Positions 1 through 64,000 of a stretch of DNA of 64,000 nucleotides are shown here, one piece after another. Source of the DNA: Multifurca ochricompacta (Eukaryota > Basidiomycota > Agaricomycetes > Russulales > Russulaceae); the NCBI GenBank assembly GCA_022496185.1, contig WTXG01000086.1, positions 82,969 through 146,968 on the forward strand, given 5' to 3'. The notes under the pieces are model-generated. The model ran no database searches, had not been told where the DNA came from, and saw nothing but the letters and a program-made list of their open reading frames with translations. How positions within the stretch are numbered: the stretch's first letter is position 1; each line of letters opens with the position of its first letter. The translations under genes and the position numbers were made by a program.

Positions 1-336
1 GCGTCCCAACTATGTACTTCTTCATTCTAATATCGCTTGTCATTGATCCATTTGCCAGTTGCTGGATTCCTGGGCATAAATGTACAATTATGAATTGCTT
101 GAAATGACGATTGCACAGGAGAATATTCAATAAAAGTGAATGAAACCAGCACAACAGCTAAGATCAGAGAATGGCTGTGGATCGGTCATATCGGTCATAG
201 AAACACGTTGAAGCACTCTGGTCGTGATTATGTAAACATGAGGCGTCATTCATCATATTCCAAATCCGGTACTTGAGCGCCTGTGCATATACATCGGCGC
301 GTGCTCACTCTGGGGCTGAAGACTTAGCCCAGTTTC
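1..336. other. Upstream flank, no gene seen
   Basis: AT-leaning sequence with no convincing ORF, repeat or RNA gene. It may hold the promoter of the decayed NLR gene that starts at 337, but I recognise no specific element. Confidence 0.4.
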
Positions 337-1165
337 ATGTCTTCGACAACCCTTTCCTCTTCTAACTTTCGTTTAATTCTTGATGCATTGGATGACTACA
401 CCAACCAGACCGGGGCTGATTTGACTCAAAATCCTTTCGCCGATAAACCCCACAGCTGTCCTACTTCAGATGCCGTCCTCGAGTTGCTCAACGACAGAGC
501 CAAGCAGTTTAAAGAGTATCGGGAAGGAAATCGGAAACTGATCAACTGGCTCAGCCCTATTGTGAAAGTAGTTCATGCATTCTCTGATATTCTCAGAGAG
601 GTTGTTAGTTCTGTGAGCCATGGTAGACAGTAAATTCGCCTTCGCTGATCGCCTTTTCACTTACCTTCCAGTTGCCGTTTCAACCCGCGAAAGTGATATT
701 TGTCGGGGTCGATGTTCTTCTCGCTGTAGGCATCTCCCTTACTCCGACTAAATTCATGTGACATATCGATAAATCAGGCTGCTAGCAGTGTGAGTGCTAG
801 TTACGACACGCTAGTCGACCTTTTCGAATGCATCGGAAGTTTCCTGAAACGGCTTAATATTTACACTAAAATCCCATTCCCCTCGCCAATGATCGACATA
901 ATCGTGAAGATCATGGTAGAAGTGCTTGCCGTACTTGCTCTGGCTACGACACAGATAAAAAATGGACGCCTCAGTAAGTGGATCCTGGTCTAGGGACTTC
1001 CCAAATCTCAACATGGTGCAGAAAAATTCGCAAAGAAGTTGCTAGGAGAGGGCGATATTGAGGCTGTGTTACAAAGATTGGACCGACTTACTCAGGAGGA
1101 GGCTCGGATGACGGTGGCCCAGACCCTTGAGGTTGTCCACGGACTCGTGAACAACGTGAAGGTAG
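337..1165 (+). pseudogene. N-terminal Goodbye-like domain exons of the NLR pseudogene
   Basis: Exon 1 opens at ATG 337 and reads helical sequence with the motif NPFADK and a later EYREGNRKLINWL segment. A probable intron follows from about 613 (GTGAGC) to a CAG near 680. Further exon pieces read FVGVDVLLAVG, then YDTLVDLFECIGSFLKRL, then KKLLGEGDIEAVLQRLDRL, separated by likely introns with donors near 747 and 974. This order fits the N-terminal adaptor domain of fungal STAND proteins. The motif identification rests on my recognition of the family and was not searched. Confidence 0.6.
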
Positions 1166-4100
1166 TTATGGATGGTGCGCAGGCTTTTCTTCAACATCGA
1201 TTTTAGTATCTAACGTTATCCGATAAGACGGTAAGGTATCAACGGATGGCATGCGGAAGGCACTAAGTGTGTTCATGCTTGATGGAATACCATTGACTTA
1301 TTGGGCTGACTGGAGATTATAGTTGCAATGCAAGAGACGGCAAATGATGTAAACAAGATTAAACGTTTCGTTTATCCGCCTTTTGGTAGGCATTGGCACT
1401 GAACCTGGGTTGCAGGTGATCAGTTGCAAAGGGATGTCCGAGGTTGGCTCTCCCCTCCGGATCCATCGAAAAACCACAACATTGCTCGCAAAGCGCACCA
1501 TAGTGGCACTGCGGCATGGTTTACTCAAGGTGGCACCTTCGATAAATGGAAAACGACTGGTTCACTTTTGTGGATACATGGCAAGCGTAAGTCTCCTCAA
1601 ATTTCTCGTTCCTTGCGGCCACTAACGGCTCCACCCTGCCTGGTTTCGTAGCGGGTTCAGGGAAGAGTATCTTGTGGTGCGTGTCATAAAGATTCCCAAA
1701 CCTGTCCCCATTTATATTATCGACTAGCTCCACCATCATTCAAGAAGCCAAAACCTTACGTGATGCGGGTTTGGCATTAATGGCGTATTTCTACTTCGAT
1801 TTCAGAGATACTGCAAAGCAGGACCTCCGTGGCCTTCTCTCTTCCTTCCTTGCCCAGCTTTCAGCAAAATCGGATCCTTGCTACGATATCCTTTCCGAGC
1901 TATATTCGACACACGACGCCGGATCACAGCAACCTGATGATGATGCACTTATAGAGTGCCTAAAGACGATGCTCGGACTGCCGGGACAGCCCGCCATTTA
2001 TCTGATCTTGGACGCACTTGACGAATGTCCCAACACATCCGGGTTGCCTACCCCACGCGAAAATGTGTTAGAGCTTGTGGAGGAGCTTTTGGATTTGCAC
2101 TTTCCAAACTTACGTATTTGTGTCACCAGTCGTCCTGAAGTCGACATTCGAGCTGTTCTCGAACCCCTAGTTCCTCTCCAATCATCCATTCATGAAGAAG
2201 GGGGACAGAAGAGGGACATTGTCGATTATATCAGTGCTGTTATCAGCTCAGACCGAAGGACGCGGAGATGGAGACCCGATGATAAGCAACTGGTTATTGA
2301 TACTCTGTCGGAGAAAGCGGATGGGATGTGAGTGATATAGGAAGACTTGTAAGAACTTTTTAACGACTGAGGCAGGTTCCGATGGGTGTTCTGCCAGTTA
2401 GAAACGCTGCGTCGCTGTTTTCCAACAGCAATTCGGCGCGCTCTTGAAGAGTTGCCCGAAACTTGGACGAAACCTACGAGCGTACTTTGCTGGGGATTGA
2501 AAAGGAGAAATCGGAATATGCCCACCGCCTCTTCCAATGCCTAACCGTCTCTATTTGTCCACTTCGTGTCGACGAGCTTGCTGAAGTTCTCGCAATCCAG
2601 TTTGACGCCGAAACCATTCCCCAATATCATGAAGATTGGAGCCCAGAGACGCACAAGATGCGGTTTTATCTGCATGTTCCAGCCTAATTGCTATTGTGAA
2701 CTTAGACGGCTCGCCAGTGGTGCAATTTTCTCATTTCTCTGTGAAGGAGTTCTTAACATCAGGTCGCCTTGCCACTGCGGGGAAGAATGTTTCCCACTAT
2801 CATGTTGATCCCCAGTCCGCACATACAGTTCTCGCGCAGGCTTCCCTTAGCGTACTACTCCAACTAGATGACAAGGTCGACAAAGACAAGATTAAGAACT
2901 TTCCACTGGCTAAATACGCAGCCCGACACTGGGTTGATCACGCCCAATTCGACAAAACTGTGGCGTCAGCAATTCAAGGAATGGCGGAGCGTCTTTTCGA
3001 TAAAGGCAAGCCCCAGTTTGCAACCTGGGTCTGGATATTCGATCTAGACCGTCCTTGGTCTTGGGTAGAGCACATGTCCGACATGCATCCACCTGAACCC
3101 TATGCAGTCCCGCTGTACTATGTCACACTCTGTGGTCTTCCTGGCCTTGTAGAACGCCTCGCCTCCAGCTCTCCGGGGAACGCCGATTCGAGAGGCGGGA
3201 ACTATACTACTCCACTGCATGCAGCGTTAACCAAGGGATATATTGACGTAGCACTGCGGCTCCTTAATATGGTGCAAACGTAAACGGGCCAAACAAGGAT
3301 GGCTTGAGTCCACTGCACAGGGCATCACAGATCGGGCGTCGTGATATTGCGCAGCTGCTACTCGAGCATAACGCAGATGTCAACATACGTACTAATGAAA
3401 AGGCGAGACTCCATTAGTTGTGGCATCTCGCCGTGGCGAAGTCGAGGTCACGCTATTATTACTCCAGCACGGCGCAGACGTGGATTTACAGGACAAAAAA
3501 GGATGGGCGCCGTTAATGGCTGCGTCACGGCAGGGGCACTTGGATGTTGTCCGGTTGTTACTCGAGAGTGGTGCGACGGTGGACATGCGTGACAACGACG
3601 GCTGGACACCGATTCGGTCAGCAACGCGCTATGGGTATATTGAAATCGTGCAGGAGTTACTTGATCATGGAGCTGACATCAACGGCCAGAAGGATGATCT
3701 GCGGACCCCGTTACATCAGGCAGTATCCAACTTGCAGATAGCCCAATTGTTTATTCAACGTGGCGCAACAATTGACGTGAAAAACAAGGACGGAGAGACT
3801 CCGTTAGACCTTGCAGCGGGCAACGGAAAACTTGAAGCTGCCCGCTTACTCATCGAAAAGGTGCTAGCGTGAATTGCCAGGACAAGAGAGGTTGGACACC
3901 ACTCCACACTGCGTCACATAGTGGGCATATTGACATTGTCAAGTTATTGCTTCTGTGCGGGTAGATGTCAACGTTCGGGACGGGGATGGGGAAACGCCAT
4001 TAGACCTTGCATCAGCCGGCGGGGAACTTGAAGTTGCCTGTTTCCTCATCGAAAATGGTGCGACCCTAAATTGCCAGGACAGGAAGGGCTGGACTCCGCT

Positions 4101-4911
4101 CCACACCGCTTCACGATGTGGGTATCTCGACGTCGTAAAGTTGCTGCTTCAGTATGGCTTAGATGCAAACATCCGGAATGGGGACAAGAAGACTCCACTG
4201 GACCTCTCATCGACCTGGGGGCATCTCGAGGTTACCCAATTCCTGATCAAAAGTGGCGCGGATGTCAACGTGCGTGACAAAAAGGGTTGGAGTCCGTTGC
4301 ACTCGACAGCGGAAAATGGTCACCTCGATGTCGTGAGGCTGTTGATCGAGAGTGGTGCCGGTGTCAACGTACATAACACAAGGGTCAGACTCCCTTGGAC
4401 CTGGCATCTTCGGGCGGGAGCCTGAGGTCGTGGGTTTCCTAGCTGAGCGCATGGAAAATGCCGATTTCCGAGACCACATACTCCCGACTCTATTAGGTTT
4501 GGCGAGACAAACAGGGCACCCCGATGGGGCACAGTCACCGCTGAGCCGCCAGGAAGATGCAACGCATCCTGGTCACGAAGAGAATATTTCGTTGCATTCC
4601 GCATCACGAGAGGGTGACATTGACACCGTACGGTCACTTCTTGACCACGTTGTGAATGTCAACGCACGAAATACTAATCACGAGACTCCCTTGGACGTGG
4701 CGTCGAAGGAGGGGAAACTTGAAGTCGCGACATTGTTGATCGAACGTGGCGCAGAAGTGAATTGTCGTGACTACATCGGGTGGACTCCACTGCACACGGC
4801 ATCACGGTATGGACACTCGGACATTGTGAGGCTGTTACTCGACCACGGCGCGGAGGTAAACGCAAAGAACCAGGGTCACTGGACTCCATTGCATCTCGCA
4901 TCGGCTAACGG

Positions 4912-6209
4912 TAGGGCTGCGCGCCGTACCCGTAGCTTACGGTATGATGGTGCCGTAGTACGGTGCTGTACCTGTACCGTAGCAGCTCAAGTCAATCATT
5001 GAGATGGACAGTTATGGGTACGGAAAATGCTGTCCAAACCCATCAAAAAACGGCTGTAGACGGCATTGACTGAATGAGCTTTAATCTTGTCATTAAGCCA
5101 CCAAAACTCCCCCACTATAGTATCTTTACCTATTTAGATAGCAGATAAGTGTTAGCTAAATATGGTAAAGATAAGAGATAAGATAAACTAACTAATACTC
5201 ACTTCAGTTTATGTGGTCAAAACTGAAGTGAACATGTACAGAATAGTGACCTTTTATACTGCTCAGAGGAGCATGACAATAAGTAGAATAAATATAGTTA
5301 TTTAAATGTGACAAGACAGAAGGAATGTGTTGTGCATGCAATGTCTCTGAATCATTATCTGACACACTTTAGATTATCTTATCATGATCATGAGATCGAG
5401 TCCTCCACAGGAGCCTGGCTGTCTGGTCCCCGGTTCCTAACAATCTGGTCACAACCGGCCCATCTCAATATTATGGATTATGGAGCGGAGCAGATTAGAT
5501 TAGTGGATGGGGCATGATCTCCCTCCGTTGCCTGACAAGAAGCGGCTGCATCTTGCACGCATGCAAGGTGATACTGCACTGGATCATTGAGCTGTCTATT
5601 AGTCTAGATATTTGATTTTTGCCTTATTGTAATTGAATTTTGGTCTGCCAGAGTCCAGTTGGAGGTATGCTCACATGTACCACACTTGGCTTCAGGAGTT
5701 GCCTTGTGCAAGCCCGAATATAGTTTTTGGATGCCCCCTTTTGGGGCATGTTTTGGTATTGTTTCTCTGATGTCTCTTTTGTGATGATTTACCTACAATT
5801 CTATTTATTGAGGAATTTCATGTTCCAGTATGCCCTGTTTACACTACTCATGCTCACAGAAGCAAATGAAATGCTTGAAGTCCCTCTATGAGTTTCAGAT
5901 TATGGCTGGTAAAGTTGATTGTTGGGTATTGTACTCATAAACTACATAAAAAGGTGTAGAATAGCCCCAAGAATATGCCTATTTGTTGCTTTATTGCTCT
6001 AAGCTTCTTGTTCATGCTATCCTGCTCAACTTAATTTTCTCTAGTAATACCGTCTACTACCATATACCGTAAAATGGCCATACTGTACCCATACCGTACT
6101 GTCAGTGATCCAGTGAGTGCAAAAAACAGTAGGTGTACGGGTCAGCTGTACCTGTCCCTCACCGTCAAATAGACGGCCGTCACCGTCAAATGGATGGCGC
6201 GCAGCCCTA
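4912..6209. mobile_element. Non-autonomous hAT-like DNA transposon in the NLR gene
   Basis: The element has a perfect 14-bp terminal inverted repeat: TAGGGCTGCGCGCC at 4912-4925 and its reverse complement at 6196-6209. It is flanked by an 8-bp duplication with one mismatch (gctaacgg 4904-4911, gctaatgg 6210-6217). An 8-bp TSD is the hAT hallmark. Subterminal regions are rich in CCGTA/TACGG motifs, also usual for hAT. There is no transposase ORF in its 1,298 bp, so it would need a transposase supplied in trans. Removing it restores the ankyrin reading frame (SANG joined to GHLS), which confirms the boundaries. Confidence 0.88.
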
Positions 6210-6368
6210 GCTAATGGCCACCTCAGTATCATGTGGTTGCTACTTGAACAAGGCGCAGCTGTGAACATGTAGGATGAGAATGGCCAGACTCCATCCCGAG
6301 AAGCTTTCACGAACAGGTACCATAGCATTGGTCAATTATTATCTGAGTACGCCGTGCAAGGAGTGTAA

Positions 6369-6637
6369 GGACTCAGGAAATGCATTCCCTACATTTTAAA
6401 TGGGCTTAGTGATGTTCCAACCTGGCTTGGCCCAAAAGCCATGGCTTTGGCTTGGCCTGAGGTGGCTCTGGCTTTCCTGAAGTCTGGGCTGAGCCAAAGC
6501 CACCACAGACGGCTTGGCCCTGGCCCAGCTTGGCCCAAGCCGTGGCTTTTGGCAGAGAGAATTTTATGACATATAACCAGTAGTTATAGTTCAGCTAATC
6601 CAAATCTGACTTAGTGTGTTATGTATTGCAAAGCTAT
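6369..6637. repeat. Left half of an inverted-repeat element split by B1
   Basis: From about 6404 the sequence reads GGGCTTAGTGATG and then runs of GGCTTGGCC, AAAGCCATGGC and similar palindromic words. An imperfect inverted copy of the outer end lies at about 54318-54345 on the other side of B1. The two halves probably form one small foldback or MITE-like element into which B1 inserted at GCTAT (6633-6637). I could not define clean ends or a TSD for it. Confidence 0.45.
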
Positions 6638-6758
6638 TGTCATGAACTGACACCCTAGAAAACCTCCTGACCCCCCAGAAATCCCCAGACACTCCCAGAG
6701 ACCTTGTAGAACCCTCAGAGACAAAGATAACCCTAGATTAAGACCAGAGAAGGGCCAG
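6638..6758 (+). repeat. B1 5' LTR, first part (split by element A)
   Basis: The first 121 bp of the B-family LTR, beginning TGTCATGAAC and ending in the target GCCAG (6754-6758). The remainder resumes at 15304, after the duplicated GCCAG at 15299-15303. Other B LTR copies at 22775, 53585 and 54490 show the uninterrupted sequence. Confidence 0.9.
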
Positions 6759-7338
6759 TGTGACAGTTTGATTATCCTTTCTTTTCTTTTTGACTGTCTG
6801 AAACGACTGCATGGGCTGTATCAGCTGATCTATCTAACTAGGTTAACTGACTGTATATCACAGAGGGTGCAACCCCTCTGTTGCTTGTTTGTGTCTTGGT
6901 CTAGCCCATCCTTTGTACTTACATGACGTAGTTTGACGTAGCCATGAGATCACTATGACATAGTTATGATATCATTCTACTATATCTACATCACCTTATC
7001 TTACTGGCTAGACCTTTATCTCTGATAGTGACTGAACTGTATTTAACCTATGTAGTTCTGAGACGAACAGACTCTAAGTCTGTTCTCTTGTATTCAATAC
7101 AGGTGTTCAGAACTCACTGACTGAACCCACTTGAGCTCTCCAAGACGTGACTTGGGAGTCTTCACCCCAGTATCTTGTGACAGGGCTTAGTGTCTCTGTT
7201 CGACCTTGCCTCTCGCGCGCGCCCGCTTTGACTTCACAGGGCTTTGAATCGACCTTGTCTTGACCTTGAAACCTCGACGTTGACTTGTTATCTGAACCAC
7301 CACTTGATCTTTGACACAGCACGCACCTGGCTGTGACA
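6759..7338 (+). repeat. Element A 5' LTR
   Basis: 580 bp, starting TGTGACAG and ending CTGTGACA. A TATA-like GTATTTAA lies about 45 bp before taagtctgttct (7075-7086), the likely mRNA start. It differs from the 3' LTR at 11 positions by eye, every one a transition at a CpG/TpG/CpA. Confidence 0.93.
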
Positions 7339-7340
7339 TT

Positions 7341-7352
7341 AGAACAGACTTA
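7341..7352 (+). promoter_or_regulatory. Element A primer-binding site, self-priming type
   Basis: agaacagactta, starting 2 nt after the LTR, is the perfect 12-nt reverse complement of taagtctgttct in the LTR (7075-7086). This is the Tf1-type arrangement, in which the 5' end of the element mRNA folds back and primes its own minus strand. No tRNA 3'-end complement is seen here. Confidence 0.75.
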
Positions 7353-8967
7353 CAGACTTCATAGAAACCAGAGAAACGCACCTGAATCGCAAGGAGACGA
7401 CGATGCGTCCCTTGCCCCGACTCCCGACACCACGACTTCCATTCGATTTCCTTTTGTACTCCCTCCTAGGACCAGTGACAACCTTCCTCAGCATCTGAAG
7501 TGATCCGCGCATTGGCTTGAAGCGCGCGAACAAGATGTTCCCTTCCACGGTTACTGGGTCCCGTATCGACAGACCAATCTTGCCGTTGACTGGTACCGAG
7601 GCATTTGGTACCACATACACCCTAATAACTTGAGTCAGATTGAAGCAGTATGCGTAGCACCCAAAGAAACTGGACTGAACTTACCTGAGGAACCTTTCCT
7701 CACACCCATTGCGCTCCCCATGTTACCACCAACAGCCTCACTCCTGAGCAACCCAACGACGTTGATGATGACAGCATTCCCTACCACAGTCAGTACAACC
7801 CCGGGACAACCCCGAAGGCTTTCCTTCGGAGTGTCCATCCAAACAATGATCCCTTCCCAATTCACAGGGATGGGACAAACCTTGTCAGGAGGTGGCCCAC
7901 CAGGAGGTGGAGGAAGTGGCCCAGGAGGAGGAGGAGGCCCACCAGGTCCTGCACCAGGGTTAGCGCCAAACATCCCAGTAGCAGGACGAATTGAGGGAGC
8001 ACCCCCACCTTTCTTCGAGGGAGATTGCTCCACAGCAAAACAATGGTTTGCTCAGCTTGAATTGCATTTGTTTTTGAACAAATATGCGGCCACCATCCTA
8101 GATGAGCAGAGCTGCATAGTGTACGTATTGGCATTGATGAGAGGACCAAAAGTCAATCGATGGGTTGAAGAGCAGACCAGTTGGCTAGTCGACATCGCTC
8201 AAAATAGAATTAGAGTTCAACGGCCGTGGGATGTCTTCCAACAGACCTTCATTGCCGCCTGGTCCGACATAGCAGCCGGACAAAGAGCACTACAAGCGCT
8301 CAAAAAATTACAAATGAAAGATGGCAACATTGATGATTATATTGCAGAGTTCCGCGATCTAGCCGTTCAGGCCGAGCTGCATCTGGATGACGCCAGTGTT
8401 CGACAGTACTTCTATCGCGGACTACCCACTGGACTAGCTACCACAATCCTGACCCAGGACCAGCCGCAAATGCTAGAAGAGGCCACTGACTCAGCTAGAT
8501 GACACCAAGCTAACTGGGTCTTTCTCTGAGGCATCGTTGGCAAGAAAAAGAACACAGATCCGTCTCCGCGTGGAAACAAGTTCACCTTTTACAGGAAACG
8601 CGATCCTAACGCCATGGATGTGGACACTATAAAGAAGGCTGTCACTGCTGAAGAAAAGGAGCAGTATAAGAAAGAAGGACGTTGTTTTGAATGTGGCCGA
8701 TGAGGTCACCTAGTTCGTGACTGCCCAAACAAGAAACCTAGATCTAGTGCAAACGCGCCGGCTCGAACTGCCACCATCTCGGAGGTGACACCTACAACCG
8801 CAGCAGTACCCGCTGCGCCTGCAGGCCCCTCCCCAGTGCTCACGGCACCCTCCGTCTCTGCAATTAGCATTCCCGCATTGGCGGCTGCGCTAAAAACCAT
8901 GACTGATGAACAGCGATTGGAGCTACAGAATCAATTCAAAGGAGACGAGGATTTTTATATCGCTTGA
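7353..8967 (+). pseudogene. gag: Element A gag, broken
   Basis: Gag forms the particle and binds the RNA. The frame is readable from just after the PBS (QGDDDASL near 7390-7414, a WYRGIWYHI segment near 7590) through a glycine/proline-rich linker (about 7885-7970) and a retrotransposon Gag capsid-like region (about 8000-8500). A damaged zinc knuckle follows (CFECGR, stop, GHLVRDC, about 8680-8725), and the frame ends FYIA. In-frame stops at 7501-7503, 8500-8502, near 8527 and at 8701-8703 kill it. Most stops are TGA where relative C has a different codon or an arginine codon is likely, suggesting CGA to TGA decay. No ATG opens the frame; the first in-frame ATG is near 7720. Confidence 0.85.
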
Positions 8968-11900
8968 ATGGCGTGGCCTTCATTCGAGCACTAGTATCAC
9001 ATCATGTATTCAGATCACCACTCAGAGCAATGAAGATATCTGTTCCCCTACATGGAGTGACAAAAAAAGAGGCCCATATACAAGCACTTGTGGACAGTGG
9101 AGCCACGGAAAATTTCATCAGTTATTGGATGGTTATTAAAAACAGATTCCCAGTTAAACGTTTGACGATTCCAAAACGACTACAAAACGCAGATGGATCC
9201 CCTAACGCCACTAATAAAATCACCCAATGTGTTGATCTACTAGTATCTACTGACGACAGACTCCAACGGCATCGCTTCTACATCGCATCCATCGGCACTG
9301 ACGATATGATCCTAGGATACCCTTGGTTTGCTGCAACAAATCCACAAATCGACTGGCAGAATGGACGACTAAATCAACAGATCCACTTCGCCCTCCCTAG
9401 CGACAGGATCCGACGCCTCAACATTGCACAAGAACTTGCCATCAAGGCGCAAGATAAAATAGACAGATCGTGGGACCAGGTCGTACCTCCTGAATATCAT
9501 GAACATCACAAAGTCTTTAGCAATGAGGAGGCACAGCGCTTCCCAGCACCGCGCCCCTGGGATCATCGAATCGAATTAAAACCCGATGCACCAGCCACTC
9601 TAGATTGCAAGATCTACCCTCTCGGACCAGGAGAGCAAGATGCATTAAACAAATTTTTGGAGGAACATTTACAAAAGGGGTATATTCAGGAGTCGAAATC
9701 ACCCTACGCGTCCCCTTCTTTTTCATTAAGAAGAAAGACAGCAAGCTCCGACCTGTACAAGATTATCAAAAGCTAAATGACTGGACGATCCGTAATACGT
9801 ATCCTCTTCCACTGATCCCAGAATTAATAGACCGCGTCCGCGGTAGTACCTTATTCACAAAGATGGACATACGCTGGGGCTATAACAATATACGCATTGT
9901 CCTGGAAGATCGCTGGAAGGCGGCATTCAAAACAAACCACGGTCTCTTTGAACCAAACGTGATGTTCTTTGGGTTAACTAACTCTCCGGCAACCTTTCAA
10001 ACTATGATGAATGCTGAATTCCGAAAGGAACTGGATGAGTGCGACGCTAACGGAAGGGCCTGGTTCACCGTTTACATGGATGATATCCTCATCCATACTG
10101 ATCACGATCTGGTCAATCATCGTGCAAAAGTACATCGCATCTTGAATAAACTTAGTGATTTGGACCTCTATCTTAAACCGGAGAAATGCTCATTTGAACA
10201 AACACGCATCGAATACTTAGGTCTCATTCTGGAGGCTGACCGCGTTCACATGGATCCTGTAAAAGTAGAAGGTGTCGCCACCTGGAAAACGCCTACAAAT
10301 GTCAAAGAGGTTCGATCCTTTCTGGGGTTCTGCCAGTTCTATCGACGATTCATTCAGGGATTCAGTAAAATCGCAGCCCCACTAAACGCTCTGACTAGTA
10401 TAAAGAAAACTTGGCGCTGGATGACAGAAGAACAAAACGCTTTCGATACTCTAAAACGACGAGTCACATCTCAGCCAGTCTTAGCCCAACCCGACTTCGG
10501 TAAACCTTTCATCGTAGATACCAATGCATCAGGATACGCACTGGGCGCCACCCTCAGTCAAGAGGATTCTGAAGGACGCCTTCACCCAATCGCTTATCTA
10601 TCAAAACACTGGATGCGACACAAAGGAACTGGGATATTTATGATCGCGAGTTGTTTGCAGTCATCGTCGCACTCCGCTCCTGGCGACAATATCTCATGGG
10701 TGCTAGACATAAAGTCCTAATTCGTACTGATCACAATAACCTTCAGTACTTTAAAGAACCACAAAAATTGAATCGTAGACAAGCTCATTGGCTCCAGGAG
10801 CTTGCAGACTTTGATTTCTCGCTTGAGCACGTCCCAGGAAAATTACACACCATTGCTGATATGTTATCTCGTCGACCCGATGCAGATCATGGCGAGGACG
10901 ACAACCAAGAGGTTACAGTCCTCCCCAATGAATTATTTATCAAGACAGTAACTGACGACAAACTCCCGTTTCCCCGGACGCTCTCCGAATGCCGCGAAAT
11001 TCTTCAGCGGTATTGTTATGCTCAGAGGGGCGTACGCGGTCGAGTGCAGGTGGCTAGGTCACAGAGACAAGGTCGGGATGATCTTGGGTCGATGCGGGAG
11101 ACAATAAGTCCAACGCAGGGTCTACCAGAGTCACAGGCTCAGTGTACAAGTCACAGAGGACGAGTACCAAAGGGACGAGTTCGGGTGGCGAGACACAAGG
11201 AAGGAAGTTAAAGGTCCACAAGGCTACTGATTGTCACAGGAGCTCAAGATGGGGAACCATCTGAGCGAGACTAGCTAGGGTATATATACATGCTGGTACT
11301 AGCTTAGTCATCCGTTCTTATCAGGCTTATCTAGATGCTTGTGGTTCTGGACGTGTGACTATGGAACCTTCCATCAGAACCAGCGCCACCGTCTTCCCAC
11401 GTCAACTAAGGTTCAGGGTCCTTCTGTACATGAGGCATCAAACCTTACTGTCACGTGATCTGCTTCTGTACCTCATGCCGTATCTGTCTTCTGGACTTCG
11501 GCGTGGGACATCATGACTAAGCCGGCGATGTCCTTGTGGACCCCGCGTGGCTACTGTCACTGCTTGTGCGTCCCCCGCGTCTTGCTGTCTGTTTGGTACG
11601 CTGGGTAGGTCGTAACAGGTATCACGATCACTTACTAGCGGGACATCCAGGCGTTGACAAAACGACACGAAGGATCCAACAAGAGTACGAAGGGCCGGAT
11701 CTAAAGCCGTTCGTACGCGACTACATACGTGGATGCGCCACATGTCAGGAGAATAAACCTCGACTGGTGGGGAAAACACCATCGTATCCCTTGGACGTAC
11801 CCGCCACTGCTGGTCCATTCCAGTACGTGGCTATGGACCTCATTACAGATCTCCCATCGTCAGGTTGATACAATGCTGTGTTAATGATCGTCGACCAAGG

Positions 11901-12867
11901 ATGTACGAAAGCAGCAAAATTTATACCATGTTCTAAAGATATCACTGGTGAAGGAATCGCAATCTTATACTATCGACATCTATTTCCATTCTTTGGAGTC
12001 CCAAGGCACATTCTTTCCGACAGAGACCCCCATTTCACCTCCCATTTTACCCACGCGCTCGCCGATGTTCTGCAAATTCAACAAAACCTATCGACGGCCT
12101 TTCACCCACCAACCGATGGAGCTAGCGAGCGCATGAACCTGTGGCTAGAGCAATACTTATGCCTTTGGCTGGGTGATGACCAATATCGGTGGCCCGATTA
12201 TCTCCCTTTAGCTGAGTATGTCCATAATACCTGGTCACACGATCGAACAAAACTCTCCCCACATGAACTTCTCCATGGCGTCACTTTCGATTGGAATGCG
12301 CAACTACACGAGACGCACGTCCCCCAGGTCAACGAACGATTACAGAACTTACAAACTGCGCACTCTCGCGTGGAGCGTGCGTTTCGAACATCCGCTTTGG
12401 TTCCACCACCCAACCCCGACTTCGTCGTCGGTGCGCAAGTATGGCTTGAGGGAAAACATTTAAAAACATACTTCCCCTCGACCAAGCTCGCTCCTCGGCG
12501 TTATGGCCTGTTTACAATTACTGCGCAAATATCTCCTCTCGCTTTTCGTTTGTCTTTGCCCACTCACATGCACATCCACAATGTATTCCATGCTAACCTG
12601 TTATCTCCTTATTGTGAAACAATGGCTCATGGCCCCAACTATTTACGTCCCCCGCCAGACCTTATCAACAAGGAAGAACAATATGAAGTTGCCGCCATCT
12701 TAGCTCACCGGTTCTTTGGACGTCAGAAGCTTCAATATCTAGTCAGCTGGGTTGGTTATCCGACCAGTGAAAACTCTTGGGTAGATAAGGATGACTGTCA
12801 CGCCCCAGACCTTCTCACGAGGTACCATTCTTCGTTATCTAGGCGCCAGGGTCGTCGCCTCCCTTAA
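8964..12867 (+). pseudogene. pol: Element A pol, broken and interrupted
   Basis: Polyprotein of a chromovirus-type Ty3/Gypsy element: aspartic protease (VDSGATENF, about 9092-9118), reverse transcriptase with YMDDIL (about 10074-10091), and RNase H (RTDHNNLQYF). The integrase zinc finger (H..H..C..C, CATCQENK about 11736-11760) is followed by the DDE core (MDLITDLP, SDRDPHF, SERMN) and a C-terminal chromodomain (YEVAAILAHR...LVSWVGY, about 12680-12790). It begins in the -1 frame relative to gag. It is inactive: frameshifts near 9718 (RT FFFIKK motif) and about 10625 (RNase H), a 604-bp solo LTR in the integrase, and an in-frame TGA near 11866 where C reads arginine. Confidence 0.93.
11014..11617 (+). 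mobile_element. Solo LTR of an otherwise absent family (E) in A pol
   Basis: 604 bp, TGTTATG...CGTAACA, flanked by perfect 5-bp TSD GGTAT (11009-11013, 11618-11622). Removing it joins the integrase sequence (REILQRY to HDHLLAGHPG), matching the uninterrupted copy in C. A TATA box (tatatata near 11281) suggests plus orientation. No internal region of this family is in the window, and the LTR does not resemble A, B, C or D beyond its ends. Confidence 0.9.
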
Positions 12868-12878
12868 GGGGGGGGTGA
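12868..12878 (+). promoter_or_regulatory. Internal polypurine tract just after A pol
   Basis: gggggggg followed by tga directly after the pol stop codon. It resembles the plus-strand primer tract abutting the 3' LTR (agaggggtga, 14709-14718). A matching tract occurs at the same place in element C (44434-44444, minus strand). It may be a relic or a second plus-strand primer; function is inferred only. Confidence 0.4.
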
Positions 12879-12940
12879 TTTTCGTTGGTTTTTGCGTTTT
12901 TCATCGAATTTTCGTGTTTTCTTTTCTAGTCCCATAAGTT

Positions 12941-14680
12941 GTGTCTACTCTGGCTCGTATCAAGAACCTCACTCGTCTCTCTGCCCCACGCCGATCTCTC
13001 AAACCTACCCCAAGAATGACAACGTCCCGCCCCGCTTTGCCATCCCAGACCGACACCCCACCAGTTCCCATCATTGACATTGCTTTCCTGGATCGAACTA
13101 TTGCAGCTGCCAATGATGCGGCCACTCTGGGTGCCCTTTTATGACCTTCTGACACTCCCACTCTCCCTCCTTCACCAGAATTGACTTCTGCCAACTCCAC
13201 ACCACCTTCTCACTTTTCCTTCACCATGACTGACATCCCAGTAGAAAATATAACTCAGGCAATCACTCTGGCCTCGCAGGACCAAACGATAGACCAGGAG
13301 ATTCGTTCTAGGGTGCTGACTTTGCTGCAGGAAGTCAGAGCGCGACTGGAGGCTGATGATTCCCCGACCGTTGACCCTGCCATGACCTATCGACCCACTT
13401 CTCTGGAGCCCGAATCTGGCCAACTCCCTGATGATGCCATAGTACAACAGACCCAACAGGAGCTCGAAGAAGAACAAGAACGTGCTGCTCGGTATGACCC
13501 ACCCCCTCTCTGTGACAGAATTCTCCCTGCGACGTTACTAATGACTTGACATTGTGTTTCACCGGTGTTTTGGCTTACTGAGGGCCTAACCCCTCCTAAT
13601 TCTCCTTAGTTCTAGCTCATTCTACTGCACAACTATTTAGATACTATGTCATAGTCCTAGAACCTTCTATTTACTATGACATAGCTAGTTCTACATGTAT
13701 TTAAAGACCTACTAGAGTAGAGAGACAGACTAAGTCTGTTCTCTTGTGTCCAATCCAAGGTGCTTCGGAATTCTTGAGTCCTCTCAGTTAGAGCCCCACT
13801 TGAACTCTCCAAGATGTGACTTGGAGAGCCTTCATCATCTTGAACTTGCTGCAGGACTGAGCGTCTCTGCCGTCGACTTCGAATCTCACGCGCGTGCCCT
13901 ATCGACTTTGTTGTGGGCTTGAACCGACTTGACTTTGCTGTGACCTAGAGCCTTGACTTATCTTGATGCGACTTGGGAGGCTAGCTCCCACACGATCCCC
14001 GACACAGTTCCGCACCTAACTGTGACACTCTCCCCTTCATGCGCAATCACAAACATTCGCACCACTATTTCGATCACCACATCTCAGACAACGCTGGTCG
14101 CATCAATGTTGCTCGTTGGTTGGCCTATGATTATCGACGTCCTGACCCACGCATAGCCTTCACTATGGGGGCTCATCAACCAATATACTACATTCCCCTC
14201 TACATCACTCCACACCCACGCTTTGACTGCAGCCCCAATCCTATCCTCACATCTATGCAACAGTGACTCTTTGAAGCTGATCAAAACTTCACCACCATTG
14301 TCAATGGTGCTCTGGATGACATGGACGACCCTGGGGCCTGGGCAGAGGTGTCTCACTACCGTTATGGTGCTCGACGTTTGGATGAAGCCCATCGAAACCT
14401 TGCACACTGGAGGCAAATGGCTGAGAGGGCCAACCAAGATATCCGCCTTGCTGTTCATGCTATGTCTCGTGGTGATGTTTATCATCGACTCTATCCCTAT
14501 TTAACCTATGCATACTCCAACAACCCTCGCATGATGCCAGCAGTTGCCTCCCACTTTGCACCCCACCCAGAACTGCATGCTGTCCTACAGGCTGGGGGTA
14601 TAGGTAGCTCCCATCTGCCTCGTCGTCGTCATCTTCACATTGCCCCACCTCGTATCATAGACCTCACTGGTGATGACTGA
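12941..14680 (+). pseudogene. Element A third ORF (ORF3), broken
   Basis: A coding region between the chromodomain and the 3' LTR, homologous to the intact 407-aa ORF of element C (43206-44429). Shared blocks include an N-terminal basic segment (NLTRLSAPRR), PPSHFSFTM, RLEADD, then RINVARWLAYDY, FTMGA..PI, DDPGAWAEV..YRYGARRLDEA, MSRGDVYHRLYPYLTYAY and an arginine-rich tail. TGA at about 13142-13144 and 14265-14267 interrupt it, and a solo LTR (13511-14027) splits it. No known domain is recognised and there is no transmembrane helix or signal peptide, so it is unlikely to be an envelope gene. Confidence 0.7.
13511..14027 (+). mobile_element. Solo LTR, C-related family, in A ORF3
   Basis: 517 bp, TGTGACAG...CTGTGACA with TSD CTCTC on both sides (13506-13510, 14028-14032). 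It aligns along its length with the element C LTR (shared taagtctgttctcttgtg, ccacttgaactctccaaga, gcacctaactgtgaca) but with many differences, so it is a sister family or an older copy. It is the product of LTR-LTR recombination. Confidence 0.9.
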
Positions 14681-14708
14681 GTGTGCTTGAGGCAAGCACC
14701 ACTGTAAC

Positions 14709-14718
14709 AGAGGGGTGA
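14709..14718 (+). promoter_or_regulatory. Element A polypurine tract
   Basis: agaggggtga immediately before the 3' LTR (14719). It would prime plus-strand DNA synthesis. The same purine core abuts the 3' LTRs of B, C and D. Confidence 0.7.
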
Positions 14719-15298
14719 TGTGACAGTTTGATTATCCTTTCTTTTCTTTTTGACTGTCTGAAATGACTGCATGGGCTGTATCAGCTGATCTATCTAACTA
14801 GGTTAACTGACTGTATATCACAGAGGGCACAACCCCTCTGTTGCTTGTTTGTGTCTTGGTCTAGCCCATCCTTTGTACTTACATGACATAGTTTGATGTA
14901 GCCATGAGATCACTATGACATAGTTATGATATCATTCTACTATATCTACATCACCTTATCTTACTGGCTAGACCTTTATCTCTGATAGCGACTGAACTGT
15001 ATTTAACCTATGTAGTTCTGAGACGAACAGACTCTAAGTCTGTTCTCTTGTATTCAATACAGGTGTTCAGAACTCACTGACTGAACCCACTTGAGCTCTC
15101 CAAGACGCGACTTGGGAGTCTTCACCCCAGTATCTTGTGACAGGGCTTAGTGTCTCTGTTCGACCTCGCCTCTTGCGCGCGCCCGCTTTGACTTCACAGG
15201 GCTTTGAATCGACCTTGTCTTGACCTTGAAACCTCGACATTGACTTGTTATCTGAACCACCACTTGATCTTTGACACAGCATGCACCTGGCTGTGACA
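14719..15298 (+). repeat. Element A 3' LTR
   Basis: 580 bp, the partner of 6759-7338, followed by TSD GCCAG. There are no indels between the two LTRs; all 11 substitutions lie at CpG sites. Confidence 0.93.
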
Positions 15299-15303
15299 GC
15301 CAG

Positions 15304-15757
15304 TCTGGACCAGGGCCAGACTCCTGCCAAATTTGAGGCCTGTGGGAAGAGTACTAACAGAACCCCACAATGCCTAAACAGCAGTCCACAAACTGCGGAC
15401 TGCGGACTGTGGATTTCTAAGCCCAAAAGTGGGGCTATTCTCATTGGTGGATCAGTAGGGAGTTAAAGCAAAGTTAACCTCCCCTAAAGTGGTGCACAGA
15501 CCAAAGTCCTGGTTGTAATTACATATATAAACCCTTTGGGAATAGAATGGACAGCTCCAGACTGTCCACTTGTGATCCGGTCCCTGATTACCTAGGAGAT
15601 TAGCCCCACCTTGTGGAAGGTTTCTCATCCCTTGCCCTTGAGCTGTTTGCTTCGTCTCTCTTGCACTTTCACCCTCACTCTCACCTTTTGCCCATTTCCA
15701 AATCCCTTCCCCTCGCATACAACCCACTGTCCAGGCAGTTGACAGTGAGTTGTAACA
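15304..15757 (+). repeat. B1 5' LTR, second part
   Basis: Continuation of the LTR begun at 6638, ending GAGTTGTAACA. It holds a TATA box (tatataaa near 15524) about 35 bp before agactgtcca (15559-15568), the predicted mRNA start. Confidence 0.9.
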
Positions 15758-15759
15758 TT

Positions 15760-15769
15760 TGGACAGTCT
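15760..15769 (+). promoter_or_regulatory. B1 self-priming site
   Basis: tggacagtct, 2 nt inside the LTR end, is the exact complement of agactgtcca at 15559-15568. It shows the same geometry as in A, C and D. Confidence 0.65.
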
Positions 15770-16858
15770 CTTTCACAGCAGACAGTGACTGACAAAGTGC
15801 CCTAGTGTCCCAAAACAGCTCCCCTGTGTCCTACACCTCGGATCAAGCAGCCTCCCCCCCTACGAGCTTACCCCCCCCACAAAATCCTCAACTTTGCTGC
15901 CTTAGTAGAGGCAGCTGCCACAGCATCCCCTGCCCCCCTTCATCGGTCTTGCCTCCTCTTGAGCTCCCAGAGCTTCACCCTTTCCCTGCGCCCTCCCCCA
16001 CCCTCCAATTGCCTCCCCTTGTTCCCCCAGGCCTCCTGAATGCATCCAACACCTTTGGCACCCCCCCTCCTCATTATATTCACCTCCCAACCCCTGCTCC
16101 ACCCCCTCCCACTGCAGCAAATGCCCTTTCCCCTCACCACCCTGGCCTTGTCCATCGCACACCTCCTCCTTCTCTCATCAATCACCCCCTTTGCATTGAT
16201 CATCCAACCAACCCTCACCAATTTCTTATATTCTACTCACTTGATGGTCGGCAAGAGTCTTGGGTGCCCGCTCAGTTCTCCAGAGAGCCTAGCTTCTTTG
16301 ACCAATTCCCCTGCTTTGTGGACATGCTTGCTAATCTCCCCCATTATCTCCCTGGTGTGGTTGTTCCTCTCCGCTTTCCTCACTTTCACAACATTCCTAT
16401 TCGCCCTTGCATTGATCGATTTATTCATTCCCCTCATTACCCCACCTCCCACTTTGTAAACCTCAATCTTTGTGCCAAAGTAGGTTATTTGGCCCCCAAC
16501 CCTTGCACTTTTCAATGAGGCCTGCTGGTCTATTCTTGGAACACTTCCCTTGCCCGCTTGAATCGCACCCTCTCCCCAGAACTGCAAGACGTCTTTAGTG
16601 GGGCTAGAACATTACTCCAAGGCTTCGACCTCTTGGACGGACAATTTATCAGCCCCTTCAGCACCTTGAATTTTACTGATCTAGGTATTGTGGTGGAGGA
16701 CAGATATTTTACCATTCGAGACGCACTTAGAACCCATCCAGAGCTTATCCCCCTCACCCAAGCAGTACGATTACCTACCAACCCCGTCCCCCTTCTCCCC
16801 CATTCAGCCTGCAGATGGGTACACCTGCTTTGAAGACATAGACTTTGATAGTAACCTT
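15770..16858 (+). pseudogene. B1 pre-gag ORF I (proline-rich, unknown)
   Basis: A long open region starting right after the PBS without an ATG; the conserved opening is GTG TCC CAA AAC at 15805 in B1 and B2 (B3 nearly the same). The first ~130 residues are Pro/Ser/Leu-rich, then a more globular part (WVPAQFSREPSFFDQFPCF, NLNLCAKVGYLAP, GARTLLQGFDLLD, RDALRTHPELIPL). In B1 it is broken by TGA at 16516-16518 and a frameshift near 16770; the final words are CFEDIDFDSNL. C-run length differences between copies shift the frame near 15855-15880. I do not recognise any family. It could be an N-terminal extension of Gag. Confidence 0.5.
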
Positions 16859-16929
16859 TGAACAAACAGTACATTGTGCACCTAGCTGTAGAAGTCTCTA
16901 GTAAATAAACAAGTCCTTGGTCCAGGAAA

Positions 16930-18500
16930 ATAGTGTCCTTCCCTGCAGAAAGAGAAGAGCATCTCCAACGCGTCCAAAGACAATTCAACCACCTCTTCCA
17001 ACTTCACAGAGAAGCACAGCTCGCCCTCCTCTATCCAGAACCACTTATCAGCACCCTCCATGACGATGGACAAGCAGAAGGTTGGTGTGACATAGACACC
17101 ATCTATCTTCCTCTTCGAATTCTCCTCCCCTTTGGACAAGTCCTCTCCCAAACCCAGTACAACCAGTTCCTGTCCGGACCCTGTCAAGCCATTCCTTGAG
17201 ACTCTCAGCACCAACTCCTCTATTGGCACCTTGCCCAGCTCACCCATTCCACAGGGGACCCCCTGGAAACACTCTTAGTCTGTGTCAACAACGAGTACCT
17301 TTGGAAAGAACACATTCCCCCTCACATCCCAGAACTTGAAACCCTCTTGCTCAGAGGAGAACGCCTCTACTACCTCTCCACCTTTCATCTAGACCACACC
17401 AGAATCAACCTTACCTTTGATGAGATCCGCCTTCACTCTGCTCCCTCCCCCTCTGGCTGGCACCTTGTAGAAACAGAAGGAATACAAATCGAATACCTGT
17501 GGACAGCTGATTACTGGGAAACCACCTCACACAACCTGTTATGTCCGGTGTGAGACGTTCCACATGACTTGTGCGACAGCGTTGTTTGTTCATTCAGATA
17601 AGAGGTCAATAGGACCTCTTGGAGTTTAAGATGGATGAGTCAAAGTCAAAGGGGCTGTTCCCTAGTGACGATGTTGAGCAAGAAGTGCTGAAAGCACTGA
17701 GACAACTGAGTCAGAGGTTCCAAAGGGGAGTCCGAAAGACTAACACCGATGTATTCAATAAGTCGAGTCTAAGGCCTACAGTGTAGCTAGGATGGACTTA
17801 TATACGTAAATAGGCGGGCGTCTATAGATAAGGATAATGGAGTCATGTGGGCCCAAAGATATGAAAGCGGAGGGTGTAGAGCCTGGCTTCTGATAGGGAA
17901 TTAAGTAAGTGTCCGGTCGTAGAGATAAGAAGATAAGAAAGGACAATCATAAGCAAACAACAAGTACATAAGTCCAAACAGTGATCACAGGGACAGAAGC
18001 AGCACATGTGAGGGGTCCCAGGATGGAGATGTAATGAGGAAGTGGAGAGTCGGTGGACGAGTGGGATCCCTGTTGGGGAGAGTGAAGAAAATAGGGCTGC
18101 TAGGCCCTGTTTGTAACACAACCACTGCCCTTTCCTTGTTAACCCCCCCATCTTCACAGACCCCCCTTACCTCCCCACTTACACTGAACCTTCCCCAGAA
18201 CCAGAAGAGCTTGCCTTCCCTACCCTTTCCCTTGCAGCAGTCACCCAAGAAGAAGAACGCCTCACCCAGACCCAGACAATCTTGATCAGTAACACTACCA
18301 CCTGGTCTGACTTCGAAACCCCCACAGAAAACACCTCTGACTTTGAAGAAAGTTCTCCTGCATCCCACCGATGTTGCCTCTGTGACATTGATCTCTGTAC
18401 CTGTAGTTTTCATCCAGACACCCCCCCCACTCCCCCAGGCATAGTATTGTGGAGACCCTCAGCCTTTGATACATACTTACCTTCACATTACTCGATCTAA
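16930..18500 (+). pseudogene. B1 pre-gag ORF II (unknown), split by a solo LTR
   Basis: Opens at GTG TCC TTC CCT (16933), again with no ATG. It reads AEREEHLQRVQRQFNHLFQL, QAEGWCDIDTIYLPLRILL, LSGPCQAIP, TGA (CGA arginine in B2), LLYWHLAQL, LETLLVCVNNEYLWKEHIP, LRGERLYYLSTF and GIQIEYLWTADYW. The solo LTR at 17537-18118 then interrupts, and the frame continues to a cysteine-bearing tail (CCLCDIDLCTC, about 18373-18405) ending near 18500. The C-x2-C and C-x-C spacing hints at metal binding, but the match is too short to name a domain. Confidence 0.5.
17537..18118 (-). mobile_element. Solo LTR, D family, minus orientation
   Basis: 582 bp with TSD CAACC (17532-17536, 18119-18123). The complement carries D-LTR landmarks (agactcgacttattgaatac and the downstream catcggtg) and TATA-like tatataag. 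The empty site is visible in B2 near 25110 (ctcacgcaaccactgcc). Confidence 0.9.
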
Positions 18501-18534
18501 GTAGAGAAGAAGAAATAAAAACTCCTTTGCATCG

Positions 18535-19762
18535 TGGCTAGTATTACTGACTGGGCTATCAACCTGGTGTCCCAACACAGAAGAAGTCAGTCCAACTCCC
18601 CCAAGACAGAAGAAGAAACCCTAGAAGACATAGCAGTAACACACACCCGCCACACCTGCCCCCCATCACACCTCCAGAAGACAAAGAGCACAAACCCACC
18701 CTAGCCCGAGTGCACCACTGCCAGAATGACCAATTCCCCCTGTTCCTGAACCCTTCCTTGCTCATCTAAACTACTCCCCCATCCCACCAACATCCACCCA
18801 GCTTGCCTCAACGTCAACACCCTTCCTGAACCTTCTAGTAGTAGAATCTGATCAGTTCCAGTCTCGATCCCCTTCCATTGTTCATCAAGTCAACCACATC
18901 TATCCTCCCACAGATATCTTCATCTCTAGGACACTGCCCACTTGAAACCCCAGTGAGCTATGAGAATTCCACCTTCATTGTTCTGCTCAGCTTGCAACTC
19001 AAAGAGTCAATCACCTTGACATCTACCATCCCTTGAGTGAAGCTAATTGTATCACCACAGACCCCCTGTACTTTGAAAACCTCCTTTGGCATCTTCGCAT
19101 TGTCATCTCTGCCCCAGGAATAGTTGAAGAGTATTACTGGATCCATAGAAACATCCACAACTACTGTCTAGACTGTGCCGTCCTTCGCCCAGCCTATCAA
19201 GTCTACTATGCCTGGAATGCCCAAGGGTGGACTACATACTGCCTCAGCACCCGCTCTGAATGACCTCAGAATGACCTCTTACTGCTGAAGAATTAGCTCA
19301 AGTCCCCTTTGGCTTTACCCACCCTATCTTTGACTATGACGACCGTGCTTTTGTTGCTACCTGGAAAGGAGACAACTACTACACTCAGACTCTTGGACAT
19401 GACTGGAAATGCCTTCGGACAGTCGCATCCTTCCTGTAAACGAATATCTCAGTAATTTCCCTAACATTGACCTCATCAGCAACCTTGACCCCCACACATT
19501 CTACGGAACATACAACAGAAAGGAAGTCTGTTGGTCTGACACCCATACAGCATGGGTCTATCTTAATAACCACCGTGTCCAATTCCCAGTTGCTTCTATC
19601 ACCTCAGATGAAGAAGAAGTATCCCAGTCCCTTGAAGCTGTAGAGCAATCCCTTCGTGCTATCACCCTCAGAACCCCCCCTACTCTCCCATCCATATCCC
19701 TTGCCTCCACAACCACTGCCATTGCTTCACACCCTCCAAAGACACCAACACCTCTGAATACC
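18535..19762 (+). pseudogene. B1 pre-gag ORF III / Gag N-terminal region
   Basis: Opens at GTG GCT AGT ATT (about 18537), reading ASITDWAINL. A Ser/Pro-rich stretch is followed by VNHIYPPTDIF, HYHCSAQ-like and DPLYFENLL words, IVEEYYWIHRNI, YQVYYAWNAQGW, then WKGDNYYTQTLGHDWKC and FYGTYNRKEVCWSDTHTAWV just upstream of the gag ATG. Several stops and frameshifts differ between B1 and B2. The tryptophan/tyrosine-rich end resembles the AUG-less Gag extension of family D in style. Function unknown. Confidence 0.45.
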
Positions 19763-20715
19763 ATGAGTACTACTGCTGCCTCCAGTGGAAAGATCCTGGG
19801 ATCACCCCAGAATCTTTTGATGGTCAAGCTTCTAAAGCAGAACGTTTCTGGTCCCAACTAGCCAACTACTACTACCTGAATGAAGGTGCCTTCACTGATG
19901 AGAGTAGACGAGTCTCTGCAGCCCTCACCCACTTTAAACTTGATACACCAGCAGGCAAATGGGCCAGAGACTGCACCAACACTGCACTCCAAGCCAACCC
20001 CCCTTCCTTTGGGACTTGGGACCGCTTCAGAATTGACTTTGAAAAACAGTTCATTCCAGTAGAGAGTTGCCTCCTGTCCACCAAAGCCATGTATGAAATT
20101 CACCAAGGCACTCGCCCCTTCAATGACTGGTACCAAGAGTGGTCCACCCATGCTACTCGTGCTACAGTGGACAAAACACCAAGATCTATGCCTTCCGAAG
20201 CATGATCAATCAGGTCTAGGACAGAAACTCCTTGGACTATCCCCCCAGCCAACCACACTCCATGATCTTGTCACTAAGGCCAGAGAGTTTGATGCAGCAT
20301 GGCAGCTTTATGGCAAGACCACCAAGCCTTGGCCTCTCCATCTGCGCATTGGAGAAACTACCACTGATAACCCAGAAACCCAAGTCAACTTTGTTGCCTC
20401 TTCCCAGCCCAGAAACCCTAGCACCCCTCCATGCACTACCAAGTTGACCCCAGAAGAAAAGAAGTATCAATGAGAAAACAAGCTTTGCTTCTATTGTGGG
20501 AAGCCTAATCACATTGCCAATCAATGTCGCAGCAAGACCAGGGCCATCCAAGGTCAAGGACCTCCTTGCCCTACCCCAGTAAGAGCCCTGGCCTCAGAAG
20601 AAGCACCCCCCCAAGCACCACGACCCCCCCTGACTACCTCTCAGTATCCACCACCAAGAGCTATGAAGATCCAGTACCATACATGATGGACGAAGATGGA
20701 CCTTCAGATTTTTAA
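19763..20715 (+). pseudogene. gag: B1 gag
   Basis: From ATG 19763 (MSTTAASSGKILG) through a retrotransposon Gag capsid region (FDGQASKAERFWSQLANYYY, WDRFRIDFEKQF, YEIHQGTRPFNDWYQEW) to one zinc knuckle, CFYCGKPNHIANQC (about 20484-20525). It ends GAT TTT TAA at 20707-20715. A frameshift lies near 19800 and another near 20163. In-frame TGA at 20471-20473 sits just before the knuckle, and the same TGA is present in B2. The tract 20130-20180 preserves the empty target for the D2 insertion seen in B2 (single ctcgt). Confidence 0.85.
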
Positions 20716-22774
20716 CACGTCCTACAGCTGCACTGTCTGTGAGGACTTCTTGTAACCCCAGTGTTCCTTGTATGAGCTGCTCTGCAGTCCTAGATAACCT
20801 TGGTTTTGAGCATGTATCCTTGTTAGTGACTAGAAATGCTAGATCACCTTCTATTGTGCTCAAAGCAGAACTCATTGGACAAAACACTAGGAAGAAAATC
20901 AGTGCGCGTGCCCTAATAGATAGTGGGGCAGAAGGATTAATAATCCACCAAGACTATGCCAAAGCACATCACCTAACCTTGAGCACCCTTGCCAAGCCTC
21001 TCTGAGTCAAGAATGTGGATGGAACTAGTAATGCTAATGGAGCCATTTACCACACCACAACCCAAATCCTACAACTACCCCTCCAGGACCAATACCATGA
21101 AGAACTTGCAGAGTTCTATGTCACTAATATAGGGGACCATGACATTATTTAGGAACTGACTGGCTACGTTGCCACAACCCAGAAGTAAACTGGAAAGATG
21201 ACACCCTGACCTTAAAACATTGCCCCACATCCTGCACCCTTACCAAGACCCCTCTGACCTTTGCTTCAACACACCCCTCTTGCCCCGCTCTGTCTACAAT
21301 CACAGTAAAACCCCTGATGGACCAGACACTCATAGCAGCAGCAGAAACCTTTGCAGCCCTAATCACAGATCACCCCATGATTACTCCAGAAGAAGTACCT
21401 CCCAAATTCATTGTCCACATCCATGCCAAGACCACCATGTCCACTCAGATTGCTGCAGATCAAGTAAAGACCCCTACATCCTTAGAAGACCAACTCCCTC
21501 CTGAATACCTCACATACCGATCTGTCTTTGAAGAGAAAGCCTCTCAACGTTTGCCACACACCAACCATGGGACCATGCCATAGAACTCAAACCAGATGCC
21601 AAAGTGCGTGACTGGGCATCTACAAGCTCACCCCTGAAGAACAGAAAGCCCTGGACATTTTCTTAAATGACCACCTTGCCAAGGGATACATCAGAGAATC
21701 CAATCCCCATTGCTAGCCCCTTCTTCTTTGTGAAAAAGAAGGATGGAAAACTATGTCCTGTCCAAGATTATCAGCCTTGAATGAAATCACAGTAAAGAAT
21801 GCCTACCCCCTACCCTTGATCCCAGAACTCATTGACAAACTCCACCATGCTGCTACTTCACCAAGTTTGATATCCACTGGGGATATAACAATATCGTATC
21901 AAAGAAGGAGATGAATGGAAAGCTGCCTTTAAGACCAACCGAGGTCTCTTTGAACCCCTTGTCATGTTCTTTGGACTCTGTAACTCCCCTGCCACATTCC
22001 AAGCCTTCATGAATAGAGCCTTTGAAGATCTCCTTGCCACTGACCATGTCGTCATCTATATGGATGACATCCTAATATTTACAGACACCATGGAACACCA
22101 CAGAACACTTACTCACCAAGTCCTCCAGCGCCTCCAACAGTTTGACTTATACCTAAAGCCCGAGAAATGTACCTTTGCTCAGACAACCATTGACTATCTT
22201 GGCCTAGTCATCACAGCTGGCCATGTCCAGATGGACCCTGCTAAATTAGAGGGTATTACGAAATGGCCTCCCCCACACACCCTGAAACAACTCCAAGCCT
22301 TCCTTGGATTCTGCAACTTCTACCAACGTTTTATCAAAGACTTCTCCCTTATTGCCCGCCCCCTCCATGATCTCACCAAGAAAGATACCCCTTTCCTCTG
22401 GACTTCTGACCATGACCTTGCCTTTTCCACCCTACAGAACACTTTCACCACCACCCCTGTCCTTGCCCTCCCTGACCATACCAAAGCCTTCCGTGTCATC
22501 ACTGATGCCAGTGACTTTGCTATTGGTGCTATCCTTGAACAACCTGATGAACTCAATTGCTACCATCCCCTTGCTTTCCTATCCAAGTCCATGCTGGATG
22601 CGGAATGCAACTATGACATCCATGACAAAGAACTTCTTGCCATTGTTCATGCTCTGGACACCTGGAGACACTACCTTGAGGGCGCAGCCCTTCCCTTTGA
22701 AGTGTGGACTGACCACAACAACTTGACTTACTTCCACTCCAAGCAGAAACTCTCCTGCTGTCAAGCACGGTGGG
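20712..22774 (+). pseudogene. pol: B1 pol, 3'-truncated by B2
   Basis: In the -1 frame to gag: protease (LIDSGAEGL, about 20919-20945), reverse transcriptase with YMDDIL (about 22060-22077), and RNase H as far as HNNLTYFHSKQKL. Stops and frameshifts at about 21003, 21150, 21540, 21615, 21700, 21770 and 21890 destroy the first half; 21964-22774 is clean. It stops at GTGGG (22770-22774), where the B2 LTR begins. Integrase and chromodomain of B1 are not found anywhere in the window. Confidence 0.9.
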
Positions 22775-23343
22775 TGTCATGAACTGACACCCTAGAAAAC
22801 CTCCTGACCCCCCAGAAATCCTCAGATGCTCCCAGAGACCTTGTAAAACCCTCAGAGACAAAGATAACCCTAGATTAAGACCAGAGAAGGGCCGGTCCAG
22901 ACCAGGGCCGGACTCCTGCCAAATTGGAGACCTGTGGGAAGAGTACTAACAAAACCCCACAATGTCTAAACAGCAGTGCACAAACTGCGGACTGCGGATT
23001 CCTAAGCCCAAAAGTGGGGCTATTCTCATTGGTGGATCAGTAGGGAGTTAAAGCAAAGTTAACCTCCCCTAAAGTGGTGCACAGACCAAAGTCCCGGTTG
23101 TAATTACGTATATAAACCCTTTGGGAATAGAATGGACAGCTCCAGACTGTCCACTTGTGATCCAGTTCCTGATTACCTAGGAGATTAGCCCCACCTTGTG
23201 GAAGGCTTCTCATCCCTTGCCCTTGAGCTGTTCGCTTCGTCTCCCTTGCACTTTCACCCTCACTCTCATCCTTTGCCCACTTCCAAATCCCTTCCCCTTC
23301 GCATACAACCCACTGTCCAGGCAGTTGACAGTGAGTTGTAACA
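22775..23343 (+). repeat. B2 5' LTR
   Basis: 569 bp, TGTCATGAAC...GAGTTGTAACA, an uninterrupted B LTR with TATA (tatataaa near 23109). It is followed at 23346-23355 by the same 10-nt self-priming site as B1. Confidence 0.92.
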
Positions 23344-23355
23344 TTTGGACAGTCT

Positions 23356-24440
23356 CTTTCACAGCAGACAGTGACTGACAAAGTGCCCTAGTGTCCCAAA
23401 ACAGCTCTCCTGTGTCCTACACCTCGGATCAAGCAGCCTCCCCCCCTACGAGCTTACCCCCCCCACGAAATCCTCAACTTTGCTGCCTTAGTAGAAGCAG
23501 CTGCCACAGCATCCCCTGCCCCCCTTCATCGGTCTTGCCTCCTCTGGAACTCCCAGAACTTCATCCTTTCCCTGTGCCCTCCCCCACCCTCCAATTGCCC
23601 CCTCTTGTCCCTCCAGGCCTCGTAAACGTGTCCAATACCTTTGGCACCCCCCCCCCTCGTTATATTCGTCTTCCAACCCCTGCTCCACCTCCCACTGCAG
23701 CAAATGCCCTCTCTCCCCACCACCCTGGCCTTGTCCATCGCACACCTCCTCCTTCTCTCGTCAATCGCCCCCTTTGCACTGACCATCCAACCAATCCTCA
23801 CCAGTATCTTATATACTACTCGCTTGACGGTCATCAAGAGTCTTGGGTGCCCGCTCAGTTCTCCAGAGAACCTAGCTTCTTTGACCAATTCCCCTGCTTT
23901 GTGGACGTGCTCGCTGATCTCCCCCATTATCTCCCTGGTGTGGGCATTCCTCTCCACTTTCCTCACTTTCACAACGTTCCTATTCGTCCTTGCCTTGATC
24001 GATTTCTTTGTTCCCCTCATTACCCCCCCTCCCACTTTGTAAACCTCAATCTTTGTGCCAAAGTAGGTTATTTGGCCCCCAACCCTCGCACTTTCCAAAG
24101 GGGCCTGCTGGTCTATTCCTGGAACGCTTCCCTTGCCTGCTTGAATCGCACCCTCTCCCCAGAACTGCAAGACATCTTTAGTGGGGCAAGAACATTACTC
24201 CAAGGCTTTGATCTCCTGGACAGACGATTTATCAGCCTCTTCGGCACCCTAAATTTTACTGATCTAGGTGTTACAATAGAAGACAGATATTTTACTGTTC
24301 GAGACGCACTTAGAACCCACCCAGAGCTCATCCCCTTCACCCAAGCAGTACTTTACCTACCAACCCTGTCCCCCTTCTCCCCATTCAGCCTGCAGACGGG
24401 TATACCTGTTTGAAGACATAGATTTCGATAGTAACCTCTA
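23356..24440 (+). pseudogene. B2 pre-gag ORF I
   Basis: Counterpart of B1 15770-16858 with fewer breaks: open from GTG 23391 to about 24350 in one frame, with a frameshift near 24350 before the shared ending ADGYTC, FEDIDFDSNL. It reads RGLLVYSW where B1 has a stop. Many B1/B2 differences are in third codon positions, suggesting past protein-level constraint. The first AUG on this transcript (near 23703) lies in the +1 frame and opens an overlapping hydrophobic frame to 24042. Confidence 0.5.
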
Positions 24441-24504
24441 AACAGTACGTTGTGCATCTAACTGTAGAGGTCCCTGGTAAATAAAGACATCTCTTGGTCC
24501 GGGA

Positions 24505-25487
24505 AAATAGTGTCCTTCCCTGCAGAAAGAGAAGAGCGTCTCCAACGGTCCAAAGACAATTCAACCACCTTTTCCAGCTTCACAGAGAAGCACAGCTCGC
24601 CCTCCTCTATCCAGAACCACTTATCAGCACCCTCCACGACGACAGACAAGCAGAAGGTTGGTGTGACGTCGATACCATCTATCTCCCCCTTCGAATTCTC
24701 CTCCCCTTTGGACAAGTCCTCTCCCAAACCCAGTACAACCAGTTCCTGTCCGGGCCCTGTCAGGCCATCCCTCGAGACTCCCAGCACCAACTTCTCTATT
24801 GGCACCTTGCTCAACTCACCCATTCCACAGGAGACCCCCTTGAAACACTCCTAGTCTGTGTCAACGACGAATACCTCTGGAAAGAACACATTCCCCCTCG
24901 AACCCCAGAACTTGAAACACTCTTGCTCAGAGGAGAACGCCTCTACTACCTCTCCACCTTTCGTCTAGACCATACCCGAATCAACCTCACCTTTGACGAG
25001 ATCCGCCTTCACTCTGCTCCCTCCCCTTCTGGCTGGCGCCTTGTAGAAACAGAAGGGATACAAATTGAATACCTGTGGACTGCTGATTACTGGGAGACCA
25101 CCTCACGCAACCACTGCCCCTTCCTTGTTAACCCCCCCATCTTCACAGACCCCCCTATCTCCCCACCTACACCGAACTCTCCCCAGAACCAGAAGAGCTC
25201 GCCTTCCCTACCCTTTCCCTTGCAGCAGTCACCCAAGAAGAAGAACGCCTCACCCAGACCCAGACAGCCTTAATTGGTAACACTACCACTTGGTCTGATC
25301 TTGAGACCCCCACAGAAAACACCTCTGACTTTGAAGAAAGCTCCCCTGTATCCAGACAATGCTGCCTCTGTGATATTGACCTCTGTACCTGTAACTTTCG
25401 TCCAGATACTCCCCCTACCCCCCAGGCATAGTATTGTGGAGGCCTTCAGCCTTTGATACATACTTACCCTCGCATTACTCGATCTAA
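24505..25487 (+). pseudogene. B2 pre-gag ORF II
   Basis: Counterpart of B1 16930-18500 without the solo LTR. It is open through CQAIPRDSQHQLLYWHLAQL and ETEGIQIEYLWTADYWETT, with frameshifts near 24550, 25150 and 25420. The tail has CCLCDIDLCTC (about 25360-25392) and ends near 25487 after PSHYSI. No ATG at its start (GTG TCC TTC). Unknown function. Confidence 0.5.
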
Positions 25488-25521
25488 GTAGGGAAAAAGA
25501 AATAAAAGACTCCTTTGCATT

Positions 25522-26746
25522 GTGGCTAGTATTACTGACTGGGCTATCAACCTGGCGTCCCAACACAGAAGAAGTCAGTCCAACTCCCCCCAAGACAGAA
25601 GAAGAAATCCTAGAAGACGCAGTAGCAATGACACCCCTGCCACACCTGCCCCCCATCACACCTCTAGAAGACAAAGAGCACAAACCCACCCCAGCCCTAG
25701 TGCACCACCGCCAGAACGACCAATTCCCCCTGTCCCAGAACCCTTCCTCGCTCATCTAAACTACTCCCCCATCCCACCAACGTCCACCCAGCTTGCCTCG
25801 ACATCGACACCCTTCTTGAACCTCCCAGTAGTAGAATCTGATCAGTCTCGGTCCCGATCCCCTTCCATTGTCCATCAAGTCAACCACATCTATCCTGCCA
25901 CAGATATCTTTGTCTCTAGGACACTACCCACTCGAAATCCTAGTGAACTACGAGAATTTCACCTTCATTGTTCTGCTCAGCTTGCAACTCAAAGAGCCAA
26001 TCACCTTGACGTCTACCATCCCCTGAGTGAAGCTAATCATATCACCACAGACCCCCTATACTTTGAAAATCTCCTTTGGTGACTTCGCATTGTTATCTCT
26101 GCCCCAGGAATAGTTGAAGAATATTACTGGATCCACAGAAACATCCGCAACTATCGTCTAGACCATGCTGTCCTTCGCCCAGCCTATCAAGTTTACTACG
26201 CCTGGAATGCCCAAGGGTGGACTACATACCGCCTTAGCACCCCTCTGAATGACCTCAGAACGACCTCTTACTGCTGAAGAATTAGCTCAGTCCCCTTTGG
26301 TTTCACCCACCCTATTTTTGACTAGAGACCGTACTTTTGTTGCTACCTGGAAAGGAGACAACTACTACACTCAGACTCTTGGACACGACTGGAAATGCCT
26401 TCGAGACAGCCGCATCCTTCCTGTAAACAATATCTCAGTAATTTCCCCAACATTGACCTCATCAGCAACCTTGACCTCCACACATTCTACGGAACATACA
26501 ACGGAAAGGAAGTCTGTTGGTCTGACACCCATACAGCATGGGTCTATCTTAATAACCACTGTGTCCAATTCCCAGTTGCTTCCATCACCTCAGACGAAGA
26601 AGAAGTATCTCAGTCCCTTGAAGCCGTAGAGCAATCCCTTGTGCTATCACCCTCAGAACCCCCCTACTCTCCCATCCATATCCCTTGCCTCCACAACCAC
26701 TGCCATTGCTTCACACCCCCCAAAGACACCAACACCTCTGAATATC
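25522..26746 (+). pseudogene. B2 pre-gag ORF III / Gag N-terminal region
   Basis: Starts GTG GCT AGT (25522) in the context cattgtggct; B1 has catcgtggct and D has catcgtggct at its Gag opening. It reads to FENLLW with TGA at 26080-26082, continues IVEEYYWIHRNI, then frameshifts near 26250, 26320 and 26430 before FYGTYNGKEVCWSDTHTAWV and the gag ATG. Unknown function; probably part of, or translated together with, Gag. Confidence 0.45.
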
Positions 26747-27145
26747 ATGAGTACTACTGCCACCTCCAGTGGAAAGATCCTGGGAGCACCCCCAGAATCT
26801 TTTGATGGTCAAGCTTCTAAAGCAGAACGTTTCTGGTCCCAACTAGCCAACTACTACTACCTGAATGAGGGTGCCTTCACTGATGAGAGTAGACGAGTCT
26901 CTGCAGCCCTCACCCACTTTAAACTTGATACACCAGCAGGCGAATGGGCCAGAGACTGCACCAACACTGCACTCCAAGCCAACCCCCCTTCCTTTGGGAC
27001 TTGGGACCGCTTCAGAATTGACTTTGAAAAACAGTTCATTCCAGTAGAGAGTTGCCTCCTGTCCACCAAAGCCATGTATGAAATTCACCAAGGCACTCGC
27101 CCCTTCAATGACTGGTACCAAGAGTGGTCCACCCATGCTACTCGT

Positions 27146-27714
27146 TGTTATGCACCCCGTCCCTCCCTGTCTTTTTCTTCTTACCCAGTGACGAACCTTC
27201 CCAACCACCTACCCTTCACTATACGATCACGTCTCCTTCGTGGGACCCATCACATGCCCTTTGCCCATCCACGTGACTTATTTGTTTCCCTCTGTTTACC
27301 TACGCTTATCGCTTATCACCTTATCATAAGACCGGACACTTACTTAATTCCCTATCAGTAGAAGCCAGGCTTTACGCCCTCCGCTTCCAGATATTTGGGC
27401 CCACTTGACTCCGTGATTTCTTATCAGTAGACGCCCGTTTTCTTACGTATATAAGCCCACTGTAGCTACACTGTAAAGCTCAGACTCGACTTATTGAATA
27501 CATCGGTGCCTGTCTTCTGGACATCCCTTGTAACCACTTAAGTTCCTTCGTCTCAGTGCTTCCGGCACTTTCCGTTCAACATTGTCTTAAGGAACAGCCC
27601 TTTTGACTTTGACTCATCTCACCCGAACTCCAAGGAGCCTTATTGGTTTCTTACCTGATCTTGTAACCGAGCTGTCACACAAGTCGTGTGGAGCGTCCCG
27701 CACCGGACGTAACA
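27146..27714 (+). repeat. D2 5' LTR
   Basis: 569 bp, TGTTATGCACC...GGACGTAACA. TATA box tatataag near 27449, then agactcgactt, the predicted mRNA start and self-priming donor. Confidence 0.94.
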
Positions 27715-27716
27715 TC

Positions 27717-27727
27717 AAGTCGAGTCT
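27717..27727 (+). promoter_or_regulatory. D2 self-priming site
   Basis: aagtcgagtct, 2 nt inside the LTR, is the exact complement of agactcgactt in the D2 LTR. It is now separated from the rest of D2 by the D1 insertion at 27744. Confidence 0.75.
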
Positions 27728-27743
27728 CTCATCGTGGCTTCCA

Positions 27744-28315
27744 TGTTACGAACCCCGTCTTTACCCGTATTTTTCCTTTTACCTAACGACAACCCTTCCT
27801 TACCGCCCACTTTACATTACTCGATCACGTCTCCGTCGTGGGATCTGTCACATGCCCTTCGTCCATCCCCGTGACCTCTTTGATTGTTCATATTTGCCTA
27901 CCGTTATCTTCGTTATCGTTTATCTTCTTATCATACGACCGGACACTTACTTAATTCCCTATCAGAAGCCAGGCTTTACGCCCACCGCTTTCGTATATTC
28001 GGGCCCACTTGACTCCGTTATCTTATCTATAGACGCCCACTCGATTACGTATATAAGTCCGCTGTAACTACCTTGTAGACTTCAGACTCGACTTATTGAA
28101 TACATCGGTGCCTGTCTTTTGGACATCTCCTTTGATCACTTAGTTCCTTCGTCTCAGTGCTTCTGGCACTTTCTGTTCAACAGCGTCTGAGGTGCAGCCC
28201 TCCAGACGTTGACTCGTCCCATCTAAACTCCAAGAAGCCTTATTGGTTTCTTACCTGACTTCGTATAACGAGCTGTCGCACAAGTCGTGCAGAACGTCCA
28301 GCACCGGATGTAACA
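27744..28315 (+). repeat. D1 5' LTR
   Basis: 572 bp, TGTTACGAACC...GGATGTAACA. TATA tatataag near 28053 lies about 30 bp before agactcgactt (28084-28094). The only ATG downstream of that point in the LTR (ggATGtaac) is a CpG decay product; the 3' LTR has ggacgtaac. Confidence 0.95.
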
Positions 28316-28317
28316 TC

Positions 28318-28328
28318 AAGTCGAGTCT
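28318..28328 (+). promoter_or_regulatory. D1 self-priming site
   Basis: aagtcgagtct, 2 nt after the LTR, is an 11-nt perfect complement of 28084-28094. The length equals the 11-nt self-primer known for Tf1. Confidence 0.78.
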
Positions 28329-28334
28329 CTCATC

Positions 28335-29852
28335 GTGGCTTCCAGCCGCAGTCAGACCCTCTTTAAAGAAGAACCGATCGAACGCAGGGACGAGCCTGAC
28401 CTTTCACAGCAGGTACTTGGCTCTGCCACCTGGAAAGACTTTGAGTCCGAGTTTGGATACTACGTCTATCACGACGGAAGATACCAACCGGTAGAATACG
28501 ACGACGAGAAAAGAGTTTGGTATCGTATCCGATACTCGGATAGCCGACACTCTTGGGTCACTACAGGACCCGCCCCACCTGAATTTGGATTAGGACCGTG
28601 GAGGGAGAACCCCCTGGCCATTGTCACGGACTCTGAACCAGAAGAGTACGTAGAAGAACACAGTGAAGAAGCACTGGTATTAGCGTCGACTACAACCCCA
28701 GTTGCACCCGCAGTTGTCACGATCAGAGCCCCTGCATTGACAACTCCCCAAATTTCGATACAATCCTCTGACACCGTCACCCCATTTCATCAGAACATGT
28801 CCACCATTGCGGCCCAACTCCCTGACCCAGTTCCTCCTCCTCCTCCTCCTCCCCCACCCGCTGCCGTGCTACCACCCAACATTCCCCCACCTTCGGGGCG
28901 GCTGTCAGGTGTACTACCCCAAACGTTCACTGGGGATCGGTCACAAAGCAAAAAGTTTATGTTGGAGTTTACAACCTTTAAGAACTTCAACCACGATGTC
29001 CCACAGATTGTCAACCCCTTTCAACGAGCCAATCTGTTCCTCTCCCTGATTCGGGGGGATGCAGTGGACGACTGGACCATGGAGCAGCTGGAATGGCTGA
29101 ATGAACAAGTCGAAAATGGACGTCGAACTACTAGCGAAGGTCTTTGGGAGACTATCGCCGAGCGGTTTAAAGATGCCTTCACGGATGGGCAGGCCAAGCA
29201 GAAGGCAGCCCGAGAGTTAAAGTCTCTCCGAATGGAGAAGGGAGAACTTGACGCATATGTCGCCAAGTTCAGAAGTCTGGCCAACAGAGCCGGCTACGAC
29301 ACAGACGAAGAGGCGACATTAGACCTCTTCTCGCAAGGGTTACCTAACCCACTGGTGAAAAATATTATCCAGTTTCACCACCCCCATGACTGGGATACGT
29401 GGGTTGATGCTGCCCGACGACAGCAGCAGGATTACCTAGACTTCCAAACACGCTTTGGGGTCGATACGAAGAAAGGAAAGACCCGCGACCAGTGGAAGGC
29501 CGCCTTCGGAGTCAAGCCCGCACATGTTAGTCAGAGGGACCCAAATGCCATGGACACCTCTGCCGACAGAACCAGAGCACGGGTTGCACTCACGGAAGAC
29601 GAGAGGCAGACGTTAATGAAGGAAGGAAGGTGCTTTCGCTGCAAGGCGCAAGGCCACATGTCCAAAGAATGCCCAAAAAGGGGGGCGCGAGCGGCGGAAG
29701 CGGTGGTCAAATCTGTTCAGAATAACCCACCAACCGTCGACAAGAAGACGAAAGAAGAAAAGGCACAGGAGATATGGGCAAACATGATGAAAGAAAGTGA
29801 GGAAGTGCGAGCCATCCTGGTGGAAAAGGCATTCGCGAAGAAGGATTTTTGA
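28335..29852 (+). CDS. gag: D1 Gag (with AUG-less N-terminal extension)
   Basis: Structural protein of the particle. The frame is open from just after the LTR (in-frame TAA at 28311-28313). It has no ATG until 28797, which is also the first ATG in any frame downstream of the PBS, so two products are possible: a 351-residue Gag from ATG 28797 (MSTIAAQ) and a longer form from a non-AUG codon such as GTG 28335 (catcGTGgct). The extension (about 150 aa) carries FGYYVYHDGRYQPVEYD and VWYRIRYSDSRHSWV. A polyproline tract (about 28830-28890) comes next. The capsid-like retrotransposon Gag region (about 28910-29440) and one zinc knuckle, CFRCKAQGHMSKEC (about 29632-29673), follow. It ends GAT TTT TGA with pol in the -1 frame. 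Confidence 0.88.
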   Translation: MASSRSQTLFKEEPIERRDEPDLSQQVLGSATWKDFESEFGYYVYHDGRYQPVEYDDEKRVWYRIRYSDSRHSWVTTGPAPPEFGLGPWRENPLAIVTDSEPEEYVEEHSEEALVLASTTTPVAPAVVTIRAPALTTPQISIQSSDTVTPFHQNMSTIAAQLPDPVPPPPPPPPPAAVLPPNIPPPSGRLSGVLPQTFTGDRSQSKKFMLEFTTFKNFNHDVPQIVNPFQRANLFLSLIRGDAVDDWTMEQLEWLNEQVENGRRTTSEGLWETIAERFKDAFTDGQAKQKAARELKSLRMEKGELDAYVAKFRSLANRAGYDTDEEATLDLFSQGLPNPLVKNIIQFHHPHDWDTWVDAARRQQQDYLDFQTRFGVDTKKGKTRDQWKAAFGVKPAHVSQRDPNAMDTSADRTRARVALTEDERQTLMKEGRCFRCKAQGHMSKECPKRGARAAEAVVKSVQNNPPTVDKKTKEEKAQEIWANMMKESEEVRAILVEKAFAKKDF

Positions 29853-32800
29853 CCGGCTCAACCCCATCGGCCTGGGCACGAGCATTGCATGTAACCTCTG
29901 TGTATACTAGTCGCTTCAAATCGTTGAAAATACCAGTACATTTCGAGACTACACAGAGGACGGCCGATCGTGACATCCTGGTTGACTCAGGAGCTACCGA
30001 CAACTTCATAAGCCCGCGAATGGTGAAAACCATGGGGCTGGGAATGCTGGCATTACCCCAGGAAAAGAATATCTGGAATATTGACGGAACCGCCAACCGT
30101 GCTGGAAAGATCACGCATTACACCGACCTCAATGTCCAAGTGGGAGAAGGAATGAAAGTTATACGCTTCCTAGTCACCAATCTAGGCGGAGAAGATCTAG
30201 TCTTGGGATATCCCTGGCTCGCCGCATTCGAACCAAAGATCAATTGGAGCGATGCGACAATGGATAAGGACTTCTACCCTGTACTCATCACATCGATAGG
30301 GTATGATTATAAAGTCCGACACTCCGTAGCGCGCAAGGCAGACACAGACGAAGAAAGCTCAGGAAACTGCTTCGTCACCAAAGCATCCGAACTCGCACAG
30401 AAAGCAGTGGAGGGACATGCAGAAAAGACGTTCGAAGAAGTGGTGCCAGCAGAATACCATCGACACTGGAAAGTGTTTTCGGAGGAGGAATCGCAACGTT
30501 TTCCCCCTGCACGACCATGGGATCATGCTATCAACTTCATACCCGATACCCCATCAGCGATAGACTGTAAAATCTACCCATTGTCACAGGCAGAACAGAC
30601 CGCGCTCATGGCATTCCTCGAAGAACATCTGGCAAAAGGATATATTCGCCCATCGAAGTCACCCTACGCATCGCCGTTCTTCTTCATTAAAAAGAAAGAC
30701 GGCAAGCTTCGACCTGTTCAGGACTACCGACGAATAAACGCCTATACTGTGAAGAACGCCTACCCCTTGCCACTCATCTCCGAGCTCATTGATACCATGA
30801 GGGACAAATCGTTGTTTTCCAAGATGGATGTCCGGTGGGGTTACAACAACATTCGGATTAAAGAAGGGGATCAATGTAAAGCGGCTTTCAAAACTAACCA
30901 GGGACTCTTCGAACCGAATGTCATGTTCTTTGGCCTTACCAACTCTCCTGCCACCTTTCAGTCAATGATGAACCACATATTCCGTGATCTTATCCTCACT
31001 GGTGAAGTGGTGGTTTACATGGATGACATACTGGTAGCAACTGGAAACGATCTAACCCATCATCGAGAGCGAGTACATCAGGTACTGGACATCCTACACA
31101 AACATGACCTATACCTCAAGCCCGCCAAGTGTTCATTCGAGCAGCCGAGTGTGGAATACCTGGGAGTCATCTTAGAAGGAGGACAGGTCCGCATGGACCC
31201 CGTAAAAGTGCAAGGAATCCGGGAATGGCCAGTGCCTACGTGTGTCAAGGACGTACGGTCATTCATCGGATTCTGTAATTTCTATCGACGCTTTGTCCGA
31301 GGTTTCTCAGGAATTGCTCAACCGCTGAACGGGTTATTGAAAAGGATGTCCCCTGGCATTGGACAGAAGAACACCAAACCGCCTTTGAACAAATCCGCGA
31401 CATTATTGGCTCAGAACCGGTCCTGTTGCAACCAGATTTGCAAAAACCGTTCGAACTTGAGGTTGATGCGTCCCACTTTGCAAACGGCGCCGTATTAAAT
31501 CAGCGGGACACAATGGGACTCCTCCACCCCGTGGCCTTTTACTCAGAAACATTCTCACCAGCGGAACGGAACTACGATATTTGGGACAGGGAATTACTGG
31601 CTATTGTAAAAGCTTTGCGACATTGGCGACCATACCTAGCGGGAACTCCGCACAAAACTGTTATTTACACCGATCATTCCAACCTACTGTACTGGAAAGA
31701 ACCCCACAAGATTAGCAGACGAGTCGCTCGCGAAGTCCTAGAGTTGGAAGAATACAACTTCGTGCTCAAACACGTCGCAGGAAGTCGCAATGCACGAGCT
31801 GACGCACTGTCACGACGACCGGATTTAAATGATGGTGGAGAGGATAACATTAACGTCACAGTACTCCCCGAAGAGGTCTTTGCAAGAGCTGCGGTTGTCA
31901 GCCTTCATGATATGGATTTATGGGCCCAAGTATCCCAAAATATGAACCAACAATTATGCGAGGCATGGGCCGATGCACATAATCTGAAAAAGATCGATGG
32001 CTTGTGGTGGAAGGACGGGGATCGACTCGTTGTCACCGGTGGCGACAACATTAAGAGGGGGGTGATCCATTTTCACCACGACCTCCCCTCTGCAGGACAC
32101 CCTGGCATCGCCAACACTTACGCTCTCGCCAAACGCGACTACTGGTGGCCAAACATGAAGAAGGATGTAGAGGAATACGTGAAAGGGTGCGCAGACTGCC
32201 AAGCCAACAAAGTAAACACGCACCCACAACCACCAGCACCATTCCCGATTACGCCAACAGCCTCACAACCATTCCAAACTATCGCCATGGATTTCATCGT
32301 CAAACTCCCCGTCTCCAGAGGCTTCGACACAGTCCTTACCATCACCGATCATGACTGTTCGAAGGCCGCGCTGTTCATACCCTGTAAAGAGTCCATCACA
32401 GCAGAAGGAGTAGCCAAACTCTACCTAGATCACGTCTACAGACACTACGGCCTTCCTGAAAAGATCATCTCAGACCGCGACCCACGCTTCACATCTGCGT
32501 TCGCTCGAGCACTCTGTAAAACGTTGAATATCGCCCAGAACATCTCCACAGCGTATCACCCACAGACAGACGGACAGTCGGAAAGGACAAACCAATGGCT
32601 CGAACAGTACCTTCGATTTTGGTGCAACGGACGACAGGACGATTGGGCGGACTGGCTAGCGACAGCGGAGTTTGCCCATAACTCTTGGCCCAACGGCACC
32701 ACAAAGCACTCCCCATTCTCACTCATCATGGGATGGACACCTCGAGCCACATGGACCGGAAAGCCGACGAACGTCCCTTCGGCCGCACAACGTATCAACC

Positions 32801-33329
32801 AATGGGAAGAGATTCGGAAATCAGCCAATGAAAACTTGTTGAAGGCGCAGAAGACCCTGGCAGAGAAGCCTACAAAGTTCACGCCTTATCGGACCAATGA
32901 CATGGTGTGGTTGGAAGGGAAGAATATTCACACGTCACACCTGACAGCCAAGTTAGCACCCCGACGTCACGGACCTTTCAAGATAACAAGGAAGCTGTCG
33001 GACGTGTCATATGAACTCGAACTCCCCCCTACATGGCGCATTCATCCAGTCTTCCATGCCAAACTGCTCACCCCATACAAGGAAACGACCCTGCATGGAG
33101 AAAACTTCTCGAGACCCCCACCTGACCTTATCGATGGGGAAGAGGAGTGGGAAGTAGAACGCATTCTGGATTCGAAGTGGCAAGGCCGAGGGCGCAAACT
33201 ATACTACCTGATTAAGTGGAAGGGATTCCCACCCTCCGACAACTCATGGAACCAGCCGGGGATATCTCTGCCCCGACCCTTATCGCGGAGTTTCACACCC
33301 GACACCCAGAAGCGCCCAAGAACAGTTAA
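29849..33329 (+). pseudogene. pol: D1 pol (two single-base frameshifts)
   Basis: Protease (VDSGATDNFISP, about 29978-30013), RT with YMDDIL (about 31016-31033), and RNase H (IYTDHSNLLYW). Integrase follows: zinc finger H..H..C..C (about 32068-32210, CADCQANK) and DDE core (MDFIVKLP, SDRDPRF, QSERTNQ). A GPY/F-like module (RRHGPFKI) and chromodomain (EWEVERILDS, YYLIKWKGFP, about 33145-33260) end the protein. One base is missing near 31345 (after LLK in the RT-RNase H connection) and one near 33252 (just before PAGDI); both are in short homopolymers. Otherwise it is nearly identical to D2. True activity depends on whether these indels are real. Confidence 0.93.
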
Positions 33330-33365
33330 AAGAACGGCCCCGGATTCTCTCAAGTCCCCCAGTAT

Positions 33366-34596
33366 ATGCTACCCCAGCGAATTACTACCACAGAAGAATC
33401 TATCATGTCTTTCATCGCTGCCAACGCCGCCGTCGACGCCTTCACCACCACGAATGTAGTTGTCGAGAACTTCCCCTCTACTCACCCTTCCACGCGCCCC
33501 TCCTCCCTATCGACTACGAAGCCGCGGAGGCCCGCGTCAAAAACCAATCCCCGAACCCAGACGACGACTTCACCCATTGCGAAGAACCCCACCCCAACGA
33601 CCTGCTCCACGGCGAAATTGACGATGAAGCCCTGAGTTCCCGTTCATCCCCAACAACCCCAACTCGTCGATGTACTTCCCCCTCGAAATTACAATGACTG
33701 ATGGATCCACAGCGATCGCCAAATACATCTACTATACCAATGGTGGGATGGATGTGGCGGGGTGTATGAAGAAGGACGGGCCAGTCTACGGAGCTCCAGT
33801 CTATCTGGAAGAAAGGTATACCGGTCGACTCCATCACACGCTGACAGATGAGCAGTTAGGCCATCTTTCCGCGGAGGATTGTCGCGCCTTCGCGATCGAC
33901 GAGGTACTAAATGACATGAGGCTACCGCGTCTAAAGGCAGAAGTTATGAGGTTGAGGAAGAGCATCACCCTGAGGAGGACGCTGAACGAACAATACAAGG
34001 AGCACGCGAAGATGATGGCGAGGTTGACAAACGGGATGTTCCAGCTGGAGTCGGAAATCGTGGACATCAGAAAGAGGTTGGAAGCGGGGGATGCGTACCA
34101 AACTATTGCTGAAAGGTACGCGGATACTTATGCACGACCCCTCCCCCCTCGAACTCTGGGCGCGGCTCCGACACTGCTGCCGAACCGACTTGAGATGCCA
34201 CGACTGCACGAGAACCCGCGCGGGGAGACCTGTTGGCGATGTGATAGCAAGTATCACATTAGTTGGAACTGCCCTCTCAACCGCAAATGGTGTCGACACT
34301 GCCGAAGCAATCTTCACTGGAGCCGGCACTGCATCTTCCGACGCGTAGGGGTGGCCCCAACAATCAACAACCCGTCGGGCTGGTGCGGCAAATGTCTCCG
34401 ACATAACGCTGGGCATAAAGAAATCGATTGCCCCATCTACGACTTGTGCCGCGCCTGTGGTCAGCGCGGCCCGTACGGCTTCCTCCGCACCCACGCGTGT
34501 CCACAGGAACTGGAGACCTATCGAATGGATGATCGTAATGTAGCCGATGATTATCTAGAGCTGGTACAGGATGATGATGGTACGAGTCGTTTCTAG
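33366..34596 (+). pseudogene. D1 third ORF (ORF3) with zinc knuckles
   Basis: Begins MLPQRITTTEESIMSF about 37 nt after the pol stop. Frameshifts near 33503 and 33632 break the first third; 33670-34596 is open and ends DDDGTSRF. Parts: an N-terminal domain (MYFPLEIT...AIAKYIYYTN), a helical, probably coiled-coil stretch (LKAEVMRLRKSITLRR; FQLESEIVDIRKRLEAG), then canonical CX2CX4HX4C knuckles CWRCDSKYHISWNC (about 34231-34272) and CRHCRSNLHWSRHC (about 34291-34332). CGKCLRHNAGHKEIDC and CRACGQRGPYG follow. The cysteine array suggests RNA or DNA binding. No known third-ORF family is recognised. Confidence 0.75.
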
Positions 34597-34613
34597 CCGG
34601 GACTGCTAGAACC

Positions 34614-34627
34614 AGAAGAGGGGGTGA
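34614..34627 (+). promoter_or_regulatory. D1 polypurine tract
   Basis: agaagagggggtga directly before the 3' LTR; plus-strand primer. Identical in D2 (41467-41480). Confidence 0.72.
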
Positions 34628-35199
34628 TGTTACGAACCCCGTCTTTACCCGTATTTTTCCTTTTACCTAACGACAACCCTTCCTTACCGCCCACTTTACA
34701 TTACTCGATCACGTCTCCGTCGTGGGATCCGTCACATGCCCTTCGTCCATCCCCGTGACCTCTTTGATTGTTCATATTTGCCTACCGTTATCTTCGTTAT
34801 CGTTTATCTTCTTATCATACGACCGGACACTTACTTAATTCCCTATCAGAAGCCAGGCTTTACGCCCACCGCTTTCGTATATTCGGGCCCACTTGACTCC
34901 GTTATCTTATCTATAGACGCCCACTCGATTACGTATATAAGTCCGCTGTAACTACCTTGTAGACTTCAGACTCGACTTATTGAATACATCGGTGCCTGTC
35001 TTTTGGACATCTCCTTTGATCACTTAGTTCCTTCGTCTCAGTGCTTCTGGCACTTTCCGTTCAACAGCGTCTGAGGTGCAGCCCTCCAGACGTTGACTCG
35101 TCCCATCTAAACTCCAAGAAGCCTTATTGGTTTCTTACCTGACTTCGTATAACGAGCTGTCGCACAAGTCGTGCAGAACGTCCAGCACCGGACGTAACA
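34628..35199 (+). repeat. D1 3' LTR
   Basis: 572 bp partner of 27744-28315, followed by TSD TTCCA at 35200-35204. Confidence 0.95.
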
Positions 35200-35204
35200 T
35201 TCCA

Positions 35205-36700
35205 GCCGCAGTCAGACCCTCTTTAAGGAAGAACCCATCGAACGCAGGGACGAGCCTGATCTCTCACAACAAGTACTTGGCTCTGCCACCTGGAAAGACT
35301 TTGAGTCCGAGTTTGGATACTACGTCTATCACGACGGAAGATATCAACCGGTAGAATACGACAACGAAAAAAGAGTTTGGTACCATATCCGATATTCGGA
35401 CAGCCGACACTCTTGGGTCACTACAGGACCCGCCCCACCTGAATTGGATTAGGACCATGGAGGGAGAATCCCCCGGCCATCGTTACGGACTCCAAGCCAG
35501 AAGAGTACGTAGAAGAACATAGTGAAGAAGCACTGGTATTAGCGTCAACTACATCCCCAGTTGCACCCGCAGTTGTCACGTCCAGAGCCCCTGCTTTGAC
35601 AACTCCCCAGATCTTGATACAATCCTCTGACACTGTCACCCCGTTTTACCAAAACATGTCTACCATTGCGGCCCAACTGCCCGACCCAGCCCCTCCTCCC
35701 CCACCACCTGCCATGTTACCACCCAACATCCCCCCACCATCGGGGTGGCTGTCAGGTGTACTACCCCAAACATTCACCGGGGATCGGTCGCAAAGCAAGA
35801 AGTTCATGTTGGAGTTCACGACCTTCAAGAACTTCAACCATGACGTCCCCCAAATCATCAACCCATTCCAGCGTGCCAACCTCTTCCTGTCACTAATCAG
35901 GGGAGAAGCCGTGGATGACTGGACAATGGAACAGCTAGAATGGCTGAATGAGCAGATTGAGAGTGGTCGTCGCACCACCAGTGAAGGCCTCTGGGAAACC
36001 ATTGCCCAGAGGTTCAAAGATGCGTTTACGGATGGGCAAGCCAAGCAGAAGGCTGCCCGAGAGCTGAAGTCCCTTAGGATGGAAAAGGGAGAGCTCGATG
36101 CTTACGTGGCTAAGTTCAGAAGCCTGGCCAACAGGGCCGGATATGATACTGATGAAGAGGCCACATTGGACCTTCTCTCCCAGGGGCTTCCCAACCCCCT
36201 GGTGAAAAAACATCATTCAATTCCACCACCCCAATGACTGGGATACGTGGGTTGACGCTGCTCGACGACAGCAGCAGGACTATTTGGACTTCCAGACCCG
36301 CTTCGGAGTCGATACAAAAAAAGGAAAGACCCGCGACCAGTGGAAGGCTGCCTTCGGGGTCAAACCCACACATGTCGGCCAGAGGGATCCAAACGCCATG
36401 GATACCTCAGCCGATAGGACCAGAGCCCGGGCTACCCTTACAGAAGATGAAAGACAGACCCTGATGAAGGAAGGGCGGTGCTTTCGCTGCAAAGCACAAG
36501 GACATATGTCAAGGGAATGCCCGAAGAAAGGGGTACGAGCGGCAGAAGCAACCATCACACCAGTTCAGAACAACCCACCGACCGTCAACAAAAAGACAAA
36601 GGAAGAAAAGGCGCAGGAAATATGGGCGAATATGATGAAGGAGAGTGAAGAAGTGCGAGCTATTCTGGTAGAGAAAGCATTCGCGAAAAAGGATTTTTAA
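35205..36700 (+). pseudogene. gag: D2 gag (remainder after D1)
   Basis: Continuation of the D2 Gag frame begun at 27723 and cut by D1. It matches D1 Gag closely; in the AUG-less extension most D1/D2 differences are synonymous. Breaks: one T lost near 35442 (PPEL, stop) and one A gained in the A-run near 36208 (LVKK). An ATG at 35456 in accATGgag is a CpG change (D1 has accgtgg). Polyproline is shorter than in D1. Zinc knuckle CFRCKAQGHMSREC is near 36479-36520; the frame ends GAT TTT TAA. Confidence 0.88.
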
Positions 36701-39700
36701 CCGGCTCAAACCCTTCGGCCTGGGCACGAGCACTACATGTAACCTCTGTGTATACTAGTCGCTTCAAGTCTTTGAAAATACCAGTACATTTCGAAACTAC
36801 ACAGAGGACGGCCGACCGTGACATCCTGATTGACTCAGGAGCCACCGACAATTTCATCAGCCCGCGAATGGCAAGAACCATGGGATTGGGAATGCTGGCA
36901 CTTCCCCAGGAAAAGAACATTTGGAACATTGATGGAACCGCCAACCGAGCAGGGAAAATTACACACTACACCGACCTCAATGTCCAAGTAGGAGAAAAAA
37001 CAAAAGTCATACGCTTCCTAGTCACCAACCTAGGTGGAGAAGATCTAGTCCTGGGATATCCCTGGCTTGCCGCGTTCGAGCCAAAGATTAATTGGAGCGA
37101 TGCGACCATGGATAAGGACTCCTACCCTGTGCTCATTACATCAATAGGGTACGATTACGCAGTCCGACACTCCTTGGCACGCAAGGCAGGAGTAAACGCA
37201 GAGGACCCGGGATGCTGTTTCACCACCAAAGCATCAGAACTCGCGCAGAAAGCGGTAGAAGGACACGCAGAGAAAACATTCGAAGAGGTGGTGCCATCGG
37301 AGTACCACAGACACTGGAAGGTGTTCTCGGAGGAGGAATCGCAACGTTTTCCCCCTGCACGACTGTGGGACCATGCCATTGATTTCATACCCGACACCCC
37401 GTCAGCAATTGATTGCAAAATCTACCCATTGTCACAGGCAGAACAAACCGCGCTCACGGCATTTCTCGAGGAGCATCTTGCAAAGGGGTACATCCGTCCA
37501 TCGAAATCACCCTACGCGTTGCCGTTCTTCTTCATCAAGAAGAAAGACGGCAAACTCCGACCTGTTCAGGATTACCGACGGATAAACGCCCATACTGTGA
37601 AGAATGCCTACCCCTTGCCGCTCATCTCCGAACTTATCGATACCATGAGGAATAAATCTTTGTTTTCCAAAATGGACGTCCGTTGGGGTTACAATAACAT
37701 CCGAATCAAAGAAGGGGATCAGTGTAAGGCGGCTTTCAAAACTAATCAAGGACTCTTTGAACCGAACGTTATGTTCTTCGGCCTTACTAACTCCCCTGCC
37801 ACTTTCCAATCGATGATGAACCACATATTCCGTGACCTCATTCTTACCGGCGAAGTAGTAGTGTACATGGATGACATACTCGTGGCAACTGAAAACGACC
37901 TGACCCACCACCGAGAACGAGTACATCAAGTGCTAGACATTCTACACGAACATGACTTATATCTCAAGCCTGCCAAGTGCTCATTTGAACAGTCAAGTGT
38001 GGAATACCTGGGAGTTATATTGGAGGGAGGACAAGTCCGAATGGACCCTGTAAAGGTACAAGGAATCCGAGAATGGCCTGTGCCCACGTGTGTTAAGGAC
38101 GTGCGATCTTTCATTGGGTTTTGCAATTTCTATCGACGTTTTGTCCGAGGGTTCTCCGGAATTGCTCAGCCGCTGAACGGGCTACTGAAGAAAGACGTTC
38201 CCTGGCATTGGACAGAAGACCATCAGACGGCTTTCGAACAGATTCGCGACATTATTGGTTCAGAACCAGTCCTGTTACAACCAGATTTGCAGAAACCCTT
38301 CGAACTTGAAGTCGATGCATCTCACTTTGCAAATGGCGCCGTATTAAATCAACGGGATGAGGCGGGACTCCTTCACCCTGTGGCCTTTTACTCAGAGACA
38401 TTCTCGCCGGCAGAACGGAATTACGACATTTGGGACAGGGAATTGCTGGCCATTGTGAAAGCATTGCGACATTGGCGACCGTATCTAGCGGGGACTCCTC
38501 ACAAGACTACTATTTACACTGATCACTCCAACCTACTGTATTGGAAGGAACCCCACAAGATCAGTCAACGAGTCGCTCGCGAAGTCTTAGAATTGGAAGA
38601 ATACAACTTCGTGCTCAAACACATTGCAGGAAGTCGCAACGCACGAGCAGATGCGCTGTCACGACGGCTGGACTGGGACGATGGTGGGGAGGATAACACG
38701 AATGTTACAGTACTCCCTGAAGAAGTCTTTGCAAGGACAGCAGTTGTCAGTCTTCATGACATGGATCTATGGGCCCAAGTGTCCCAGAATATGAATCAGC
38801 AGTTATGCGAAGCATGGGCCGAAGCACACAACCTGAAAAAGATTGACGGCCTGTGGTGGAAGGACGGGGATCGACTCGTTGTCACCGGTGGCGACAACAT
38901 TAAGAGGGGGGTGATCCATTTTCACCACGACCTCCCCTCTGCAGGACACCCTGGCATCGCCAACACTTATGCTCTTGCCAAACGCGACTACTGGTGGCCA
39001 AACATGAAGAAGGATGTGGAAGAATATGTGAAAGGATGCGCAGACTGCCAGGCTAACAAAGTAAACACGCACCCGCAACCACCGGCCCCATACCCAATTA
39101 CGCCTACAGCTTCACAACCATTCCAGACTATCGCCATGGATTTCATCGTCAAACTCCCCACCTCCAGAGGTTTCGATACCATTCTGACCATCACCGATCA
39201 CGACTGCTCAAAAGCGGCGCTGTTTATACCCTGCAAAGAGTCTATCACGGCAGAGGGAGTGGCCAAACTTTACCTGGATCATGTCTACAGACACTACGGC
39301 CTCCCGGAAAAAATCATCTCAGACTGCGACCCACGCTTCACATCCGCGTTTGCAAGGGCGCTTTGTAAAACGCTGAATATCGCCCAGAACATCTCTACGG
39401 CATATCACCCACAGACAGATGGACAGTCGGAAAGGACAAACCAATGGCTCGAACAGTATCTCCGATTCTGGTGCAACGGACGACAGGATGATTGGGCAGA
39501 CTGGCTAGCGACGGCAGAATTCGCACACAACTCCTGGCCCAATGGCACTACAAAGACCTCCCCATTCTCACTGATCATGGGATGGACACCTCGAGCCACG
39601 TGGACTGGAAAGCCGACTAATGTCCCTTCAGCCACGCAGCGTATCAACCAATGGGAAGAGATTCGGAAATCAGCCAATGAAAATCTGTTGAAGGCGCAAA

Positions 39701-40188
39701 GAACCCTGGCAGAAAGACCTACGCGGTTCACACCTTATCGGACCAATGACCTGGTATGGTTGGAAGGGAAGAACATTCACACGTCACACCCCACGGCCAA
39801 GTTAGTGCCCCGATGTCACGGACCATTCAAGATAACAAGGAAGCTGTCAGATGTGTCATACGAACTTGAACTCCCTCCCGCATGGCGCATCCACCCAGTT
39901 TTCCATGCCAAGCTGCTGACACCTTACAAGGAAACACCCATGCACAGAGAGAACTTCCCAAGACCCCCACCTGACCTTATCGATGGAGAAGAGGAGTGGG
40001 AAGTAGAACGCATTCTGGACTCGAAGCGACAAGGCCGAGGGCGCAAGCTGTTTTACCTAATCAAATGGAAAGGATTCCCAGCTTCTGACAACTCGTGGGA
40101 ACCAGCCGGAGATATCTTCGCCCCAGTCCTTATCGCGGAGTTTCATAACCAGCATCCAGAAGCGCCCAGAAACAGTTTAAAGAAGTAG
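36697..40188 (+). CDS. pol: D2 Pol polyprotein, full length
   Basis: An uninterrupted ~1,163-codon frame, in -1 to gag, so it would be made by frameshifting. Order with approximate positions: protease DSGATDNF (36833), RT with [13 protein letters not shown] (37525) and YMDDIL (37866), RNase H (IYTDHSNLLYW, 38513). The integrase zinc finger HHDLPSAGHPGI...CADCQANK (38926-39060) precedes the DDE core MDFIVKLP (39136), SDCDPRF (39330) and QSERTNQWLEQ (39424). A GPF module (39817) and a chromodomain EWEVERILDS...LIKWKGFP (39987-40080) complete it. The residue after the second catalytic Asp is Cys where D1 has Arg (CGC to TGC), another CpG change. All catalytic residues I can check are present. 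Confidence 0.95.
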   Translation, partial: LTGSNPSAWARALHVTSVYTSRFKSLKIPVHFETTQRTADRDILIDSGATDNFISPRMARTMGLGMLALPQEKNIWNIDGTANRAGKITHYTDLNVQVGEKTKVIRFLVTNLGGEDLVLGYPWLAAFEPKINWSDATMDKDSYPVLITSIGYDYAVRHSLARKAGVNAEDPGCCFTTKASELAQKAVEGHAEKTFEEVVPSEYHRHWKVFSEEESQRFPPARLWDHAIDFIPDTPSAIDCKIYPLSQAEQTALTAFLEEHLAKGYIRPSKSPYALPFFFIKKKDGKLRPVQDYRRINAHTVKNAYPLPLISELIDTMRNKSLFSKMDVRWGYNNIRIKEGDQCKAAFKTNQGLFEPNVMFFGLTNSPATFQSMMNHIFRDLILTGEVVVYMDDILVATENDLTHHRERVHQVLDILHEHDLYLKPAKCSFEQSSVEYLGVILEGGQVRMDPVKVQGIREWPVPTCVKDVRSFIGFCNFYRRFVRGFSGIAQPLNGLLKKDVPWHWTEDHQTAFEQIRDIIGSEPVLLQPDLQKPFELEVDASHFANGAVLNQRDEAGLLHPVAFYSETFSPAERNYDIWDRELLAIVKALRHWRPYLAGTPHKTTIYTDHSNLLYWKEPHKISQRVAREVLELEEYNFVLKHIAGSRNARADALSRRLDWDDGGEDNTNVTVLPEEVFARTAVVSLHDMDLWAQVSQNMNQQLCEAWAEAHNLKKIDGLWWKDGDRLVVTGGDNIKRGVIHFHHDLPSAGHPGIANTYALAKRDYWWPNMKKDVEEYVKGCADCQANKVNTHPQPPAPYPITPTASQPFQTIAMDFIVKLPTSRGFDTILTITDHDCSKAALFIPCKESITAEGVAKLYLDHVYRHYGLPEKIISDCDPRFTSAFARALCKTLNIAQNISTAYHPQTDGQSERTNQWLEQYLRFWCNGRQDDWADWLATAEFAHNSWPNGTTKTSPFSLIMGWTPRATWTGKPTNVPSATQRINQWEEIRKSANENLLKAQRTLAERPTRFTPYRTNDLVWLEGKNIHTSHPTAKLVPRCHGPFKITRKLSDVSYELELPPAWRIHPVFHAKLLTPYKETPMHRENFPRPPPDLIDGEEEWEVERILDSKRQGRGRKLFYLIKWKGFPASDNSWEPAGDIFAPVLIAEFHNQHPEAPRNSLKK

Positions 40189-40216
40189 CCCCAGGCCCTC
40201 TTGAATCCCCCAGTAC

Positions 40217-41449
40217 ATGCTACCCCAGCAACTTACTACCACCGAATACTCTATTATGTCTTTCATTGCTGCCTCTGCCACCACCGATGCCTTCGCTTCC
40301 CCGATGGCCGTTGTCAAAAACTTCCCCTCTGCCCACCCGTCCACTTGTCCCTCTTCCCCTATCGATTATGATGCCGTGGAGGCCCGCGTCAAGAACCAAT
40401 CCCCGAACCCGGACGACGACTTCACCCACAGCGAAGAGCCCCATCCCAATGACTTGCTCAACGGAGAGATTGACGATGAAGCCCCCGAGTTCCCGTTCAT
40501 TCCCAACAACCCCAATTCCTCAATGTACTTCCCGCTAGAGATTACCATGGCCGACGGCACTACAGCAATCGCAAAGTACATCTATTACACCAATGGTGGG
40601 ATGGATGTGGCTGGGTGTATGAAGAAGGATGGGCCGGTCTACGGGGCTCCCGTTTATTTGGAAGAAAGGTACACAGGTCGGCTTCATCACACACTGACCG
40701 ACGAACAGCTGGGCCATCTTTCCGCGGAGGACTGTCGCGCCTTCGCCATCGATGAGGTGCTGAACGACATGAGACTCCCGCGCCTGAAGGCGGAAGTTAT
40801 GAGGTTAAGGAAGAGCATCACGTTGCGGAGGACGTTGAACCAACAATATAGGGAGCACGCGAAAATGATGGCCAGGCTGACGAACGGGATGTTCCAATTG
40901 GAGCAGGAGATTGTGGACATCAGGAAAAGGTTGGAGGCGGGAGATGCATATCAGACGATCGCAGAAAGGTACGCCGACACCTATGCACGGCCTCTTCCCC
41001 CTCGCACCCTGGGAGCTGCCCCGACATTGCTGCCAAACCGACTCGAGATGCCACGGCTGCATGAAAATCCGTGCGGGGAAACCTGCTGGCAATGTGATAG
41101 CAAGTATCACATCAGCTGGAACTGCCCGCTCAACCGCAAGTGGTGTCGACACTGCCGCAGCAATCTTCATTGGAGCCGGCACTGTATCTTTTGACATGTA
41201 GGAGTGGCCCCGACGATCAACAACCCATCGGGCTGGTGTGGCAAATGCCTTCGTCACAACGCCGGGCACAAGGAGATTGACTGTCCCGTCTACGACCTGT
41301 GCCGCGCCTGTGGTCAGCGCGGCCCGTACGGCTTTCTTCGCACCCACGCATGTCCACAAGAACTGGAGTCATATGGGGAGGACGATCATAATGTAGCTGA
41401 CGACTATTTGGAGCTGGTGCAGGATGATGACGGTATGAGTCGTTTCTAG
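40217..41449 (+). pseudogene. D2 third ORF (ORF3), zinc-knuckle protein, one nonsense codon
   Basis: Starts at ATG 40217, 28 nt after the pol stop, and would be about 410 residues. N-terminal domain about residues 100-190 (MYFPLEIT, AIAKYIYY, GCMKKDGPVYGAPVY), helical region about 185-240, zinc knuckles CWQCDSKYHISWNC (about 290-303) and CRHCRSNLHWSRHC (about 310-323). After TGA at about 41192-41194, CGKCLRHNAGHKEIDC and CRACGQRG follow. The stop is CGA in D1, so it is a CpG change. It shares spacing and key words with the ORF3 of element C over residues about 100-260. Likely a nucleic-acid-binding accessory protein; translation would need re-initiation, readthrough or splicing. Confidence 0.78.
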
Positions 41450-41480
41450 CCGGGACTGCTAGAACCAGAAGAGGGGGTGA

Positions 41481-42049
41481 TGTTACGCACCCCGTCCCTC
41501 CCTGTCTTTTTCTTCTTACCCAGTGACGAACCTTCCCAACCACCTACCCTTCACTATACGATCACGTCTCCTTCGTGGGACCCATCACATGCCCTTCGCC
41601 CATCCACGTGACTTATTTGTTTCCCTCTGTTTACCTACGCTTATCGCTTATCACCTTATCATAAGACCGGACACTTACTTAATTCCCTATCAGTAGAAGC
41701 CAGGCTTTACGCCCTCCGCTTCCAGATATTTGGGCCCACTTGACTCCGTGATTTCTTATCAGTAGACGCCCGTTTTCTTACGTATATAAGCCCACTGTAG
41801 CTACACTGTAAAGCTCAGACTCGACTTATTGAATACATCGGTGCCTGTCTTCTGGACATCCCTTGTAACCACTTAAGTTCCTTCGTCTCAGTGCTTCCGG
41901 CACTTTCCGTTCAACATTGTCTTAAGGAACAGCCCTTTTGACTTTGACTCATCTCACCTGAACTCCAAGGAGCCTTATTGGTTTCTTACCTGATCTTGTA
42001 ACTGAGCTGTCACACAAGTCGTGTGGAGCGTCCCGCACTGGACGTAACA
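41481..42049 (+). repeat. D2 3' LTR
   Basis: 569 bp, TGTTACGCACC...GGACGTAACA, preceded by the polypurine tract agaagagggggtga and followed by TSD CTCGT (42050-42054). Confidence 0.95.
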
Positions 42050-42647
42050 CTCGTGCTACAGTGGACAAAAACACCAAGATCTATGCCTTCCGAAGCATGA
42101 TCAATCAGGGTCTAGGACAGAAACTCCTTGGACTATCCCCCCAGCCAACCACACTCCATGATCTTGTCACTAAGGCCAGAGAGTTTGATGCAGCATGGCA
42201 GCTTTATGGCAAGACCACCAAGCCTTGGCCTCTCCATCTGCGCATTGGAGAAACTACCACTGATAACCCAGAAACCCAAGTCAACTTTGTTGCCTCTTCC
42301 CAGCCCAGAAACCCTAGCACCCCTCCATGCACTACCAAGTTGACCCCAGAAGAAAAGAAGTATCAATGAGAAAACAAGCTTTGCTTCTATTGTGGGAAGC
42401 CTAATCACATTGCCAATCAATGTCGCAGCAAGACCAGGGCCATCCAAGGTCAAGGACCTCCTTGCCCTACCCCAGTAAGAGCCCTGGCCTCAGAAGAAGC
42501 ACCCCCCCAAGCACCACGACCCCCCCCTGACTACCTCTCAGTATCTGCCACCAAGAGCTATGAAGATCCAGTACCATACATGATGGACGAAGATGGACCT
42601 TCAGATTTTTAACACGTCCTACAGCTGCACTGTCTGTGAGGACTTCT

Positions 42648-43170
42648 TGTCACAGTTAGGTGCGGGAACTGTGTCGAGGTCGAACAAGAGGAAGCAACTT
42701 CAGTCAAGTCTCAAGGTCACGAAGGGTCAAGTCTGGTTCAAGCCCACAACAGAGTCGATAGGGCACGCGCGAGAGTCGAGGTCGACGGCAGAGACACTCA
42801 GTCCTGCAACAAATTCAAGAGGTTCGAAGGCTCTCCAAGTCGCGTCTTGGAGAGTTCAAGTGGGGTTCTTTCTGGGAGAGTTCGATGAAGTCACAAGCAC
42901 CTTGGATTGGAACACAAGAGAACAGACTTAGGTCTGTCTCTCTACTTTACTGTACTTTAAATACAGGTGGGTTTAGCTATGTCATAGTGGGTAGAGGGTT
43001 CTAGTACTATGATGTATGATCTAGTGGTTGCGCAGTAGAACTAGCTAGAACCATGGAGAAGGAGGAGGGGTTGAGCCCTCAGTAAGCAACAGTAAAGTAG
43101 TGTGTCAATAAAAGTCCGTTTCTTTGTCAGTCAGTCTCATGTCACCTTAGCCAGTGTAAAATCCGTCACA
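42648..43170 (-). repeat. Element C 3' LTR
   Basis: 523 bp, on the minus strand TGTGACGG...CTGTGACA. The polypurine tract caaggggagtga abuts it (43171-43182). Confidence 0.95.
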
Positions 43171-43182
43171 TCACTCCCCTTG
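43171..43182 (-). promoter_or_regulatory. Element C polypurine tract
   Basis: On the minus strand caaggggagtga immediately before the 3' LTR; plus-strand primer. Confidence 0.7.
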
Positions 43183-43205
43183 TACAGTTCAGCTTGTCCC
43201 CAAGC

Positions 43206-44429
43206 TCAGTGACCAACTGTGAATGTAATCATGTGAGGAGGTAGTGTGAGACGACGGCGGGAGCGAGGGCGGCGTGTACTGCCAACTCCACCAGCTTGAA
43301 GGATTGCGCGGAGTTCAGGATTGGGGGCAAAGGTCATGGCTTCTGCTGCAGTAGGGATTATGTCCCAAGTGGGTGCATATACATAAGTGAGATAAGGGAA
43401 GAGGCGATAGTAAACATCAGCCCTAGACATGGCATGGACCGTTTCTTGGATGTCTTGGTGGGCTCGGCTAACCTGTCGTCTCCAGTGGGCCAGTTCACGA
43501 AGAGCGCCATCCAGTCGTCGAGTAGCATAGCGGAAGCGGGCAACTTCTGCCCAAGCACCTGGATCCTGAAGTTCATCCAATGCATGACTGACGATTGGTG
43601 TAAATTCTGTGTCTGGGTCAAAGAGTCGTTGCTGAAAGAGTGTGAGGATAGGATTGGGGAAACCTGGGTGTCGGGCATGAGGTCGTGCATATAGAGGAAA
43701 GCGGAAGATAGGCTCATCAGCCCCCATGGTGCAGACAACAGTGGGCTCATCTTGTCGAAAGTCGTAAGCAATGTAGCGAGCAATCCTTCGATAACCATGT
43801 GAGTCAGTGATTAAATGGGGAAAGTAGTGACAAGTGTTATGCATGTGGTTGCGGATAAATGGGGGGCCTGGATAAGTGTAAGGGATGGGTGATTGTCGGG
43901 TAGCAGCAGCATTGCCAGGTAGACGTTCCAGTTCTGGGGTAGGTGGTCGCTGGTCTCCAGTATCATTCTGGGTTTGAGTTCCTCCAGTAGCATCAGCCTC
44001 TAAGCGTGCACGTGTCTCCTGTAGCATGGTCAATACACGGTTACGAACTGCTGGGTCTAGATTTTGATTCACAGATGTTGTAATAGAGATGGCATTGGTG
44101 AGGGTTTGGATGGGATCGTCAGACATAGTAAAGGAAAAGTGTGAAGGAGGGGTTGATGAAGCCGGTGTGGTTGGAAGTGTAGGGGCATCTTGCGGAAACT
44201 TGAGCGCACCTAGGTTTGCTGCATCAGCAGCAGCAACAGCAAACTGGTCTCTGAAGTTAGGGTCTGGGGTGGAGGGTGAAGGCTGAGTGTTGGTAGGTCG
44301 GCGTGTGGTAGACATCCTAGGGCCTGGTTTGACACCTTTGCGTGGGGAAAAGAGGCGAGTGAGTCGTTTGGTGCGGGCCATGATAAGAGGAAGAAGTGTG
44401 TATGTGGGGGAAAGGAGGTGGGAAAACAT
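43206..44429 (-). CDS. Element C third ORF (ORF3), intact, unknown function
   Basis: 407 codons, ATG at 44429, only 15 nt after the pol stop, ending shortly before the polypurine tract. A later ATG at residue 17 (MARTKRLTRL) is an alternative start. The N-terminal ~190 residues are low complexity, basic at first, with PPSHFSFTM and a helical RVLTMLQETRARLEAD. A folded-looking part (about 195-355) reads HYFPHLITDS, RRIARYIAYDF, CTMGADEPIFRFPLY, LQDPGAWAEVARFRYATRRL, MSRADVYYRLFPYLTYVY. An Arg-rich tail (RRPRSRRRL, about 386-394) follows. No zinc knuckle, signal peptide or membrane helix, so not Env. It is homologous to the broken ORF3 of A and, over the folded part, apparently to ORF3 of D. 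Being open in the youngest element suggests it is needed. Confidence 0.8.
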   Translation of the reverse strand: MFSHLLSPTYTLLPLIMARTKRLTRLFSPRKGVKPGPRMSTTRRPTNTQPSPSTPDPNFRDQFAVAAADAANLGALKFPQDAPTLPTTPASSTPPSHFSFTMSDDPIQTLTNAISITTSVNQNLDPAVRNRVLTMLQETRARLEADATGGTQTQNDTGDQRPPTPELERLPGNAAATRQSPIPYTYPGPPFIRNHMHNTCHYFPHLITDSHGYRRIARYIAYDFRQDEPTVVCTMGADEPIFRFPLYARPHARHPGFPNPILTLFQQRLFDPDTEFTPIVSHALDELQDPGAWAEVARFRYATRRLDGALRELAHWRRQVSRAHQDIQETVHAMSRADVYYRLFPYLTYVYAPTWDIIPTAAEAMTFAPNPELRAILQAGGVGSTRRPRSRRRLTLPPHMITFTVGH

Positions 44430-44433
44430 GTAG

Positions 44434-44444
44434 TCACCCCCTTC
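44434..44444 (-). promoter_or_regulatory. Internal polypurine tract after C pol
   Basis: On the minus strand gaagggggtga, directly after the pol stop and before the ORF3 ATG. It mirrors the tract at 12868-12878 in A. Confidence 0.4.
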
Positions 44445-47400
44445 TTAAGGGAGGCGTTGTCCCTGACGCCTGGGAAGAGAATCATAGTATTGTTTGATCA
44501 GTGCCGGGGCATGACAGTCGGAGCTATCAACCCAAGAGTTCTCACTGGCAGGATAGCCGACCCAGCTGACTAGAAATTGGAGCTTCTTAGAACGCCCATG
44601 GAGCCGGTGATTGAGGATAGCTGCCACTTCATATTCTTCTTCCTGATTAATAAGCTCTGGTGGGGGCCTGAGGTAATTGGGGCCATGTGCAACAGTTTCT
44701 AGATAGGGAGATAGAAGATCAATATGAAACACATCATGGATATTCATGTGGGAAGGCAGGGACAAGCGATACGCCACAGGGGAGATACAGTTCAGAATGC
44801 GGAAGGGGCCGTAACGGCGGGGGGCCAACTTAGTCGATGGGAAGTGGGTCTTCAGGTTGCGCCCTTCCAACCAAACCTGAGTGCCTACTGCGAGAGGAGG
44901 TCGCGTCGGGCGACTCGTGTGGGTTCGAAGCGCTAGTTCAGCGCGGGTACGTGCAGCCTGAAGATCGCGGAGACGGGTGTCAACTTGAGGGACACTAGAC
45001 TCGGATAACTGTCCGTTCCAATCGAACGAAACGCCGTGTATTAGCGCATGCGGAGACAGCTTGGATTTGTCGTGTGTCCATGAATTATGGACGAATTCGG
45101 CTAATGGCAAGTAGTTCGGCCATCGAGATTGATCGTCACCAAGCCAAAGGCGGAGGTATTGTTCGAGCCATAGATTCATACGTTCGCTCGAACCGTCCGT
45201 TCGGGGATGAAAAGCGGTCGACAGGTTTTGTTGGATACCCAGTGTGCGGGCGAGTTCACGGGAAAAGTGTGAGGTAAACCGGGGATCTCGATCAGAGATG
45301 ATACGTCGTGGGACACCAAAGGTCGGAAAAACATGTCGATAATACAGGGTAGCGATCCCTTCCCCCGTGATATCTTTCGAGCAAGGAATGAATTTTGCTG
45401 ATTTGGAGCAGCCTTGGTCCACAATCGTGAGTACCGCATTGTAACGCCCCGAGGGCGGGAGATCCGTGATAAGATCCATCGCGACATACTGAAAGGGGCC
45501 GGCCGAGGCCGGTACATCGAACGGAAACAAAGGGGCTTTCTTAGTTAACTTTGGTTTATTTTCTTGACATGTCGCGCAACCCTGAACATATTCGCAGACG
45601 AACTCCCTAAGACCGACGCCATCGTAATCGGCTAATACCTTTCGCGTAGTCTTTTCAATACCCGGGTGTCCCGCGAGGACATGATCGTGATAACGTCGGA
45701 GAATGTCCCGTCGCGTTAGCAGATCGGACGGGAAGGGGTGTTTAACTGTTTGTAGCGTTCGGAGAAATAATTTGTTGGGGAGGATTACGACTTTTTCATT
45801 GTCTTCGGTTCCGCGATCAGCGTCGGGCCGTCGTGAGAGCATATCTGCCACGGTGTGTAATTTTCCGGGAACGTGTTCCAGAGAGAAATCAAAATCTGCC
45901 AATTCCTGAAGCCAGCGGGCCTGTCTTCGGTTGAGTTTTTGTGGTTCTCGAAAATACTGTAAGTTATTATGGTCTGTGCGGACCTGAACTTTGTGTCGGG
46001 CTCCAAGGAGATATTGACGCCAGACACGAAAGGCGACCATAATCGCGAATAATTCTCTATCATATATGTCCCAATTTCTCTGAGTCTCGTCAAGCGTTTT
46101 GGAGAGGTATGCGATAGGATGTAAGCGTCCCACAGGGTCCTTCTGGCTTAACGTGGCCCGACGGCATATCCAGAAGCATCTGTATCTACGATAAACGGCT
46201 GTTCAAAATTCGGTTGTGCGAGCACCGGTTGAGAGGTTACGCGTTCTTTAAGTGTATCGAAGGCTGCTGTTCTGCCGCCGTCCACTTCCACAGATTCTTG
46301 GCACTGGTCAGGGCATTCAGAGGGGCGGCAATCTTGCTAAAGCCCTGAATGAAGCGACGATAGAACTGGCAGAACCCTAAGAACGATCGGACTTCTTTCA
46401 CGGTTGTGGGAACCTTCCAGGTGGCGACGCCTTCCACTTTGACTGGATCCATATGAACTTGATTCGCCTCCAAGATGAGTCCAAGGTATTCTATTCGCGT
46501 TTGTTCGAAGGCACACTTTTCTGGTTTGAGGTAGAGATCTAAGCGATTGAGTTTATCCAGAACACGATGGACCTTGGATCGGTGGTTGTCGAGATCGTTA
46601 TCTGTGTGAATAAGGATGTCGTCCATATAGACTGTAAACCACGCCTTTCCTGTTGCGTCGTGATCATTGAGTTCATCTCTGAACTCGGCATTCATCATGG
46701 TCTGGAATGTCGCGGGGGAGTTGGTTAAGCCAAAGAACATCACATTGGGTTCAAAGAGGCCCCGATTAGTTTTGAACGCGGCTTTCCAGCGGTCTTCGGG
46801 TACGATACGGATATTGTTGTAGCCCCAGCGGACGTCCATCTTTGTGAACAGAGTACTTCCTCGGACTCGATCGATAAGTTCCGGAATGAGCGGGAGAGGA
46901 TAAGTGTTTCGGATCGTCCAGTTATTCAGTTTACGATAATCTTGTACGGGTCTAAGTTTTCCGTCCTTCTTCTTAATAAAGAAGAATGGAGATGCGTATG
47001 GCGATTTTGATGCCGAAATATAGCCCTTTTCAAATGTTCGTCAAGGAAAGCGTTCAACGCGTCTTGTTCTCCCGGTCCGAGTGGATAGATCTTACAGTCC
47101 ATTGAGGCCGGCGCGTCTGCTTTTAGTTCGATTTTATGGTCCCAGGGTCGTTCTGCGGGGAAGCGTTGAGCTTCCTGGTCACTGAATACTTTCTGGTGTC
47201 GGTGATACTCCGAAGGGACGATCTGATCCCAGGATCGTTCTATCTTATCTTTAGCCTTGATTGCTAACTCTTGCGCGATGTTGAGTCGCTTTATCTGTTC
47301 GGTGGGTAGACCGAATGTGACCTCGTCCATAAGGTGTCCTGCTGTCCAATCTATGTGTGGGTTATTTGCTGCGAACCACGGATATCCTAGAATCACTTCA

Positions 47401-47735
47401 TCCTTTCCGATTGACGCGACGTAAAATCTGTGTTGTTGCGCTTTGTCATTGGTGACGACACGTAGATCGACGCATCGTGTGATATAACGCGTGGCATTAG
47501 GTGATCCATCTGCGTTTTGTAGTTGTTTCGGAATTGTCAGGCACTTCGTGGGGAGTCTGTGTTTGATTACTGTTTTATAATTAATAAAGTTTTCTGTGGC
47601 TCCACTGTCGATGAGAGCTTCTATGTTGGCCTCTTTTTTCACTCCATGTAATGGAACAGAGATTGTCATTGCTCTAATAGGTGATCTAAATACATGGTGT
47701 GAGATTAACGCTCGAATGAAGGCCGCATCATTCAA
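44445..47735 (-). pseudogene. pol: Element C pol (three single-base shifts)
   Basis: Minus strand, -1 frame to gag. Protease IDSGATENF (about 47606), RT with YMDDIL (about 46628), RNase H, integrase (HDHVLAGHPG, CATCQENK about 45560; MDLITDLP, SDRDPRF, SERMN about 45180) and chromodomain (EYEVAAILNH, LVSWVGYPA, about 44550-44630). Shifts near 47025 (run of A/G), 46262 (cagcag) and 46155 (gggcc) separate three long open blocks; the 562-codon block 46133-44445 covering late RNase H, integrase and chromodomain is clean. All three shifts are at short repeats, so sequencing or assembly error is possible in an element with identical LTRs. Confidence 0.93.
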
Positions 47736-48904
47736 GCGATATAAAAATCCTCATCCCCTTTGAATTTACTCTGAAGGGCGAGGCGTTGATCGTCGTTCAT
47801 GGATCGAAGAGCGTTGGCGAGCGCGTCGACGTCTATCTCGGTCGTCTCTGCCGGTTTCTGTGCGTGAGCTTTCGGAGGTGCCGTTGTAGCTGTCGAAGGG
47901 ACTTCCGTGATCGTGGCGGTCCGAGCCGGGCTACTGGCACTGGTGCTGGTATTAATGCGCGGCTTCTTATTCGGGCAGTCCCTGGCGAGATGTCCTTGGC
48001 GCCCACACTCAAAGCATCGGCCATTCTTCCTATATTGCTCTTTCTCTTCCATTGTAATTGCCTTTTTGATGACGTCGGCTCCTTGTGAGTGTGGGTCCGA
48101 CTCGCGTTTCTTATAAAACGTAAATTTGTTGCCTCGGGGTGGTGTGTTTGTTGTCGACCGCGTGCTGAGGGCGTCTTTGCTATACAACCAGTTTGCATGG
48201 TGTTTCCTGGCCGAGGCCGCTGCTTCATCGAACGTCTTAGGTTGGTCAAATAGGAGCATAGTCTGAACCAATCGCGTGGGGAGGCCTCGGTGAAAGAATT
48301 GCCGAGCGGCTGGGTCATCAATATGGAGTTCGGCCCTTGTAGCCAGCGTGCGAAACTCGGCGATGTATTCGTCGATATTGGAATCTTTCATTTGTAAGCG
48401 ATCTAATGCTCGCAGCGCTTTCTGTCCAGCCGCCACGTCGGCCCATGCATCTCGGAATATTTGTCTAAATTTGTCCCAAATGTATGGGACTCGGATGTTT
48501 CCCTCTTTGATGTCGGTCAACCATTTGATCTGGTCTATCACCCATCGGTCTACTCGGGGTCCCCGTAGCAATCCTAGTGTGAACGCAACTCTCGTTCTTT
48601 CGTTCTGAACCATGGCTACTGTTTCATTGAGGCTGAAGAACAGTTCCAGTTTGGCGAGCCAATCCATAGCAATGTCTCGGTCTCCGTCGAAGAAGGGTGG
48701 TGGTACGCCCATCATGGGCCCTCCCGAATACGTTGTCCCTCCTCCTGGAGCGGGGGGTCCTTGCGGTGGTTCATCAGGATTTCTTCCTGTCATTCTGGGA
48801 TTTGGCCTATCTTCGGGGCTTCGTTCGGGTCGACCGGTCTGCGACTCCACGATGTCCTCCTCCGCGGCCCTTCGTGCCTGCCTGGTGTTTGGTCTAGTCG
48901 TCAT
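47732..48904 (-). CDS. gag: Element C Gag
   Basis: 390 codons from ATG 48904, the first ATG downstream of the predicted transcription start; the leader of roughly 720 nt has none. It opens MTTRPNTRQARRAAEED and has a Pro/Gly-rich linker. A retrotransposon Gag capsid-like region (about residues 70-240; FFDGDRDIAMDWLAKLELFF, WADVAAGQKALRALDRLQM, DSNIDEYIAEFRTL) and one zinc knuckle CFECGRQGHLARDC (about 47980-48021) follow, ending GDEDFYIA. Pol begins in the overlapping -1 frame. It forms the particle in which reverse transcription occurs. Intact. Confidence 0.93.
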   Translation of the reverse strand: MTTRPNTRQARRAAEEDIVESQTGRPERSPEDRPNPRMTGRNPDEPPQGPPAPGGGTTYSGGPMMGVPPPFFDGDRDIAMDWLAKLELFFSLNETVAMVQNERTRVAFTLGLLRGPRVDRWVIDQIKWLTDIKEGNIRVPYIWDKFRQIFRDAWADVAAGQKALRALDRLQMKDSNIDEYIAEFRTLATRAELHIDDPAARQFFHRGLPTRLVQTMLLFDQPKTFDEAAASARKHHANWLYSKDALSTRSTTNTPPRGNKFTFYKKRESDPHSQGADVIKKAITMEEKEQYRKNGRCFECGRQGHLARDCPNKKPRINTSTSASSPARTATITEVPSTATTAPPKAHAQKPAETTEIDVDALANALRSMNDDQRLALQSKFKGDEDFYIA

Positions 48905-49338
48905 TGTGTGTGGTGTTGGTACTTCTGTGTTTTCGTCGTTTGGGGTGGGGCTATCTGCTGCCGCAAGAAGAGCAAAGCGGTTATGGAAGTCAATAGGTAA
49001 GTCGCCGTGCGATTGTGGTTCTAACTCGTCTGTCAGGTATCGGAGTGGGGAGTTGTCTTCAAGAGACGCTTCTTCGGACGTTGGGGATCGGGGGTCACGC
49101 GCTGAGTAAGACGTTGCGCTGTCGAGATTCGGGCAAGGGACGCGATGTCGTCGCCTTGCAATTCAGGTGAGTGTTTCGAGTGTTCGTTTATAGAGATTAC
49201 TGATCGCGTCAATAGTCAAGCAGCTTCGGGGTCGTCTGTCGGTTCTGTAGTCGGGGTTCGGGCTCGGGTGTCAGGACAAGGGACGCGTCGTCGTCGCCTT
49301 GTACGTTCGGTGAGTTCTGGTGTCCTCTTGTTTGAAAG
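48905..49338 (-). other. Element C leader, AUG-free, mostly open in places
   Basis: Between PBS and gag ATG. On the minus strand it contains no ATG. It holds two copies of a 25-nt unit (49276-49300 and 49134-49158) reading caaggcgacgac..gcgtcccttg, which encodes QGDD-ASL and whose ends can pair (CAAGG/CCTTG). Element A has one copy (7390-7414). It could be an N-terminal Gag extension, an RNA signal, or both. Confidence 0.45.
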
Positions 49339-49349
49339 AAGTCTGTTCT
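49339..49349 (-). promoter_or_regulatory. Element C self-priming site
   Basis: On the minus strand agaacagactt, 2 nt inside the LTR, complementary to the sequence at 49623-49633 in the LTR. Confidence 0.75.
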
Positions 49350-49351
49350 AA

Positions 49352-49874
49352 TGTCACAGTTAGGTGCGGGAACTGTGTCGAGGTCGAACAAGAGGAAGCA
49401 ACTTCAGTCAAGTCTCAAGGTCACGAAGGGTCAAGTCTGGTTCAAGCCCACAACAGAGTCGATAGGGCACGCGCGAGAGTCGAGGTCGACGGCAGAGACA
49501 CTCAGTCCTGCAACAAATTCAAGAGGTTCGAAGGCTCTCCAAGTCGCGTCTTGGAGAGTTCAAGTGGGGTTCTTTCTGGGAGAGTTCGATGAAGTCACAA
49601 GCACCTTGGATTGGAACACAAGAGAACAGACTTAGGTCTGTCTCTCTACTTTACTGTACTTTAAATACAGGTGGGTTTAGCTATGTCATAGTGGGTAGAG
49701 GGTTCTAGTACTATGATGTATGATCTAGTGGTTGCGCAGTAGAACTAGCTAGAACCATGGAGAAGGAGGAGGGGTTGAGCCCTCAGTAAGCAACAGTAAA
49801 GTAGTGTGTCAATAAAAGTCCGTTTCTTTGTCAGTCAGTCTCATGTCACCTTAGCCAGTGTAAAATCCGTCACA
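49352..49874 (-). repeat. Element C 5' LTR
   Basis: 523 bp, identical by eye to 42648-43170. A TATA-like tatttaaa on the minus strand lies about 40 bp upstream of the predicted start taagtctgttct. Followed on the plus strand by TSD CTTCT. Confidence 0.95.
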
Positions 49875-52800
49875 CTTCTTGTAACCCCAGTGTTCCTTGT
49901 ACAAGCCGCTCTGCGGTCCTAGATAACCTTGGTTTTGAGCATGTATCCTTGTTAGTGACTAGAAATGCTAGATCACCTTCTATTGTGCTCAAAGCAGAAC
50001 TCATTGGACAAAACACTAGGAAGAAAATCAGTGCGCATGCCCTAATAGATAGTGGGGCAGAAGGATTAATAATCCACCAAGACTATGCCAAAGCACATCA
50101 CCTAACCTTGAGCACCCTTGCCAAGCCTCTCCGAGTCAAAAATGTGGATGGAACTAGTAACACTAATGGAGCCATTTACTACACCACAACCCAAATCCTA
50201 CGACTACCCCTCCAAGACCAATACCATGAAGAACTTGCAGAGTTCTATGTCACTAATATAGGGGACCATGACATTATCTTAGGAACTGACTGGCTACGTT
50301 GCCACAACCCAGAAGTAAACTGGAAAGATGACACCCTGACCTTGAAGCATTGCCCCACATCCTGCACCCTTACCATGACCCCTCTGACCTTTACTTCGAC
50401 ACACCCCTCTTGCCCTGCTCTGTCTACAATCGCAGTACAACCCCTGACGGACCAAACACTCATAGCAGCAGCAGAAATCTTTGCAGCCCTAATCACAGAT
50501 CACCCCATGATTACCCCAGAAGAAGTGCCTCCCAAATTCATTGTCCATATCCGTGCCAAGACCACCATGTCCACTCAGATTGCTGCAGATCAAGTAAAGA
50601 CCCCTACATCCTTAGAAGACCAACTCCCTCCTGAATACCTCCATACCGATCTGTCTTTGAAGAGAAAGCCTCTCAACGTTTGCCACAGCACCAACCATGG
50701 GACCATGCCATAGAACTCAAACCAGATGCCAAAGTGCGTGACTGCGGCATCTACAAGCTCACCCCTGAAGAACAGAAAGCCCTGGACATTTTCTTAAATG
50801 ATCATCTTGCCAAGGGATATATCAGAGAATCTAAGTCCCCCATTGCTAGCCCCTTCTTCTTTGTAAAAAAGAAGGATGGAAAACTACGTCCTGTCCAAGA
50901 TTATGAGCCTTGAATGAAATCACAGTAAAGAATGCTTACCCCCTACCCTGATCCCAGAACTCATTGACAAACTTCACCATGCTGCTACTTCACCAAGTTT
51001 GATATCGCTGGGGATATAACAATATCCGTATCAAAGAAGGAGATGAATGGAAAGCGCCTTTAAGACCAACCGAGGTCTCTTTGAACCCCTTGTCATGTTC
51101 TTTGGACTCTGTAACTCCCCTGCCACATTCCAAGCCTTCATGAATCGAGCCTTTGAAGATCTCCTTGCCACCGACCATGTTGTCATCTATATGGATGACA
51201 TCTTAATATTTACAGACTCCATGGAACACCACAGAACACTCACTCACCAAGTCCTCCAGGTCTCCAACAGTTTGACTTATATCTAAAGCCGGAGAAGTGT
51301 ACCTTTGCTCAGACAACCATTGACTATCTTGGCCTAGTCATCACAGCTGGCCGTGTCCAGATGGACCCTGCTAAATTAGAGGGTATTACGAAATGGCCTC
51401 CCCCACGCACCCTAAAACAACTCCAAGCCTTCCTTGGATTCTGCAACTTCTACCGATGTTTTATCAAAGATTTCTCCCTCATTGCCCGCCCCCTCCAGAT
51501 CTCACCAAGAAAGATACCCCTTTCCTCTGGACTTCTGACCATGACCTTGCCTTTTCCACCCTAAAGAATGCCTTCACCACTGCCCCTGTCCTCGCCCTCC
51601 CTGACCATACTAAAGCTTTCCGTGTCATCACTGATGCCAGTGACTTTGCTATTGGTGCCATCCTCGAACAACCTGATGAACTCAATGCTACCATCCCCTT
51701 GCCTTCCTATCCAAGTCCATGCTGGATGCCGAACGCAACTATGACATCCATGACAAAGAACTTCTTGCCATTGTTTGTGCTCTGGACACCTGGAGACACT
51801 ACCTTGAGGGTGCAGCCCTTCCCTTTGAGGTATGGACTGACCACAACAACCTGACTTACTTCCCTCCAAGCAGAAGCTCTCCCGCCGCCAAGCATGGTGG
51901 GCCCTTGAACTGTCTGATACAACTTCACCATTGTTCACAAACCTGGCTCTTTCAACAAATCTGATGCTCTGTCCCGGCGTCCAGACCATAAAGAGGGGAT
52001 AGAGCATGACAATGATGAGCGCATACTCCTGGACTCTAAGTTTTTTCGCATTCAGGCCATGAAAACCACAGTCACAACAACTCATGACTCCACTCTACAC
52101 CACAGAATCAAAGACTGCCAAGACAGACAATGAAGTCACCCAAGCCCTGACCACCATCTGCACAATGGCCACGCTCCCTGCCAAAGGACTGGAGGACTGG
52201 AACCTAGAGAATGGCCTAATCCTACATAAAGGCCAAGTCTACATCCCCAAGTCCCAAGAACTACGAAGAGACATTGTAAAGTTACACCATGATTCCATTG
52301 CCACAGGACATCCAGGCAGATGGAAGACCTATGAACTAGTATCACGAGAATTTTGGTGGCCAGGATGTCCTCCTTTGTCAAAGAATATGTGGAGGATGTG
52401 CCACCTGCCAAGAAACCAAAGTTCGACCTCACTACCCATCCCTTGCAACCCAACAAGTTCCAACTCGAGTATGGGGAACAATCACCATGGACTTCATCAC
52501 AGACTTACCCCTGTCTCAGTCATATGACTCCCTTTTGTGGTGGTGGACCAGTTCAGTAAAGCCACCATCATTGTTCCTTGCACCAAAGATATCACTGCTC
52601 CAGAAACCTCCAAACTATTCCTTGAACATGTATGGAGACACACTGGCCTCCCAGACCAAGTCATCTCTGATCGAGGCCCCCAGTTTGCATCCAAAGTCAT
52701 GAAGGAAATGTGGAGCAAGCTAGGAGTACAATCATCCTTGAGCACCGCCTATCACCCCCAGACTGATGGAGAGACCAAATGAGTCAACCAAGAACTAGAA

Positions 52801-53571
52801 CAATACCTCCATGTCTTTTGCAACTTCCAACAAGATGACTGGGCAGAACTGATCCCCTTTATGGAGTTCGCCCACAATGCTAGAACTCACAGTGCTACTA
52901 AAAGATCTCCCTTTGAAATCTGGTATGGCTTCCAACCAGAGTTTATTCCCCCACTCCATTTTGCCACCCCTATCCTGTCAGTTGAAGAAAGACTCTGCAC
53001 CCTAGAAACTATCCATAGTGAAGTAGCTGCTGCCCTCCAGGTGGCTGCAGAACTCATGAAACAGTCAAGACCAGATGGACCCCTCCATGCTTTCAAAACA
53101 GGGGAGCTGGTTTGGTTGGAAGGGACAAATATATGCACCACTCACCCCAAAGCCAAACTCAGCCCCCGACGCCATGGTCCTTTTAAAGTCAACACTCTGG
53201 CCCTGTTAACTGCAAGCTTGAACTCCCTAAGTCATGGTGCATCCACCCAGTCTTTCACAACTCTCTCCTGTCCCATTACAAAGAAACCCCAGTCCATGGA
53301 CCCAACTTCACTCGACCACCACCAGAACTTGTGAATGGGGAAGAAGACCATTACGAGATAGAGACCATCTTACAGTCTGCTCACACCCCTAACAGAAAGG
53401 GCATCCGTTACCTTGTCAAATGGAAGGGCTACCCTGCCTCAGAGACCTCTTGGGTCCCCTTCACTGAAATGAAGAATGCCATGACCCTGCTTCGGGACTT
53501 CCATCATCAACACCCCACCCTGCCTAGACCCCCACACCTCTGACAAACTTGCTGTGGCACAGCAAGGCCCT

Positions 53572-53584
53572 AAAGAGGGGATAG
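53572..53584 (+). promoter_or_regulatory. B2 polypurine tract
   Basis: aaagaggggatag directly before the LTR at 53585. There is no room for a third ORF: the chromodomain frame ends at 53543. Confidence 0.7.
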
Positions 53585-54152
53585 TGTCATGAACTGACAC
53601 CCTAGAAAACCTCCTGACCCCCCAGAAATCCCAGACACTCCCAGAGACCTTGTAGAACCCTCAGAGACAAGATAACCCTAGATTAAGACCAGAGAAGGGC
53701 CAGTCCGGACCAGGGCTGGACTCCTGCCAAATTGAGACCTGTGGGAAGAGTACTAACAGAACCCCACAATGCCTAAACAGCAGTCCACAAACTGTGGACT
53801 GTGGACTGCGGATTTCTAAGCCCAAAAGTGGGGCTATTCTCATTGGTGGATCAGTAGGGAGTTAAAGCAAGTTAATATCCCCTAAAGTGGTGCACAGACC
53901 AAAGTCCTGGTTGTAATTACATATATAAACCCTTTGGGAATAGAATGGACAGCTCCAGACTGTCCACTTATGATCCGGTCCTGATTACCTAGGAGATTAG
54001 CCCCACCTTGTGGAAGGCTTCTCATCCCTTGCCCTTGAGCTGTTTGCTTTGTCTCTCTTGCACTTTCACCCTCACTCTCACCTTTGCCCATTCCAAATCC
54101 CTTCCCCTCACATACAACCCACTGTCCAGGCAGTCGACAGTGAGTTGTAACA
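53585..54152 (+). repeat. B-family right LTR (probable B2/B1 hybrid)
   Basis: 568 bp, TGTCATGAAC...GAGTTGTAACA. Left neighbour is B2 pol; right neighbour is the B1 TSD GCTAT (54153-54157). Confidence 0.92.
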
Positions 54153-54157
54153 GCTAT

Positions 54158-54369
54158 ATTGAAGAAAAAGTTTGAAATGCCACAATAAACATGATCATGT
54201 GACCCAAATCAACCACTTTGTGATCAGATTTCTACTGATTTTGATGATTGCTATTGCACTTGTATGTGCTGTTGAAAGCCATGGCCTGAGCCAGTGGCTT
54301 TGGCTTTTAGTTTCTCTGAGCCAGGCCAGGCACATCACTAAACAGGCTGTTTGGTGGATCCTCTGATAC
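54158..54369. repeat. Right half of the inverted-repeat element split by B1
   Basis: GCCATGGCCTGAGCCAGTGG and GCCAGGCCAGG words, then cacatcactaaac (54331-54343), an imperfect inverted copy of the left end at 6404-6414. No ORF. Ends are not precisely defined. Confidence 0.4.
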
Positions 54370-54489
54370 TGTTACAACCTTGGGGTTATCTTCACCTTAT
54401 CCTTTTTGACTTATCCTTTCCTTGTTGACTTATCCCTTCCTTCCATAATCCACCCTTTGCATCACCTCTCTAATTACCATGACTCACAT
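54370..54489 (+). repeat. LTR-like fragment, D-type start
   Basis: TGTTACAACC at 54370 resembles the start of the D-type solo LTR at 57627 but diverges after about 12 bp, and it is cut off by B3 at 54490. Tentative. Confidence 0.3.
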
Positions 54490-55065
54490 TGTCATGAACT
54501 GACACCCTAGAAGACCTCCTGACCCCCCAGGAATCCCCAGATGCTCCCAGAGACCTTGTAGAACCCTCAGAGATGAAGATAACCCTAGATTAAGACCAGA
54601 GAAGGGCTGGTCCGGACCAGGGCCGGACTCCTGCCAAATTGGAGACCTGTGGGAAGAAGTACTAACAGAACCCCACAATGCCTAAACAGCAGTCCACAAA
54701 CTGTGGACTGCAGACTGTGGATTTCTAAGCCCAAAAGTGGGGCTATTCTCATTGGTGGATCAGTAGGGAGTTAAAGCAAAGTTAACCTCCCCTAAAGTGG
54801 TGCACAGACCAAAGTCCTGGTTGTAATTACATATATAAACCCTTTGGGAATAGAATGGACAGCTCCAGACTGTCCACTTGTGATCCAGTTCCTGATTACC
54901 TAGGAGATTAGCCCCACCTTGTGGAAGGCTTCTCATCCCCTGCCCTTGAGCTGTTTGCTTTGTCTCTCTTGCACTTTCACCCTCACTCTCATCCTTTGCC
55001 CACTTCCAAATCCTTTCCCCTTGCATACAACCCACTGTCCAGGCAGTTGACAGTGAGTTGTAACA
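54490..55065 (+). repeat. B3 5' LTR
   Basis: 576 bp, uninterrupted B LTR with TATA near 54832. Confidence 0.92.
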
Positions 55066-55111
55066 TTTGGACAGTCTCTTCACAGCAGACAGTGACTGAC
55101 AAAGTGCCCTA

Positions 55112-55708
55112 GTGTCTCAAAACAGCTCCCCTGTGTCCCACACCTTGGATCAAGCAGCCTCCCCCCCCTATGAGCTTACCCCCCCCCACAAAATCCTCAA
55201 CTTCACTGCCTTAGTAGAGGCAGCTGCCACAGCATCCCCTGCCCCCCCTTTGTCAGTTTTGCCTCCTCTGGAACTCCCAGAACTTCACCCCTTCCCTGTG
55301 CCCTCCCCCACCCTCCAATTGCCCCCTCTTGTTCCACCAGGCCTCTTAAATGCATCCAACACCTTTGGCACCCCCCCCCTTGTTATATTTGCCTTCCAAC
55401 CCCTGCCCCACCCCCTCCCACTGCTGCAAATGCCCTCTCCCCTCACCACCCTGGCCCTAACCATCAGACACCTCCTCCTTCTCTTGTTCATCATCCTATT
55501 TGTATTGACCATCCAACCAACCCTCATCAGTTTCTTATCTACTACTCGCTTGACGGTCGACAGGAGTCTTGGGTGCCTGCCCAGTTTTCCAGAGAGGTCA
55601 GCTTTTTTGACCAATTTCCCTGCTACTTGGATGTGCTTCATGATCAGGCTAATTACCTCCCTGGGACTCACATTCCTATCCACTTCCCTCACTTTCATAA
55701 TGTTCCTA
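55112..55708 (+). pseudogene. B3 pre-gag ORF I fragment
   Basis: Opens at GTG 55112 (VSQNSSPVSHTL) and reads PPYELTPPHKILNFTALVEA, a frame B1 and B2 have lost through C-run length changes. It then shifts near 55370 into the hydrophobic alternative frame. Truncated by Copia1. Confidence 0.5.
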
Positions 55709-56211
55709 TGTTGAACATGGAAGATGTTTGGTGATGCTTCAGGCATCAGGTGATTAGATTAGCTACTTTGTAGATTAGATTAGATACCAGAGTTTCAGAC
55801 TTTTTACATTATCATTATTACTTTCTTTCTCACATTCCGCAGTAGCTGACTGATGCACCATGTAACATGTGATTTCTGTAATGGCCAATGGCCTTTCTCT
55901 CTCATGTTTATTGTTTGGACTTTGTCCAGCACCTGTGGACTTATTCCCAGTGTGCACAGACCATCCCTTGGAGTATATAAGGGTGTCTGTTTCGTCCTCC
56001 ACACTTCAGAGTTCTCTTCATCTCTGAAGTGTAAGTCCCACTCTCTTTACTTACTACCTTACCTATAACTAACCATCTCTTGTAGATAACTTGTTTCTAG
56101 GTGTGTAGTATAGTAATATAGAGTTCTCTTCATCTCTGAAGTATAACTTGTTTCTAGCCTAACCTGCTAACACACCACAGTCAGTATGCTGCGCACCATG
56201 CCTGTTCGACA
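55709..56211 (+). repeat. Copia1 5' LTR
   Basis: 503 bp, TGTTGAACATG...TGTTCGACA. TATA tatataag near 55974 is followed about 30 bp later by a perfect hairpin, cacttcagag / ctctgaagtg, and a second partial copy (gagttctcttcatctctgaagt) about 110 bp further on. Confidence 0.88.
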
Positions 56212-56223
56212 GGTTATGGGCCC
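56212..56223 (+). promoter_or_regulatory. Copia1 primer-binding site (initiator tRNA-Met anticodon arm)
   Basis: ggttatgggccc abuts the LTR. Its complement gggcccataacc matches the anticodon arm of eukaryotic initiator Met tRNA (CAT anticodon), as in Drosophila copia, which primes from a half tRNA. Confidence 0.6.
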
Positions 56224-57147
56224 TGGGCATGCTTAACTGATCTGTACTTTATTTTTGATCAATCCAAAAAAAACCTTCTTCAAAAGCTCACAAAGCTTCA
56301 AGATCCCCTTTCCCAATCATCTTCTCTGTGAGCTTTGATTCCTTTCTACTTTGCCCTTAACTGTCCACAAGGTGGTGTGCTTTATGTGCCCACCTTGATC
56401 TGTCTGGCTAGTCCCTCTGGGGATTCTTGCAAAAGGTGATGAGGGACCCTAAGCGGGTGAAACACCTTGAGTTCCTCATGTGCACTCTAAGTAAATAGTA
56501 TTCATAGTTGTAGCTGGGTTTTCGTCCCATCCATAGACTTAGTAGGCCACTTGCCCAGAAGGCTTGGGGCTATAGGTTCAGTCAATGCTTGGCTTGATCT
56601 GTAAGCCAGGTTTAGCAACCTGCTGGTAGAGTTTAGGGTCTAGAACAAGGCATGGGTAGTCACTCCCATGATGCTTGGGCTCGATACAAGTAGGCTTGAA
56701 CTACTATAGTATTTACACAGTAGCTAGAGGGTTTTGTCTCTGGGCAGAAGTACCCACTGCTGTCATTGGGGGTTCGCCCCAACCAGAGGAAACCTAATAG
56801 TCTACTATAGTCATGGCCCCAATCATCTAGGGCTTAATCATGGACTCCACCACCAGCACTAGAGGAAGGGCTCTATACCCTTTGTCTCTAGTGGAACTTG
56901 CGGTTGGCTCCTCCATGACATGACTCCCCATCTATTTACACAACATCCCCCTGATGTGGGCTTAGGACTTGTTGTAGATGGTGCTAGATAGCCTACTATA
57001 CTACTTAGAAGTCACACATCAGAGGCAGGACTTTTTTAAGTTCTGAAGCATAGTGCCACAGAATGGACAGGCCCTCTTAAATGAGACCTGGACAACTGGT
57101 TCTAACTGCTCCTTGGAACCAGGATCAACCTTTTATATATCATCTCA
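56224..57147 (+). other. Copia1 leader, non-coding, partly conserved
   Basis: About 920 nt with no convincing ORF. Two blocks are almost unchanged in Copia2: 56634-56696 (agggtctagaacaaggcatg onward) and 56810-56928. The second is closed by GTCATGG / CCATGAC and can fold. Confidence 0.6.
56810..56928 (+). ncRNA. Conserved leader block, candidate structured RNA
   Basis: 119 nt identical to 61778-61896 except one C/T at a CpG, although the two elements' proteins differ clearly. Ends GTCATGG and CCATGAC are complementary. Possible packaging, dimerisation or translation element; the role is inferred. Confidence 0.4.
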
Positions 57148-60100
57148 ATGTCTTCCATTGTATTCCCCCCCACTTTCAAGTTTGACAAACTTGATGGCTC
57201 CAACTGGCAGCAGTGGTCAGTGTCATTCACTGCCCTGCTTAGGATAAATGGGATGAAGAGGCACATTACTCATGATGCCCCTGAGTTCCTGAATCCACCT
57301 AAGCCAGAGGATGGAGAAAAGGATGACAACTATGCCAAATGCTTTGCACAATGGTCAGAGCCCATGTACGTAGAATGGAACAGAGTGGAGGAGATCCTCA
57401 TGGGAGTTCCGGTGATGGTAATGTCACCAGAAACATACTCCCAGATTGCCTCTGACAGAACTTACCCCTCTGTCAATGCCAAGTATGAGCATTTGGAATC
57501 ACTCTATGGCTCAGTAGGAAGCATGGCCACCTACAACTTGTGGTGTTCTGTGTCCTCCTTCTGCCTGGAGGAGGGCAAAGCATTCAGACCCCAGTTGCAG
57601 CATGTGTTGGATGTGAGGAGTACCCTTGTTACAACCCTTGCCGTCTGCTCCTATTTTCTTCACCCTCCCCAATGACGACCCTCCTTACCGCCTACCTTAC
57701 ACTTCCTGATCACGTCTCCATCCTGGGATCCATCCCGTGCCCTGCTTCCATCCCCGTGACCCTCTTTGTACCTGTTGACTCACTGTTTGCCCATGATTGG
57801 ACCTTTATCTCATTGTCCCTTATCTTCTTATCTTTAAGACTGGACACTTACTTAATACCCTATCAGAAGCCAGGCTTTATGCCCTCCGCTTTTGTATATT
57901 TGGGCCCACTTGACTCTGTATCCTTATCTTGTAGACGCCCACTGCTTTACGTATATAAGTCCACTGTAGCTACCCTGTAGACCTCAGACTCGACTTATTG
58001 AATACATCAGTGCCTGTCTTCTGGACATCCCCCTTTGAATTCCTGACTCATTCGTCTCAGTGCTTCTGGCACTTCCCGCTTAACATTGTCATAAGGGACA
58101 GCCCTTTTGACTTTGACTCACCTCACCTGAACTCCGGAGAGCCTTATTGGTTCTCCACTAGAAACTGCTGATCGAGCTGTCACACAAGTCATGTAGAACG
58201 TCCCGCACTGGACATAACAACCCTCAAGGAAAATGGGATGGAAATCTCTGATCTCCAGTTGAGCTTTATATTGCTCCAATCCCTACCTCCATCCTACAAT
58301 GCCATTGCTGGCTCAATCCCGGCGTCAGGTCCTCCTGACCGCCTTTCCCCTCAGGACCTTGTGCAAAGGTTCCTAAATGAGGAAAGCCAACTAGCTGGCC
58401 CTGCAGGAAGTGGTGTTGGGGCTCCCCTTAACAAGGCAGCCCATGTCAACAAAAACAAATCCAAAAAACCAAATTTCACACCACAACCTGCAGGTGCATC
58501 ATTGTCCAATGATGTCACCTGCTTCTATTGCCAGAAGCCAGGCCACAAGGCTAATGAATGTCAGCAAAGGAAACAGGACAGAGCCAATGCTGATGCAGGC
58601 AAAAAGGGCAACAAGAGGAAGGGGCAAGGCCCCAGTGTACAAACAAACTCCACACAAATAGCTACTGTAGTTAATGGTAGTGGCAGAATACAGGAGGTGC
58701 ATGAGACACCTCGTATTTCACTTTATATTTTGACCAAGCACATGCAAGAAGTCAATGATGGCAGCAACCCTTGGATGATGGACAGCGGAGCCACCACTCA
58801 CTTTACACCATACTTAGAAGATTTCTCTGAGTATTTCCCACACAAGGGACATCAGGTGACAATTGGTGATGGATCCATAGTCCAAGTCAAAGGAACAGGC
58901 AAAGTCATTCTCAAAACTCGAAACAATTATGAGTTAGAGTTAAATAATGTCTTTTATATGCCTGGCAGTGAAAGAATACTGTCAACAAGCTGCATCACAG
59001 ACAAGGGCAGCTCAGTGGAATTTTCTCCATCTGAAGTCAAAATAAAGTACAATAATACAATTATAGCAGAAGGTGTCAAGGCTATGGGACTCTATTGGGT
59101 CTTTGGGAAAACTATGCAGAATCTAAATACTGCTTCCCACAAATCTGCATCAAGTAGCCTTGATACCTGGCATTTGCACATGGGTCATATGTCAAAAGAG
59201 GCCCTCAAAAGACATGCTCCTAAGGCTGTAAAAGGCCTTAGCATTGATAATAGCCAGATGGAAGACAAGCTGTGTTATGGCTGTGAAATGGGAAAATCAC
59301 ACCATCTTCCATTCCCTCCCTCTCAAAAGAGAGCTTCAGCACCCTTGGAAGTCATTCATAGTGACCTAGTTGGTCCTTTGCAATGCACTTCAATTCAAGG
59401 GAACCTATACTTCACCACTTTCATAGATGATTTTAGCAGAACTGCTTTAGTTGTTGCTATGAAAGCTAAAAGTGAATTTACATCAGTCTTCTGTAACATT
59501 AAGGCATTCCTGGAAAATAAAACAGACAGGAAAATAAAGACCTTACACACAGACCAAGGTGGCAAATTTGTCAATAGGGAGCTGAAGTCTATACTTGAGC
59601 AGGCTGGCATAGAGCATAAATTGACAATGCCATATTCCCCACAACAGAATGGAAGGGCTGAAAGGTTCAACAGAACCATCATGGAAAAAGCTACCAGTAT
59701 GCTGCATCATGCTGGTCTTTCCCTTGGTTTCTGGGAATGTGCAGTGCGAACAGCCTGTCACATATACAATAGAATGCCTATCTGCTCTAATAAGTGGAGG
59801 ACACTGCTTGAGCTTCTGGATGGGGACATTCCAGATGTCTCATACTTCAAAATATTTGGCTGCTTAGCCTACTACACTGTCCCAGAGGATAAAAGATGTA
59901 AGCTGGATCACAAAGCCAGAGAAACAGTCTTTGTTGGGTATGCACCCCACTCAAAAGGATATTTACTTTGGGATATGCATACTTGATCCTTCATATTGTC
60001 TAGAGATGTGACATTTGATGAAGGATCCTTCCCATCCAACCTTGTGAAGGACAGCAAGGGAAAACAAAAAGAAAAAGTTACACCTTTTGTCTTAGAAGTT

Positions 60101-60669
60101 GAGAGGCCTGTCCAGCCTCAACCAGCAATAGCCACAGTTCCTCAGGCTCCTGAAGAGAAGGATGCCAAGGTTGAGGAACAGGAGGTAGTGGAACCTCCTC
60201 AAGTAAATCCTGAGCCTACCACACCTGAAAATGAAATAGATACACATGATGTCACTATCTATCAGATGCCTCCATCCCAAATTATGGAACCATCAGAACT
60301 CCCCCAGAGAACCCATGCCAAAAGACAATCTAAGAAGGATGTTGGCAGAATTCCCCAACCAGTTTTCACTAGTACTAGGGAAAGTCCACGATCTCAACAA
60401 TGTGACAGGGCTGTGCAGGAAGATTTAAATCTTGATACTGCCTGTCCCAAATGTTCGTGTCACATGAATCCTTGATTCTATAATGAGGATAATGCTGAGT
60501 TTGTGCAGGGTTCATCCAGACTTGGGAATATGGAATTGCTAAATGCCACAGGTGTCTCTTACAGAGATCCCCTGACTTTTCAGGAGGCAATGCAGTCTGA
60601 CAATGCCAAAGAATGGCTTGAGGCATGTAAATATGAAATTGATGCCTTAGATAAACTTGATGTGTGGCA
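57148..60669 (+). pseudogene. Copia1 gag-pol, broken
   Basis: ATG 57148 (MSSIVFPPTFKF). UBN2-type Gag with LDGSNWQQWS, then the solo LTR at 57627, then QDLVQRFLNEES and zinc knuckle CFYCQKPGHKANEC (about 58520-58561). Protease follows with MDSGATTHFTP (about 58778). The integrase GAG-pre region WHLHMGHMS...CYGCEMGKSH (about 59168-59300) precedes the DDE core HSDLVGPLQ (59357), HTDQGGKFVNREL (59548) and QQNGRAERFNRT (59643), and then a linker. TGA at 59984-59986 and 60473-60475 break the frame. RT starts at YRDPLTFQEAMQSDNAKEW (about 60560) and is cut by Copia2. The PR-IN-RT order is diagnostic for Copia. Confidence 0.92.
57627..58219 (+). mobile_element. Solo LTR, D-type, in Copia1 gag
   Basis: 593 bp, TGTTACAACCC...GGACATAACA with TSD ACCCT (57622-57626, 58220-58224). 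It carries the D landmarks tatataag and agactcgacttattgaatac. Removing it joins RST to LKENGME, as in Copia2. Confidence 0.92.
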
Positions 60670-61181
60670 TGTTGACACAGGATGTGTCTGGAGATGCTTC
60701 AGGCATCTAAGGTTCGCTTCAGCTGTAGATTAGATTAGATTAGATTTCGGAGTATCGGACTTTTTTATGTTATCTTTATTACATTTCTTTCTCACCTTAC
60801 TCAGCTGATTAGTGATGGACTTAGTAATGCGCAGTAAGCATGTGATATCTCTTTGGCCAATGGCCTTTATCCCTCTCTGTTTATTGTCTGGCACTTGAGG
60901 ACTTATTCCCAGTGCACACAGACCATTTCCCCTGGCCCCCATGGGTATATAAGGGTGTCTGTTTTGTCTCTTTCACTTCAGAGTTCTTCTTCCTCTGAAG
61001 TGTAAGTCGTCTTTTACTTTACTCTACTTTCCCTTTGACTAACATTCTCTGTGTAGATAACTTGTCTTTTAGGTCAGTAGTATAGTATTATAGAGTTCTT
61101 CTTCCTCTGAAGTATAACTTGTCTTTTAGCCTCACCGCTACTAACCACAGTCAGTATAACCAGCAGCATGATTGTTTGACA
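60670..61181 (+). repeat. Copia2 5' LTR
   Basis: 512 bp, TGTTGACACAGG...TGTTTGACA. Shares gatgcttcaggcatc, TATA tatataag (near 60954) and the cacttcagag / ctctgaagtg hairpin with Copia1 but is well diverged overall. Confidence 0.88.
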
Positions 61182-61193
61182 GGTTATGGGCCC
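61182..61193 (+). promoter_or_regulatory. Copia2 primer-binding site
   Basis: ggttatgggccc, identical to the Copia1 site and complementary to the initiator Met tRNA anticodon arm. Confidence 0.6.
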
Positions 61194-62119
61194 TGCCACT
61201 CATACTGACTGTTGTATTCCCTTTGTTCATACACAGCCCAACTCGCTTATCGCACTCCAAGCTCTCAAAAAGCTCCAAGTCTTTCCCACTGCTTTCTTCC
61301 AGTGAGCTTCTTATTTACTGTCTGTGCACCTTAACACCCCACAGGATGACACAGTTTACTGCTCATCCTGAACTGTTTGGCTAGCCCTTCGGGGTTCTTG
61401 CAAAAGGTGATGAGGGACCCTAAGCAGGTGAAACACCTTGAGCTCCTTGAGTGCACACTAGGTATTAGTAATTTCTTAGTTGTAGCTGGGTCTTCATCCC
61501 ATAGATAGTCTTAGTAGGCCTATAGCCAGAAGCTTGTGGCTTTAAGTCCAGTCAATGCTTGGCTCTATCTGTAAGCCGGGTTTAGTGACCTGCATGTGGA
61601 GTTTAGGGTCTAGAACAAGGCATGGGTAGTCACTCCCATGATGCTTGGGCTCGATACAAGTAGGCTGCACTACTATAGTCTATACATAGTAGATATAGTC
61701 TTCATCTCTGGGCATAAGTATCTGTTGCCTTTGTAGGGTAACCATGCCCTACCAGAGACAGACTAGACATCTGCTTAGTCATGGCCCCAATCATCTAGGG
61801 CTTAATCATGGACTCCACCACCAGCACTAGAGGAAGGGCTCTATACCCTTTGTCTCTAGTGGAACTTGTGGTTGGCTCCTCCATGACATGACTCCCAGTC
61901 TTGTTTACACTAGACACTCTGGCTAGTCTACCAGAGCTTATGTCTAGTTACAGGATTGCACTAGACAGCTTTACTATACCTAGAAAGTCGCACAACAAAG
62001 GCAGGACCTTTTTAGGTTCTGAAGCATAGCGCCACAGTATGGGGTGGCACTCTTAAGCGAGACCTGGGCACTGGTTCTAACTGCTCCTTGGAACCAGGAA
62101 CAATTCATAACATCTCAAA
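61194..62119 (+). other. Copia2 leader with conserved blocks
   Basis: No ORF of note. 61608-61670 and 61778-61896 match Copia1 almost exactly; the intervening sequence is diverged. Confidence 0.6.
61778..61896 (+). ncRNA. Conserved leader block, Copia2 copy
   Basis: Partner of 56810-56928; the single difference is gcgg versus gtgg at a CpG. Confidence 0.4.
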
Positions 62120-63765
62120 ATGCTGTCCTCAATTGTCTTCCCTCCCTCCTCCAAGATGGAGCGTCTTGATGGCTCCAACTGGCAGGTTTGGTCTGCCAAC
62201 TTCAATGCCTTGTTGAGGATGAATGGGCTCAGGAGGCACATCATTATGGCCTACCCTGATATGCCCCTCCTCCCTGAAGATAAAGAGGAGAAGGAAAAAA
62301 TGCAAAAGGAAGTCATTGATCCCATCCTTAGGGATTGGATGGGAGAAGAGGAAATGTTAATTGGGCTACTATACCTCAATGTAACCCAGGAGGTTTACTC
62401 TCAAGTAACCTCCGATGCTGACTATCCTTCTCTTTTTGAGAAGTATAGTAAGTTGGAGCAGCTCTATGGTGCTGTAGGGAGCATGGCCACATATAATTTG
62501 TGGCTTGCCCTGGTGTCCTTCCGTTTGGATGAAGGACAGTCTTTCAGAACCCAATTACAAAAGGTTCTGGATGCCAGGAGTACCCTTAGAGAGAACGGGA
62601 TGGAGGTCAATGACCTCCAGATGAGCTTCATTTTGTTAAAAGCTCTCCCTGACTCTTACAGTACCATTGCCGGCTCCATACTGGCCTCTGGCGACCCAGA
62701 GCAACTCTCTCCTCAGGACCTTGTGCAGAGGTTCCTCAATGAGGAAAGTCACCTGGCAGGTCCCTCGGGAAGTGGTAGTGCTGTCCTATCTAAGGCAGCA
62801 CCTGTCAAAACTAAAAAACCTACAAATTTATCACCACTTCCCGCTGCTGCCCCTGGTTCACAAGGGGTGGTCTGCTTCTATTGCCAAAAGCCTGGACACA
62901 AGTCCAATGCTTGTGCAAAGAAGAAGAAGGACCTGGAGAATGCCAAAAAGGGCAAGGCAGGGAACAAGAAGAGGGCTGAGGCCCAACATGTAAACACTAT
63001 AGCCACCATAGTTAATGGTAGTGGCAAAATAGAGGAGGTGCATGAAGCACCTCGAATTCACCTTTATGTTCACACCTATAATCTGGACATCAACTCAGAT
63101 TATTGGATGCTTGATAGTGGAGCAACGGCACATTTCAGTCCCAACCTTGAAGATTTTGATACATATAAAACTGATTCCACCCATGAAGTATCACTAGGTG
63201 ACAACTCCATAGTCAAAACAAATGGAGTTGGCACTGTGATCATCAGGACGGATCAAGGTTTTGACTTGGAGTTGAGCAATGTGCTCCACTTGCCTGGAGG
63301 ACATAAAATACTCTCCGCCAGTGCCCTAGTAGAAAAAGGGGCAACTGTGTTCTTTGATAGTAAGAAGGCAACAATTAAATATGGTGACAATATTATAGTG
63401 GAAGCATGGAAGTTTGGCAAATTGTATTGGGTACTAGGCAAACATGTCCTCAGCAGTATCCATACATCTGCATCTGCCTCACTTGAAATCTGGCATCAAA
63501 GAATGGGCCACATGTCTAAAGAAGCCCTGAAAAGATATGCTCCTGAGGCGGTTAAAGGCCTCAAGATTAATGATAGCCAAGTGGAAGACAAGCCGTGTTA
63601 TGGCTGTGAAATGGGCAAGTCCCATCGTCTTCCATTTCCCCCATCTTCAAAGTGCGCATCAGCCCCCCTTGAGATCCTTCATAGTGATCTTGTAGGTCCC
63701 TTGCAGTGCAGTTCAATACAAGGGAATCTATACTTTGCCACCTTCTTGGATGACTTTAGCAGATA
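62120..63765 (+). pseudogene. Copia2 gag-pol, open to the insertion point
   Basis: ATG 62120 (MLSSIVFPPSSKM), an unbroken frame of about 548 codons. UBN2-type Gag (LDGSNWQVWSANF, YGAVGSMATYNLW, QDLVQRFLNEES), zinc knuckle CFYCQKPGHKSNAC (about 62873-62914), protease LDSGATAHFSP (about 63110). The integrase zinc-binding part WHQRMGHMS...CYGCEMGKSH and the first DDE residues HSDLVGPLQ, FLDDFSRY follow. The D-type LTR then cuts it. It lacks the internal stops seen in Copia1, so it is the younger of the two. Confidence 0.9.
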
Positions 63766-64000
63766 TGTTACGTCCGGTGTGAGACGCTCTGCACGACTTG
63801 TGCAACAGCAGTGTACGTATGTTCAGATAAGAGGTCAATAAGGCCTCTTGGAGTGGTAAGATGAATGAGTCAAAGCCAACGGGGCTGCTCCTGAGTAGCA
63901 ATGTTGAGCGGAAAGTGCCAAAAGCACCGAGACGGTCGAGTCAAAGGTTTCAAGGGGAAGTCCAGAAGACAAACACCGATGTATTCAATAAGTCAAGTCT
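63766..64000 (-). repeat. D-type LTR, minus orientation, partial
   Basis: Starts TGTTACGTCCGG after target AGATA (63761-63765). It closely follows the minus-strand solo LTR at 17537 (gataagaggtcaataggcctcttggag-like, caccgatgtattcaataagt). Cut by the window end, so solo LTR versus full element cannot be decided. Confidence 0.85.

Follow-up and report, generated by a model that had tools for sequence, protein, structure and literature searches.

A conserved third open reading frame behind pol in separate chromodomain Ty3/Gypsy lineages of Multifurca ochricompacta

Fungal LTR elements are usually described with gag and pol only (introduction of PMC3248453). In the window, the 64,000-nucleotide stretch of Multifurca ochricompacta DNA analysed here, the Ty3/Gypsy elements of two families, D and C/A, have a further open reading frame (ORF3) behind pol. 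This raises the question whether these ORFs are related, whether they are maintained and what their product might do. The initial annotation had located both between chromodomain and 3' LTR, with about 410 residues. Both were found there in sense orientation after pol, with 407 amino acids in C and 410 codons in D (Table 1). Judged from the repeats, an older element B hosts D2 and C as nested insertions, with D1 inside D2. Among the copies in the window only the ORF3 of C is intact, while those of D and A are damaged. Two frame changes occur in the first ~90 codons of the D1 copy, followed by 322 open codons with 95% identity to the D2 copy. The length of the A copy (~1.74 kb) is mainly due to an internal C-like LTR stretch, and stops also break this copy.

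Table 1 Positions of the elements, ORFs and signals in the window
Feature	Positions	Strand	Remarks
Element C, chromodomain Ty3/Gypsy	42648..49874	-	Identical LTRs of 523 bp each (42648-43170, 49352-49874)
C ORF3	43206..44429	-	Intact, 407 aa; single open frame, 44429 down to 43206
C pol, 3' part	44445..46133	-	RNase H, integrase, SH3, chromodomain
Polypurine tract adjoining 3' LTR of C	43171..43181	-	
Second polypurine tract of C	44434..44449	-	Directly after pol
Candidate start of C ORF3, residue 17	44379..44381	-	ATG; possible near-cognate start
ATG of C ORF3, residue 39	44313..44315	-	Constant; ATG in 20/20 DNA rows of the C/A alignment
Shared module of C ORF3	43680..43880	-	Residues 184-250; predicted strands 206-245, low-confidence model
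Long helix of C ORF3	43428..43562	-	Residues 290-334; predicted, pLDDT about 52-81 by blocks of ten
A ORF3	12938..14680	+	In pieces; C-like LTR stretch 13573-13958 within
Second polypurine tract of A	12863..12878	+	Directly after pol
Element D2	27146..42049	+	LTRs 27146-27714, 41481-42049; D1 probably inserted inside
D2 pol	36748..40188	+	Protease, RT, RNase H, integrase, SH3, chromodomain
D2 ORF3	40217..41449	+	410 codons; one in-frame TGA at codon 326
ATG of D2 ORF3, residue 14	40256..40258	+	Aligned with ATG of the other D subfamily
Shared module of D ORF3	40469..40672	+	Residues 85-152
Four Cys/His clusters of D2 ORF3	41069..41371	+	CX2CX4HX4C twice, CX2CX6HX4C, CX2CX10-12HXC
Polypurine tract adjoining 3' LTR of D2	41468..41480	+	
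Element D1	27743..35199	+	Just inside 5' LTR of D2; LTRs 27743-28315, 34627-35199
D1 ORF3	33366..34596	+	Frame changes in first 90 codons; open from 33628
Polypurine tract of element B	53572..53584	+	Contrast, no ORF3; tract and LTR at most ~60 nt past pol end (~53528)

The relationship between the ORFs of D and C/A had been proposed from an ordered set of common words, and these words were present in the order given. Smith-Waterman alignment of C and D resulted in a score of 102, compared with a maximum of 74 and a mean of 36.8 for 1000 shuffles. Profiles were searched against all six-frame ORFs of the window with at least 30 amino acids (n = 1252). The C/A-group profile matched both D ORF3s with E values of 8e-12 and 3e-10 (next match 0.74), and with the D-group profile C was detected at 5e-5 and A at 6e-4 (next match 0.28). 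In an HMM-HMM comparison with hhalign, residues 85-262 of D were aligned with residues 184-360 of C over 171 columns (probability 96.6, E 6e-10). The first module of ~65 residues was significant alone in both profile directions (8e-8; 1.4e-5), and reversed decoys for it reached a best E of 0.047. Judged by sequence comparison, the third ORFs of C, A and D are homologous, mainly through this module. The common core consists of the module and a following helix-like region. The initial annotation had assumed a shared accessory protein family in elements with well-separated pol genes; the significant profile matches between C/A and D support this family, and the integrase-to-chromodomain parts of C and D are 45% identical.

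At least 100 matching places per ORF3 type were found in the genome. For loci found by ORF3, the end of pol preceded ORF3 at all 30 D loci, and pol preceded it at all six intact C loci and all five A-type loci. Starting from the integrase, 137 places were listed; among the first 50, 31 had a listed ORF3 within 2 kb, 30 of these at 606-630 nt. The ORF is under strong purifying selection in the D, C and A types. For the loci picked as best ORF3 matches, dN/dS was far below 1, with medians of 0.036 for D (25 stop-free of 30 loci, 300 pairs), 0.096 for C (6 loci, 12 of 15 pairs usable) and 0.087 for the A type (5 loci, 5 of 10 pairs usable). In 200 neutral simulations dN/dS averaged 0.65 and never fell below 0.44, and each copy acquired a mean of 6.5 stops. 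At the 14 D loci with both frames open, dN/dS was 0.035 for ORF3 versus 0.057 for the 3' part of pol. That ORF3 is constrained no less than the integrase end of pol suggests that the elements need something beyond gag and pol. One C-like element has an open pol frame of 1103 amino acids and a decayed remnant of ORF3; ORF3 may therefore be dispensable or supplied by other copies. In decaying ORF3 copies the stops appear to be mostly TGA.

Around the common core, the ends of the proteins are of two types. D-type proteins end in Cys/His clusters, the first three present in 40 of 40 D-group loci and the fourth in 39 of 40. CX2CX4HX4C is the spacing of retroviral nucleocapsid knuckles, and two clusters with this spacing were detected in all 40 loci and in the D type only. 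The C type has no such clusters, and no zinc-knuckle model matched the D clusters in the Pfam scans. C/A-type proteins have a basic N-terminus and an Arg-rich tail, with a computed pI of 12.0 for both ends of C. The structure model of C ORF3 is poor (mean pLDDT 50, pTM 0.24), with beta strands predicted in the shared module. Furthermore, the likely start codon of C/A ORF3 alternates between ATG and CTG, which is new here: of the 19 DNA rows of the C/A alignment, 9 have CTG as the codon of residue 17. Between the two candidate starts the sequence is weakly constrained across subfamilies (pN/pS 0.56 versus 0.34 for the rest).

C and A also keep a second polypurine tract behind pol and ahead of ORF3, at the place occupied by the tract of B and E; this is likewise described here for the first time. 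Its pattern was found at 62 genome sites, compared with none for the pattern read backwards. At 44 of the 62 sites an ORF3 place follows within 700 nt, and 18 have no listed ORF3 behind them. The counterpart in D is weak (TTAAAAG plus a few purines). Among elements without ORF3, B (one copy) has tract and LTR after the pol end, and E has its tract there in 4 of the 5 loci shown. The integrase-to-chromodomain pieces of A, B, C, D and E are 33-47% identical between lineages. In the integrase tree D groups with B and E, both without ORF3, apart from C/A; this grouping is unsure, since B and E have long branches that join each other. With D placed there, a single simple gain of ORF3 is therefore unsupported, and one gain with losses and transfer between lineages are indistinguishable from this tree. 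ORF3 may have been gained downstream of an old 3' polypurine tract, which would have stayed after pol. Still conserved in C/A, this tract is perhaps an extra plus-strand primer. The second tract, the Cys/His clusters, the basic ends of the C type and the damage to the D and A copies had been missed by the initial annotation.

Relatives of ORF3 were sought in several collections. No Pfam family matched below E 0.01 when single copies and all members were scanned, and at E 1 (20 and 26 members) PF04195, the TRP28 domain model as given in PMC7264820, was not among the families listed. Solved structures matched the D type only weakly, at knuckles and coiled coils (lowest E 0.057; retroviral nucleocapsid and LIN28 knuckles with the D-group profile at E 0.06-1.6), and C/A not at all. 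The viral contigs searched contained no relatives. Among the matches listed from 5.8 billion proteins, seven different proteins were found, all from Multifurca ochricompacta and none from other species; absence from other species is thereby not established, because matches depend on common words of 5 residues, candidates were capped at 8000 in two of three runs, and genes of this kind may be lost from annotation by repeat masking. Titles and abstracts of the open-licence papers listed contained no ORF like ORF3 for Russulaceae or fungal chromodomain elements. Within these limited searches, the assumption of a possibly undescribed family agrees with the lack of a Pfam family and of proteins from other species.

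In our preferred but tentative reading, the products of ORF3 form a single family of accessory proteins carried by the elements. They would bind nucleic acid, probably assemble with themselves and work as a second nucleocapsid-like factor. The long helix predicted in the C model would make the protein oligomerise, and the two types of ends, the Cys/His array in D and the basic N-terminus with Arg-rich tail in C/A, would be alternative grips for RNA or cDNA. The protein would coat the RNA or cDNA of the element in the particle or the pre-integration complex, beside Gag; the ordinary Gag of D and C carries its own CCHC knuckle. In C/A two forms might be made, one from the ATG or CTG of residue 17 and one from the constant ATG of residue 39. 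A more specific proposal is rather unlikely to hold in full, namely a new accessory class with a beta-plus-coiled-coil core, swapped binding ends (four zinc knuckles or Arg-rich arms) and CUG/AUG starts, coupled to the second polypurine tract and serving as second nucleocapsid during plus-strand synthesis, during packaging or within the pre-integration complex.

A regulatory or counter-defence factor (Tat/Rev-type or anti-silencing), acting on transcription of the element, on export of its RNA or on silencing by the host, is a serious but less probable explanation. The basic N-terminus of C/A ORF3, which could be a nuclear signal, and the Cys/His clusters of D would both fit this function. Mostly TGA stops would fit C-to-T changes at CGA codons, and so methylation as a host defence. 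Accessory ORFs of plant Retand elements in this position were proposed to regulate transposition (PMC11963269). However, no DNA-binding or regulatory domain was detected at the Pfam cut-off, and there is no tie to silencing.

It is improbable that ORF3 is a duplicated or rearranged Gag, that is a second capsid-nucleocapsid. Disordered start, core, helix and knuckles follow each other in what is presumably a Gag-like order, and the knuckles of D ORF3 share their CCHC spacing with those in the Gags of D and C. The profiles, however, matched the Gag of element C, the only Gag compared, weakly (for D at the knuckle with E 0.059, for C/A at a helix with E 0.022), and no capsid homology was found in this comparison. 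The capsid fold is all-helical, whereas the shared module is predicted as strands in the weak C model. An env-like membrane protein is very improbable despite the classical third-ORF position between pol and 3' LTR: as the initial annotation had stated, no membrane helix or signal peptide was detected by hydropathy, the top 19-residue values being 0.88 for C and, for two types of D, 1.21 and 1.75, of which the latter lies at the extreme N-terminus. That the ORFs of C and D are unrelated and alike via helical low complexity is hardly credible. The helical part alone is not significant between the C and D profiles (0.045 one way, no match the other way), but the first module is significant by itself in either direction, and the ORFs also agree in order and position.

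If ORF3 is an accessory nucleic-acid-binding protein, as preferred here, it may be a tool which the elements need for copying or protecting themselves. The two putative kinds of binding ends, together with a tract possibly marking the insertion point, offer a testable route to the gain of accessory genes by retroelements.

Clusters 1 and 2 of D ORF3 share the CCHC knuckle spacing of retroviral nucleocapsid and Gag. Unlike in these proteins, four clusters are present, the last two are spaced differently, no capsid homology was found in the comparison with the Gag of C and a separate Gag exists.

Plants, rotifers and other fungi (Boty) already provide examples of extra ORFs after pol. PMC7264820 describes aORF-3S of plant Ty3/Gypsy elements (env-like; Athila, Calypso) as a sense ORF between pol and 3' LTR, and PMC2829016 reports that the linker of Athila4 and Calypso contains one additional polypurine tract. 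C/A elements resemble Athila and Calypso in both respects. In contrast, some plant env-like ORFs encode membrane helices, none of which was seen in ORF3, and ORF3 belongs to fungal, chromodomain-bearing elements; the likeness is by description only. Retand has conserved antisense TRP28 ORFs in the stretch from pol to 3' LTR, probably nucleic-acid binding and of unknown function according to PMC11963269, whereas ORF3 is in sense and has no Pfam match to the TRP28 domain. Among fungi, the LTR element Boty of Botrytis cinerea and Sclerotinia sclerotiorum has an additional ORF at this place (PMC7264820); that ORF is antisense, in contrast to the mushroom ORF3, and likewise compared by description only. 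For LTR elements of bdelloid rotifers, PMC5408684 names GDSL esterase, DEDDy exonuclease and env as ORF3 types. These carry recognisable enzyme or fusion domains, unlike the mushroom ORF3, but like it they are located after pol, common to separate lineages and missing from others.

Downstream of the chromodomain and ahead of the 3' LTR, a third open reading frame (ORF3) was present in the Ty3/Gypsy elements C, A and D of the window, as described in the initial annotation. The one window copy of family B with a full pol end has no third ORF. On sequence comparison the ORF3s of C/A and D are related and form one family, which had also been proposed there. Pairwise alignment of the C and D proteins gave a score of 102, the maximum of 1000 shuffles being 74. 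Alignment of a profile of 26 C/A-type sequences with one of 20 D-type sequences extended over 171 columns (E 6e-10). Furthermore, each profile recovered the ORF3s of the other family in a six-frame search of 1252 window ORFs; the next best match reached only E 0.28. The significance is carried by the first module, which is about 65 residues long (8e-8 and 1.4e-5). Positions in the helical region agree between the types, yet this region gave no significance on its own.

Residue 14 of the window frame in the D type is an ATG that aligns with the start of a second D subfamily; it is followed by the shared module, a helix-like stretch and four Cys/His clusters (CX2CX4HX4C twice, CX2CX6HX4C and CX2CX10-12HXC). 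Clusters 1, 2 and 3 were each found in 40/40 loci and cluster 4 in 39/40; the sole exception, L065, is shortened by a stop. In the C/A type, a basic N-terminus and a proline-rich stretch precede the shared module, and the tail is Arg-rich. The model of C predicts two helices (residues 106-119 and 126-148), strands within residues 206-245 and, at 290-334, a long helix. Its overall confidence is low (mean pLDDT 50, pTM 0.24), so only its local elements were used. Hydropathy showed no membrane helix, in agreement with the first description.

We infer that ORF3 is an accessory nucleic-acid-binding protein, probably oligomeric and acting like a second nucleocapsid. The protein ends and the helix would indicate nucleic-acid binding, assembly and the step of action. 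As the main rival explanation, a regulator of expression or silencing would have the same list of parts. Third-ORF accessory genes are a kind already known. Searches of open-licence papers turned up neither the present family nor its two ends, nor its position in fungal chromodomain elements, and the family was not found in protein databases outside Multifurca ochricompacta within reach of short-word searches.

ORF3 is under strong purifying selection, its dN/dS (Nei-Gojobori counts) being far below 1. For D, mean dN was 0.034, mean dS 0.97 and the median ratio 0.036 (300 pairs from the 25 stop-free of 30 loci). Medians of 0.096 for C (6 loci, 12/15 pairs usable) and 0.087 for the A type (5 loci; 5/10 pairs usable, the others saturated) were obtained. 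At 14 D loci with both frames open, ORF3 had a ratio of 0.035 and the 3' portion of pol one of 0.057. Under the observed transition bias, neutral simulations (n=200) averaged 0.65 and never fell below 0.44, with a mean of 6.5 stops per copy. The loci were the best ORF3 matches, which somewhat lowers dN, and a dS of about 1 is rough; in our judgement neither could bring 0.65 down to 0.036. Internal stops of the decaying copies listed in the genome appear to be mostly TGA. An excess of TGA is expected if CGA codons undergo C-to-T change at methylated CpG.

A protein recorded for Multifurca ochricompacta agreed with the genome at 400/400 residues, and the genome is probably that of this species. 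ORF3 of C matched at least 103 places in the genome, fragments counted, and ORF3 of D at least 102 (only the best of 2230 candidates scored). At least 151 places, which may overlap with those of D, matched the protein of the second D subfamily. Pol lies upstream of ORF3 in 6/6 intact C loci and 5/5 A-type loci, and its end does so in 30/30 D loci. Of 137 integrase places, the first 50 include 31 with a listed ORF3 no more than 2 kb away, in 30 cases at a distance of 606-630 nt. None of the 102 listed ORF3 places is that close to the remaining 19, though absence of ORF3 does not follow from this. No ORF3 profile match was detected within about 1.6 kb after pol in family E of the same genome (5 loci). 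A C-like locus, L088 (G000:C301:79000-81120), has an open pol frame of 1103 aa and a short decayed remnant of ORF3 only. Thus, ORF3 may be dispensable or provided by other copies. The integrase tree groups D with the ORF3-less B and E, which would oppose any simple history, although long branches weaken this grouping.

Of the 19 DNA rows of the C/A alignment that cover residue 17 of C, 10 have ATG and 9 have CTG at this codon (of 26 rows, six are gapped and one is protein only). Because no other codon occurs there, this position resembles a near-cognate start. At residue 39, ATG stands in 20/20 DNA rows (three gaps, three protein only). Codons 17-38 of three C loci show synonymous changes (pS 0.33) and no amino-acid change; across five subfamily loci they are less constrained (pN/pS 0.56 versus 0.34 in the rest). 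CCCCAG or a similar sequence precedes the D-type start in many copies shown, e.g. window 40190-40256 and L063-L072. This sequence could act as the splice acceptor of a message specific to ORF3.

From the repeats, the elements of the window appear nested, older B copies enclosing others. The nested insertions suggest a relative order within 6759-55709: B is oldest, D2 and C inserted into B, and D1 later into D2. Most of the extra length of the A ORF3 is due to the C-LTR-like stretch inside it. In element B, several kb separate the 5' LTR from pol. The open frames there match neither ORF3 profile and are perhaps another extra gene, in front of pol.

Elements and further features of the window
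Feature	Position	Strand	Observation
Element C	42648-49874	minus	LTRs identical over 523 bp
Element A	6759-15298		
Element D2	27146-42049		Holds D1
Element D1	27743-35199		Within D2; LTRs identical over 300 nt compared
C-LTR-like stretch	13573-13958	plus	83% identical; within ORF3 of A
Part of B between 5' LTR and pol	23379-25270	plus	Two open frames (344 and 262 codons)
582-aa ORF	58238-59986	plus	Begins right behind a D-LTR-like stretch
573-aa ORF	62120-63841	plus	Precedes a reversed D-LTR-like stretch

A purine tract adjoins the 3' LTR in each of C, A, D1, D2 and B; in B it lies at most about 60 nt from the pol end. In the four E loci shown, a tract follows directly behind the pol stop (the E LTR is not delimited). 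C and A carry a tract of the form CTTAARRRGGGGGTGA directly behind pol, followed by ORF3 and the LTR tract; D has just a short purine run behind pol. The genome has 62 sites with the pattern CTTAARRRGGGGGTGA and none with its reverse; 44 of the 62 sites lie within 700 nt ahead of a listed ORF3 place and 18 do not. A looser pattern was found in 21/30 of the loci L001-L030, several misses being partial copies. These positions suggest that ORF3 was added beyond an old polypurine tract, which was retained as a relic or extra primer. Comparably to C and A, the plant elements Athila4 and Calypso have an extra polypurine tract in the linker, as reported in PMC2829016.
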